This document shows positions 1 to 64,000 of a DNA stretch of 64,000 nucleotides, piece by piece. The DNA lies in assembly GCA_948567375.1 (NCBI GenBank), contig OX419760.1:12090001-12154000 (forward strand). The letters run 5' to 3'. Source of the DNA: Lunularia cruciata. Taxonomy: Eukaryota; Streptophyta; Marchantiopsida; Lunulariales; Lunulariaceae. Positions within the stretch are counted from its first letter, which is position 1; every line of letters begins with the position of its first letter. The notes beneath the pieces are model-generated. The model was given only the letters and a program-made list of their open reading frames with translations, was not told the origin of the DNA and did no database searches. A program made the position numbers and the translations under genes.

Positions 1-2960
1 AGCGAATTGTCAGTTCTGTGCGATTCGCTCGCAATTCAGGGCAAACCATAGGTGTTAAGGGTGGAGCTAAGCCACGACTTTCGAGGAAATTAAAGTCAGA
101 GGAGAGGCCAGAAGATGACGGTGAGTACTTCCTTTTTGAACATGGGGTGGTAGCATCTTATTTTGAGATCTAAACTGTGAGGAATAGGAGACCTGGGTAA
201 TGTAAATTATCGTTGTCATCTGACTTTGTCGGTAAAACAAATTTGCGGCAAATTAGATCGAGGCTTGGAACTAAATTGCACTCGGAACTACTGTTTGGTA
301 CAGAGCAAGAAAGTGGGCACAGAATAGAATTCTGAGTATCCAATGCGGAGAGAAGACGACTAGTACATATTTGAATCTGGGAGTCGTAAACATTTTGCTG
401 GATAGGTTTTGACAAAAGTCATTCCCTGTGTCGTATTAGGTTGTTGGTAAATACTGCTCCGGATAAACTAGTGAGGTCATGCTAGCCGGCCGTTTCAAAT
501 CAAGCATGTATCGTTTGAAACCTCAGCTGGATAGATTATGGGATGCACTACGAGACTCACACTGTTCTGAAATTCAGATGAACGAACCAAAAGAAGGAGA
601 AAGAGAATAAGGCCTCGTCCAAGAGATGTTACTTTTAAAAGGGGTCTGAACTTCTCCGACAGTTCGGGGGTTGGTGTGGCCATCCCAGCCCCAGAACCGG
701 AAGTTGTAGCAGAAAAGGCACTATCCACAAGTGCCAAATTTCGGCAAATAGACCCTTCCCGGGAGCTCCTGCGTCAAATTGAGGAGAATGTATTCATCTC
801 AGCTCCTTTCCTGTTTCGTTGTCCCCGGCGCAATTTGTGGTTGTGATAGTTTGCTTTCCAAGTGACTGTAAAAGAACTCATTAGCGTTTTTGACTAAACC
901 ACTTGTACACATGTTCAGCTTCTGGGGCGCAGGCGTTTGGTGGAGTGGCGCAGAGCTGGTTTTGATCCAAAGAGGACGGCACCCCTGGATGACCTTCCAG
1001 AGTCGAAAGATAGACGGGCGCCCATTCAGGAGACTGTAGGTTTGTTTGCACTGCTGCAAGATTGTCGTAGTTAATGTAAAACCCCTCTGAAACCTTAAAT
1101 TTTCAGCAGAGGAATTGATAGAATCGCGAAGAGACACAAAGTTAACCGTTACTATTTATATAAGCCGTCTAGGAGTAAGTATACCAACATCTCACTGCAT
1201 ATGTAATGCGTTTCTTAGGCATTTAAGCAGAAGCTTACCTTTATAGCTGCTGCGAAGATAGCATCTTCTCTCCCTCCGGCACAGTATACGGAAATTGCAT
1301 TTGCAGGTATGTACACTGCACCGACCCTATTCATACTTTTTTGTGCCAACCCACTTGCACAGAGTTTCTTCCGTCCGAAATTTTCTGTCAGAAATTGCGT
1401 CGGAGTTGATTGAAGAATAAGAATGGCTACTTTCCTGGAGATTGTTACACCAGACTTGTGATCCCCTTCAACTTTGTGTCTTTACCCTCTTACACCTGCT
1501 CATCATCAAGTTGTGACATCTGAGTATTCCTTACAGATAACCGTTCTGGGTTGCCTTGCGTCTTGACTTCTCAGGACGATCGAATGTAGGGAAGTCTTCT
1601 CTTATCAATGCTCTAACAAGACAGTGGGGGGTTGCAAGAACCTCGGACAAACCTGGTCTAACTCAGGTCTGATTGTTGGAACACATATTACTTGTTGCTC
1701 TAGGATTTTCACAGGAGATATACAGGATCTCCGTAGTTGGCATAACTATGAGCGTTCTTTCTCTCTTCATAAATTGTAGCTCATAAGGACTGAAACTCTT
1801 TGTTCATTTGGCTGCAGTCAATAAACTTCTTCACGCTTGGGTCTCAGTTGTGTCTGGTAGACTTACCAGGATATGGGTTCGCCTTTGCTAAGTCACACAT
1901 CAAGGAGGAATGGGAAGAGTTGGTGAGGAACTGAAGCTGTGCCACAAACTAGACATATAAATTCTATTAGGTCAGCTTATTTGGCATTTCTTTGGTCGCT
2001 TATGCAATGGTCGATCAAATCGTGGATACTAGCACAACTACGAAGATGGGAGCATCTTTGGTAGCTTTCGGAACGGCTATCCACTGTCTCTCTTAAAACA
2101 AGTGCTCCTCGTTTCTGTTGGTGATAGTGAATGTATCTCTAAACGGTTATGACTCTCTGATCTCGCTCTGAAGGTCAAGGAGTACGTGACAACCAGATCC
2201 AGTTTAAAAAGGGTGTGTTTGCTAGTCGATGCTAAATGGGGTCTCAAACCTAGAGACGTAGAGTTACTCGAACTCATGGAAAGGTAATCACTCTGCTGAC
2301 ATCAGAAAATTCTACTCATCAAAAGAAGTGTGCCAATTTGCTCGAGCTTTTCTCTTATCTGTCTCCTGATTTCGTTGTTCGTACTATGAGAATATTGATC
2401 TGCTTGCTTTGACTTCGTTGTTTTTCTTTTTTCAGTTCTCGTACACGATATCAGATTATTCTTACCAAGACAGATGTCCTTCCTCCACTGGATCTTGCTC
2501 GCCGTGCTACTCAAGTTCTTCAGGTTTGTTTTCAAGCATCCAATTCTGTTTGCCCAGAAGAGTGCAATTTAAAATGCAGAGCCTCAATAGTGTTTACGTC
2601 CTGCACATTTCCGTTTTTGGTGTCCCCCACTCTAGTACGTCACACCTTCTTTTGCTTTATCACTTGTCTAACGCAACTACCCTCTTTGTTGCAGATCCTT
2701 AAGGACCATAAGTGCCTTGTACAACCGCTGGTAACGCCTAATTTTCCAACGTCCTTATGCTACATTACATCTGAAAATCTGATTTATTGCCTTGGTTTTA
2801 TTCCGCCACTAAAAGGACCTGTTCTCTATGTGCTGAATAGATGATGGTGAGCTCCAAAAGTGGAGCCGGGTTACCCATTTTTCGCGCCTCCCTTGCAAGG
2901 GTTGTTTCGGGTCAGGCTCGTAAGTTGACCGCTCCGAGATTCTGCAAGTTCTATGTCTAG
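1..2960 (+). CDS. ENGB: EngB/YihA-family GTP-binding protein, plant type, 5' end outside window
   Basis: Exons read by eye: (before 1)-120, 578-789, 919-1035, 1231-1306, 1575-1666, 1818-1922, 2174-2283, 2436-2523, 2695-2730 and 2841-2960. All nine introns are GT-AG and all phases agree, giving about 357 visible residues. G motifs appear in order: G1 GRSNVGKSS, then SDKPGLTQ over the switch region, G3 [12 protein letters not shown]4 TKTD and G5 SSKSGAG. EngB proteins are TRAFAC-class GTPases that assist ribosome assembly, in plants usually of organelles. The phrase [16 protein letters not shown] and the long N-terminal extension fit the larger plant EngB paralogue rather than the short bacterial form. 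The extension has a basic run ([13 protein letters not shown]) that could be a nuclear or organellar targeting or RNA-binding segment. A GTAAGT at 2920 could splice out the end of the last exon, so the C terminus is less certain than the core. Confidence 0.9.
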
Positions 2961-3982
2961 TACCTGGACCTAATGGTCTCAATACTGGGGATGTTGTGTG
3001 CACGAGTGCATTTGCGGTAACTGCAGGATTGGGACTACAACTTATGGCTGCTGCTGTTGGGTATCTGCTAGCTTCTAAGGGGCAATACACACACACATTT
3101 TATTTTAATCTGGGGACTTCGGTCGGTCCAATTGCTAGAATGCTTGTACTGCAAAGAAAATACACGAGGTGTGTCAGGTTGTGAACACGACTTCTGTCGT
3201 AGGCTTACTTGATCTTCCCCTTGCCGTTTGTGTTTTGCCACAGGACTTGTGCAAGATCCGAACCTGTAGACCAAACCATCAGTGGACGACCATTCCAGCA
3301 ATTTGTGGACAACTGCAGCCAAGCAAGGTCACACTCACTTCATGTAGTGTTTTTGTGCCGGTTCATTCACACCACGCATTCTCACTCTCATTCTTCGTTC
3401 ATTCCTTCGTTTCTACCTCCAGAGACAAGAACTTTGTCATGTCATAGAGATAACTGATGTTAAATAGAAGTATATGCTGCGCATGGGTTGTGGTCGAAAA
3501 AAGCGGATGGGTCACCTGTATGATTCTCTGGGATATCTCTGTTGCGAACCTCTTGAAAGAGGGTGACGTTCGCCGCATGTTGAACAAGAAATAAGTGAAG
3601 TCTGTCGAGCATCTTAAAGGTTGCAGTAGTGACGAAGTTGCGGTAAATACGCAAACAAGCTGGGGGCCATGGGACTGAGAAGATCTCGTTATCATCTTTT
3701 CTGTTATCATTTTAAAACCAGAGGTTATTGAGCATACTCGCTAACTTGAAGTCATCTGTCTGAAACCATTAAAGGGGGACGTATAAGATCGCTCGCGGAC
3801 AAGCTATGAGGATGTATCGTTGCCAAGGAAATGTGCGGTAAGTTTTAGGTATTGCAGTTGCAGGGCAATTGCCTTAATGATGAATTACCTGCACAAAAAT
3901 GTGACCGGGAGACTCCGTTGAAAATAGGGGACGCGATTCGCCGTGAGAGGACTTCCAGTTCCATCTCCATCATGGTCACTAA
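2961..3982. other. Non-coding stretch 3' of the EngB-like gene
   Basis: This is probably 3' UTR and intergenic DNA. One stretch after an AG at 3242 (about 3243-3328) reads as plausible protein in one frame, but nothing upstream or downstream joins to it. A GT-AAG donor-like site lies near 3838. No repeat or RNA gene was recognised. Confidence 0.4.
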
Positions 3983-5120
3983 ATTTCGTGGCTAGATGAT
4001 GAATTGTCAGCTCAAATTCCCAAGTGGTACCAGCCCCTACCTTACAGGAAAGAATTTGTCTTCACACTTAGACAAAGAATTTATCGAATTTATGGGCTCT
4101 TGTCACAGTCCCAAATAACTACATATTCCGTTTGTAGGTTCTGTTTTCACTACTCAATGTGCTCGTCAAGAGAGTTAGGTACGGCTCCTATGTCCACGAA
4201 GGCACTCGATATCTAATCTTCACATGCCAGTCAAACAGTTTTGTCATATTCTGTAAAGGTATGAAAAAACATAGCATCGTAATTCTTCTAAGGATGTACA
4301 ATTCTCACAGCCCTATCAAGATTACAGCGTATGCCAATCAGTGAGGGCATTTCAATTGAAGTTTTTTGTCGGAAACGATTATCCTACAAGACGATTCACT
4401 TTTTATGGTGCAAGAATTCAGTTTCGGTCATCGACTATCTACATTATATGCGCTAATGTCGACGTACCGGATGTACCCCGTCGATCGGCACTCCGAATTA
4501 GTGCTGACGTATCCACGATCTGTGAATGAATTTTCACTAGACGCATGTGGGTAATAGCAACTTATCATGTTCTTGAAGAAAATCGAAAGAGCAAAAAACT
4601 CTTACCCGCAACACTTCAATACCATTCCTTGAGAACGAACCAGTCAAACACGACTGTTCCAAAATTCACTCTGATTTGCAGTTCTTTCTAGAATTCACAA
4701 TCACATCGCCAGTACTGGCAACAGTGAGAAGACTTCTTACTTCATAAGTTTTGTCGAACTGCATTAATGCCCGTGAGTCTGGTACAAAGTTGTCGGAAGG
4801 ACAAAGTCTCTGACGCATAGCATGGCGTCTTGAGCACATCCTAAGTTGCTGGCGATGTCGGCCTGAAGTGTTGGAGTACAGTATCGGAGTCTTGGATCCA
4901 AACTTCCGCATCTCGATGAGCTGGAAGACACCGAGAGTACTGCAGTAGAATGTGTTACCTTCCACGTACAAGTTTTCATACAGGTACATATGATGAGATA
5001 AAGCGGGAGCTAAAGCACTCCACTGTCCTTGGAGTCCGAATGTGGTCCGACAAAATCATGATTGATGGTAGCATTGCATCAATGGAGAGAATTCTTGAGG
5101 GGAAACTGTTCATTACATAG
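3983..5120 (+). other. Possible exons of an unidentified gene
   Basis: Several open stretches on the plus strand have normal amino-acid composition, lie near AG/GT dinucleotides and change frame between them: about 3983-4134, 4143-4257, 4360-4553, 4878-4981 and 4985-5120. The last ends at a TAG at 5118-5120 and contains phrases such as MWSDKIMIDGSIASMERIL. An earlier stretch contains RVRYGSYVHEGTRYLIF. I do not recognise the family, and the exon borders are not settled. The region ends just before the LINE-A remnant, so it could be a real host gene or a relict. No function is proposed. Confidence 0.3.
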
Positions 5121-5239
5121 ATAATGATAATGGTATATCCATATCTTGCAATAAGATTAAGGCTTTGTTGCCTTTCAAATGAGAGAAAAGTGCGACCTTG
5201 TAGAAAACATGAAGGAGGGGAAGACACCATCAAGCCCGT

Positions 5240-6110
5240 ACAAGGGTGAGATAAATAGGGTAGGTATGAGAAATTTGCACTGCTGCACCTAAGATATCCG
5301 AGCTATGCAAGTCATACAATCTACAAGCAACTACAGGATCCAAAGAAGCACCACGTAGTGTAATTGCTCTCATATGGATTGCACCAGCCACTGCCCTCTA
5401 TAGAGCAATGGATACACACTGTCCAAAATACGTTAGAAAGTATGAGAGTGAGAATGGTACCTCCTAGCGCCCAACATGATAAACTCTTGTGCACTCCCTA
5501 ACAAATGTGTCGAACACATGTCCATAGCTCCATATAACTCCAAGGCTAGAGGAACAAAGAGGTGACCTTGTTGCATACCCCTATACTTGGAGACCTTACA
5601 AGCTGCTGCTGCACCCGCCGCCCATCCAAGGGGATGGGTAATCATTCCCTCCAAAACTCTATCATGCGTAGGGTCAATAACCAACAATATCCACTACTGT
5701 CACCTGATCATCTCGGACCAAGTATAAGTTTGCCTTGACATGCGTCGTCTGCAAAGCATACAAACGCTCTCCCCAAGCCAAGTATCCACTCTCTTGTGCC
5801 GTAGCAAACACTATATCCCTAATAGCATCATGGGTAGCTATCCTTTGTTCTCCAAAAGGACACCGTGTCATATGGACCGTTGTTGCATCTAGTGTAGAAC
5901 CACACTCACAAGTGAGTAATGAAGATGCAAATGAGTGGGCCAAACCTAGGCAAAACCTCATTGTTATAGGGAAAGTAGTTAGTGCGAGTCAGAATGCCCT
6001 AATGCACGGTCAAGCTGGGATCCAAGAGCCTGCACCCTTGCTAGAGCAAGAGCAAAGATGTGCTCTACTAGCCTAAGGAATGGACGAGTCAACTAAGAGA
6101 GAATGTAGCA
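5240..6110 (-). pseudogene. LINE-A C-terminal part: CCHC finger plus restriction-like endonuclease
   Basis: Minus-strand translation of 5961-5674 contains the Cys-His array CECGSTLDATTVHMTRC, then DDQVTVVDIV. After a frameshift, 5687-5433 gives TDPT-like text followed by ACKVSKYRG and a long stretch (GHLFVPLALELYGAMD). An Asp after a hydrophobic strand and a downstream K-x-x-K-Y element after the zinc finger match the PD-(D/E)XK restriction-like endonuclease that cuts target DNA in R2/CRE-type LINEs. The same order is seen in LINE-B (39164-38366). A further stretch down to about 5240 (ISIALYRAV..., LYDLHSS) continues the conserved tail. At least one frameshift separates the finger from the endonuclease part. 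Confidence 0.65.
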
Positions 6111-6377
6111 TATGCTGACATTGTTGCTCCATCAAGGAAGACTATTATCCTCTAGTCCAATCTAACAATAGTGAAGCCAAAGAAGGAAAGTCTTCCCATA
6201 CCTATTGTCGTCAAGGAAAATGATTCATGGTTATCATTGGTGCCATTTGGTGAGCTCAAGAGTTTCCCTTTATGTTACATAAGATCGAGAGTCTCTTTTA
6301 ATTTTTTTCATGAGCTCGGAGTTAAATTTGTGTTATGCCATCTCGTGACTTTTGTTATGTTCCTGGAGTCCTGGAGG

Positions 6378-6493
6378 TATTTTATTTGATGCATTTGAGC
6401 AAAAGAGTCCCGGGGATATTTTATTTGATGCATTTGAGCAAAAGAGTCACGAGGATATTTTATTTGATGCATTTGAGCAAAAGAGTTTGGGGA
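6378..6493. repeat. 39-bp tandem repeat, three units
   Basis: Three successive 39-base units start at 6378, 6417 and 6456. They share the core TTTGATGCATTTGAGC and differ at only a few positions, mostly in the last ten bases. Confidence 0.9.
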
Positions 6494-6703
6494 GTATCTC
6501 ATGTTTAGGAGTAAAAAAGTGAAGAGAAGAGGAGTGTAAGGCCCTTATGAGGACTGCTGTAAAAGAGGATTTGGCAAGAGATTGCATGGAGAGTGGATAG
6601 GAGAAGGAAGGCTTTCTCATGAAGGAGGGTTGTAGGGTTTTGGACAGTATAGGGGTAGAGAACTTCCCACATGAAGGGGGGTTGTGAGTGTTGAGAGGAG
6701 AGG

Positions 6704-7140
6704 GAGAATTTCCCAAGGAGGGTTTGTAGTAGTCTGGACACGCAGAGGAAAAATTTTGAGTGTAAGGAGAGGCTGGGCAGGAGAGTAGATTTTTTCAAAA
6801 AGTTAAGGGTTGTTGAACTCACAAAAGTGCTGCTGGCAGAGGAGACATCTTTCGAAAGTATAGGGTTGATGTGAGTGTTGACATGAGAGGGAGAATTTCC
6901 CAGTGAGGGTTTGCAGTAGACTGGACAGGCAGAGGAGAAATTTTGAATGTAAGGAGAGGCTGGGTAGGAGAGGAGATTTTTTCAAAAAGTTAAGGGTTGT
7001 TGAACTCATGGAAGTGCTATTGGGCAAAGGAGACATCTTTCAAAAGTAGAGGGCTGTTGTGAGTGCTGACAGGGAGGGAGAAATTTCCCAATGAGGGGTT
7101 TGCAGAAGTGCTGGTGCATAAGAGAGCAATTTCAAATGTA
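6704..7140. repeat. 187-bp tandem repeat, two units and a partial third
   Basis: Units begin with GAGAATTTCCC at 6704 and 6891, and a partial unit begins at 7078. Internal landmarks such as TTTTTTCAAAAAGTTAAGGG recur at the same spacing. Confidence 0.85.
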
Positions 7141-7772
7141 GGGTTTTGGCTGTGGAGAGTTTTTCTATGAAGAAGTCACAGATAAGTAAAATTTTGAATG
7201 AAGGTTGCAGAAGAGAGGGGTTTTTTTTTCTCATAGGATGTGGTTGAGTGGAGGGAAGGCAGGAAGGGTTTTCTCACAAAGGGTTTTGAGAAGGTTGGGA
7301 TAGAAGGAAGACTGGATTTTTTGCAGGATGTGCTGAAGGGGGTGAAATGTAGAAGCCTTCCCGAAGGAAAGTGACAAAGGAGAACAGAAGGAGTTTGTAG
7401 TGTTTGCTGAATTGTTGCCAAGGGAGAATTTCACAAAGTGAGAGCAAGAGAATGAGTGAGTTTTTGAATGTGACCAAGTGTGGTAAGGGCTTGAGAGGTT
7501 TCTTGAAGGAAGTGTGAAGCCATATGCAGAGGCTAAAAACTTAGACAAAGAGAATGGATTTTGAATGTAAAAAGTTGAGAGAGCTAGATAGAGGGAAGAA
7601 AATTTTTGAATGAGGGTTGCTGCTGTGAGAGGACAAGGAAGTGAATATTTGAAAGGATGAGGGTTTTGCTGCTGAGAGAGAGCTAGACAGAGGGAAGAGA
7701 ATTTTAGAAAGAATGATGGTTTGCTGCTGAGAGAGAGGCTGATAGAGAGAAATTTTGAATGTAGAGAGGGTT

Positions 7773-8010
7773 GAGCTTGATTTGTGACAGGCTAGGAGGG
7801 AGATGTGAGAGTGATTTTTGCAGGAGGGTTTTGCACTAGACAGAAAGAGAAGAAAGGAAGGAGTTTGAGGGCTGAGCTTAATTTGTGACAGGCCAGGAAG
7901 GAGATGTGAGAGTGATTTTTGTAGGAGGGTTTTGCCTTGGATAGAAAGAGAAGAAAGGAAGGAGTTCAAGGGCTGAGCTTGATCTGTGATAGGCCAAGAA
8001 GGAGAGTACA
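7773..8010. repeat. 101-bp tandem repeat, two units and a partial third
   Basis: Units start with GAGCTT at 7773, 7874 and 7975. Each contains GAAAGAGAAGAAAGGAAGGA near its end. The third unit breaks off after about 35 bases. Confidence 0.85.
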
Positions 8011-8471
8011 GGGGCAGGGAAAATTTTGAATGAAAGAGTGAGAGGAGGACAGAGAACTTCCCACAGGAAGGGCTGAGTGTAGGAGTGGGAAAAATTCTGG
8101 GTAGGAAAGGAAGATTTTGAATGTAAGAGTGCAGCAGACCAGTGGTAAGCCTGTGACAAAGGAGGACTTTTTTGAATATAGGAGTGCAAGGGGTAGGTGC
8201 TTGAACAAAGAAGAGAACTCTTGAGTGTGGGACTTGAGAGAAGTGCATGCATTAGAGGTGGGAATTTGAAATGTGAAGTTGGTTGTGCAATCTATGAAGG
8301 AGGGGGAGGGAGCTAGAAAGAGAGGATTGGAAATGCAAAATCTGTCTATGAGAACTATGACAAACTAAGGAAGACTTAGAGAAGAGATAGGAACTTTGAA
8401 CATGAAGGCTGGAGACACTGGACTACAGGGAGGATTTTCAAAAGTGGAGACTTGAACAAGAAGACAACATA

Positions 8472-8690
8472 GTGAATGTTGTGCTTCGAGAGATATGTGA
8501 CTGATGTGACTAGGCAAAACGGTGACAAGGTGTGTAATTGAGGATCTACTTGCCTGTGCCAAGACTTAAGAGTGCTAAAGCAGAATTATGACCTGAGTGA
8601 ATGTTGTGCTTCAGAGATTTGTGACTGCTATGATGAATTAAAATAGTGATCAGAGTGAATGTTGTGCTTTGAGAGATCTATGACTGCCTA
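8472..8690. repeat. Dispersed short repeat, three copies
   Basis: GTGAATGTTGTGCTT followed by a GAGAT...GTGACTG-like tail occurs at 8472, 8597 and 8655. The spacing is irregular, so this is weaker than the three arrays upstream. Confidence 0.6.
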
Positions 8691-9348
8691 TAACCAAGCA
8701 GAAGAGTGACAACGTGTATGTGAAGTGCCTCAACTAAGCTGGTGATCTATTGCATAGCTTGGTGCAGATGCTGTTTAGATTAAAACTGTCTGGCTTGTCC
8801 AAACCCGTGAATTCCACAAATGAAATTCCGATGAATGATAAATCTGGATCGAATGTATGTTTTGAGTTGCAACTAGTGTTGAGAGAAGACTCCATTTCTG
8901 GATCTCTTAGCTTGGTCTAGGTGAATGGTCTAGATCATTGATCCAGGTGCAGGGTTTAAGTCCAGATAGGTCACTCTCTGTCATCCCTTTAGAAACCACT
9001 TGGTGCAGCTCTATGAAATGCTAGATCCAAATCCATAGCCGAACTGAAAAAGAGCTAGAATATAAGACCAGACAAAAGTAGGAACCAATATAAACAATCC
9101 CTGCATGACATGACAAGTTCTATGAAGGTCAAGGATAAACACAAAACCTATAGGGAGAGCTAACCTTAGGAACAATTGAAACAACATGTTCTAGCAAAAA
9201 AAGGACTTCCAATACTCCAGGGAAGAAAGAGAGTGTCATACTATGGGAAACCTCAAAGTAGTGACAATAGAAACAAACTGAGCATGAGCAGCCATTTTCT
9301 TGGCGCACTCTCAAGACTAAACAATCCCCACGACATTGTGAGGATAGA

Positions 9349-11200
9349 CTATTTCTTGTCTACCACAATAACATGTAGAGAGAAAAGGATCCCTCCTCCA
9401 CTTGTCACATAAGTCTCCAAAATTGGCCTATCAACAACCACAAAATGAGAGGAAAGTAGGAGTGCCAAGAGAGCCCAACTACCCAAATATGCTATAAGTG
9501 TCATCTCCTCCATAGAAAGCAAACCAACCCCTCCACACAAGATTGGTAGAGATGTCTGTCTACGTGCCAAATCCCTTGTCACACACTCAAATGTCTTTGG
9601 TCCAATAATATCACCAAAGACTCCCATAAATCCTACTATCAAAGGCTCTCAAATGTGATAGGACGTTCAAGGAAGGGGAACTATATGGAGGAGGTAAATT
9701 AGTCAATGAGCAATACTAGAAGAGAGTACACCAAATGCCACCTATGGATCTTCTAGTTAAGGAAGGCCATCCACATGGAGAATATCCTCTACAAAGGAAG
9801 CATCTAAGAAGCATATGACAAAATCCTTGGATCCTCCTGGCACTCCAAGAACACGTAGTCTATCTATAGATGTGATACGCTCCTCTAGAAGCTCAAGGTG
9901 GGGAGGGATACCTAAAGGGGCCCATGCCTTGCACTTTGACACCTTGACTCTCAAGCCTACTAGATGTAGCTTGATAATCAAGTGGTCAAATTCCTACCTA
10001 ATCTCATCTATAGGGCCCATGATGTGTGTATTATCTACCAAGGGAGGAAATACACAACCTAGCATGGCCAACGTAGTATATAAGAGAGCTCTAAAGTGAG
10101 CCATGGCAAATAAGAGTCCTCCTAAAGGATCTCCTTGATGTGTACCAACAATTGACTCCAAGACGGTGATTCCCTCTTGTGAACAATTATGTTGGTAGTA
10201 AAGGGAAGCAAGAGAGCCATAAGACTGCACAAAAGGAATAAGACTTGCCAAGGATCCACCAACTTCCTTAAGCTCTTTAAAGATGGATGCTCATGAGATG
10301 CTATTAAAAGCATTCTCAACATCCACCTGTAGGACAACCCACTTTGGATGAATATCTAGGAGTGCCCTAATGCCTAGAGATATAGCCTCACATCCTCCAA
10401 GTGTAACTACTCTAAACTGATATGAACTGAGGTATTGTCGGAAGTGAGAAAAATTTTGAAGGACAATGGTGTGGCTGACCAAATGCAAAAATATCTCTCC
10501 AATTGTAATCAGTCTAATACTCTCCATGTCCTTCTCCATCATGAGAAGTCAACTAGCACCTAACACTCAACTAACAAACATAGGAATGTCTCCTCTCTCT
10601 ACTATTGTAGCCACTTGAAACAACTCAATAAAACCACTAGAAGGATCATCTACCTAAAAGCAATCTCTAAGATGCTCATATACCATCCTTAACAAGCCTT
10701 TTGAGGAAAAGCAAGGGGCAATGCCCAATGCTTTTGCAAAAATTGACCTATCAAGAGATAAAGGTTACTTAGGTTGATAATCTAAGATCTTTAGTGGTAA
10801 TACTTTTCTTATTATAGGATGTAGTGAGCGTAGGGAAAAGATAATCTCATTTGTAAGACTAGCCATAAACAAAGGGTGTAGCGGCCATGCTTCTCTACTA
10901 AACTCTCCCGCTTGACCCAATGTCCTACACTATCATAATTGAGTGGACTCTATGGTATCATGTAGCAAAACCTATCTACTAAAATGTGCAGCCCTAACAA
11001 TCTCCAATCCCTCACGCAAAATTGACAAAATCTAATAGCCACCTCTCTATATCTCGCACATCCCCCTCTAGCATAATGAAGACACTATCAAAGGAGTAAG
11101 AGAATAGGAACCATTCTAACTTGCCCAAGGGATCACATACCAATGATCAAGTGATAGGCAAAAAGCATATCAAGCCTCATCATGGAGTATACAAGGTGGT
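9349..11200 (-). pseudogene. LINE-A reverse transcriptase, decayed
   Basis: Minus-strand frames 10542-10291, 10251-9994, 9981-9757 and 9642-9349 carry RT landmarks in order: GGCEAISLGIRALL, VLQVDVENAFNSIS (catalytic-Asp strand), GTHQGDPLGGLLFA (QGDPL motif), then LVDNTHIMGP where a FADD-like box would be expected. A C-terminal connection region follows (LPILCGGVGLLSMEE, YLGSWALL). The second catalytic box is degraded (the second Asp of the pair is Asn), and frames change several times. The QGDPL and GGLG-type phrases are typical of non-LTR rather than LTR reverse transcriptases. The upstream end stops at the chromovirus-1 insertion. Confidence 0.75.
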
Positions 11201-11958
11201 TGTAATACCAATAACTAGAGACATGATCTAGAGATGAAATTTGGTTTGGTGACATCTGGGAGGATATTATACATGATGGACTAAGTAGATCAGAAAGAGG
11301 TATCACTGAAAGAGTACTTCTACTAGTAGACCAAAATCGAAACATGGTTGAAGACTTTAGAATCAATAGCTAGACACATGATCTAGATATGAAATTTGGT
11401 TTGGTAACATCTAGGAGGATTTTATACATGATGGACTAAGTAGATTAGACAGGAGTATCATCAAAAGAGTACTTTTACTAATAGAGCAAAAACCAAAATA
11501 GGCTTGAAAACTTCATGAGGTAATTTCAAAGGCCTAAATGGATGAATTAGGCCTCAAAAATGTGCAGACTCCCCCCCCCCCCCCCCCCAAATGGAAGAAA
11601 GGCTGGCCTTCCCTCTCCCTTGGTTTGTCTCACCAAGAGCTTTCCAATAGTACCTCACCCACATGATTTTGAGATTCCTACAAGAAGATTCCTTAGAAGA
11701 TTCCATCCAATCAAAAGCCTATTTGACCAACCAAATAGGACCAAGACCAACATGTCACCTATCCAAGCAAGTAATCTAAGGGTGGAGCTTGTTGACAAGT
11801 CACCTATCCATGTACCTAATCTTATGGTGGAGCTTCCTTGGAAGAGATCTTCCTTGGCTATATAATAAAGAGAAGGTGCTCCTTTGGGGCATCAAAGGAT
11901 TGAGTGTGAAGTCTATGTTTTCTCTCTTGAAGAGTTATTGTGTCCTTGGAGTATTACA
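11201..11958 (+). repeat. Chromovirus-1 5' LTR
   Basis: It starts TGTAATAC and ends GTATTACA, an 8-bp inverted end. The first 300 bases contain an imperfect duplication of about 155 bases (from about 11216 and 11371). A run of 18 C lies at 11571-11588. It is followed by a Met-initiator-type primer site. Confidence 0.85.
11859..11870 (+). promoter_or_regulatory. TATA-like / poly(A)-signal-like box in the LTR
   Basis: TATATAATAAAG lies about 90 bases before the LTR end. It combines a TATA-type sequence with AATAAA. It is conserved in the 3' LTR (34500-34511), in both chromovirus-2 LTRs and in the short chromovirus-3 LTR. Assignment as promoter, poly(A) signal or both is inference. Confidence 0.4.
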
Positions 11959-11959
11959 A

Positions 11960-11970
11960 TGGTATCATAG
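11960..11970 (+). other. Primer-binding site, tRNA-iMet type
   Basis: TGGTATCATAG starts two bases after the 5' LTR. It matches the start of the common plant TGGTATCAGAGC primer site complementary to initiator tRNA-Met. Confidence 0.7.
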
Positions 11971-12097
11971 CAAGTGTTTTAATCCAAGAGATTGGATCAC
12001 CTTTCTTAGAAGAGCACAAGCTATTGAAATTGAACAATTCGAGGTGGAGAACATAGTGCAATTTCTAGACTTAGAAGGGCTTTAGAGAGCGGATGGG

Positions 12098-12527
12098 ATG
12101 GATGCACCGGGAGGATAATTTCCTAAACCTAGTTTTCCATTCTTGAATCCATTCCACATCAAGATTATGTACATCCAGCATGAGCAAATGAGAGTATTGC
12201 TAGTTTATCACTTTGGAGCAGAATTCATGGACAAAGTGATGAATTCACCAAACCTTGTGATTCTACCTTTGGTGGTATACAATAGAGAGTGTGATTTTAC
12301 CATCTACATTCTATTATGATGTTATGGATCTAAATTTACCAAATCCTCACCCTTTTAACATGCAAGTAAAAATCCGTTATGTAGTTAGACCAAAAGTGAT
12401 GTTTAGGGATTTTGTAGTCCACAATTTTGGTGAGGAATATTATCAACAAGTGATGGCTTCCGAGCTCCCAATGGTAGTCCCCATAATTTTTTCACCTTCC
12501 CAAGTGATCATTCTAACCCTCTATTGA
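12098..12527 (+). pseudogene. Extra ORF upstream of gag (ORF0), two related halves
   Basis: Starting at ATG 12098, one frame gives a first half with MRVLLVYHFGAEFMDKVM. After a one-frame shift near 12300 a second half follows to 12527 with VVHNFGEEYYQQVM. The two halves resemble each other (a hydrophobic strand, then V-x-x-F-G-x-E-[FY] and a V-[MI] helix), about 58 residues each, so an internal duplication is likely. The same frame organisation occurs in chromovirus-2 (20674-20245) and as relics in chromovirus-3 (62323-62735). The shift between halves is at the same place in copies 1 and 2. I do not recognise the domain. It ends about 40 bases before gag. Confidence 0.55.
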
Positions 12528-12567
12528 AGTAGGAAGTAGCAAGTGAACATCGATTGTGTGTAGGATC

Positions 12568-13657
12568 ATGGATCCACAATTGCATGAGTTGATGCAAGGA
12601 ATGCATGGGATGTTGAACAAGTTTTGAGAAATCAAGATGACCATGGAGGCATTACAAAATCAAGTACAAACCCTTAAGAATGATCAAAAAATGCAAGAAG
12701 GGGAACCAATCTCAAAGCCCAATACCTACGATTGAAGTACTTGGAGAGGCACCCGTGGCTACGACATCAAACTTGGCCAATGATGAAGCCACATTGTTAT
12801 TATAGATGACAAAAACCTGCAATATTGAGCCTTACAAGGGGCAGCGTGCTATAAGAGTAGTGGAGAATTGGATCTCAAGAATGAATCAATACTTCCAATT
12901 GTTCTTGACGGAGATCACTAAGCATGCCGCATGCATGTTTGCATGTGTGTACCTAACCAATAAAGCCTTCACATGGTACGATGCTTGGGAACAATTAATG
13001 TTGGCAAAAAGAAGGGAGATCACGTGGATGGCAATGCAAGAAGGACTTTTGAGAATTTGCAGTCTGTGGATTCTGTGCAGATGGCTAGATTTGACTATGG
13101 GGATTGAAACAAAAGAATACCATACAAGAGTATGTGGAAGCATTTTTGGATCTACAAGTTGCAATAACCAACATGAGTCCAACAAAGACTCTAGACAATT
13201 TCAAACAAGGGTTGAAGGACCGGATTTGCCAAGAAGTCATGGTACAAAATCCTTGCATTGTATTTGAAGCCATTGCTTGTGCTTAGAGAATAGAAGGGGC
13301 ACTTGGAGGAGGTGAAAGAGTAGTTCCTTCTCAACACTATGGCCAAAAATGCCACACATGGCTAGACCAACACCTATGCAATTGAGCAACCTTCGGTTTC
13401 AAGATAGAGTAGCACAACCACTTCAAGGAGAGCGAGGACAAGTAGAAGAATGGAGAGATGGAGTCCATTAGGAGAAGGAAATCAAGGAGAACAACATTGT
13501 TGCTACAATTGTGGCCGTATTGGGCACATCTCCATCAATTGTTGTGCTTATCTCCCTAGAGACCCTCGGCCTCTATACAAGCAATCTTTGAACAACATGG
13601 AACGATGCACAGAGGAAAAGGAGGTAAAAATCACCTTGGAAAACAAAGATCACGAGT
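12568..13657 (+). pseudogene. Chromovirus-1 gag with zinc knuckle
   Basis: Gag begins at ATG 12568 (MDPQLHELMQGMHGML) and continues through several frame changes. Landmarks are CNIEPYKGQRA, ENWISRMNQYF and the retrotransposon Gag core AFTWYDAWEQ...REITWMAMQE. A CCHC knuckle, CYNCGRIGHISINC, lies at 13501-13542 and is intact here, unlike in chromovirus-2. An in-frame TAG follows the GluAlaIleAlaCys segment near 13285; chromovirus-3 has CAA at this position, so CAG or CAA was probably ancestral. Gag packages the RNA and forms the virus-like particle. Confidence 0.8.
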
Positions 13658-13737
13658 AAAGGTACCTCACGGCCTTATTGGCTCAATAGGGGAAGTGGAC
13701 AAGCAAGGAGAGGAAGAAGTTGAGTGCGCAAAGATCT

Positions 13738-14011
13738 AGAAAGGCAAACTCACAATTGATTATTGTGAATGGGATCCTAGATGGCAATCAGATAAGAGTA
13801 TTGATAGATTCTGGAGCAACAGAGAATTATTATCTCGCTCTATTGCAATAAAATTGGGGATGGATCTAGAGAAAAATGAGAGCAAAGAGTTACCTAATGG
13901 GCAAACAAAGAAGATTGAGTCGTTATCCAGAAGAGTAACACTCTTTGTAGAAGAATATCAAGAAGTAATTGAGTGGCGGGTGATACAATTAGCTCATTAT
14001 GATGCAATCTT
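13738..14011 (+). pseudogene. Chromovirus-1 protease region, cut by element D
   Basis: The plus-strand text VLIDSGATENYY has the aspartic-protease active site D-S-G-A intact. It follows the expected NGILDG-like strand and precedes LPNGQ and VTLFVEEYQEVIEWRVIQLA. The frame stops abruptly at 14011, where element D begins, and resumes at 30784. Chromovirus-2 has lost the active-site motif at the same place. Confidence 0.75.
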
Positions 14012-14670
14012 TGTTTTGTGTATATGCATTGCTACAAAACATACATTGTTGTCAACATCATACACTATAGAAGCACAACTCACACATAAGTCATACATGA
14101 ACTCTAAAGTGGCACAATAATCAGATTGTTTACAACTTGAATCAACTCAAATCAGATCAGTACTTGATCTGATCCTCAACAACTTGCTCACAACAGGGCA
14201 TTGATTACAGTCAAGTTACACTCACTCTAGCTAAGAGACTCTAGGTGATACTTGTCGGCTTTCTATCCACTCTAGCCAGGAACTCAAAGGCTCAACATCA
14301 AAGAAGTGAGCTCTTTGGAGCTGCACTTCCAAGGTATACTCCTTATTTCAACCTAGGTCTCATCCCAATGGTCCCACTGATGGCACACCCGACGGTGTGC
14401 ACAGTGCAAGTGACGGTGGGCCCCACCATGAAGTCAATATCCCAAGCAAAAAATCTGATTGTCATAAAATAATCTATGAGTAACTGCCAAAATGCCTCTA
14501 ACTACTATCATTGGAACTCTAGTGTTCAAGCAATCTAGATGCAACACTACAAATGGTGTGACAACTGTCTTGTGTATATACATTGCTACACAACATACAT
14601 TGTTGTCAACATCATACACTATAGAAGCACAACTCACACATAAGTCATACATGAACTCTAAAGTGCCACA
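14012..14670 (-). repeat. Element D 3' LTR flanked by a 105-bp direct repeat
   Basis: The part shared with the 5' LTR is 14118-14563. On either side lie near-identical 105-base segments, 14012-14116 and 14566-14670, both starting TGT[TC]TTGTGTATAT and ending GCACA or CCACA. The 5' LTR lacks them. A G-run on the minus strand at 14671-14680 (CCCCCC on plus) could be the polypurine tract, which would place the true LTR border at 14670. The structure is unresolved. Confidence 0.6.
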
Positions 14671-14844
14671 ATTGCCCCCCTAGCTGGCAGTTAGGTCCCT
14701 CTTACTCCAAATAGCCATCTACTTCAAGTATATGGTATACCCTATGATGGGCAAAGATCATGAGGTCAGGTGCTATGGAGCTCCATCATTTGTCGCATGT
14801 CTGCAATCTATACCATAAAACGGATGAACTAGCTACATGTCAGG

Positions 14845-14946
14845 TGCATCTAGGAAATAACCGCTGTCCTTGAGGAACCACCGTGAGTGGAGGAGTCATA
14901 CATGCCATATGCCATCCTCTTGAACAGCTATTGCACACTAACATAG
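14845..14946 (-). pseudogene. Element D PHD-type zinc finger, distal half
   Basis: The minus strand from 14945 reads VCNSCSRGWHMACMTPPL and ends FPRCT before a TGA. This is the C-terminal half of a PHD finger: C-x2-C, the G-W-H-x2-C core, PPL, and a final C-x2-C pair whose first Cys is Phe here. The proximal half lies at about 21558-21600, right after the integrase tail (AGLRCMY), beyond chromovirus-2; when one CATAG and the insert are ignored the frame runs through TTMLV into the finger. PHD fingers commonly read methylated or unmodified histone H3 tails. Here the finger takes the place a chromodomain has in chromoviruses. A single-base frameshift lies between the first Cys pair and the rest. 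Confidence 0.7.
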
Positions 14947-15685
14947 TGTAATACTCCGAGGACAAGAGAAGAGAGAAAACACAGATTGCACACTCAAACA
15001 TTCGATGCCCCAAGGAAGCACCTTCTCTTTATTATTTAGACAAAGAGGATCTCCTCCAAGGAAGCTCCACCATAGGATTAGGGACACAGGTAGGTGACAT
15101 GTCAGCAAGCTCCACCCTTGGATTACTTACTTGGATGGGTGACATGTCTGGTCTAGGTCCTATCTGGTTGGTCAAACAAGCTTTGACCAGAGGGAATCTT
15201 TTAGGGAATCTTCTTGTAGGAATCTCAAAATCACGTGAGTAAGGTACCATTGGAAAGCTCTCAATGAGACAAAGCAGGGGGAGGGAAGGCCAGCCTTTCC
15301 TCCATTGGGGGGGGGAATCTACAAATTTTTTAGGCCTAATTCATCCGTTTAGGCCTCCAAAATTGCCTTCAAAGATTTCAGGCATATTTTGGTTCCTACT
15401 CTATTAGTAGAAGTCCCCTTTTGGTGATACCTCTTTCTGATCTGTTTAGTCCATCATTTGTAACATCCTTCCGAAGGTTACCAAACCAATTCTCACCTTT
15501 AAATCATATGTCTAGCTATTGGTTCTAAGGTTCTCAAGTCTATTTCTATTTCTGCCCTATTTGTAGAAGTACTCATTTGGTGATACTTCTATCTTATCTA
15601 TTTTGACCATCATATTTAACATCATTCTAGATGTTACCAAACCAAATTTCACATCTAGATCATATGGCTAGCTCTTGGTATTACA
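14947..15685 (-). repeat. Chromovirus-2 3' LTR
   Basis: This 739-base repeat matches 20815-21552. Like the chromovirus-1 LTR it has an internal near-duplication of about 155 bases at the U3 end (around 15495 and 15651). A run of G at 15307-15315 is shorter in the partner LTR. Confidence 0.95.
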
Positions 15686-15701
15686 GACCTCCCTCCTTTT
15701 A
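15686..15701 (-). other. Polypurine tract of chromovirus-2
   Basis: The minus strand reads AAAAGGAGGGAGGTC directly before the 3' LTR. It overlaps the end of the pol frame (stop at 15699-15701). Confidence 0.8.
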
Positions 15702-17060
15702 AGACGCAATGTCCTCGTTGTGCAATTGTTGCTCAAATACTTGCACCAACATAGGTGCATGTGCCAAATTGGCAGCGGGCTCCCAGGTGGCTTCATAGAG
15801 GGGGTAACCTTTCCATTGTACTAGATAGTCCATCCACGGATGGCAAGTACCACGCATGCGTTTTTGGAGAATCCGCTCCACTTCATATTCCTCTGTGCCA
15901 TCAATGAGTGTCGGACAAGGTCGAATGTCTTGTGTGGAATGACCCTGGCCTGATCGGGGAGCATATCTGCGTAGTAAGGAGACATGGAACACTGGATGGA
16001 TCTTCATGTGTGGTGGTAGCTCAAGGTGATAGGCCACAGCGCCGATGCGACGAAGAATCAAGAAAGGCCCAATAAAATGAGGTCTGAGCTTACGAGGTCC
16101 AACTAATGTGAGGTTGGTTGTTGATAGCCACACTTGATCCCCAACATTGAACTCCATGTGCCTACGGTGTGCATTAGCATACTGCTTTTATCAATTTTGT
16201 GCAATCTGTTATCTATGCTTGGCACTCTCCACACCTTGTTGGATTCTAGAAACAAATGTGTTGACTGCATCGACCTTGGTAGCCATTGGACAGATCTTCA
16301 TGAAGCTAGAAGGTGTGAAGGGATGCTCACCATACATGAGGAAGAACGGAGTGACCTAGGTGGATGCATTCACTGAATTGTTGTAAGCAAATTCCACCAA
16401 CGGAAGTAGGGTGTCCCACCTCTCTTGCTCTTCTAAGGTGAACCCGTGTAACATGTCTTCAATTGTGCGATTAGCCCGCTCTATTTGGCCATCTGTTTGT
16501 GGGTGGTAAGCTATGGACATGGCCAACTTGGTTTTGAAGAAACCAAAAAGTGTTTGCCAAAACAAACTGGTGAATTGGGTGCCTCTATTGGTGATGAGTA
16601 CTCTAGACAGGCTATGGTGAGCAAAGACTGCATCTAAGTATAATTGAGCTAGTTGTGGAACAGTCACCTCCTTGGTGGTAGGGCATACATGAATCATTTT
16701 GCTGAGCCGGTCCACAAAGACCACAATGGAGTCAAACCCTGAGGTGGTCTTGGGTAATTCACAGACGAGATCCATACTCACTTGTTCCCAACGTTGGGTA
16801 GGAGTGGGGAGAGGTTGAAGGAGCCCTACAGGAGCTTGATTAGAAGTTTTGTTCTGTTGACAAAGTAGGCAGCTACGCACATAGTCCATCATGTCATTGC
16901 TCATCTTGGGCCAATAGTAATGGCGCTTGATTGCATCCAAGGTCTTGTCCACTCCGACATGAGCTGCAATGGCCAAATCATGACATTCCGCTAGAATGGT
17001 GGTGCGTAATTCTGGGACATTTGGGATCCATAATCTGCCATCCCAAAAGGTGAGTCCTTG
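15699..17060 (-). pseudogene. Chromovirus-2 integrase and chromodomain
   Basis: The main frames are 16976-16356 and 16157-15699. The zinc-binding part (H-x-G, C-x2-C in SCLLCQQ) precedes the catalytic core: first Asp in VSMDLVCELP, second position LITNRGTQF, Glu in DGQIERANR. The second catalytic Asp is Asn here (codon 16587-16589). The distal frame has the integrase tail (GDQVWLSTTNL, GPFLILRRIG, HPVFHVSLLR) and a chromodomain, YLVQWKGYPLYEATWEP, near the end. A TAG after NSVNAST separates the two frames. Chromodomains of chromoviruses guide integration to methylated-histone chromatin. Confidence 0.9.
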
Positions 17061-17135
17061 GGTGCTGGTGACACCTTTGGATGATTGTGCTTCTACAATC
17101 TATGGATCAGTTTTTGTAGCAGCCAAAATCTCTTG

Positions 17136-18500
17136 CTAGAATTCAGGGTTAATCTTAACCTCTACCACCAAGTTGTTGGCCATTGGCATGCGGGTGAATG
17201 CATCTGCAAGTTGCTTCTTACCTTCCACATAGGTGATTGTCATGTTGAAGCATTGTCGCCACTCTGCCCACCGAATTTGGCAATGAGATAGATCTTTCTG
17301 CATCTCAAGGTAGACTAGAGGTTTGTGGTCTGTCTCTATTACAAATGCTTTCTTGCCTAGGTAGTGCTTCCAATGCTTGGTTGCTAGAACGATGGCCAAC
17401 TCTTCTCATCCTGTGGTGTGGTAGTTGCGCTCTGCGGGTAACAACTTGCAAGAGAAATATGCAATTGGATGCCATCCGTCATGCAACTCTTGTTGTAGGA
17501 CTGCTCCTATTGCTATGCCTGATGCATCTATAGCCAACTTGATTGGACGTTTTGGGTCATACCACTTCAAGATTGGTGCATGTAGCAAGGCGGCCTTCAA
17601 TCTTGAAAGGCCAACTCTTGTGCAATTCCTCATGTCCACTTCGTCCCCTTGCCAAGTAGTGCCGTTAAAGGCTGTGCAACCTTGGAGAAGTCCTTGACAA
17701 ATCTACAATAGAATCCCGTCAACCCCAAGAAGCTCTTAAGTTGAGTCTGATCTTCTGGGGCACTCCATTTTTGAATGACCTCTATTTTATCTATCAATAC
17801 TTGAATGCCCTTTGCACTTACTCTATGCCCTAAGTAGTCTACTTCAGACTTGCCAAACTCACACTTTGAGATTTTGGCATACAACTGATTCTGTCTTAGA
17901 ATCTGGAGGACCTCTCGTAGATGTTGTTTGTGTTCTGTCATCGTGCTACTATATACTAAGATATCATCCAAGAAGACGATAACAGACTTATCCAAGTATG
18001 GACGAAATATGTCATTCATTAGACTCATGAAAGTGGCAAGTGCATTGGTGAGGCCAAAAGGCATCACAAGATACTCAAAGTGGCCATACCTGGTTCAAAA
18101 GGTAGTTTTGTACACATCTTCCTCTACAATTCGGATTTGATTGTAACCTCTCCGCAAGTCCAGTTTGGTGAAGTGTCTCGCTCCATGGAGTTGATCAAAC
18201 AGGTCATCCATGCGAGGTAAGGGGTATTTGTTCTTCAGTGTTTGCTGATTGAGACCCCGATAGTCAATGCACATGCGCATTGTACCATCCTTCTTCTTCA
18301 CAAACAAGACAGGGGCCCCATATGGTGATACGCTAGGTTGGATGAACCCTTTCTGCAGCATCTCCTCAATTTGAGTCTTACACTCCTCCAACTCATGAGG
18401 TGATAGGCGATATGGGGCCTTACAAGGAGGTGTCTTCCCTGGGAATGTCTCTATTTTGTGATCTACTCGCCTTTTTGGTGGTAATCCTGAGGGTAGATCA
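17136..18500 (-). pseudogene. Chromovirus-2 reverse transcriptase and RNase H
   Basis: RT landmarks in order: [48 protein letters not shown], then MPFGLTNA and [12 protein letters not shown] with both catalytic Asp residues. RNase H follows: IKLAIDASGIAIGAVL, then FVIETDHKPLVYLE and GKKQLADAFTR. Lesions include TGA near 18093 (probably from CGA), TGA near 17641 where chromovirus-1 has TGG, a one-base deletion near 17600 and TGA near 17404. The last stop is also present in chromovirus-1 at the matching codon. Confidence 0.9.
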
Positions 18501-19060
18501 TCAAGAAAGACATCTTGAAACTCATCCACCACATCCTTCAATTTCTCAAGAATTTGTCCATCGAGTTGTGCACTCTGGACTTCTCTTATTAGACCCATAA
18601 AACATCTATCGGTCTTATAAACAGTTGCCATCCCTATGACATATAGAGGTAGTTTCTGCTTGTGTGATTTTTCTTTAACCTCAATGATTGACCATTCGTG
18701 GGTTCTCACTACTTTCTTCCTCCAATCCACCATAGGGTTGTACTGCTCCATCCATTGCATGCCTAAAATTGCATCATAACGAGCTAACTGTATCACTTGC
18801 CACTCAATTGCTTCTTGATATTCTCCTACAAAGAGGGTTACTTGTCTAGGTAATGATTCAATCCTCTCTGTTTGCCCATTTGGTAACTCTACTTCTTCAC
18901 TTCCATCTCTCTCTAGATCCATTCCCAATCTTATTGCAGTAGAGCAAGACAAGAAATTCTTTGTTGCTCTTGGATCTATTAATACTCTCACTTGATTACC
19001 TTCTAGGATTCCATTCACACCAATCAATTGTGAGGTTGCCTTTTGGGATCTTTGTGCATT
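18500..19060 (-). pseudogene. Chromovirus-2 aspartic protease region
   Basis: The minus strand from about 19060 gives [19 protein letters not shown], then P-R-A-T where the family has S-G-A-T (chromovirus-1 keeps DSGAT at 13795-13820). The flanking text ([43 protein letters not shown]) is well preserved. The active-site motif is therefore lost although the fold is readable. A frameshift between the zinc knuckle and this region (about 19060-19120) cuts the polyprotein. Confidence 0.75.
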
Positions 19061-19122
19061 ATTCTTCTTCTTTCCCTTGCTTCTTTGCTTCCTTATTGAG
19101 CTAGTAAGGCTGCGAGGTACAT

Positions 19123-20211
19123 TTACTGGTGATCTTTGTTTTTTGAAGTGATTTCCACCTCCTCCTCTTCAATGTGCCTCTCCATGTTGTTCAAAGATCG
19201 CCTATACAAAGGCCGAGGGCCTCTAAGGAAACAAGTGCGATAGTTGGTAGATATGTGCCCAATACGGCCACAATTGTAACAACGGCGTTGTTCTCCTCGA
19301 GTCCCTTCTCCTCGTGGGACTCCATCTCTTTGTTCTTCTACCCGTCCCCGCTCCCCTTGAAGCAATCGTGCTCCTCAATCCCGGAATCAAAGGTTGCCCA
19401 ATTCCATTGGTACTGGTCTACCCATGTGTGGCATTTTTGCCCGATAATGTTGAGGTGGAACTACTCCTTCACCTCCACCTAATGCTCCTACTATTCTCTA
19501 TGTACAAGCAATGGCTTCAAATACCGTGCGAGGATTTTGCACCATGACTTCTTGGGGAATCCGCTCTTTCAACCCTCGTTTGAAATTGTCGAGAGCCTCT
19601 GTTGGACTCATGTCGGTAATTGTGACTTGTAGATCTAGAAATGTCTCCAAATACCCTTGTACGTTATTCTTCTGTCTCAATCCCCATAGTCGGGTTCGAG
19701 CCATCTGCACAGAATCCACCGATTGGAAATTCTTTAGCAGTCTTTCTTGCATTGCTGTCCATGTGACCTCCCTTCTCTCTGCCAGCATGGATCATTCCCA
19801 AGTATCATACCATGTGAGGGCTTTATCGGTCAAGTACCCACATGCAAACACGCCTGCAGCATGCTCTGTGATCTCTGTATTGAACAATCGGAAATATTGA
19901 TTCATTCTCAAGATCCAATTTTCCACTGCTCCCATCGTACGCTGCCCCTTGTAAGGCTCGATGTTGCAGGTCTTCTTCATCCAGAGTAGCAATGTGCCTT
20001 CATCATTGATAGGGTTTGTAGGCACGGGTGCCTCTCCAAGTACTTCAGTCGCAGGTACTGGGTTTTGAGATGGCTCTTCTTCTTGCATGGCTTGATCGTT
20101 CCTGAGGATCTGCACTTGACTTTGTAATGTCTCCATGGTCATCTTAATCTCTTGAAATTCAGTCAACATCCCTTGCATTCCTTGCACCAACTCTTGCAAC
20201 TGCAGATCCAT
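19123..20211 (-). pseudogene. Chromovirus-2 gag
   Basis: The start is ATG at 20211 (MDLQLQELVQGMQGML). The Gag core reads CNIEPYKGQRTMGAVENWI, FACGYLTDKALTWYDTWE, then TGA at 19789-19791, then REVTWTAMQERLL and a TAG near 19496. The knuckle region (19365-19123) is CYNCGRIGHISTN followed by Tyr, so the last zinc ligand Cys is replaced (TGT to TAT). A coiled-coil-like N terminus is likely. Confidence 0.85.
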
Positions 20212-20244
20212 GGTTCTTGCAACACTCAATTGCTAATGTCTACT

Positions 20245-20674
20245 TCAATACAGAGTCAATATAATCACTCTGGAAGGTGCACTGACTATCAAATCTACCA
20301 TTGGGACCTCAGAAGCTATCACTCGTTGATAATACTCCTCACCAAAATTCCTAACCACAAAATCTCTAAACATCACTTTTGACCTTACTATATAACGGAT
20401 TTCTACTTGAGTGTTGAAAGGGAGAGGATATGGGACATTCATATCTATATTATCATAATAGAATGTAGATTTTCAAATCCCACTCTCTGTCATATATCAC
20501 CACAGGTAGAATCATCGGGTTTGGTGAGTTCATCACTCTATCCATGAATTCCGTACCAAAGTGATAAACTAGTGATACCCTCATCTACTCACGCTGGATG
20601 TACATAACCTTGATTTGGAATGGGTTTGAGAATGGAAAGCTAGGTGCGGGAAATTGTCCTCCCGGCGCATCCAT
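20245..20674 (-). pseudogene. Chromovirus-2 ORF0, two related halves upstream of gag
   Basis: From ATG 20674 the minus strand reads MDAPGGQFPAPSFPFSNPF and SLVYHFGTEFMDRVMNSP, with one TAG inside. After a one-frame shift near 20455 it reads NTQVEIRYIVRSKVMFRDF and VRNFGEEYYQRVIASEVPM to a stop at 20245. The frame shift between halves is at the same place as in chromovirus-1. The halves look like a tandem duplication of a domain of about 58 residues. No family was recognised. Confidence 0.55.
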
Positions 20675-20800
20675 CCCATCCGCTCTCTAAAGTCCTTCCT
20701 AAGTCTAGCGATTACTCTATGTTCTCTACCTCAAATTACTCAGTTTCAGTAGTTCATCCTATTCCAAGAGGGGTGATCCACTCTCTTGGACTAAAATACT

Positions 20801-20813
20801 CACTTTGATACCA
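20801..20813 (-). other. Primer-binding site of chromovirus-2, tRNA-iMet type
   Basis: The minus strand reads TGGTATCAAAGTG one base inside the 5' LTR. The first eight bases match the initiator-Met primer site. Confidence 0.8.
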
Positions 20814-20814
20814 T

Positions 20815-21552
20815 TGTAATACTCTGAGGACAAGAGAAGAGAGAAAACACAGATTGCACACTCAAACATTTGATGCTCCAAGGGAGCACCTTCTCTTTAT
20901 TATATAGACAAAGAGGATCTCCTCCAAGGAAGCTCCACCATAGGATTAGGAACACAGATAGATGACATGTCAGCAAGCTCCACCCTTGGATTACTTACTT
21001 GGATGGGTGACATGTCTGGTCCAGGTCCTATCTGGTTGGTCAAACAAGCTTTGACCGGAGGGAATCTTTTAGGGAATCTTCCTGTAGGAATCTCAAAATC
21101 ACGTGAGTAAGGTACCATTGGAAAGCTCTCGATGAGACAAAGCAGGGGGGAGGGAAGGCCAGCCTTTTCTCCATTGGAGGGGGAATCTACACATTTTTTA
21201 AGCCTAATTCATCCGTTTAGGCCTCCAAAATTGCCTTCAAAGATTTCAAGCATATTTTAGTTCCTACTCTATTAGTAGAAGTCCCCTTTTGGTGATACCT
21301 TTTTTTGATCTGTTTAGTCCATCATTTGTAAAATCCTTCCAGATGTTATCAAACCAATTCTCACCTTTAAATCATATGTCTAGCTATTGGTTCTAAGGTT
21401 CTCAAGTCTATTTCGGTTTTTGCCCTATTTGTAGAAGTACTCTTTTGGTGATACTTCTATCCTATCTATTTTGACCATCATGTATAACATCATTCTAGAT
21501 GTTACCAAACCAAATTCACATCTAGATCATATGGCTAGCTCTTGGTATTACA
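20815..21552 (-). repeat. Chromovirus-2 5' LTR
   Basis: This is the 738-base partner of 14947-15685, with the same TGTAATAC/GTATTACA ends. It is followed outside by the second CATAG target duplication. Confidence 0.95.
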
Positions 21553-21557
21553 CATAG

Positions 21558-22720
21558 TAGTAGATCCATTGGAAGAGATGTATACATACACCTCAAGCCT
21601 GCTTGTATAAGTGCCAAGCTTGGGTCCATAGTACCATCAATGTTTAGGAGGTGGCATGGTGCACAATTGTGCACATGATCCTTCCAAACAACACCATCAC
21701 ATCCTTCTAACACAAGGACTCCAGATGGCAAAACCTCATGCACTCTCAAGATAGTGCGGCCTGCCAAAACATCAAGTGTCATTGGTGCTATTTGTTGTAG
21801 ATATACATAGTCACCTGGATAAAATTGACGGATCAAGGGTCTATAACCTCCTCCTCAAATAGTAGCATAATGTAAGGTATCCTTATGTTGAGCAATTACC
21901 AAGTTCTCAAAGGTCATTGGCATCACTCTCCAAAAGAGCTCTGCCTGTTGAGAACATGCGCTCACCCATACATCGAGATCATCCAAGTCTAAGACTATAG
22001 TAGCATCTTGACAAATGACTATAGGTAAATTTGGATCTTGTCCATAGAGTAGAAATTACGGAGAGAAGGATGCTAAGGAGGCTTGCCAATGGAACCGATA
22101 GCCCATGGCCAACCAAGGTAACTAGAGATCCCAATCTCCCAAGTGGCCTCTCTGCAAACCATATTTTTGCAATCCTCTCTTCACCATCTCAACCACGCTC
22201 TCTGCTAAGCCATCTGCCTTAGTGATCTTGGGAGGTAGTACAGTGATCAATCAAAGCCTTGTCATACAAGACCTGAAACTCACCCAAGAACTTTGTACCT
22301 TGATCAGTCAAAACCTCAATTGGTGCACCAAAATGACTGAGAACCCGATCCAAGAACGAGTAAGCCATCCCTTCATTGGACTTATCAAGAAGTGCTACCA
22401 ACTCAATCCACTTGGAAAAGTGCTCTACCATCACCAAAAAATAAGATGATGTCTCACAGTCAATGGTAAAGGTCTGGCAAAGTCCAAACTCCAATGGTAA
22501 CCCAATCCCATGATAGGGAATGGATGCAACTGTGGCGTAGGAGCATTGAATGATCCTCTAACTTGGTCACAAACCACACATCTGGCAACAAACTTTTGTA
22601 CATCAGTCTACATATTGTGCCACCAATAATGTCTCTAGAGTAAGCTATATGTATGCATTTTTCCAAAATGTCCTAGCTTCTCATGAGCATGACAAACTAC
22701 TTATAGTCTCTAAGATGGAA
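21558..22720 (-). pseudogene. Element D integrase and start of PHD finger
   Basis: The core includes a first catalytic Asp in the LDFA phrase near 22475, the second in VLTDQGTKFLGEFQ (frame 22494-22219) and the Glu in ADGLAERVV near 22210. The C-terminal domain (frame 21836-21522) reads FYPGDYVYLQQIAPMTLDV, AGRTILRVHEVLPSGVLVLE and NCAPCHLLNID, then LIQAGLRCMY, where the PHD finger begins. The text is cut at 21557 by chromovirus-2. All three catalytic residues are still visible, but frames are broken repeatedly. Confidence 0.8.
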
Positions 22721-22849
22721 GTGGTACTACTCTCACTCTACCATCCTCCCATACATGCAAAAGGTATCTGCCCTCCAATTTGAACCATCTAGCTCACTAA
22801 AAAACATGGTCTCTCTTCTTGGCCCCAACTATGCCACCCACAACACCAA

Positions 22850-23460
22850 TGCAAACATAATCCATCACTAAGACATCATCATGAATGTCTCACTAAACTG
22901 TACCAATATTTGCACTCTCTAGATCTATGACCTCAATAAATCCTCCTATATGCATTGAGAGAGATACCACCAAAGCCTCAAAAAATATACAAAAAAGGCA
23001 AATGCATGCCAACTTGGCACCATCTCCTCATTTGTCTCACCATGCCAACGTGCTCCGACCTTATCCTACTGATTGGGACATGGGTTTCTACTCAACCCAT
23101 CTACATCACGGTTCATCACTCCAAATCTATGAAGAACCGTGAAATCATACTCTTGTAAAATCAGAGCCCATCATGCAAGCTTTGTTGAAAGCTTGTTGGA
23201 CTCCATCAACCACTTTAATGGCTAATGATCAATGATGAGAGTGAAAGGATTACCAAATAGATAACATCAAAAATGTGCTATTATCTAAACTATTGCCAAG
23301 CACTCTCCCTCATATGAACTATACTTTTCCTCCACTGAATTATGGGAGCGACTAGCATTGGCCAACACTAACTCATTCTCCTCATCATCATGTTGAGTGA
23401 GCATTGCTCTAATCCCCAACATACTCCAATCAGTGTGAACCTGAAATGGTCATCCTCTGA
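22850..23460 (-). pseudogene. Element D RNase H region
   Basis: The minus strand carries LILQEYDFTVLHRFG followed by VDGLSRNP, the usual end of the Ty3/gypsy RNase H/connection region. Upstream text fits the N-terminal RNase H strands but is full of stops. Confidence 0.6.
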
Positions 23461-24420
23461 TTGGTATCCTCAAAATAGAAGCAGATGTCAACCTCTCCTT
23501 GAGCTCTACAAAATCTCTCTCCTACTCATCTCCCCAACACCACTCTTGTGTAAGCTTGGTCATCCTCGTCAAGGCCTTGGCAATGGCACTAAATCCTCTA
23601 ACATAGCGGCAATAGAAGTTCACCAACCCAAGGAATGCTCGCACTCTACTCACATCTGTAGGTCAAGGAATATGTGCAATAGCCTCCACCTTGGTCTGCT
23701 GAACACCAAGTCCTCCCAGGTAGATACTTTGACCCAAATACTCAACCTGCTCATGGAAGAACCTACACTTCCTAAGATGTAATTTGAGTCTATGAGATCT
23801 CAACCTCTCAAACACCTCCAACAATTAACTCTCATGCTCCTCCACAATAGTGTTATAGACCAAAATGTCATCAATATAGCACCAAGCAAAATCCAATCTA
23901 GCTAGGATCCTATCCATGACCCTTTGGAACTCAGCATGAGCATTCTTTAACCCAAATGGTAAGACCTTCCACTAATATAATACATCCTTGCCGTGAGGAT
24001 CAATAGCCCAAAATGTTGTCTTGGACTTATCCTCCTCCCTGATTGGCAATTGATGATATCTTGCTCAAAGATTCAAAGTACTAATGACCTTTGCATGCCC
24101 AATTACATCAAAGATCTCCTCCGGTGTAGGCATGGGATACCGATCAGCCCTAGTTTGTCGGTTGATAGGATAATAATCTCCACACATTTGCCTATTTGTG
24201 CAGTTGCCATGCATATCCTTCTAGGCTGGCATCATTGTTGTTGATGCATACTCTCCATGTGAAATCTCCACCAAACCAACCTCAAAAAGGTCACTACTCT
24301 GGCTTTAAATCAATATCCTTTCCATATCACTATATCAATAAGGACATCAAGAAATTGGTTTATCGCTAGTTAGCTCAATCTATATACTAGGTCTCTTCAT
24401 AGCAACCAAATCCTTCATAC
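23460..24420 (-). pseudogene. Element D reverse transcriptase
   Basis: Landmarks on the minus strand: C-x-DYxPINRQT, RYPMPTPEEIFDVIGHAKVI, LPIREEDKSKTTFWAIDPHG, VLPFGLKNAHAEFQRVMDRI and WCYIDDILVYN with the YIDD box at 23867-23878. Downstream, LKLHLRKCRFF and GLGVQQTKVEAIAHIP mark the thumb. The catalytic Asp pair is intact. In-frame stops interrupt the fingers and the thumb. Confidence 0.85.
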
Positions 24421-24849
24421 TGAAGGCAAAACAATTAGTGTAGCTCTTCAAGAACCTCCAAACCCTCTGTCTTTCCTCTCCTATAAGCTTGGGTCCAAGA
24501 TCTGGCTCCCAAGTATCCTCTGTAACTATAGTAGGAGTGGAAGACGTACTGACTAGTTGCTATACTAGGCCCTTGGGAGCAATAGTGTCATGCTCCCAAT
24601 TACTAGAAGTCCCAACCTCTATGTGAAAAACTCCCTCTGATCTGGCTACAAGCTCCATACGTCCTCTAGTTCATCCCAAGTAGACCAAGGGTGTAATCCA
24701 AGTAGACCATGCTCACTTGGATGGACTCCAAGTAGACCACTCTCCCTAGTAGCCATTGGTTGCATCCCAAGAAACCCTGTCCACTTGGCCCATCACTCCC
24801 AACATGTGTTGAATTGTCTCGATAGGCATAAGCTTCACAAGTGTCCAAG

Positions 24850-26130
24850 TGGTGATGCTTATCAAGCAGATCCTATGTTGCTCTGCCAAGCCAAGGCTCA
24901 CAATCCAAGACAAATAGTTCAAGTCTATAGCCTGACCTAACACTTGATGCCTAGATGCCTCTCACACTATTGGAATAGTGGTAATACTGGAGCAAAAACC
25001 CATCGCCCGCTCTTTCTCATTAGTGTTGGGCTCCACCAACTGCTATAATTGTGAGTCCCAAACCAATCCAAGACCTCCTTCTCAAAAAGCATGAGAAGCT
25101 AGGAAACTCATAAGTGTGGGAAAAGCGGCTCTAGGCATCTAACTAGGTTCACCATACCACAGGTGACCTATCAGCCACTACCACTATTTGAGACTGACAC
25201 CCAACATCCAAGATGTCATCAAAAGGATGTGGTCTAGTCATTGAATCCCATCGTATGCACCCTATAGAACCTCTCTGGGTAAGAGGTTTAGGTTCATCCA
25301 CCAAAGACAAAGACAATGAGCCCATGATCTCACTCTAGTGGCATCTAACAATACAGCAAGTCCCATCCAAGAATGGACTTGATGTGTACTCGCCACCACT
25401 TTGGTGCAAGAATCACCCATCAAAGGAATGTTCTCCAAAAGGTAAGCTAGAGAAACAGATTGATGGACCAGAGATGTCATAGTATCCGTAATATCTCCCA
25501 AAACACACCAAAATAGAGATCCTGAAGACCCAAACCTTGGCCAACATGTGTATGCCCCTGACATGGCCATCCAAAAATCACCAAGTGAACAAGCCCATAT
25601 CTCTCTAGATCATGCGCCCACAGTAAGGAAATATTTGCTGGTAGGGTCTTTTGGTAACCCTTGACTGTTGATATTAGTAATAACTCAAGATATGGGTAGG
25701 CCAAGTGTGCCACATGATGTAGAGAAACTTGCCTAGCAATCTCATCTCTCTCCACATACAAGTACCTTTATACTTGTATACCCGCCTGTAGTACCGTAGC
25801 TAGTTTGGTGCTAATCCTACCAAACAACTCTAATAGACATACTCCCTCTATTGGATACTGCCAAGAAATGAGTGTGGTATCTAGAGGTGTCAAGGTAATC
25901 AACTTCAGAGGCTCATCCTCACACTTATCTCCTAGTGATACAAAGGCTCCACTCCAAGCTTGCTGCACCAACCAATCTGCATGTTGCTGCAATGCCTCCT
26001 CCAAACTCCACAAATGGAACATCCAAGGTGGATAGAAAAATTCCACTTGTACTCCAAATCCAAGTGATCTCCTCTGGTACTAGCGTATCTTTTGCATGGG
26101 CATTCCACTCCAATAAGTCACTAGGCTAAG
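24850..26130 (-). pseudogene. Element D DNA (cytosine-5) methyltransferase domain, decayed
   Basis: The domain sits between protease and RT. Motifs in order on the minus strand: motif I CLLELFGRISTKLA (SAM-binding loop, near 25830); motif II YVERDEIAR after a TAA; motif IV HLVIFGWPCQGHTHVG with the catalytic Cys codon at 25561-25563; motif VI AYLLENIPLMGD with ENI at 25428-25436; a motif VIII-like RVRSWAHCLCLWW, where two Arg are Cys; a target-recognition-like stretch; and motifs IX/X EPNTNEKERAMGF and QVLGQAIDLNYL. The enzyme family transfers methyl from SAM to cytosine C5. The domain is about 330-400 residues, full length for a stand-alone catalytic core. Lesions: stop in 25762-25767, a frameshift near 25450, several stops downstream. 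Host origin versus long-term retroelement gene cannot be told here. Confidence 0.85.
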
Positions 26131-26165
26131 TAACAACACCACTAAAAGTTGAAACTGATGTTGCG

Positions 26166-26750
26166 TGGTCCCGAACTATAACACCCATTTGTGCATGTGT
26201 GTGGTATGGTGATATTTAGCTTAGTATAACAAGTACTTGAGAGATATTATTTATATAGATAAAGGATGGTTGTACATTAGTCATGATTTGCTAAAGTTAG
26301 TCATAGCTAAGATAGAAGGGACCTTACTTTAGAGGAAGTGGAAAAGATAAGCACCACTATTTTGGATTCTAGTGTGTTGACTTGGTATTATTCCTAAGTG
26401 TTTGGCTATGAGGAAAGAGTTGAGAACTCTTGGGCCCCGCAAGCCTTTTTGTTTTGGATTCTTCTATAATCCAAGGATATCCCATGTGAAGGAATCCTTG
26501 ACTTAGTAGTTGGGTCAAGATAAGATCACATGCTAAGTGGGATATGCTCATATGGATGAATATTCCTTTATAATTTTTGACTTTACTTGACATTTAGCCT
26601 AGTTACTTGAGTTACTATGGTAAAAAGTAACTTTGGTGTGTAACTATTGCACAAGCATATAAACTAGGGGTGAGGGGGTACTCATCATCCTTTCATTTGC
26701 AACTATCTCTATCTCATTGAGTTCTCTAGCGAGCAATGTCTTGAGTCTTG
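26166..26750 (+). mobile_element. Probable solo LTR inside element D
   Basis: Protein similarity of element D breaks off near 26750 on one side and resumes near 26165 on the other. The segment starts TATAACACCC, close to the TGTAACACCC start of many plant LTRs, and has CATATAAACTAGGGG near 26658, a TATA-like core promoter. A GTTA near 26757 may be the decayed end. I could not find a clean target duplication, so borders are approximate. Confidence 0.35.
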
Positions 26751-26859
26751 GAATGTTAGCCTTAGAGGAGTATGATGGAGTTGGAATTCTTTGCCTTCTT
26801 AGTCCATGGTACGCTGCCATAATAGCTATTAGAGGTTCATCCTAAGTGAGAGACAAGCC

Positions 26860-27270
26860 GGCTCACAGGACTATAGTGAGCCAAGACTACCACTACTGAA
26901 GCATACTGGTAGGCAACATACTCATCCCTCACCAAACTGCCAACCTAGTCTATAGGAGGTTGTCTCCTCCCAATAGTCAATTATAACCCATGGGGTATAG
27001 CATTGCTCCATCGATTAGCACATCATATGACTCAACTATGGCCGCAATAGCCTTAGCTCTCACCACCGAGCTATCAATTGGATGACCAGGCTGAACCTAG
27101 ACAATAAGCTCCCCACGTGTAATGTACTATGTCAAACCACCACCTAGAGATGTTTGGATTTGAAATGGACACCTCTCCACATCGATCATCCATAACCCTA
27201 GACTGACAACTATAGCCTTCTCCAACGTAAAGGGCTATGCACCAAAGTCTCATAAGACTCTCTATGGTGT
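26860..27270 (-). pseudogene. Element D aspartic protease region
   Basis: The active-site strand reads D-F-G-A (codons at 27238-27249), where D-S-G-A is expected. It is followed by LEKAIVVSLGL, CPFQIQTSLGGGLT, VVRAKAIAAIVESYDVLIDG and AMLYPMG, then DYWEETTSYRLGWQ. The spacing fits a retroelement protease with a long tail. Stops at several positions. Confidence 0.65.
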
Positions 27271-28029
27271 ATAGACCTTCCTTGAAGGTCCTACCAAATG
27301 AAAAATCCCCCTCTGGTTATCTAATATGACAACACCAGGTGTGAACTGTGCTCTCTCAAAGGCCGGTCTAGTTGGTAACTCCTCAAATATAACCGCTATT
27401 GCCTACCATAAACCATTGGTTGCTAAGCGGATCCCATGCTCCTCAACCAAATCAACTCCACTACCAACCAGCTCTGCTCTAGAAGAAGGAACCACATCAT
27501 CCCTACTCTCACAAAGCATGGAAGCCAATTTGAATATTAGGGCTGGGTCAACTCCCAATGTACACATGTCACTGGCTGAAAATAAAACATAGTGCACAAT
27601 CAGCTAAGCCGCCTCCAACATCATTCTAGACTCAATTGTGTAGTAGTAGGTGGTTGACTAGCAGGTAGTCTATCATGCACCATATCACCACCTACTACAC
27701 TTGCACTAGGATGTCTAGGAGCTATGGATGACATCTGTAGTGCCTCAAAGAGCATGAAAGATTGGGGAAGTTTGACCTATCTCCCAACCTCTCCTCTTTG
27801 TGGATCCAACTCCACTGATGCTCCTCTAGGCTCTAGAGCACGTATTGCACTCCTAATCATTGCTATAGATGCATCCACCGATGCTACTCCGCACATGAAG
27901 TCCAAAGCATCTCTATCACCAACATATGAGGTGGAAGCCTCAGCATCCAACTCTGATCTCCCCTAAGCAATGGCCAAACTAGCCAATCTCTGCTCCAACT
28001 TCTTAATCCGAGTAGCCATAGTTGTATCA

Positions 28030-29403
28030 AAAGTAAGGGTAGGTATTGCACCCCTACTAGGTGTAGATCTTCTACCACCTTGTCCTCCATGAACTGGAGC
28101 TCCTCTACCACCTACCATAGCAGCCCTACCACTCCATAACTTTGGGTGTAGGTCAAAGCACCGGTCATTAGGGTAACCAAATCTATGGCAATGCTCACAC
28201 TGCCTCTATGTTGGCTATGATGCACCAGAGGTATTATGTCCACTGCCCCGAGGGCACTCTCCCTTTTGATGAGATCCACCACAAGTCTAACAAGCAACAC
28301 CACTACTCATTGGCTACTATTGACCCAAAAGTGAAGGTACTAACTATAGTAGGCCCTTCACTTGCTCCATAGGACCTAGGCTGTCTACCCTATCCTCAAA
28401 AACCAATTGGACATGATGCACTCTTCTGCACTCTAGAAGAAGCCATGGATGAGGTCTCCCTACCAAATCCAGATGTCACCACTCTCTCCTCCACTATGTT
28501 GAGCTCAATACACTTAAAAAACCAAAGATCATTGCCAAAGTGCATGAAGTAGCCTATAACAACTAGCATCATGAACTCTACATCATAACTCTTTATCTAG
28601 TATCCCATACCAAAACTAGACTGCCTGGGCCTTAGTAACTCCCTGAGTGAAACTGATCAGCCGTCTCATACAAGTGTATGTCTCACATAGGCTCTCTCTA
28701 GCCTTCCGTTGGAACTCTTACAAGCTCTTCAACTTGTCAGTCCGCACTCTTTGGTAGTTCTGCCTCAAACACTAGAAGAATTCCAGCATGGGATTAAACC
28801 TCAATACCACACCACCTCTTGTAGTGGTACCTCCACTTGTAGTAGCACTATCTCCAGCTAGTGCACCTCCACTAGCTCCACCAACGCTACTCAAGCTAGA
28901 ACTTGTGGGTACTACCGATCTACTCCTTGCAACCAAGCTTGAAGTGATAGAGATATAGTTTGGAGACCAATATTGTCTCCATAACTCAATCTCCTCCAAG
29001 TGAGCTCTCTTGAACTCATGGTAATCATCTATCGCATCCTCCAAATGCTAGAACAGCCCCTTCCATGCCATGAAGGGTGTGAACAAAGTTGGATTCTGCA
29101 TCTGTTGCAGATCACACCAACTATCAAACTCCTAGATGAAGTCATCCAACTCAATGGTACCCAATATACTAGAGTAATGCCTAGGGCCTTTGGAGGCCCC
29201 ATACATCTTGTCCATGTCCCACAACAATGGTGCATACACCCCAAGTGCACTCTCAACTAAATCAGCTCTTGTGTCAAACTCCAACTCATAGTAAATCTCT
29301 TCCCTCATAGAGACTTGAGATATAGGTTGATACCGAGAGCCACTCTGAGTAAACCCACTATGTATTGTAGGTCTATTTCCTCTAGAATCCCCAAAGAACT
29401 CCA
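28030..29403 (-). pseudogene. Element D gag with two zinc knuckles
   Basis: A likely start is ATG at 29403 (MEFFGDSRGNRP). The Gag core runs through FNPMLEFF, YQRVRTDKL and EFQRKARESLCE. Two CCHC arrays follow: C-x-TCGGSHQKGEC at 28254-28292, with the x a TAG, and CEHCHRFGYPNDRC at 28158-28199, where the His ligand is Tyr. A Gly-rich linker (GGRGAPVHGGQGGRRS) and a long region to about 27270 lead to the protease. Having two knuckles separates it from the chromoviruses, which have one. Confidence 0.7.
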
Positions 29404-30328
29404 TTGTGATAAAGTAACCGCCAACCACAAACCGCAAGTACCTACCAAGTGCCAACACTACCAACCAACCACCATCAAGTGCTAACCCTAAAGGAACACT
29501 ACACACTAATGTAACTCTAATTGAGAGAACAACACTAGTGGAAAGGGCAACCTGTGACCTGCCATAATAACACACACTCTCATTGTCTACATGTCATCAC
29601 TTCCTACCTCATTGGAGAGAAACATAGATAGTCTGACTGGTTGTCACTCCAGCCTCACTATTAAGAGCACACCATAGCACCAACGTTCTAAATTTGGGGC
29701 ATCTCACACAAACATAGTGCACAAACAAGAAGTAGAGAATGGAGGGAGTCCAATCACAAGAAATCTAAGCAAAAACCCTCCATCTCATAAAATAACATTG
29801 GATTGCCCCTGTCACCATTTAGCATTTGACATAATCAAAGCACTTATCTACTTCCTACGCTATAAGGATCACCAAGAAAGGGATCTTCTTGCCAAAATCT
29901 GTTCTTTTTGCCAAAATCTGACATAAACCCTTCATAAAATCTGATGTAAATCTCACGTAAAATCTAACATAAATCCCTAAATTTGGCTGACCTCTAAATC
30001 CTCAGCTAACTCTTCACTTGAGCCAAATTAGAAAAATGGGTTTCGTCCAATCTCTAATTCACGAGGATCTGCTCCTAACTCCACCTTCAATTTCACTTTC
30101 TAAGCTCAACTTGTAATAAATTGGTCTTGCTTTCACCTCTTGAGCTTAAAATCACAACTACCGCTTGAAAATTGCTTCTCTTTGGCTCCAAATATTGCCA
30201 ATGCTTCCTCACATAATTTCTCTCAAGGAAATCTGAACTACTCAATCAAGACACCACAATCCACCGAGCTTAGAGATACCACCAACACTCGCAGTTCTTG
30301 CACCCAATTTCCCTCTAACTCACTTCTC
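29404..30328 (-). other. Element D 5' leader
   Basis: About 0.9 kb between the 5' LTR and gag has no coding frame. No clear tRNA primer site was found next to the LTR; the first bases after it read GAGAAGTGAG on the minus strand. The A/T-rich plus-strand frames here are shadows. Confidence 0.5.
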
Positions 30329-30778
30329 TGATGTAATCAGATCATTTATAACTTGAATCAACTCAAATCAGATTAGTATTTGATGTAATCCTCAACAACT
30401 TGCCAACAATAAGACACTGATTATAGTCAAGCCTCACCCACTCTAGCTAAAAGACCCCAGGTGATGCTCATCGGCTTTTTGTCCACTCTAGCCAAGAACT
30501 CAAAGGCTCAACATCAAAGAAGTGAGCTCTCTGGAGCTGCACTTCCAAGGTATACTCCTGATTTCAGCCTAGGTCTCATCCAAATGGTCCCATTGACGGC
30601 ACACCTGACGGTGTAGACATTGCAAGTGATAGTGGGTCCCACTATGAAGTCAATACCCTGAACATGAAATCTGACCGTCAAAAAGTAGTCTATGATTAAT
30701 TGCCAAAATGCCTCTAACTACTATCATTGGAACTCCAATGTTCAAGCAATCTAGATGCGACACTACAAATGGCATGAC
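30329..30778 (-). repeat. Element D 5' LTR
   Basis: It matches 14118-14563 in direct orientation, with many transitions. On the minus strand it starts GTCATGCC (TG if the shared A is counted) and ends TTACATCA. It abuts the ATCTT duplication at 30779-30783. Confidence 0.8.
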
Positions 30779-30783
30779 ATCTT

Positions 30784-32400
30784 AGGCATACCTTGGATGA
30801 AGTAATACAAACCTATGGTAAATTGGAGGAAGAAAGCATTGAGCACCCGCCAATAGATGATCATTGGGATTAAAGAAAAGGAACATAAGCAAAAATTATC
30901 TCTCTATGTTAAAGGAACAACAACTATCTATAAAACAAATAGATGTTTCATGGGTTTAGTAAGGAAGTCCAGAGTGCACAACTCGATGGACAAATTCATG
31001 AGAAATTGAAAGATGTGGTAAATGAGTTTCAAGATGTCTTCCCAAGATCTACCCTCAAGATTATCACCAAAAAGGAGAGTAGATCATAAAATTGAGATAC
31101 TTCCGAGGAAGACACCTCCTTGTAAGTTCCCATATTGTCTATCACCTTAGGAGTTGGAGGAGTGTAAGGCTCAAATTGAGGATATGCCACAAAGGGGGTT
31201 TATCCAACCCAACATATCACCGTACGTGACTCATGTCTTGTTTGTGAAGAAGAAGGACGATACAATATGCATGTGCATTGACTATTGGGGCCTCAATCAG
31301 CAAATAGTGAAGAAAAAATATCCTTTAACCTGCATGGAGGACATATTTGATCAACTCAATGGAGCAAGATACTTCATGAAATTGGACTTGTAGAGCGGTT
31401 ACAATCAAATTTGGATTGCAGAGGAAGATGTATACAAAACTGCCTTTCAAACTAGGTATGGCCATTTTGAGTACCTTGTGATGCCATTTGGCCTCACCAA
31501 TGCACATGCCACTTTCATAAGGCTGATGAATGACATATTTTGGCCATATTTGGATAATTTTGTTCTTGTTTTCCTAGATGGCATCTTAGTATATAGTAGG
31601 ACTATGACAGAACACAAATAGTATTTGTAAGAAGTCTTCCATATTCTAATATAAAATCACTTGTATGCCAAAATCTCAAAGTGTGAGTTTTGCAAGTCTG
31701 AAGTAGACTACTTGGGGTAAGAGTAAGTGTAGAGGATATCCAAGTTTTAACAAAAAAAGAAGATTTCATTCAAAAATGGAGTGCTTCAGAAGATCAGACT
31801 CAACTCAAGAGCTTCTTGGGGTTGATGGGGTTCTATCGGCAGTTTGTCAAGGACTTTTCCAAAGGTGGCATAGCCTTTAACATCACTACTTAGCAAGGGG
31901 AAGAAGTGGACATGGGGAACTGCACAAGAGTTAGCCTTTCAAGAATTGAAAGACACCTTGCTACATGCACCAATCTTGAAATGGTATGACCCAAAATGTC
32001 CAATCAAATTGGCTACCAATGCATCAAGCATAGCAATAGGGGCATTCTTACAACATGAGTTGCAAGATGGGTGGCATCCAATTGCATACTTCTCTTGACA
32101 GCTATTATCGACAAAACACAATTATCACACCATAGAGTGAGAAGAGATGGCCATTGTCCTTGCAACCAAGCATTGGAAGCACTATCTTGGCAAGAAAGCA
32201 TTTGTAGTGAGATAGACCATAAAGCTCTAATCTACCTTGAGACACAAAAAGATCTATCTCATCATCAGATTTGGTGGACAAAGTGGCAAAAATTATGCAC
32301 CATGACAATCACCTACGTGGAAGGCAAGAAGCAACTTGCAGATGCATTCACCAAAATGTGATGGCAAACAATTTGGTGGTAGAGATCAAGATGGACCTTG
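30784..32400 (+). pseudogene. Chromovirus-1 protease end, RT and RNase H
   Basis: Coding text resumes here after element [52 protein letters not shown] and [11 protein letters not shown], in which the second catalytic Asp is Gly (codon 31580-31582). RNase H: WHPIAYFS, EEMAIVLATKHWKHYLGKKA and an ending EGKKQLADAFTKM. In-frame stops are frequent, and the TGA before EEMAIV matches one in chromovirus-2. Confidence 0.85.
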
Positions 32401-32439
32401 AATTTTGACCAAAGATTCTAGTTGCTACAAAAACAGATC

Positions 32440-33820
32440 CCCAAATTGTAGGAGCTCAATCATCCAAAGGTATCACCAACAACCAAGGACTCACTTTTTG
32501 TGATAGTAAATTATGAATCCCAAATGCCCCAAAATTACGCACTACAATTTTAGCAGAATGTCATGATTTTTCCATAGCATGTCATGTTGGAGCGGACAAG
32601 ACCTTGGATGTTGTCCAGCACCATTATTATTGGCCCATGATGAGCAACGATGCAATGGAATATGTTTGGAGCTGCCTACTTTGTCAATAGAACAAAGCCT
32701 CTAATCAAGCTCTTGAAGGACTCCTGCAACCCTTCCCTATTCCTATGCAACATTGGGAACATGTGAGTATGGATCTAGTTTGTGAATTGCCCAAGATCAC
32801 CTCAAGGTTTGACTCCATTGTAGTATTTGTTGACCAACTTAGCAAAATGATTCATGTACGCCCTACCACCAAGGAGGTGATGGCTCCATAACTAGCTCAG
32901 TTGTACTTAGATGCAGTCTTCTCTCACCATGGCTTGTCTTGAGTGCTCATCACCAATAGAGGCACTCAATTTACTAGTTTGTTTTGGAAAACACTCTTTG
33001 TTGTCTTCAAAACCAAATTGGCCATGTCCACGGCTTACCATCCATAGACTGATGGCCAAATAGAGCGGGCTAATCGCATTATTGAAGATATGCTTCAAGG
33101 TAGGACACTTTACTTCCATTGGCGGAATTTTCCTACAACAACTCAATAAATGCCTCTGCCCAAGTCACACCATTCTTCCTCATGTATGGTGATCATCCTT
33201 TCATACCTTCAAGCTTGATGAAGATCCATTCAATGACTACCAAGGTTGATGCTATCAACTCTTTTGTTTTGAGGATCCAACAAGGCGTGGAGAATGCCAA
33301 AAATAGGTTGCGAATTGCCAAAAATTGGTAGAAGTAGTATGTCAATGCACACAATAGGCACATGGAGTTCCAAGTGGGAGATCAAGTTTGGCTATCAACA
33401 ACCAACCTCACAGTAGTTGGCCCTTGCAAGCTCAAACCTCACTTTATTAGGCCTTTTCTCATTTTTCATTGCATCGGTGTTGTGGCCTATCACCTCAAGC
33501 TACCACTACATATGAAGATCCATCTAGTGTTCCATGTCTCCCTCCTATGTAGATATGTGCCCTAAGCAGAACATTGTCCTTCCATACAAGACATTGGACC
33601 TTGTCCGACACTCATTGATGGCATGGAAGAATACAAAGTTAAACGCATTCTCCAAAAATGCATCCATGGGACTCGTCACCCACGTGTGGAATATCTCATA
33701 AAATGGAAAGGTGACCTCCTATATGAGGTGACATGGGAGCCAGCAGCCAACTTGACCCATGCACCAATTTTAGTAAAATCTTTTGAGCAATAGCTTTGTA
33801 ACGATGACGTTGCGTCTTAA
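32440..33820 (+). pseudogene. Chromovirus-1 integrase and chromodomain
   Basis: Integrase landmarks: HHYYWPMMSND, SCLLCQ, VSMDLVCELPK, LITNRGTQFTSLFWKTLF and TDGQIERANR. As in chromovirus-2 the second catalytic Asp is Asn (AAT at 32955-32957). The tail reads GDQVWLSTTNLTVVGP and HLVFHVSLLCRYVP, and the chromodomain YLIKWKGDLLYEVTWEP lies at about 33690-33745. About 60 bases are missing around 33095-33110 relative to copy 2. Confidence 0.85.
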
Positions 33821-33833
33821 AAGGATAGAGGTT

Positions 33834-34599
33834 TGTAATATCAATAACTAGACATATGATCTAGAGATGAAATTTGGTTTGGTAACATCTGGGAGGATAT
33901 TATACATGATGGACTAAGTGGATCAGACAGAGGTATCACCAAAAGAGTACTTCTACTAATAGGCCAAAAACCGAAACATGCTTGAAGACTTTAGAATCAA
34001 AAGCTAGACACACGATCTAGAGATGAAATTTGGTTTGGTAACATCAGGGAGGATGTTGTACATGATGAACTAAGTATATTAGACAGAAGTATCACCAAAA
34101 TATGACTTCTACTAATAGGGTAGAAATAAAAATAGGCTTGAAAACTTCAGAGGCAATTTTGGAGGCCTAAATAGATGAATTAGGCCTCAAAAATGTGCAC
34201 AACACCCCCCTCCCTCTTCCTCCTCCTCCAATGTAGATAAAGGCTGGCCTACCCTCCTCCTTGGCTTGTCTCACCAAGAGCTTTCTAATGGTACCTCACC
34301 CACATGATTTTGAGATTCCTAACATAAAGATTCCCTAAAAGATTCCCTTTGGTAAAAGCCTGATTGACCAACCAGATAGGACCATGACCGACATGTCACC
34401 CATCCAAGAAAGTAATCTAAAGGTGGAGCTTGCTGATAGGTCACCTATCCATGTACCTAATCCTATGGTGGAGCTTCCTTGGATGAGATCTTCCTTGGCT
34501 ATATAATAAAGAGAAGGTGCTCCTTTGGGGCATCGAAGGATTGAGTATAAAATCTATATTTTTTCTCTTGAAGAGTTCTCATGTCCTTGGAGTATTATA
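33834..34599 (+). repeat. Chromovirus-1 3' LTR
   Basis: It begins TGTAATAT and ends GTATTATA, each with one change from the family ends. A purine tract, AAAAGGATAGAGG (33819-33831), precedes it. Confidence 0.85.
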
Positions 34600-34765
34600 G
34601 TAGCCTATGGAATAAAATTGGACATGGAAAATTAGTCTCAAATAATCACAAAATGCAACCCGCCTAAAAAACTAACCACTCATATGACTCGATTGGTATC
34701 CTTGGAACGGTCAATGAAGGGATAGAGAAAGCATGCGTAATCTTGAGTGTCACTATTGTTGATGT

Positions 34766-35869
34766 GGTCTCCAAAGTCATATCTATTGTTGGATCAAAAT
34801 CCACTTGGATTGTAGCAAGAGTAATTGTCTGATTCCTTAAGACCCTTTTCCATGTTTACATCCACAATCAAACACCATTATCTAATAAAGAATGTAGTAT
34901 TGCAAAAAATCATATTTTATATTAGTGATTTTAATCAACGTGAGATATAAAAATAAAACACATGGTCAGTTTAGTACTTTCTATCAATAATTCTTCCATA
35001 TGCCCATACTGATAGTTCCATGTATCTATATTTTAGATCCTTGTGTCTCCCCTCCTTTGTTGCTTTTTAATTTTAATTTTAGTCTACACAAAATTTCAAA
35101 TTAGGTAGCAATTTGAACTCAAAATATATTTATCTCATGAAGGAATCAACTTTCTTTGACCTAAAATAAGAATCAAGTTTATCAGCCTATACAAATTTGA
35201 TAGTAATTTATGAGTAGTTGAATAACAAGAATATTTTGAGGCTAAATATGTGTTGATTCACTTTCCTAGTAAATCAAATTGGGAGGTAAGTTCGTAAGCT
35301 CAACAAATGGCCAAATATCAAGAATATTTTGAAGTTAAATGTTTGTTGATTTGCTTTCCTAGCGGTTAATCAAATCCAAAGATAAAGTTCAGTAAGCTCA
35401 ATGCAAACTACTCTCATCACCCATAATTAGTATAGTCCATGCTAATTGCAAAAGTAGGAATTTGAGCCTATCTCTTGGTATTAGTGTTGCACACATTAAT
35501 GAACAATTAGGTGAATTAATGTAACCTATGCTAATTTAGGGTAAGTAATAATAGTGTGGATGCACGGACTCTATAGCAAACAACAATGCACTCTCACTAA
35601 TAAACAATCAAGTGAGTTAATATGATCTATGCTAATTTAGGATAAGTAATGATAGTGTGCAAGCACAGACTCAACAGCAAACAATGATGCATTGATTGGC
35701 CTTGCCCTATGTATTATGATAATGTCAATAAAGAATAACATATAGGTCAAGCTTGTAGGTCTGATCAAGAACAACAAGGAATAGGACTGCCCCAATGCAA
35801 TTGTTGTGGGGAGGAACTTATCAATGCAATTGGCTTAGATTTGAAGCTTAGTTTTGAACTCTTGTGTCA
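34766..35869. other. AT-rich spacer with two short tandem duplications
   Basis: Similarity between LINE-A and LINE-B stops near 34765. The rest is AT-rich with no coding frame. One duplication (period about 91) has units starting CAAGAATATTTTGA at about 35227 and 35318. Another (period about 101) has units at about 35497 and 35598 with GCTAATTTAGG and AGTAAT inside. Confidence 0.6.
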
Positions 35870-37760
35870 TGGAGATATTGCCAATTTAATGATGGATGGA
35901 TTTATACAAATATGCATATCAATAAATGAATCAAATGCAATTGTTAGAAACATTGTCCTCAAACAAGAAATTTGAGGCATCAAACACAAGAACAAGGATG
36001 CCATTGAAGTACCATGGATATTTCTTGATAATTTCTTGTTTTTGTAGATACAATTGGCCCTTCTCCCATTTGCCATTCAAGTTGAGGGATGGACCGCAAC
36101 TTATCATTGCCTTTCATGCATAGGTTAAGCCCTCATTGTCGTGCATCTAATGTACCACATGCACTGAGTGTGCCACAAGCTTCAAGAAGAAGGAATAGCT
36201 AGGATTCAAAAACCTTCCATTGCCAAGGGACCACTTCTCTTTCTTGATCATGCATAACTTGTATGCATCCCATGATGTTATCTACTCTTGCTTGATCTTG
36301 GCAATAATAAATGAATCATAAGGTTGTCTCAAATGTGTAGAGTTAGGCAATAGTAGCTTGATAATAGTGTTGGAAGAAGCTAGGGCAATGATGATCTCAT
36401 TGGTCTCATTGTGATAACCACAATTTTCCATATAGTTGGTTTGCTTGTGATCCACAAGGTCACATCAGATTGCATGGATCTCTCTAGAAAGATGGTTCTA
36501 TTGTTCTTACCTTTTGGCCTTATTTGGTAGCAAGCACCTAGCACATTTTCAATGATGCTACAAAGTGGGTTTTGGTAGATCATCATTGGAACTTGGATGT
36601 TGGCTTTCACTCCCCTCATGAAGCCCACAATCATTCTCATACCTTTGTCATTCAAAACAACCTTAAACATTAGCAAACTTGATGTTCCCATCTCCAATGA
36701 AACCTAATGCCTTTCCCTCATCCATGCTAATCACAAAATGAGTCTCATCAATATTCTTGACTATGCACCTTCCTCCTATTCCCCCATATCAAACAATCAA
36801 TGCACCTTTCCCAAGTGGAATGCAACCAACATCTCTAGATGTGCTTGGTGATCTTTGCTAGTTGAGAGCTTACCAATCTGATTGCACATCACAATGTTTC
36901 AATATTCTTTAATTGTAAATGATCCAACATGGATTCACTGCTTGTATGTAAAGGATTTCCTTTGCAATTACATATAAATCATCAAATGTGTTTAGACCGC
37001 ATTGCTTTCTTGAAACTCATTCTTGAGTATCATTTTGGAAAGGGCAAGCAAAAGTCTTGGGTTGAACTTGACTGCAATGCTTTTTAAATAGCAAAATTCC
37101 TCATGCAACTCCTTGTGCAGCCACTCCATCCATGGCTCATGCTTGCACCTCCTAACCGCCATGGTTTTGAGCAGAACTTGTTTCTTAGGACCACAAGTAT
37201 GGTTAACTGAAGTGGACATCAGCTCCCCATCATGAGTTTGGCTAATGGTGGCAAAAAAATTATCCTTATCTTTCCATCAACAAGAAGCTGTTTTTGCAAG
37301 TTTGGATTTTTAGACAACTAGAACAAGGTGGGATGTGCTTTCACTACGTTCAAAATAATCAATGCTCTATATCACATGAGTTGAACTTATTGACCATCCA
37401 TTTCATAACCTTGCTATGATTGGTCTTGATGGACATGCTTTGCAATTGACACTTTCTTGATTGTGATATGATCACTTGATATTCCAAATTGCACACTTGT
37501 TAAGGTGGAGATGGGAAGTCTTCTTGCTTGAAAATTTTACACATTGTCGTAGGTGCAATCTTGGTTATCTCAACTTGCCATTTGACATTGGAATGCCAGT
37601 GTGATTGGGCCAGCAATAAAGGTGAAAAGCTTGCAAGAGTGAGAGATGAACAAACAAAATCCAAGATTAGCTTCACATAATGCTTTATTGTAACTTAGTA
37701 AAGTCTTGAGATTGTGTGCAATGTACCCTTGGAGTTTTTGTAGATATTTGTTCATGTGAG
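35870..37760 (-). pseudogene. Pogo/CENP-B-like DDE transposase relic
   Basis: Across three minus-strand frames the text follows a DDE_1 (pogo/Tigger-like) transposase: HEPWMEWLHKELHEEFCYLK and VKFNPRLLLALSKMIL; then RCIVKNIDETHFVISM with the first catalytic Asp at 36747-36749; YMENCGYHNETNEI near 36425, where the second Asp is Glu; and QPYDSFIIAKIKQE near 36320 with the third Asp; then YARKAMISCGPSLNLNGKWE. The longer open frame at 36697-36380 is another frame over the same DNA. Such transposases cut and paste Tc1/mariner-type DNA elements. Terminal repeats were not identified. Confidence 0.65.
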
Positions 37761-38269
37761 AACTACATACATTCTTCTAAACATACTTAGGGTTTGGAAT
37801 CAAACATAAGCAATATGTTGCTTATGTTTCAACGTAAAACACTATAGATTGTCCCTTGGACTTACCAACTTGATGTGTTAGATAAGTATTAATGCAAGTG
37901 GAAGGCATGGAGACCTACTAAACTATCAATACCACAATTTGGAAAAAAAACATTTATTGTGGCCCACACTAATTATTTTCAGCCCAATTTTCTCATACCA
38001 ATATTAGTGTAGGCCACAGTATTTACTCTACCACACTAACTATACTCCCACACTAATTACAGTGGCCAATGTAGCAATGGTGTCAAGTTCTGCTACTCAC
38101 TTCTCCTACTCAATTCATGAACCTATTTTTACACTCGAACAAAAATTTTCAAATTTTCAAAAAATATTTCTTATATTTTATAAATTAAATATTATTAGTT
38201 GGAACAAATGCTTCCCATGAACTCCACCTAAATGGCTCCATAGAGAACATATTGACCAAATCAAGAAGA
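37761..38269. repeat. Spacer with a short hairpin
   Basis: TGTGGCCCACACTAAT (37958-37973) and ATTAGTGTAGGCCACA (38003-38018) are inverted copies with one mismatch around a 29-base loop. A further partial copy (CCACACTAATTACAGTGGCC) lies near 38051. It may be the edge of a DNA transposon, perhaps the pogo relic. Nothing else is visible. Confidence 0.5.
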
Positions 38270-38365
38270 AAAGACAACCCCATAGAGAACACAAAGGATG
38301 TGAAGACCCCATCAAGCAATACAAGGGAGAGACAAAAGAGGTAAGTAGGGCTAATCCCCAATAGC

Positions 38366-39164
38366 TTAGATATGAGAAATTTGTCCTACCACATCTAAGA
38401 TACTCAAGCTATGCAAGTCATAAGGTCTACAAACTACTAGAGCATCCAGAGAAGCATTACTGAGTGTGATTTCTCTCCTATGGATTGCACTAGCCAATGC
38501 TCTATGTAGATCAATAGACACACCTTGTCTGAAATATGCCATGAAGTATAAGAGTGAGAATAGCACTCATTGACATCTAACATGATAAGCTCTTGTGAAC
38601 TCCTTGACAAATATATCAAATGCATGTCCATTGCTCTATATAACTCCAAGGCTAGAGGAACAAAGAGGTGACCTTGGAGCATACCCTTATAATTTGAGAC
38701 CTCGCGTGTTGTTGCTTCGCTTGCTGCATATCCAAGGAGATGAGTATTCACTCCCTCCAAAACTGCATCACACATAGGTTCCATAACCACAACATCCACT
38801 ACAATCACCTGATCATCTTGGACCAAGTATAATTTTTCCTTGACATGTGTTGTCTACAAAGCATACAAACAATCCCTCCAAGCAAGGTATCCACTCTCTC
38901 ATGCCATAGCAAATAATATATCTCTAACAGCATCATGGGAAGCTATCTTCTATCTTCCAAAAGACACCATGTCATATGGACTGCTATTGTATCTAGTGTA
39001 GAACCACACTCACAAGTGAGTAATGAAGATACAGATGGATGGACCAAACTTAGGCGGAACCTCATCATGTAGAGAAGGTAGTTGGTGCAAGTCAGAATGC
39101 CCAAATATATGATCAAGCTAGGATCCAATAGTTTGCACCCTTGCTGGAGCAAGAGCAAAGCCAT
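38366..39164 (-). pseudogene. LINE-B CCHC finger and restriction-like endonuclease
   Basis: The finger CECGSTLDTIAVHMTWC lies in frame 39164-38943. The endonuclease part (frame 38826-38437) has DDQVIVVDVVV, then REVSNYKGMLQGHLFVPLA, the same order as LINE-A at 5961-5433. The second Lys of the K-x-x-K-Y element is Asn here. Confidence 0.65.
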
Positions 39165-39330
39165 ACTCTAGTAGTCCAAGGAATGGACAAGTCAATTAAG
39201 AGAGAATATAGTATATGCTGGTACTATTGCTCCATTAGGCAAATTGCAAAACTTTGGTCCAATCTGATGGCAATGAAGCAAATGATGGAAGGTCCTCCCA
39301 TGCCTATGGAGATAAACCATCTTTTGTCTA

Positions 39331-41335
39331 TTATAATAAAAAATAGAAAGAAAAGGATCTCTCTTCCACCTTAGTCACATATGTCTCCAAAATTGGCCTA
39401 TTAACAACCACAAAATGGGAGGAAAGTAGGAGTATCAATAGAACCCAAATACCCAAAAATGTTATAGGTTTTGTCTCCTCCATAGATAGTAGACCTACCC
39501 CTTTGCACAAGATTGGTTGAGATGTATATCTATGTGCCAAATCCCATATCACACACTTGAATGTCCTTGGTCTAATGATATCACCAAAGACTCCCACAAT
39601 CCTCCTATCAAAAGCTGTCAAACATTATAGGAAGGTCAAGGAAGGGGGAATCTGCAAACAAGGTAAGTTGGTCGATTGGAAATACTAGAAGAGAGTATAA
39701 AAAATGCCACTTGCAGATCTCCTAGTAGAAGAAGGTCAGCCACATGGAGACTATCCTCTACAAGCTTGTGTCTAAAAAGCATATGAAAAAATTCTTGGAT
39801 CCTATTGCCACTCCAAGGATACGTAGTCCATCTATAGATGTGATACACCCCTTTGGGGAAAGATACTTAAAGGAGACCATGCTCTACACTTTGATACCTT
39901 GACTTTCAAGCCTACAAGATGTAACTTGGTAGTCAAGTGGTCAAAGGCCTACCTAATCTGATCTATGAGGGCCACAAGATGTGTATTGTCTTCTAAGGAA
40001 GGAAATACACAACCTAGCATGGCCAAAGTAGTAGATAAGAGAGCTCTAAAGTGAGCCATGGGAAATAAATGTCCTCCTAAAGGATCTCTTTGTCATATAC
40101 CAATAGATGACTCCAAGATGATGACTCCCTCTTATGAAAAACTATGGTGGTAGTAAAGGGAAGGAAGAGAGCTATAGAAAGACTGCACAAAATTAATAAG
40201 ACTTGCCAAGGATCCACCAACCTCCCTAAGCTCTTTAAAGATGGATGCCCAAGAGATGCTATTAAAAGCATTCTCAACATACACTTGTAGGATGACCCAC
40301 TTTGAATGGATTTCTAGGAGTGCCCTAATGGCTAGAGATATAGCCTCATAGCCTCCCAATGTAGCTACTCCAAATTGATGTGGACTGAGGTGCTATCAGA
40401 AGTGAGATTGATGCTTAAGGACAATGGTGCAACTAACCAAGTGCAAAATAATTTCTCCAATAGCAATTGGTCTGATGCCCCCTAAGTCCTTCTTCATTGT
40501 TAGAAGTTGAGTAGCACCTAACACCCAACTAATTGATGTAGGAATATCTCTCCTTGTTATTGCTACAACCACCTAAAACAACTCGATAACCACTAGAAGG
40601 ACCATTTACTTGAAAGTAATCTCTAAGATGATGATATACCATCCTTGACAAGCCTCTTGAAAAGAGGTGAGGAGCAATGCACAACACATGTGCAAATAGT
40701 GACCTATTAAGACATAAAAGCTATTTAGGTTGATAGTATAAGACCTCTTGTTGTACTTGCTTTCCTACCATATGATGTAGTAAGCATAAGGAAGAAATAG
40801 TCTCATCATTGCGACTAGCCACAGACAAAGGATGTAGTGCTCGTGCTGCTCTACTAAACTCTCATGCTTGACCCAATGTACTACACTATCATAATTGAGT
40901 CGACTATGTGATATCTTGTGGCAAAACCTATCTTTTGACGTGCATCCCTTCCAGACTCCTCTTGTAAGGCAGGCCAATCTCCCACTTGGAATCAACAAAA
41001 TCTAGCAGTCACCTCTCTATGCCCCACATGTCCCTCCTAGCATAACAAAGACACCATCAAGGGAGTAAGAGGAATAAGAACCATGCTAACTCATCCCAAG
41101 GGATCACGTGCCAAACGATCAAGTGGTAGGCAAAAAGCCTATCTAGCCTCATCATGGAGTGTATGAGGTAGCTTATGGAATAAACACGGACATTAGAACT
41201 AGTCTCAAATAACCCAATATACAACCCGCCTGAGATGCTAACCATTCCCACAACTTGATCAGTATCCCCATAATGATCAACAAAGGAATAGAGGAAATAT
41301 GCATAATCTTGAGTGTCACTATTATCGATGTGGAC
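39331..41335 (-). pseudogene. LINE-B reverse transcriptase
   Basis: Minus-strand landmarks: GGYEAISLAIRALLEIHSKW, LQVYVENAFNSISWASIF, RDPLGGHLFPMAHFRALL, EDNTHL and, near the end, GVGLLSMEETKPI. The first catalytic Asp (V-D-V-E-N in LINE-A) is Tyr here and the second box is lost. The 5' part (41503-41057 frame) includes a Cys-rich stretch that I cannot place. Confidence 0.7.
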
Positions 41336-42775
41336 GTTTGCCTCACATGAACATCCCAAGTGGTCCAAGCATAGTCCTTTTACATCTTTCTCACATGGGT
41401 CTTTTACTCCTTGCAAGGTAAAGCACTGGTGACACACAGAGCATGGTGTATTCCGAGCCGCTCCAAGCAACCCCACTTGGAGAAGTGTAGTCATGGTTAG
41501 CACGGAAATAATGATAATAACACACTATGTTCCTCTTTGTATCTTTCCATACTTGCAAAGCCAAAATCCTTCACACCCCAAATCACATGAGTAAATACTA
41601 TCTCTCCAAACTCTAAAAACTAAAAATCTTTATAACTTTCAATTTTTATCTCAAAAATTCTTAAACTAGATTCTCATATACCTAGAATATAAAAACCAAA
41701 AAATTAGAATAGAATTTGTTTTTACACATCACTCTCAATATAAAATAACCACTCTAAACCCTACAAATTCTAAAAATATTCATAGCTTTCACTTTTCCAT
41801 GAACTACCCTCTAGATACCAATGAAATCAAAATTGAAAAATGGACAATAGGTATTCTGACTATTCTGAAAATCTCTATGAAAATCTGAAATTTTGTTTTT
41901 CCCATCTCTCTCCCTTGCGTTCCCGTCCTTCCCCTCCCTCTCAAAACCTTTTTCAAGCACTGTCAACGATATGAGTATTATAGAGTATTATAGAGGACTT
42001 TTCCTCCATATACGAGATTTTGGATACTTAACTCTCAAATAATTTAACACTTTTCGCAACGACAAACTCCGTAGGTAAAGACTTTCCCGAAGGTTAAAGG
42101 GGTCTCTCTTTCCGCGGCATCTGAGCCTTCTTTATCCGCTCGCCTGCTTGGGAACTTACAGTACTAACAGAAATCGTGGGGAAGGAAACCGGCTGCGGTG
42201 TTAAAACCTCGTGTAATATTTTGAAAAAGGCATTGGATAGCAGGTCAGTCGACCGCCTGAGCGGGGATTACTCAGAGGTTTATCCTCAATTGGAGAGTTG
42301 AGGCTGCGTTGTCCGACGAATTAGAGCAAGATCTCCTGTGTGTCTGTGGATCATAGTGGAGTAAGGGACGAACCGATGGTCATTCACCAACGAAGGAGAG
42401 ATGGGACGAACGATGAGAGCTGGGAAAGGAGAGTGGAGACCTCCGATGAGTAGTAGCGGTAGCAGTAGTAAAGTTCTTGGGTGCGAAGTTTACAGGAGTG
42501 ATTGAGTGAGCGATGATGATGATCATGATGCCGAGGCCGATGGACGAAGCCACATGCCGGATGGCTTGCTGCAAGAGCTGCTGCGGCACAATGTGCACGG
42601 GAGGATGCAGGAGAAGCGATGGGGGACGAGGCAAAGAGGAATGGGCGACGATAACAAAGAGGATTAGTGAGGACGAAGAATTGATGTGTAGAGGGAGGGA
42701 ATAGGGATTGCGGATTTAATAGAGAGTTAGATCAGATCTGTTGGTTCATAATTTGGAAGAGGACGAAGAGGAAGG
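41336..42775. other. AT-rich spacer and 5' flank of the glycosyltransferase gene
   Basis: No repeat element was recognised between LINE-B and the gene start. From about 42060 base composition becomes balanced, as expected for a host 5' region. A Cys-rich frame at 42513-42704 lies just upstream of the start and could be an upstream ORF, but there is no support for expression. Confidence 0.4.
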
Positions 42776-45700
42776 ATGAGGATGGGAGCGCCGAAGATTC
42801 GAGCTGCGATGCGAAGGCGGGCAGCGCTGGGAACTAGTGCAGCGCGATGGTGCTATCGGATTTGTTACATGTTGCTTGTTGTTGCTGCTGGCGCCACGGT
42901 TGTTTCACGCTTGAGGGGACGACGGGGACCGACTCTGGTAACAATCACAAAAGGTGAGCTGCCCGTTCGTATAACATGGTTGTTGGATACCTGGCGTTGA
43001 GTGGGAGCATGAGCATTGTCCGTGTGGTGGGAATCTGGCTTGAGTGTGATCACATGTGTTGAAAGAAATTGAATTAGTGAGGTTTTATGAAGTACCTAAA
43101 TCTGGCGGATGGTAATGCGTAACAGAAGTCAATAGTAGGACTCCGGCTGAAAGTTCTCGGCCAGAGTACTGAGTGCAGATTGAGGGAAGAGTTTCGATCC
43201 GAGATGCATTATAGCGAAGCCTAAGTCGAAAATTTCTCAGACTTTCTGACTCAGCTAATACCTCACCTTGGATCCGGTTTTTGGGGATGTCGGTTTCAAG
43301 ATTATTGTGGCTTCCCACCTACATCGAAATTGTGGGTAATTCATATGCTAGGAAAGAAGGCGCAGACCAGCATTGGTCAAAGTGGTTTTGAAGTTGCTTG
43401 TGCCCAAGTCTTCCAGGTTCGAAATCTGGAGATGCCAGAGGAGAGAACAACGGGGATGGAACCTCTCTGGAGGGTGTGACAACAATGCAGGAGTCAGCTC
43501 GAGATCAGCACAAGCATGAGCACTTGCGCCGATGGATCGTCCAGCCCAACTCGTTGTGCTTCGGGAAAGGAAATATCACCGTTTTATCCGTCGCCATTGG
43601 CCTCCCTCAGGTATTGTCATTGCTGGCCTCTACGTAACTGTTATTCATTGCTTAGCAGAGGAAGCGCCGGAGCAATGACTACGTGCCTCGTTCGGATTTC
43701 ACTTATCTCTTCCAATTATATTGAAGCATGATGGTGCCGCTGGGTACATCCTTCGAGTGAAGAATGTCTACTCAAATACTACGATTTATTGGGACTTTAG
43801 GGGCTGTCGAAGTTTCTAATACTTTAAAAGAGCAAGATACTCATCCCCAGCACTGCTCACTTGCTTTCAGCACCGATCAACTTCAACGAGTCTGCGAATA
43901 TTTTAATACCAGTTAATGACAAACATTTTGTACCGGGCTTTATTTAGTGATGGACACTTATAGAGAAGCTTTTGATCCTGCAAAAGCAGGCAACGCTTTT
44001 GTCAGAGAATAGACATCAGCTCCTCCTTCAGTTATGCATACGTCGATTTGCCTAAGAAAACGGTCCCTCGATAGTTACCAATTCGTCATGTTTGGTTCAT
44101 GGAGAAGGAATTTGCCTGAAGCTTGATCAGTATAGTAAGACTTTACTTCATCACGAAAATAGAAGAGAACGGTTTCAGGCCACATGAAGCTTCGTTACAC
44201 CTGGTCTCTTTCACATTCTCGCTTTGCCTCATCCATGTCGGCTTGCTGACTGACAAGACATCCAGTGGTCAGCCATTTAAGGCTATTAAGTGACCTCAAA
44301 TGGCTTCTGAACAATGTGTCATTCTACAAAATTTGAAGTATCTGTCAGTTGCGTTTTTGTCATATATAGTATCAGTTGGAAGGTGAAGCGTTTAGTGCTG
44401 AGATGAAATGACAGTGGAATTGCTTGTCAGTCTACCTGTTTGTCTCGACGACTTAGATTCGTTGTTCTTGAAACATGCTTGTAGACAGGTGGACAAACTA
44501 AGAGCAACATTAGAGTCTTAGATGCTCATTCTGATAGCATCTCTTACTGGTTCCAGGGTTATTTGGAGCTTCTGCGGAGTAATAGACTTGCTTATGCCGG
44601 TATTCACGGCTACCGCTACTGTGAAGTGAGAACCTCCCTGGATTTCTCCAGACCACCTGCTTGGACCAAAGTAAAAGCTACATCGCTCTTGCTTAGCTTT
44701 GCTGATACAGTCATGCACATCGAAGCGGATGCTCTCATTACTAATCATTCCATTTCAATCGAGAGCATTATCGATAACGCTGAGTACAACGTGTCGTGGA
44801 AAGATGCAATATACACAAATGACTTCAAGCAAAGTCGAGAATTTGACGCGAAGGATGGTCGCATGTATATAAGTTCCGATAACTATATCATGCGGAGCAC
44901 TCCCTGGAGTAAGGTATGGTATCTTATTCCCTATTTAGATTTATACTCCTATCATGCCACGCGATGTGGATTGAATCTGTTCTTGTTTAATTGACATGCG
45001 CGAGTGTAGTGGCTGTCGTCAGAAGTTATTACGTGCCACCCCTGTGTTTCTTAATGGACATGATTTAGTCTGCTGTTACATGAGAAAATTGCGACAAACT
45101 ATGCCTAATGGCATTTATACGTACGTGAACACAATGGATATGGGTCGATATTGTCTGAGTACCTTGTTTAATATTTCCTTTTGAAAGAGCAGTCAGCTTC
45201 TGGGCAACGTCTTGTTTTCTCCATGTATGCAAATAAATTGTTGTTTGGGGTGTCCGCGTTTCTAACTAGGGCGCTAATTTTTTACCTAGTATCTTGTTTG
45301 TGCTCACCTCGCTCATTTCAGCATAGAAGTAAAGTAGGCTTTTGTTACAAAACAGTCAGTAGAGTAGAGGACTCGTAACACTGAGGTGGTCAGAAGGCTA
45401 TCCCTTGGACTAGGTGCTTATAAGATCAATGCCTTCTAGCTCTACACGAAAATACAAGGAAGATGTGCCTGCAAGTCATACATATCATTCAGCCGGTAGA
45501 TCTCTAACTGATGCAAACTGTGTATTTCAGGCCTTGCTGGAGGCCCAAGACAAGTTCTACCGAGAGTCTTCCTTGTTTAACAAGTATGAAGAACAGGATG
45601 CTCTTAACCTGTACCGAATGAAAGATTTTGAGGACTACACTAAGCACGTCGGTATCTTGCCCTTTAGGTATGCTGCATTTCGCACATATGTTTCTAGTGG

Positions 45701-46136
45701 AGCGAAATTCCGGCCAATTTCAGTAGATTGCCAGCTAGGAGAATTACTGAAAGATAGTGCGTAGGATGTTACGGCTCTGTAGTTTGGCAAAACACGTTGA
45801 TTCTAGTGATGAAAATTCCAGACATTTTTTGGTATATCGCCTGAGCTTTGAAGTTTCATAGTCCAGCAATATCCTATTTAGTAAGCTGAGCATTCACTTT
45901 ACCTGTCGATATACATGTGCAGATTTATGAACAGTCCCTGTAGTCAGAAGTATAACTTCTACGAACCTGGAGATTTCATTGCTCATTTTGTCGGAGGCAC
46001 TAGTCCTGAGAAATATGAGCGCCTAGCTGCGGCACTTTTCTTAAAGAATCCCAATGATAAGAGTTGCTCGACATGTGCTTGCTTCTTGAAAAGCGGTGAG
46101 CTTAATACCCAGTCGGGTACATCTCTTTTCGAGTAG
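42776..46136 (+). CDS. GT34-like (GMA12/MNN10-type) glycosyltransferase, type II membrane protein
   Basis: Five exons joined by eye with matching phases: 42776-42953, 43417-43610, 44557-44913, 45531-45667, 45923-46136, giving 359 residues. The N terminus (basic, then CYRICYMLLVVAAGATVVS) is a signal anchor, as in Golgi glycosyltransferases. The catalytic part starts ITVLSVAIGLPQ, then NRLAYAGIHGYRY, RPPAWTKVKA and MHIEADALITN, where GT34 enzymes have a D-x-D manganese site (here E-A-D). Later exons give EQDALNLY and NFYEPGDFIAHFVGG, matching the GDF-x2-HF end of the family. The sugar donor and acceptor cannot be read from sequence. A GTGAGC near 46095 could shorten the tail. The gene converges on the acyltransferase gene downstream. 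Confidence 0.75.
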
Positions 46137-47882
46137 ATAGTATTACTTAGCGAGAGTCATCGAAAGCTTAGGTATGACCTGTACATTGGATAGTCGACCG
46201 ATTTGGTCCCGCTTTACACGAGTCACTCATTTTGGGCTGTCATAAATGTTTGGCAATAAAACATCGAAGATTGTATATTAATCACTATATTTTCTACAAC
46301 GAAGCTGTTTACTTGTAAGTTATATCCAGCAATTTTGTGACTATCAGATGACTGTTAACGGAGTCGTATGTAGGATCTGGTATGAGGTAATATTCAAAGA
46401 AAGTAACGGGTAAGGGAACCTTAGTGTATAGAACGGCTCCCAAGGAAACTGGCTGACACTAGAGTCGCTGCTGCTCGATTCATATCAGGACGAGGAAGTG
46501 GGGAACATGAATGAAAAATGGGATATCCAAGTCATCACTGAAAATGACATAATCGTGTAGTATCCTGGGTTGGCACGCCGATTTGTTCTTAGCATTATGT
46601 ACGCATGCCGAGCCGTTGCATACTTGTTTCCCACTGCTGACTTTAAGAGCATTTCTTTTCTGGTAATTGACAGATTCGGTGCTGATAGCTGTAACGTTCC
46701 GTGTCGAGGTTTCCATGAGCTGAATGGATCTCCTGTGTGCCGTGTTTCAGTTTTAGGATCCATCTCCTTCTGGATGCTACAGGGCCCATTTTGTCTCCTG
46801 ATGTGACTTATTGAAAACTCACCATCCAGATAAACTAAATAAAGCAACTACCTTCACTTTGTAGAGCATCCACTGTGGAAATGTCGCTAGTCAGTAATGA
46901 CGTAGATGCTGTAAAGTCTGCAATTCTCACTTCCTGGTTAACTTACAAACAAAAGTTGCAAACATGATTTACACAATATTCGCGTGTTTACTGGCATTGT
47001 ATGGCGGAGGTGATTGGTGTTTTATTTCCAATGCTCTTTGGTAAACTCTAAGCTGGGCGTTGAATATTTCGCTACAAATTTGTCCGTGTAAATGACACAT
47101 GAATTGAGATGAGTAAAAAAGAAATCTTCAACCTTCCGCTATCATCCGAGACTGCCGTACTTGAGTTTGACGCAAAAGGCTGCAAATTCTAAAAAGGTGA
47201 GCGATATTACAGCTTGATTTCCGTAGAGAAAATCATAAGCTACATGTACCCTCTGTAATGGCGGCCCATTGCTTAGAAGAGTTCCCGCTTTCGTTCAAGG
47301 CAGCCGTCTGTTCACAAGCTTATGATATAGAATCCACCACTTGGATGATGCCAGGAACGCGAGAACTTCTCACAAGTCTCACTGCAAGGAAGCCACCTGA
47401 AACACGGTAAACACTCGAATAAGTTGAGGTGCCCAAGTCTCTGGTACTACACATCAAACAGGTTGTCTAGATAAAGTGGCTAGATCACTTTCTTACCTCT
47501 CGGCAGCAGAGCTAGTGACTGACAAATCAATATAGCAATGCATCAACTCCAACGTTGTCGCTCCTCAACGAAAGAACTCTCCAACCACGACAAGCATTGC
47601 CCTGCCTCCAGTGAAAATTGATATGCCGATCGGAACGAAACCCCTCGGAACTCTAATCCTTCCGCTTGGCCGTTGGAACTGTTTCAATTCACATGAAATA
47701 AATTGCTCCTGGACGATATTTCACATGGTTGATTCTCAAAGGCTACGAGTATTTTGTAGCTCGTTGACAACCCAAAGGTCATAAATAGATGTCCACAGCC
47801 CACTTCGCTATACACATCAGTAACAAGGGCAATGCGCCAATAATACCTTACTCACTCCTCGAGTGGTGAAGGACTACAGTAC
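46137..47882. other. Intergenic region between convergent genes
   Basis: It holds the presumed 3' UTRs of both neighbours; AATAAAA at 46255-46261 is a poly(A)-signal candidate. Open frames around 46480-46850 occur on both strands and show no family resemblance. Confidence 0.5.
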
Positions 47883-50800
47883 TTACGCTGAGGCACCTGG
47901 ACCTAGAGGGGAGAAAGAAAGCATGGCACGTGGAGCAAATATGGGCGACTGTGACCGGATAGCTGATCGGGGAACTCTGCTCTCAGGAGGTAACAATGGC
48001 TTGGGGAATAATTTCGGGTCAGCAGGTGGTTTAGGAGGGAGATTGTGCGAGTGCTGAACAGCCTCTTTGCTAATGACTGGTGGTTCTGCGATAGGGCCCC
48101 CATAAAATATAGAAGGTCCAGTGTATACAAGGTTTTCAGGTATAAGAGATGAGCTAGGCAGGCTAGGAGAACCATCGTGTGTCGAGGATACGCTTGTTTG
48201 TGAAGGAGAAAATCTCTGCGAGGGAGAAAACCTCCCGGGAGCATACTCAGAGGACACAGGGTCATCGGACAATGAAGAAGGTGATGCAGATGGCTCTGGC
48301 CATGCGCGTCGACTGTTTTGCGTGTAAACAGACGTACTACTTGTTCCGGTGTAATCCCCGCCATCACCTCTCCCGCGTGGTTTATGAGGATTGTATCTTT
48401 TTGATGACCTGTTGTCCCAGTACAATGCAGCTTGTTTTCCCTCCTTAACAGATAAAGTGACGTGATCTGGTAGGACCCTTCCTCTTGATGGATACTGATT
48501 AATGCGAGGAAGTGCTCCATCACTTTCACCGCTTGACGCTTCGTACCCATCACTAGAAGCAGCTGGTCCACTCCATGCTCGGGAGAAGTCGGCTGAAGAA
48601 TGGGACAGCGCGTTCGCGTGGTGTGGAGGCAAATGCGTCCTGACGTGTGAGGCACCCACCACCACGATTGGAGCACCTGCTTCTTCTGATGTTCTGTTAC
48701 TTGGAACGGACATCCGGATCCCAGAAGTGGAAGAAGAAGGTCCAAAGCGCCGTTCGGCTGGCAGAGGACTCAAGGTAGTAGAATCAGTCAGAGTGTGACT
48801 TGGACTACTACAGCTGCTTCTACTTCGGGGCCCAACGTCAGTCGGTTCAGAATGAATGCTTGAATCATCTCTAGTGGTACGGATTGGAGGGAGGTCAACC
48901 TTCACAGATCCCAAAGACGAATCATCCCTAATTCTCCTTTTACTGTTGAGGTAGTCTGTACTCATGCTACTTCTGCTGCTCATGTTGCTGCTTGATGTAT
49001 AGTCCCCTTCAGCAAGACCATAGTCCCGAGGCCCTAACGTACGCAAGATAGAAGAGTTCTCTCTGGCCTTAGCTGCGGCTTTTGTTGCATCATCTGCGTT
49101 GAGCTTTGCAAGCTTCCAAGCGCTGATTCTCACTGTACCTTTCTTCTGTTTACTTTCATGTCTACCAAGGGCATTTCCATTGTCGGGATCAATTGTTGAT
49201 GGAACTCGTCCGGGCCCCAAATGCGGAACAACTTCATCCTGCATTTGGTGTCAACCTTTACGTCAAGGGGGGTGAAGGTACACATGAAGAACTCATTTCA
49301 AACATATACCAGTTATCCACCTAAGTAGATATCTCCAGGATGCTGGCTAGATAGTTACTGAGAAGTGAAAGAGCTATATTGCACACTGATTTCGTACTTG
49401 ATGTTCGACAAACACTCTCGGTGGTGTACACCAAGCCCCTCGACTATATTGAAGTCCCAGTGAGCTGGAACCACTTAATCCTGTCGCGGTCGAACTCGAT
49501 GGCGATGTTGGGATGCTATGGGGATCGCCTTCAATAGATAGGCCCTGCGGATCGTTTTGTGCTCTCATAGCCACCACGTACTCGTAAGTTGTAATCCCCT
49601 GAAGGAAAGAATCAGAGACATAATCATCACAACTCGTTTAGTGTGATAAACTCCAACAAACTGGCAATAGGTAGATTGTCACACTTGTAGAAGCAGATTG
49701 AACTCGTAACATCAGAGAAGTCTGTTTCCAGATGTGTGTACCTTCCTGATCAGTATTAGGTGGAAAAAGAAGAGCTCCCCCAGAGGTATTGAGGCAAGAA
49801 GAGAAACCAGCGTACAGATAGCCTGCAGTTATACAAGGTCAGTAGCATGGAATCCTCTACCTTAAACATGCAGCAGATGATGGTAGCTCAGCGCTAATTC
49901 TTCGCGGCACACTTTCTAATCTTGGTTTCAGGAAGGTGAAACACCACAGAGCCCACGATAGCTTGAACATGGACCTGAAACATTTAAGCTGAAATAACAC
50001 GATCGACTGTGGTCTCAGGGTAAAATTCATGGTAAAATTCTACTGCTTGGCAGATGAGAATGTGCGTGCTAATAAAGTAGGCAAATGCGCCACAGCTCAG
50101 GAATTCTTCACTGACCAATGAAACCTGACAACACAACACAACACACAATAGTCCAATCTACAATCAACAACAATCTAAAAAGCTAGTAGAAAGGTGAAGT
50201 CAAAGTTACCACAACTGTGGCGAAGGGTGCTCGTGAAAACCCATTGCCAAGCTTGTCGGTTATCTCGCGTTCTATGCCCCTCCTGTCGACAAAACATCGC
50301 ACTAGAACGGCGATTCCGACGAACCATTCCAAAACGAGCTGCAGGAGGGTAAACAACGCAAAGTGAACTTTTATTATATCGTTGTGACCCATCTAACTTG
50401 CAGTTTTAGACGCTTTTAAGGTTCGTGTCAAATCCCGGTAAGATGCAGAGGGAAGGAGACTGGCACCACTTACCAGAAATAGGCTTGTGGCCATGAGGGC
50501 TACAAAAGTATTGTAATTTTTCCTCCCAACGCAGTTATTCAGCCACTGCATGAACAGGCAATGTATGAATTGGGGAATAATTCAGCCACTGCATGAATCG
50601 AGAACACACAGGTCACAAGCACTAAAGTGCAGCTACAGAAGAAATGGCTCCTTATATATGATGTTACGTACTCGGCAGTGATGATCGAAACCGTCGACAC
50701 ACTTGTCGCAACTCCTACAATGCTTACTAAATTTCCGAACCTGCACATAGTTACAAGCAAGCGTCAAAAAAACATGCATGAAATTGTATTCATGTGCGAC

Positions 50801-52678
50801 GGTCTGTAAAGCAAGGATTGCCGACGCATACTAACAGCGCTTGACAGAAAGCACTCGGACTCTAAAACTCGTCTGAGGCCAACCGCTCGCTCGCTTACCT
50901 CCGCGTTGCATAAAGTGCAAAATAGAACATCCTCCTCCGCCACGGGCTGTTGCAACTTGAAGTCATCTCTACAACTGTCATCTTTCACAACCCATCCACA
51001 GAACAAACAGCAGATTGCCGACAATGAGAAAGGGTTTCTTTTTTTTTGCCACCCTACTCGCGGCTGATCTCCATAAGGCGTCTTCCGGTCAAAATGACTA
51101 TCAGAGGGCATGACCGAGGAACTTCTGGACGGTGTTGACAATCCTGGAGACATAGGACGGACGGTTTCCGAAGGAGTCATGCCGACAGAAGCTTCGGAGA
51201 AAGATCCCTTCCCAGTGTGTTTCGACAAGGGTTGACTCGCGAACACGCCAGGGTCAGCTGGGTCGATCGCAGAAGAGCGGACATACAGAAGGAACACCCC
51301 GAAGGCCTGAGTAGAAAGACGATTTTATACTGGTAAGCACAGAGACTCAACCAACAAGAAGGAAGGAACTGATAGATCAACGATGTGCGATTCTCCTTAA
51401 CATACCAGGGGGGAATAGGCTGCAATAACAGCATACTGAAGAGCGTGATACCACAAGAACGGAGCCAAAAAGACGTAGAAAGCTACTGCCAAGAGGAAGA
51501 AAACCGTGATAGCCACCACCTGAAAATCCGGACATTCTAGTTAGATTATGGATATTCAATCAGTTGATAGCAGAAAACTTTAGCACCATACAGAAGGCCC
51601 GAAGGCCTGACGGTTAAGTTCAACTGTCAGCTCTTATCTCTCCCGAGAAGGAAGGGAGGTCCCTCATCCCTTCAATGCGCAGTGGGACTTGGAAACAGGT
51701 AGTGCGACAGAAGCGCGCAGTTACCTTGGTGGAAATTAGACTTTTCATCCAGCAAGCCCATACTAGCAGGTCCCTTGCTGACCTTCCAGAATTGAGAATG
51801 AAGATCTGTCCTCTCGCTCGCAACAATGACAATGTGAGATGTACAACCTAACGTAGGAGGATGAACAAGAAGAGCCAATCACCCGTTTTAAACGAGGGGT
51901 CTCTGAACTCACTATACCATCAGGCACACGAGCAGTGCTGCTCACGTCACTATCGAGTCACGTAGAACAACAATCTTAACGCCCCAGGCGTGAAACCTCA
52001 AGGTGGTAACAATGTGAGGTCTTGAGAATGTCTACGCCTCGAAGTCAAAATTATGGCGGTATACATAATGCGTTCCATAAGAAGACCTTGTGATGACAAT
52101 GCGAACACACTCGACCACGACCGCAATTGAGCATTAGAAGGAAAGAGCCACAAGTAAACTGGTTCAAGATACGAGGGCCTGCGGCGGAAGTCGTGTCCTA
52201 AATTACCACTTCGCCTCTACGACCAGGGGTCAAGAGCCCTTGAAGAATTTCTGGCAGGACTATACTCGGTACTAACTCAGACCCCCAAGTCATAGGCATC
52301 TGACAGGCAAAGGTTCTCGGAAAAACCTCAGACACACATGATCAAGACAAAGCAGGATAATACTACACGTTACGAGGTAAAACCCATCCTAAATCTGGAA
52401 AGCACGGCTTCCATTTGAGCTCGTGTGGAAATTCTGATGTTTTCACATCGAGCTCTACATTTGTGGGCGACTTTGGCCTCCCGGGGACTCGTACGACTAC
52501 TCTTGACTAGCGTGTGATACTGGTATCAAAATGCAATTACTATGAAGAAAGCGCACACAAGTCTGTTCAGTTAAAAAGCCGCAAGAAAATCTCAGAGCAT
52601 GCATCCAAGAGATATCTTTAACGCACGGATGCACACTAGGAAATATCGTGGTCTGGAAAAGTAATGCCTGAGCAAATA

Positions 52679-52719
<41 letters not shown>

Positions 52720-53140
52720 GTATCACGGCGAGAGTGTACGCTGAGAGCGACAGTGAAGATTAACGACGGATCACGTGACTCTCACTCGAGGTAATCCGTC
52801 TCCGAATGATTGCTAGCATCGGAGTGAACATAAGGCCTGGAGTTTTAATGGTACAGGCTAGAAAACCCAAACGTGAATTTGTGGTAGCCATCGAAAGCAA
52901 TACAAACATTAGCTAAGATCGCCCTTGCTACATGGAGTTAAAATGAGGTTTTTACAAGTAGTTGAAGACGAGCATCAATCTCGCCTGAAGATGGACAGAA
53001 GCTTGTAATAATACAAATACCAGAGGACCTGATCACTTTGCGCTCTTCAATCTGCTTCTAAACAGTGATCGCTGGAGCCATTGCACTATACAAACCTGGA
53101 AGGTGTGAGCCGGAAGCTGCCAACCATGGCGCCGCACCAT
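47883..53140 (-). CDS. PAT: Plant DHHC-type protein S-acyltransferase (palmitoyltransferase)
   Basis: Nine coding exons on the minus strand: 53096-53140, 51406-51519, 50899-51306, 50672-50740, 50474-50545, 50210-50338, 49742-49822, 49398-49598 and 47883-49238. All are multiples of three with GT-AG borders, giving 824 residues. The start [15 protein letters not shown] is typical of plant enzymes of this type and is the first in-frame ATG. Then come two membrane segments ([31 protein letters not shown]), the DPADPG motif, and the zinc-binding CRD from CTLCNAE to [20 protein letters not shown] with the catalytic DHHC Cys. Two more membrane segments and [10 protein letters not shown] (TTxE motif) follow. 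The 451-residue last exon starts with a conserved [16 protein letters not shown] and is otherwise Ser/Pro-rich and probably disordered. Such enzymes palmitoylate cytosolic Cys residues at membranes. The first intron is 1.6 kb and holds a G-run. Confidence 0.92.
52683..52718. repeat. (G)36 homopolymer in the first intron of the acyltransferase gene
   Basis: Thirty-six uninterrupted G on the plus strand (C on the transcript). Bases on both sides are ordinary intron sequence. Confidence 0.95.
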
Positions 53141-54445
53141 TTCCACGGCGTGCTGAGGGTGCACGCCTGTGCTGCACCGCCTGCATTCGTAGATCCTGCG
53201 AGCTTCTCCTCTCACCGAACCTCAGGACAGGAAAAATCCCCGACCCCTGAGGGAACAACCATCCCTTCCACGTACTCACAAAGTACAACTTCCTCCCTCC
53301 TGTTCCCTGCTATCGTTCTATTCCCTGATAAAACCACCATCGCACACCCGCCATTGCGCCTTTCCACCCCATTTACCAATCCCTGAGGTCATAGACATTT
53401 TTTCTTCATTTCTTTCCTTCGAGGCAACTGCCAGACAATTCCGTTTCAATCCCCTCCATTCATTTTCAATATTCTTCAAAACTCGTCTCCAACATCCTCA
53501 TCTTCGGCCTCTGCTCCTCTCCCGTTCCCCGCCTCCGCAATTTTGCATTTACAAGTTCGTCCTCCCAACTCCACTCCATCCCATCCTCCTCAAACAAAAT
53601 ATCCACAACACCAACCACTCACAACTTGCACTTTACCGGGCTCATACCCACGTACTACCATCTCATCAATGCCTCGTGACTATCTCAACAAAACGAGAAA
53701 CGAACGAGTGATGAATACGAGGAAGATTGGCAAAAAGAGTAAGCGCCAGGCTTGGCTGGCAAGCAAAATACCTTGGATGCCCAGGGAATGAAGGGGTGAG
53801 TGGGAGAAGAACTGCTGCAGTGTCGACGAGGGAGAGGATATGGAGAGAAGAGTAGAGGAACAGGAGAGAAATAGCACAAGCAGAGAGACAGACACCAGGG
53901 CAGATAAGACAGAAGAAGGAGAAGGAAGGAACAAAGGCAGCGCTCGCTTTTGTCACGAGGAAAAGAGGAACTGCAGCAGCAGCGAAGGGAAGCGCTCGAG
54001 GGTAACATTCACGACCAGTAACAATGACGAGCGCGGAACGGTAATTTCCCCAATTTCAGCACGCGATTCCCAGGACGAAATTGTTTTAACGGCCATGCAA
54101 CGCACGCAAGTCAAAGGCTCGGCCGGCCAGTTGTCCACACTCTCAGAGGCCAGTTATTGTCCCCCGTCAAGTCAGTAAGTACGCTGCTAAAACGTAGCAT
54201 CCTCCTCCCCACAAGAGGCGGTAGTGTAGTTCCATAATGCAGTAGATGCTTCCCGCGGACTCACTGGATCCGATTTTGCCTTTCCTGATCCGTCGGTTAC
54301 ACGGACTGCATCTTTAACTTTTGGTCGTGTCCGGATTTGGCTCCCTTTGCTTTTCGGACTTCCGGACCAAACCCCACACCCTTTGCCACGGCTGGACTTC
54401 CAACTCCCACATCCAAATTTACATTACATTTTGACCAGCGAATAG
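53141..54445. other. 5' flank of the acyltransferase gene
   Basis: The minus strand holds the presumed 5' UTR and promoter. An out-of-frame ATG lies at about 53187 upstream of the start. From 53400 to 53700 the plus strand is pyrimidine-rich, and from 53690 to 54000 purine-rich. No convincing gene was found. Confidence 0.45.
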
Positions 54446-55139
54446 TCAGACTGTACAGTACCCAAATTTGGCATTTCGAGGTAACGGTACCCAAGTTAGC
54501 CAAAAGAATTAGAGGAACCTCGGATGCTACGTGGACCAAATACAAACCAGTTTATTACAGTTGGCAGCAGAAGAGGCGGGTGGTGGCAAGCGATGTTCTT
54601 GTGTCTCAATTATTGGCACCGCGCAACAATGGATAATCTACGTAGTCAAGCCGACGCGAGGGATTGCGACCTGGGTTCAGAGGACTCGGGTTGGGTTCGG
54701 GAGTTGGGGATTTCTGGTGGGATCAGTATAGTCGGTTGGAGTCGAGGATTTCGGGTTTAGATCAACCGACTCGGGTTTTGATAAAAGTGGGGTACTGAGT
54801 TTTAGTAAATTATCATTAATTGAATTAGCGGCATTTTATAAACTGTAATTATTCTTCGTCCCTAGAGTAACAAATTGTTGAAAAGCAGCTTTTTCTAAAC
54901 TATGAGATTTCAAATATCTGAATGATGGACTCAAAAACAGGTTCAATTTCCAGATCAATCGTGAACTGTGGTGCTTTCTTTTGAAAACCCACCCCATCCG
55001 CTACTATGCGCAATTAGAAGAGCAATCTTATGTGTTCGTAAAAGTAGTTGCCACATATGACTGAATCTGCCACGTCAAGAGGTACAGTCAAACTTGGGTA
55101 CCGTTAACTGGAAGTGCCAAATTAAGAGTACTGTTATAT
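54446..55139. repeat. Imperfect inverted repeat, arms of about 50 bases
   Basis: The left arm (54446-54497) includes AATTTGGCATTTCGAGGTAA and ACGGTACCCAAGTT. The right arm (55089-55139) is its approximate reverse complement (AACTTGGGTACCGTTAACTG and CCAAATTAAGAGTACTGTT). The spacer is about 590 bases. This could be a small non-autonomous DNA transposon or foldback element; target duplications were not found. Confidence 0.5.
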
Positions 55140-57263
55140 CCTTCTCTGACATTTTGACTGGATGACACCGCTTTCTTTAGATCTCACAGTCCGTATGCCG
55201 ATGCGACCACCGCACAAAATTACCGTATACTACGTGTAGTTTCCCTTAGGAGACGTTCCTACGTGTAAAAGTCTATCTGCTCGTCCGGGGTGGAATAATT
55301 AGGGAGCTCTAGGGACTATAGATGTCGTCATCCTTTCGCGAAAAGAGGAATTTTGCATCCAGTGTGTTGGGTTCTAAATGGAGATATAGATGAGGTCAGG
55401 CCTTGTACTCAGAAATTCTTCAGAGCCCGCTAGATTTACTCTTTCTTCGCATAGGAGGAAAGTCAAAGTGGATTGCTCAACAGAGTCTAAAACCTGATGT
55501 AGAGGAACAAGACTAAGCAAGACGTTTTTATAAAAGCTAAGCTTAGAGAATCTTCACGATCACCACAGTGAGGTCTTGCTTGTGAAGGTTTGGGGTATCT
55601 TAGGAATTATCATACATGAAAAGAACTACCACTTTCTGAATGGAATGCAATTTACATGAATTTCACGTATATCTTTGACTAACATATGTATATGAAGTAC
55701 AAGACGTAAGATGTAAAATCCGAGGTGAAATGCAATTGGTGGGATACTGGAGGTGGTGAGGTGGACCACAAGGCAATGAGTTTTATAGGGGCTGGATTGG
55801 CCTGGACTCAGCCGTATGTTATTCACAATGAAAGAGTATTGATAAAGTTTGAAGGAACAAGCTGAAATTTCATTTAAATGAAATAGCATGCATGATTCAT
55901 GTAAAGCATAATGTTCTGGTTAGAAGATTGTTCTCTATTATCAGATATTCTACCATTACTCTAATAAGTTATTGATGGGATGAGGGTACCCCAAATCCAT
56001 TTTACTTCTATAACCATTTGAGTAATAATACCTATCCCAGAATGAGCACTGAAGCATCGCCTGGTTCAAGAGCGCGAAGATCGTGTTCGAGTTTTTAAGG
56101 TAGAACATACCTTGCTTATCATTCTACGAATCAACTTGGAGTCTCTCTCTCGCATTCTGCTAAAAGGAGAAGCGCTTTGCTAGCAGACTGCTAAGAAGAG
56201 TTTGAAGAACACACCAATACAAGATCTGATCTTGTTCGTGATCTTGTTCGTGTAATCCACCTTTAGACGAAGTATAAGCAAACAAATTATTAATTAATCA
56301 ACGGCTAATTTTACATTGAATAGATATTTTAGACACGTTTATAAAATATTTAAGTTAAACAACATATTCAGTTGTTGGTTTCGAGCAGCCACAGTATACT
56401 TCTTATTACATTGAGTAGTAATCAGGAACAGTGATGTTGTACACATTGTCAAATTACTCGCTCACAGGAGAACAGTTGCAGCAGGAATGCAGCAAGACGC
56501 ACACTTATCTTATCTGATTTTAAATTTGGTATACCATCTGTTTAATGTGATAGTGTAATGGTCCATGATATTATGACGCATTTCTTTTGGAAGAGGTAGA
56601 ATGGAGAAACTGGACTTCACTTATTCGTTGTCATGGGGAAGAGTTTTGCATGCTTCCATCAATCTGGAGACCTGACGACATTGCACCGTTGAAACATGAA
56701 TAGAAGACGGAAGATTATGCTCCACCCGCAACTTCTGAAAATCTGATACTTAACGTGGTGGAAACAGGACATGAATTCTGTGGATCCGATTCTTATTTGT
56801 AAATTCGCACGTGTGAAATAATATTCATGCACTTCTCTCATGCGACAAGAAATCAGTATCAGACTATATTACGTTTTGTTTCAGCGCAAGATAGCACCCT
56901 ATTCATCACACCCTATTACGAGGTGTGGTAAACAAGGGAAAAGAACAATTAGAGCTGATCAGCTTGTAGATTCGTATAGTAGAGCCTCCGTATGAATCAG
57001 TCTGTCCATTGGTTCGTGTAGACCCATTCAATGGGAACAGAGAACCACTGTACTGTACCGTTGGTTTGGTCGCCAGCATGCAGATGGCCTGTATTCACCT
57101 ACCTACCTCTAGGTTAGGGGTAGGTAGACACTCTTTACGGCTCTGCCTTAACATAAAAATGGAGAGTACTGCTGTAGTTAGTTGTAGCTACTTCTAGCTA
57201 GTTAAGACGACTGAGGTCATGTACCGTTTACTAGTACTCACAAACGATCCGTTTCTACACAGG

Positions 57264-57320
57264 CGTCCTTTCTCCTGGGGGATGCTATGCCCACGTCCTT
57301 TCTCCTGGGGGATGCTATGC
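57264..57320. repeat. 27-bp perfect direct repeat, two copies
   Basis: CGTCCTTTCTCCTGGGGGAT followed by GCTATGC occurs at 57264-57290 and 57294-57320, separated by CCA. This is a recent 30-base duplication. Confidence 0.95.
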
Positions 57321-58731
57321 TTCTCTATTATCTCTATTTTCTGGGAACATGAAAACGTAATCACATCGTAGATCTCCTCCAGTAGTTCAGGATATCATGA
57401 ATTGACGATTACTTTGTATGTCGTCTGCTTTTCCTCATGTGAAGTTCGTATCGTTTTGCACTTCATCGAAAGGAGGTTTTACCTGTTAGAGCTTTTTGTT
57501 AGAGATATTTACTGACACTCGTGAACTCTTGAGACATTGATGGGCTCATCTTACAGAAGGTTTTCCTTGAACCACAACTCTGCGTTCCATCCCAGCATGT
57601 CGTTGATTTTGTCTCCTCGAGCATACTGATGCTTTACGAGACATCTACTTTAATTATTCGATGTCGGTTGGTTTTGCTTCACAGTTATTGGCATCTACTC
57701 CACGTAGATGAACGATCTCTTGTTGGCGTTATTAGGGTTTACTCACATCCACAAGTCGATCTCTACTGTAGTGAGGAATAGAACGATTCCTCCCTGAATA
57801 CACGCCCTGAGTAAAACACACCATAAACGTAACGGCCTGACTTCGTGTTGCCGTATCTGCATCAGATCGGTAACTCAGACGCGTATCAACTTCTCCCATG
57901 ACTCACGCTAAGTTGATCCGCTACAAATGCTAAGTTTGAGTCCGATGAATCCGATGCATCAACATCCAACATTCCATCAGGGTCCTTTGGATCGGTTAAT
58001 TTGAAGACCAAGAATCACGAATGACGATTTCTGGACATAGCTTTCGTCATTCTTTGGTTCTTCTTAGCATTACCTGAGTGAACGTAATATGTCATGATTG
58101 ATATGCGTAGTGGATGACGTATATGTGTGTTGGAGAAAAGTCTCTCGGGCAAGACATAAGATGATGTGTAGGTTTGCCAACAACCTACACTCGAGAACAA
58201 TCAGACAAGTCCATTAAATCATTTGAAATGATGAGTTGTTCGATGTGAAAAATCTGTCCACCATGAAGCACATGATGCGGATTCATATCATTTTCTGGAT
58301 GAAAAGGTGACATTTTCATGATAGACTACTTGACATATTTGTGGATCCTAGGCACATTTGCCTTGAAGAAATTATTTTCCTTGTTCAAAAGTATTAAGCT
58401 ACTTGTGGAACAGGAATCATATTTATATGATTGATTTATTGTAAGGCAACCTGGTTGAATTTCGGAAACGTTGGGTAGAACTGCAGTATTTTACTTTGAA
58501 ACATTGTTTCCATCTATGAGCAGGTGGTATATGGAAAGTTGAGAGTTACTACGGAATTCGTAAAGGTGGTGGTGAACCTTCTAAGAACTGAGTCATTGGC
58601 ATGAGAAGGCGGGAGCAATAGAGACCATTGCCTCTAGAGGAAAGGAAGACCACTACACACTAAGGTTGTCCTCCGATGCCTTTGTCCCTTTGGCAATAGA
58701 GATTTTTGGGCGCCTTCATCACCACTTTGAT

Positions 58732-58911
58732 TGTCTCCTCAAGGATGTAACTTGAAGTTCATTTTGGCGGAGAGAGGTATTGTCGGTCTCTCTAGTCATG
58801 TTCACATCATATTACCAAACTCATGTGTCTCTTCAAGGATGAAGCTCAAAATCATTGCAGTGGAGAGAGAGACATTGCTGATCGTTCTAGCCATGTTCAC
58901 ATCATATTACT
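58732..58911. repeat. 94-bp imperfect tandem duplication
   Basis: Two units start TGTCTC(C/T)TCAAGGATG at 58732 and TGTCTCTTCAAGGATG at 58826. Both end CATGTTCACATCATATTAC. Differences between them are about one in six. Confidence 0.8.
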
Positions 58912-59226
58912 TACAGTGCGTATCAATCATATTGCAACACGCTCAGGCTTTGGATGTTCACCGATTATTGAAAGCTGATGAGCACACCCAACACAACTAG
59001 GATACTCCTCCCTTGACCAGGTATACCATTGGAGGATCTCTACCATACTGCTTATGAGATACTATACTCCTTTACTTTCATTGGTGCTTGTTGTTACACT
59101 CTTTTTTCCTTATGGAAGTTTGAATTTGATTCTTGTTTGTTTTTTTTCAAGACCTCTTAGGATAGTCGTGCGTTGTGTTCCTTTTTCCTTTCGCATTTAT
59201 GTGTGCTTTGTATTCCTTTATTATTT

Positions 59227-59227
59227 A

Positions 59228-59264
<37 letters not shown>
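59227..59264. repeat. (AT)n microsatellite
   Basis: An almost perfect TA dinucleotide run of about 38 bases. Open frames drawn across it are artefacts. Confidence 0.9.
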
Positions 59265-59266
<2 letters not shown>

Positions 59267-62023
59267 CATGACATAGTCTCATGTGTCAAGAAATATATAT
59301 ACTAGAATATATATGTATAAGATACAAAGCAAGGAACAGAGCCTCTTAATCCAGGAGCTATTCAGTTCTTAACAAGATTAGCAAACTCAAAATCTATAAA
59401 CTACAGTGTAGTTAGACTGGAAGTTTGAGTCAATTTTGTAATTTCAGTCTCTTTCTCTCCTTATTATCAGATTGACTTTATTGCTATTTTCTGACTCGAT
59501 TTATGTAAAATGTACAGTAGTGTAACTACTATCGAGATATTTACGCAAATATCGGACAAATAGAATGATACACGTGATGCAAACTCCTGTTACCGTCACC
59601 CATTCATGTACTAAGTACACTTAGGCCCATTGTCACTAGGAACCTAGCATGACGGTCCAGTAAGCTTGAGCTTCTTCCTAAAAGTGACATAATTTCTTCT
59701 TTTACTATTTTGAATACTTTAGCGAGATCCTCTATACCATTTTTTCTGTGAGAAAATTGCATTTATACTAAGGAAGTTTCTTGAAGTGGTCACTCTTCCT
59801 AGAAGCAGATTTTACTCGAAATATTCTGACTTTTGAATGAACACAAGGGATGCATTTTCTCCTTTTCTTACTTGAATCTTTTGTGAGTTTATTTATATCA
59901 CTCTTTCTATGAGAAAATGGTATCTAGAGAAACGAAACGCATTGAAGTGGTCTTTCTTACACTGCAGTAATCAGATGCATCAAGAATAAAGATATTTAAA
60001 TGATGTTCATCCTCTACCTTGCCGACCCCTGAAAAGATCAGATCACCTTTCCCATGACTCCCCAAAAAGCCATCATTTTCAAACAGTGCTTTCTGAGTAA
60101 GAGATTGCTTTAACATACTGGGGATTTTTAATGTGCACCCATTTAAGTAGCAATGATGTCTAATATAAAGCATTGCAAAGGAAAGCCCAAGGGGTATTGC
60201 AGCACGTGGGGAAAAGGGAAACCGGCGTGAAACCGATAGCGTTATGATCTTCTACGACATGTAGCTCTAGGGATCTTAGTAGTTCCTTTGAAATCTGATC
60301 CGGCTCAAGTTCGTTGGCCTAACGTACAGACGTGGTTGTGATTGGAGTCAGAGCCAATTATGTCGCCAGTGGGCATTGCGATCTGAATTAAGGATTTGAT
60401 GAAAAAGTAGAAAATTCCTGAAGACAGCTCCCGTAAACCCTGCGCCAAGATTCACCTTACATCTGTTGTCCTCTCAAGGAGACTGTTGTTTAAGTGGAAA
60501 AACTGCTAAATTAAGAAGGAAACTAGTTTAATTTGTAGCTAGAGTCAAATTAATAAGGAAAGTTTGTCTTGATATTGTACAGCATCTCATTTATGTGTTT
60601 GATGCTTACTTAGACCAATCCAAAATGTATTTCACATGTATAAACAATATTGATATCCTCTGCTTGCTCTACATCACCCTAGGTTAGAAGATTTGCCTAT
60701 TTATGTAGGTTAGAAGATTTGCCTATTTTTGTAAAAACTTGTAACGAGTACTATTTTTCTAGTCTAGATAATAATAAGACATCAGAAACTATTATCTAGC
60801 TGAATCATTAATCACCTCAAAAGCTTATGTTTACTTTTAATGCAAAAGATGGGATTGAATGAGTAAAAATATCTCATATGAGCACTTGATTATCCATTAT
60901 TTCTCCATCACAAGCAAGATTTTCTTTACTAACTTTAGTTTTCAAACATTTAACTACTATTGTGGTAATCCATTGTTGAGCAAAAAGTGGTATAATAGCA
61001 AGAAAAGGGTCATTTTCTTGAGGATTTAGGTAAAAAATGGCCAGATTTGAAGAGAAGTGTCACAGCATGCTGTTACCTATTTCACCTCTTGGGCACGAAG
61101 TACTCCACAAAGAGGATAGTGTCATCCCTATGGCAAATGGGAAACTAAGAAGATCACTTTTATTAAGAATAAGTTCCATTTGTTTCCTAAAAGTGTCAAT
61201 TCAATCAACACCAAAGTGGCTACTTCAATGTAAAGAGCTCAACTCCAAAGAAATATGTATTATACTTTGTGGATAGCACAACTCCAAAGGCTCTTTGCAT
61301 TGGTGCAATTCTCTCTCTTTGCTCTTGTGGTATTATTCAGTACTACAGTTCACTTTTGATCCATAAAGGCATTGCTTTGGCCCTCTGGAATTCTCAATGA
61401 TCCCATACCTTACTCACAATGAGTGATCACTATCATTCAATCACTCGGTTTTCTACTAGAAATTTCCTCATAATCACTTAGTGAAGGTATGCATCAATAC
61501 TTCAAATTAAGCAAAAGTGACAAAGAGCTTTTGGCCCTTTTGCTTTATTTATATTCAAGGCAAATGATTGAATGAAAATTGGATGAAGCCTTAAATAGTT
61601 CCTTACTACTCAAAGCCAAAGAAATCCAATGGTTGAGGGAATCCAAAGATCTTCTTGGCTCATCCTCACTATACATAGATAGTCCTATCTACTTGTCTTA
61701 TCCTATCATAGTCACATGTACGTTAATTAGGCTTCTTACACATATCATGGAAGGTATTAGTTGGTCCCCAAAGACAACTTGCAGTTTTGTCTTCTTTAGA
61801 CTTGCTACTCCAAAGGTTACATCTACAAAACAAGTCCTACAACTAAGAAGAATGCCTAAAACTACAAAGAACTTCTTTTGCAAAGATCTTTGGCCTAAGC
61901 TATCATTGCAAAGAACTAACTTTGCCCCTACAAATCATCATTATGAGTTTGGTCCTCTCCTTGTAGTCTACAATTTCCAAGCCTAAGATATTGTAGGATT
62001 TGGAAAACTTTATATCTACATGT

Positions 62024-62189
62024 TGTAATACAATAAGCTAGAAAAATTAGCTATAGGTGAAAATTGGCTTGGTAATATCTTTAGAATATTATACATGATC
62101 CTCTATGTTGTATAATAAAGATAAGGTGCTCCTTTGGAGCATCATAGATTTTTGAGAATTATAATCTTGTATATTTCTTGGCTATTATA
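62024..62189 (+). repeat. Chromovirus-3 5' LTR with internal deletion
   Basis: Only 166 bases remain of a 740-760-base LTR. The TATA/AATAAA box is kept (TATAATAAAG at 62111-62120). The deletion joins ATTATACATGATC to CTCTATGTTG. Confidence 0.75.
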
Positions 62190-62322
62190 ATGGTATCATA
62201 GTAGATGCTCTAATCCAAGTAAGTGGATCACTCCGCTAACACATGCAATTGACATTGAGTAATTCTGAGGGTAGAAAGAGTAGTGTATATTGCAAGGTTG
62301 GGTGTTTTGGAGAGAATAAGGG

Positions 62323-62735
62323 ATGGATACTCTTGGAGTGCAATTTCTAGCACCTAATTGTCCCTTCCATAATCCATTCCAAATCAAGATTATATACATC
62401 TAACACAAGCAAGAGAGAGTGTACATTGTTCACCATTTTAGAACAACTTTCATGAAAGTAGTAATGAATTTTCCAACCTCATGATTCTACCTATTATGAT
62501 ACATGATAGAGAATGGGATTTGATAATTTACATCTTGCAATGCAATGGATCTGAACATACCAAATCTTCTCTTTTTCAACACTTAGATAGAAATCTTAGA
62601 TAGTTAGGCCAAAAGTGATGTTTAGGGGATTTATAGTTTGCAATTTTGTGAGGAGTATTATCAATGCCTCTAAGATCTTAATAGTCCATGTTTGTTTTGA
62701 GTGATCATGTTAACCCTATATTGAAATAGGAAATA
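62323..62735 (+). pseudogene. Chromovirus-3 ORF0 relic
   Basis: From ATG 62323 the text reads MDTLGVQFLAPNCPFHNPFQ, then, after a TAA, VYIVHHFRTTFMKVVMNFP. The second half is recognisable near 62600-62735 (VRPKVMFRGFIVCNF-like). It confirms that the extra frame belongs to the family, not to one copy. Confidence 0.5.
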
Positions 62736-62765
62736 TTTGTTAAGGGTCCATAATGTGTACAAATC

Positions 62766-63850
62766 ATGGAGCCATAGTTGCAAAATCTGATGGAAGAAAT
62801 GTAAGAGATGTTGAACTCAAGAAATGCAAGAGATGTTGAAAGAGTTTTGAGAAATCAAGATGACAATTGAGGCATTACAAAGTAAAGTACTTACTTGCAA
62901 GAGTGATGATATAATGCAAGAGGAGGAATCATACCAAAATCTTATGAGAATGGCCAAAGTACATATAGATCCACCCACAATAATGACCCAAGCCCCGGGG
63001 TCAACAATGAAGCCACATTGTTATTCTGAATGGAAGATAACATGCAACATCAAGTCTTACATGGAACAACACTCCATGTGTGAAGTGGAGAACAAGATCT
63101 CAAGAATGAATTGATACCTTTGATTATTTTTAATAGAGATCACCAATTGTTCTACATGCATATTTGCATGTGAGTACTTGATTGATAAAGCCTTCACTTT
63201 GTATGATACTTGAGAACAATCAATGTGGGAAGAAGGAAGGTAGATCACTTGGATGGCAATGCAAGAAGGCTTGTTCAAGAATTTCCATTTGGTGGATTCT
63301 GTATAGATGTATTAAACCCATCTACGTGGGTAGAAGCAAAAGAATCTATAGCTTGCCATAATTGAAATGAGCTTAGTAAAAGCTCTTGATAACTTCAAAT
63401 GGGAGTTAAAAAGGTGAATTCAACAAGATGTGATGGAACAAAATTCTTGCATAATTTTTGAAGCCATTGCTTGTGCTCAAAGGATAGCAAGAGCACTTGG
63501 AGAAGATGAAGGGGTAGCCCCAAAACAAAATCATTGATCTAAGCAACCAAAATTTGGTGGAAAAATTCCTATGGAGTAATCCAACATTTGTTTTTGAGAC
63601 CACTCCCAAGCTTGACAATTCCAAGGAGAATAGGAATATGTCAAAGAAAGGAAAGATGGAATCTCTACCTAAGAAGAAGCTTGAATATAACAATGATGTT
63701 GCTACAATTGTGGCCAATTTGGGCACAAAGCCATCAATTGTCATGTTTATTTTCTTAGGGACCCTTGGCCTCCATACAAGTAACCTTTGAACAATTTGGA
63801 GGGAAAATTTGAGGATGAAGATACTAAAATCACATTGGAAAACAAAAATT
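62766..63850 (+). pseudogene. Chromovirus-3 gag
   Basis: Gag begins at ATG 62766. Recognisable parts include MTIEALQSKV (62860), CNIKSYMEQHSMCEVENKIS (63040-63110) and an intact CCHC knuckle CYNCGQFGHKAINC at 63700-63741. The EAIACAQRIA segment near 63465 has a CAA codon where copies 1 and 2 have TAG. Confidence 0.7.
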
Positions 63851-64000
63851 GTAAATAAATGTACCATATGGCCTTATTTGCTCAAAAAGAAGGAGCAAAA
63901 GCAAGGAAAAGAAGAGGAAAAATGCGCAAAGATTGAGGAAGACAAATGCACAATTAATTATTACAAATAGAGTCCTCAAAGGCAATGAAGTGAGAATATT

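Follow-up and report, generated by a model that had tools for sequence, protein, structure and literature searches.

Two questions are raised by this locus: whether a bryophyte retrotransposon really carries its own DNA methyltransferase, and what the element might gain from it. A first-pass annotation of the window, the whole 64,000-nucleotide stretch of Lunularia cruciata DNA analysed here, had placed a DNA cytosine-5 methyltransferase (DNMT) at 24850-26130, inside a Ty3/gypsy retrotransposon that we call element D. Element D occupies roughly 10 kb of the minus strand in the order gag-CCHC-protease (PR)-DNMT-reverse transcriptase (RT)-RNase H (RH)-integrase (IN)-PHD finger, and the features that define Ty3/gypsy elements, namely the gag-PR-RT-RH-IN order, a gypsy-type RT and a DDE integrase, are all present. 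This order was unbroken along the minus strand in tblastn searches with the Marchantia proteins P0002 and P0010, and protein P0031 added the integrase. D itself is a dead copy: its coding sequence is broken by stops and frameshifts, and its PHD finger by the insertion of another LTR element. Its internal parts, from the 5′ side of the element, are as follows:

28562-29215, minus strand: gag (tblastn, Marchantia P0002 residues 1-213, 60%)
28158-28199, minus strand: CCHC zinc knuckle, its His decayed to Tyr (inside the P0002 alignment 28343-27705, 45%)
26983-27585, minus strand: aspartic protease region (tblastn, P0002 residues 529-728, 40%)
26159-26891, no strand assigned: about 730 bp lacking similarity to the family, between PR and DNMT (alignment gap; GC 0.384, no long open frame)
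24752-26158, minus strand: C5-methyltransferase region of DNMT3 type with linker, in two frames with stops (tblastn, P0002 residues 773-1246, 47-57%; motifs; homologues; fold of relative P0016)
24560-24562, minus strand: TAG in the context TAG CAA CTA, at the site of the TAG common to the sampled copies
23024-24511, minus strand: RT and RNase H (Pfam RVT_1, 4.5e-23; RT_RNaseH, 1e-27; groups with Marchantia RT in a tree)
21552-22889, minus strand: integrase and C-terminal part (PF00665, 6.5e-9 on 22219-22557; tblastn, P0031 residues 1190-1638, 36%)
14947-21552, minus strand: nested LTR element A, without a DNMT (LTRs 14947-15685 and 20815-21552, 705/737 identical)
14846-14944, minus strand: second half of the C-terminal PHD finger of D (PF00628, E 1.2e-4 and 22.5 bits against a cut-off of 24, thus 1.5 bits short; tblastn, P0031 residues 1635-1667, E 7.5e-6)

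The proteases of many relatives contain DSGAQ or DTGAQ, and the stretch of about 730 bp at 26159-26891 is probably a later insertion into D. Element A entered within the PHD finger of D, with CATAG duplicated on both sides, and D is therefore the older of the two; tblastn of the family proteins gave no DNMT match inside A. A third gypsy element (C) lies on the plus strand at 31000-34570 of the window, near the 5′ end of D, and is related to A, with inverted similarity of 76-95%.

All the C5-methyltransferase motifs cited in the first-pass annotation were located in the right order on the minus strand between PR and RT, from 25836 to 24920: motif I (LLELFG, 25836-25819), motif II (VERDE, 25755-25741), motif IV (GWPCQGH, 25572-25552), motif VI (LLENIP, 25441-25424), motif VIII (25345-25298), ERAMGF (25012-24995) and motif X (QVLGQAIDL, 24946-24920). 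The DNMT does lie at 24850-26130, but these limits were too narrow, the true region being 24752-26158 and split between two frames. The frame shifts twice, near 26014 in the linker that precedes the DNMT and near 25.47 kb between motifs IV and VI. The piece 26079-25477 contains a single stop, and a further eight lie between it and 24752. A significant match to the C5-methyltransferase family had been set beforehand as the test of the assignment. Pfam PF00145 was marginal on the decayed copy (E 0.024 and 0.069, below the cut-off), a cut-off that is exceeded by relatives of its DNMT, but a protein search with the raw frame 26079-25477, its stop read as X, gave strong support, with 13 matches at E values from 2e-48 to 2e-26 among 5.8 billion sequences. 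Twelve of these 13 are hypothetical proteins of Marchantia polymorpha; among the eight that were scanned, two carry RVT_1 together with RT_RNaseH and one carries RT_RNaseH. The first DNMT piece of D has its best match in Calypogeia (60%) and the second in Marchantia (48%).

The annotation had also described motif VIII as poor in arginine, which holds for D but is not a trait of the family. At 22 DNMT sites with Arg in five or more of six relatives, D keeps 7. Of the 15 lost sites, 10 now read TGN or CAN, codons that a single C-to-T or G-to-A change produces from CGN, and three of the ten are in motif VIII; the shortage is therefore ascribed to decay after deamination of CGN codons. In sequence, and in the fold of relative P0016, the DNMT of the family is closest to DNMT3 among solved C5-methyltransferases, with motifs that are not rearranged, and on this fold and sequence it is classed as a DNMT3-type enzyme. 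The 50 VIA-align matches listed include no DNMT1, CMT or DRM chain, an absence that is uninformative.

The wider family was then sought in the host genome (565.8 Mb, 74 contigs), which holds at least 123 PF00145 matches, all over the cut-off; the count is a lower bound, as 123 of 2161 first-look candidates were scored. At least 18 of the matches lie in open frames that are 800 aa or longer, the longest reaching 1428 aa. Twenty copies were sampled (every sixth row of the 123 from row 6), and in all 20 a DNMT 64-72% identical to that of Marchantia is followed by RT at nearly fixed spacing; within the fetched stretch, gag was found in 16 and protease in 18. The PHD finger is present in nine of the ten copies whose 3′ ends were fetched. 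The suggestion that the domain might be a separate insertion absent from other copies of D is thereby answered: the DNMT is an integral part of the Ty3/gypsy element, as had been proposed, and holds the same place in the order of the Marchantia models and of 20/20 copies. Thirteen ungapped DNMTs are mutually 94.6-98.8% identical, whereas D is about 85% identical to the copies, and D is therefore an older relative of a recently expanded family.

By protein similarity the host is probably a liverwort or a close relative of one: among candidates of up to 796 aa, the S-acyltransferase exon at 47883-49250 of the window has its best match in Calypogeia fissa (48% over 97%, 339 bits), the next named match being Diphasiastrum (216 bits). 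Genes of the host itself were distinguished from these copies. The first eight PF00145 loci comprise four retroelement copies with RT (L005-L008) and four that look host-encoded. The DNMT3-like, DRM and CMT-like pieces of the host are sequences different from the retroelement DNMT; its DNMT3-like locus L001, for example, is 28% identical to it over 124 aa. In a tree, the host DNMT3-like and DRM pieces, only 107 and 139 aa long, were split from 19 retroelement rows with support of 99/98. A DNMT3-like catalytic domain is common to the family and to host DNMT3 and DRM, DRM being a rearranged relative. L004 is a second, interrupted copy of the host DNMT3-like exon.

When the Marchantia DNMT region was used as query, 61 protein matches were obtained among 7993 candidates scored, the named sources being Marchantia, Calypogeia fissa and Sphagnum fallax. 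Two domain orders were recognised. In type 1 the order is gag-PR-DNMT, followed by RT in some models: the Marchantia models P0004, P0010, P0013, P0014 and P0015 continue from DNMT into RT or RNase H, and the 11 proteins P0019-P0029 have no RT after the DNMT. In type 2 (P0031-P0055 without P0047, and P0057-P0059) the order is RT-RH-DNMT-IN-PHD. The type 2 gypsy proteins share RT-RH, IN and PHD with the family of D, and their DNMT is 33-42% identical to Marchantia P0002 (best E 2e-65); they differ in placing the DNMT between RNase H and integrase and, in some, in a further conserved C-terminus. A DNMT tree built by a quick method from 49 rows (47 of the 61 proteins and two window pieces) separates the two orders, with 26 type 1 rows together at an SH-aLRT of 100, and both pieces of D group with Marchantia, Calypogeia and Sphagnum in a clade of 14 rows (99). 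The same split appeared in an RT tree of 20 proteins and two window pieces (three type 1 rows, 99/99), and the RT of D is 71% identical to Marchantia P0010 over 354 columns.

In type 1 the DNMT is at least as conserved as the protease in 12/12 comparisons. Even relatives that share only 30-42% identity with the query show almost no variation at the catalytic Cys, the motif VI Glu and the motif VIII Arg. The motif IV Cys occurs in all 28 type 1 proteins and all 27 others that span it, a count in which the Marchantia fragment P0056 and P0060 were grouped with type 2, P0056 ending short of motif IV. As to the adjacent Pro of motif IV, it is found in all 29 type 1 proteins that span it, and 12 of the 27 type 2 proteins covering the motif have Glu there. 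The host exon at L001 reads PCQDLS, a motif IV like that of several type 2 retroelement DNMTs. In the divergent protein P0060 a single chain has the DNMT upstream of RT (DNMT-RT-RH-IN-PHD), an arrangement intermediate between the two types. Several of P0031, P0037, P0041, P0046, P0052, P0053, P0057 and P0060 have an extra conserved domain after the PHD finger, with DPWAG, ND and PP-like stretches, which by its sequence looks like a second methyltransferase, perhaps of adenine type; Pfam named nothing in this domain in P0031, P0037 and P0054. Two scans of viral_contigs, with P0020 and P0050 as queries, returned no relatives.

Open frames reach 1428 aa, and DNMT is followed by RT in all 20 sampled copies, with an in-frame TAG between them. 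This TAG is in frame with RT, 186 bases upstream of the RT match, in 20/20 copies and divides gag-PR-DNMT from RT. In L012, L015, L016, L019 and L020 the frame closes exactly at the TAG, after 1292 open codons in L016, and reopens directly after it in the same frame. The nine-base context is TAGCAGCCA in 15 copies, TAGCAGCTA in two, TAGCAGTCA in one and TAGCAGCAA in two, and D has TAGCAACTA at 24562-24554. The pattern TAG-CAR-YYA, which we take to be the leaky stop class of plant viruses (tobamoviruses), fits 18 of the 20 copies and D, and two depart from it. Together with the proteins P0019-P0029, which end without RT, this context suggests that the DNMT is produced on the Gag side and that RT arises by read-through. 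The TAG is thus probably a leaky stop, with the DNMT made along with Gag, and its position downstream of the DNMT and upstream of RT suggests that more of the enzyme is made than would be expected.

The ends of D proved to be split repeats in the arrangement A-coding-B-A-B, bounded by a 4-bp target duplication:

30780-30783, minus strand: target-site duplication AAGA, 5′ side (by eye)
30332-30779, minus strand: repeat A1, 5′ terminal, starting TGTC (389/449 identical to 14118-14566)
14566-14672, minus strand: repeat B1 (103/107, 96%, identical to 14012-14118)
14118-14566, minus strand: repeat A2, paired with A1
14012-14118, minus strand: repeat B2, the 3′ end of D, paired with B1
14008-14011, minus strand: target-site duplication AAGA, 3′ side (by eye)

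Repeat A1 of D is 75-78% identical to the 5′ repeat in 15 of the 20 sampled copies. The 3′ ends were taken from 10 of these 20, and all ten show A-coding-B-A-B with no B beside A1, their A pairs being 93.8-99.1% alike and their B pairs 98-100% alike over 107-108 bp. A 4-bp duplication was seen by eye directly outside TGTC...CA in nine of the ten, and none at L020. With A repeats 94-99% alike in 10/10 copies and frames of up to 1428 aa, the earlier proposal that this lineage carried, or still carries, DNMT retroelements can be taken further, as the host lineage likely still carries them. A simple pair of identical LTRs was rejected for the ends of D: the A repeats do pair in the manner of LTRs, but two B copies flank A2 at the 3′ end and none lies at the 5′ end, in 10/10 copies and in D. 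DIRS/Ngaro elements have a tyrosine recombinase and are not known to make a target duplication; membership of D in that group was rejected on account of its DDE integrase (rve) and the 4-bp duplication in D and 9/10 copies. The family combines a DDE integrase and target duplications with DIRS/Ngaro-like split repeats (window 14012-14672 and 30332-30779; L029-L038).

A footprint of self-methylation was looked for in base composition. Observed/expected CpG was 0.36-0.44 in 18 of the 20 copies, and 0.30-0.31 in the two with foreign sequence in the stretch; the corresponding values were 0.19 for D, 0.41 for the DNMT-less A and 0.22 for the older, also DNMT-less C. For CHG, the copies (0.72-1.27) were less depleted than A (0.63) or C (0.36). 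Set against a DNMT-less element whose repeats have diverged to a similar extent, the copies have lost CpG to no greater degree. Since A and C are depleted as much or more, there is no DNMT-specific footprint, and depletion at CpG or CHG was rejected as a sign of self-methylation. The ratio Ka/Ks, calculated with frameshifted copies left out (17/20 kept for the DNMT, 13/20 for the control), had medians of 0.39 for the DNMT (17 copies), 0.22 for gag, 0.33 for PR and 0.28 for RT over pairs with Ks > 0.02. In the 13-copy control the DNMT gave 0.41 in frame against 0.48-0.79 in five wrong readings; these being only slightly higher, Ka/Ks was rejected as proof of selection on the DNMT.

Judged from sequence, these elements may, as the first-pass annotation proposed, be able to methylate DNA, possibly their own cDNA. 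On balance we lean towards a mechanism in which a leaky TAG would allow DNMT made at Gag level to be packaged and to methylate the cDNA of the element before integration, with the PHD finger helping to choose chromatin. Most translation would end at the TAG after the DNMT, so that the enzyme would be made at about the level of Gag and enter the particle, RT and integrase being rare read-through products. Once freed by the protease, the DNMT would methylate the double-stranded cDNA of its element, with CG as the most likely target; integrase would then insert this cDNA at a site that the PHD finger may help to choose. New copies would thus arrive already bearing the host's mark of silent DNA. 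The place of the DNMT beside the protease, within the Gag frame, speaks for a role inside the particle.

Alternatively, the DNMT might come into play once the element has integrated: in the nucleus, guided by the integrase with its PHD finger, it would target copies of the element or the chromatin of the host, and so damp or hide the element and permit coexistence. We regard this as unlikely, though not negligibly so. The DNMT3 fold, the PHD finger in 9/10 copies and the at least 123 PF00145 matches in one genome, which suggest long coexistence, are consistent with it, as is the slowing of transposition discussed by de Mendoza et al. (PMC5890265), but placement in the gag-PR frame before the TAG points instead to the particle. 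It is less probable still, and in our judgement distinctly so, that the main task of the domain within the particle is to bind nucleic acid or to methylate RNA, in which case DNA catalysis would be unimportant. The Gag-side position, an in-frame Ka/Ks weakly below that of the control readings and the inactivity on yeast DNA of the published KnitGypsy domain, a result described by its authors as inconclusive (PMC5890265), would fit such a role; it is opposed by the near invariance of the catalytic Cys, motif VI Glu and motif VIII Arg in relatives 30-42% identical. Chance similarity, or a host DNMT gene that fell once into D, has nothing in its favour except the marginal Pfam score of the decayed copy and is dismissed as vanishingly improbable, given the E value of 2e-48, the DNMT at the same place in 20/20 other copies and the different sequences of the host DNMT3-like, DRM and CMT-like pieces.

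Retroelement-borne DNMT3s are known from dinoflagellates and a charophyte (PMC5890265), in agreement with the first-pass annotation. The domains of SymbioDIRS-Dnmt3 methylate CG in yeast, the KnitGypsy-Dnmt3 domain gave no methylation there (inconclusive according to the authors), and the roles suggested by de Mendoza et al. are cDNA methylation, cDNA protection and slowed transposition (PMC5890265). The closest described element is KnitGypsy-Dnmt3 of the charophyte Klebsormidium nitens, which likewise has a Dnmt3-type DNMT in a Ty3/gypsy coding frame and, like the Lunularia family, several copies with conserved key residues; its figure legend gives DIRS-like repeats A-coding-B-A-B, the same as in D and 10/10 copies (PMC5890265). 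It differs in that its DNMT lies in the Pol frame, whereas here the DNMT closes the gag-PR frame before a fixed TAG; the term PHD is absent from the main text of that paper, and the D family has a PHD finger (PMC5890265). The hosts also differ, a bryophyte against a charophyte alga, and the likeness is drawn from the description in the paper rather than from sequence; K. nitens is not named among the 13 or the 61 protein matches of the D family. SymbioDIRS-Dnmt3 and SymbioLINE-Dnmt of dinoflagellates are also retroelement-borne DNMTs, and the former has the repeat arrangement of the D family, but they are tyrosine recombinase or LINE elements of other hosts, separate acquisitions according to the paper (PMC5890265).

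A 2025 survey again gives "streptophytes and dinoflagellates" as hosts (PMC12344493), and according to a review land plants, "such as tracheophytes", have no transposons that carry DNA methylases (PMC6338049). A search of open-access article text brought up no DNMT retroelement from a bryophyte, in line with the first-pass annotation, which knew of no standard description in this kind of plant; passages of PMC10952607 and PMC6453930 on bryophyte DNMTs mention none. KnitGypsy-Dnmt3 already has a DNMT of this type, a gypsy backbone and the same layout of repeats (PMC5890265). As far as we have seen, three features are new: the occurrence in land plants, the PHD finger, and a conserved TAG of leaky type that follows the DNMT.

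The bryophyte elements contradict the general form of the land-plant statement quoted from PMC6338049. The split repeats that the D family has in common with its algal counterpart favour a single ancient capture over the independent algal event inferred in PMC5890265 and, if the shared layout reflects shared descent, the capture predates the K. nitens lineage to which it was assigned there. We tentatively propose, as a possible reading that falls short of being probable, one old bryophyte-charophyte Ty3/gypsy lineage with split, DIRS-like repeats that would have captured a DNMT3 once, before land plants, and would still be spreading. In it, DNMT3 made at Gag level through stop-codon control would methylate the element's own cDNA, the PHD finger of the integrase would steer insertion, and the DNMT would later have moved within the polyprotein (type 1 versus type 2). 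If this is true, the element is both a writer and a reader of chromatin. Plants defend themselves against transposons chiefly by DNA methylation, and an element that encodes a methyltransferase may exploit this defence for itself. With Marchantia as a laboratory plant, the question of why a retroelement would want methylation becomes testable.
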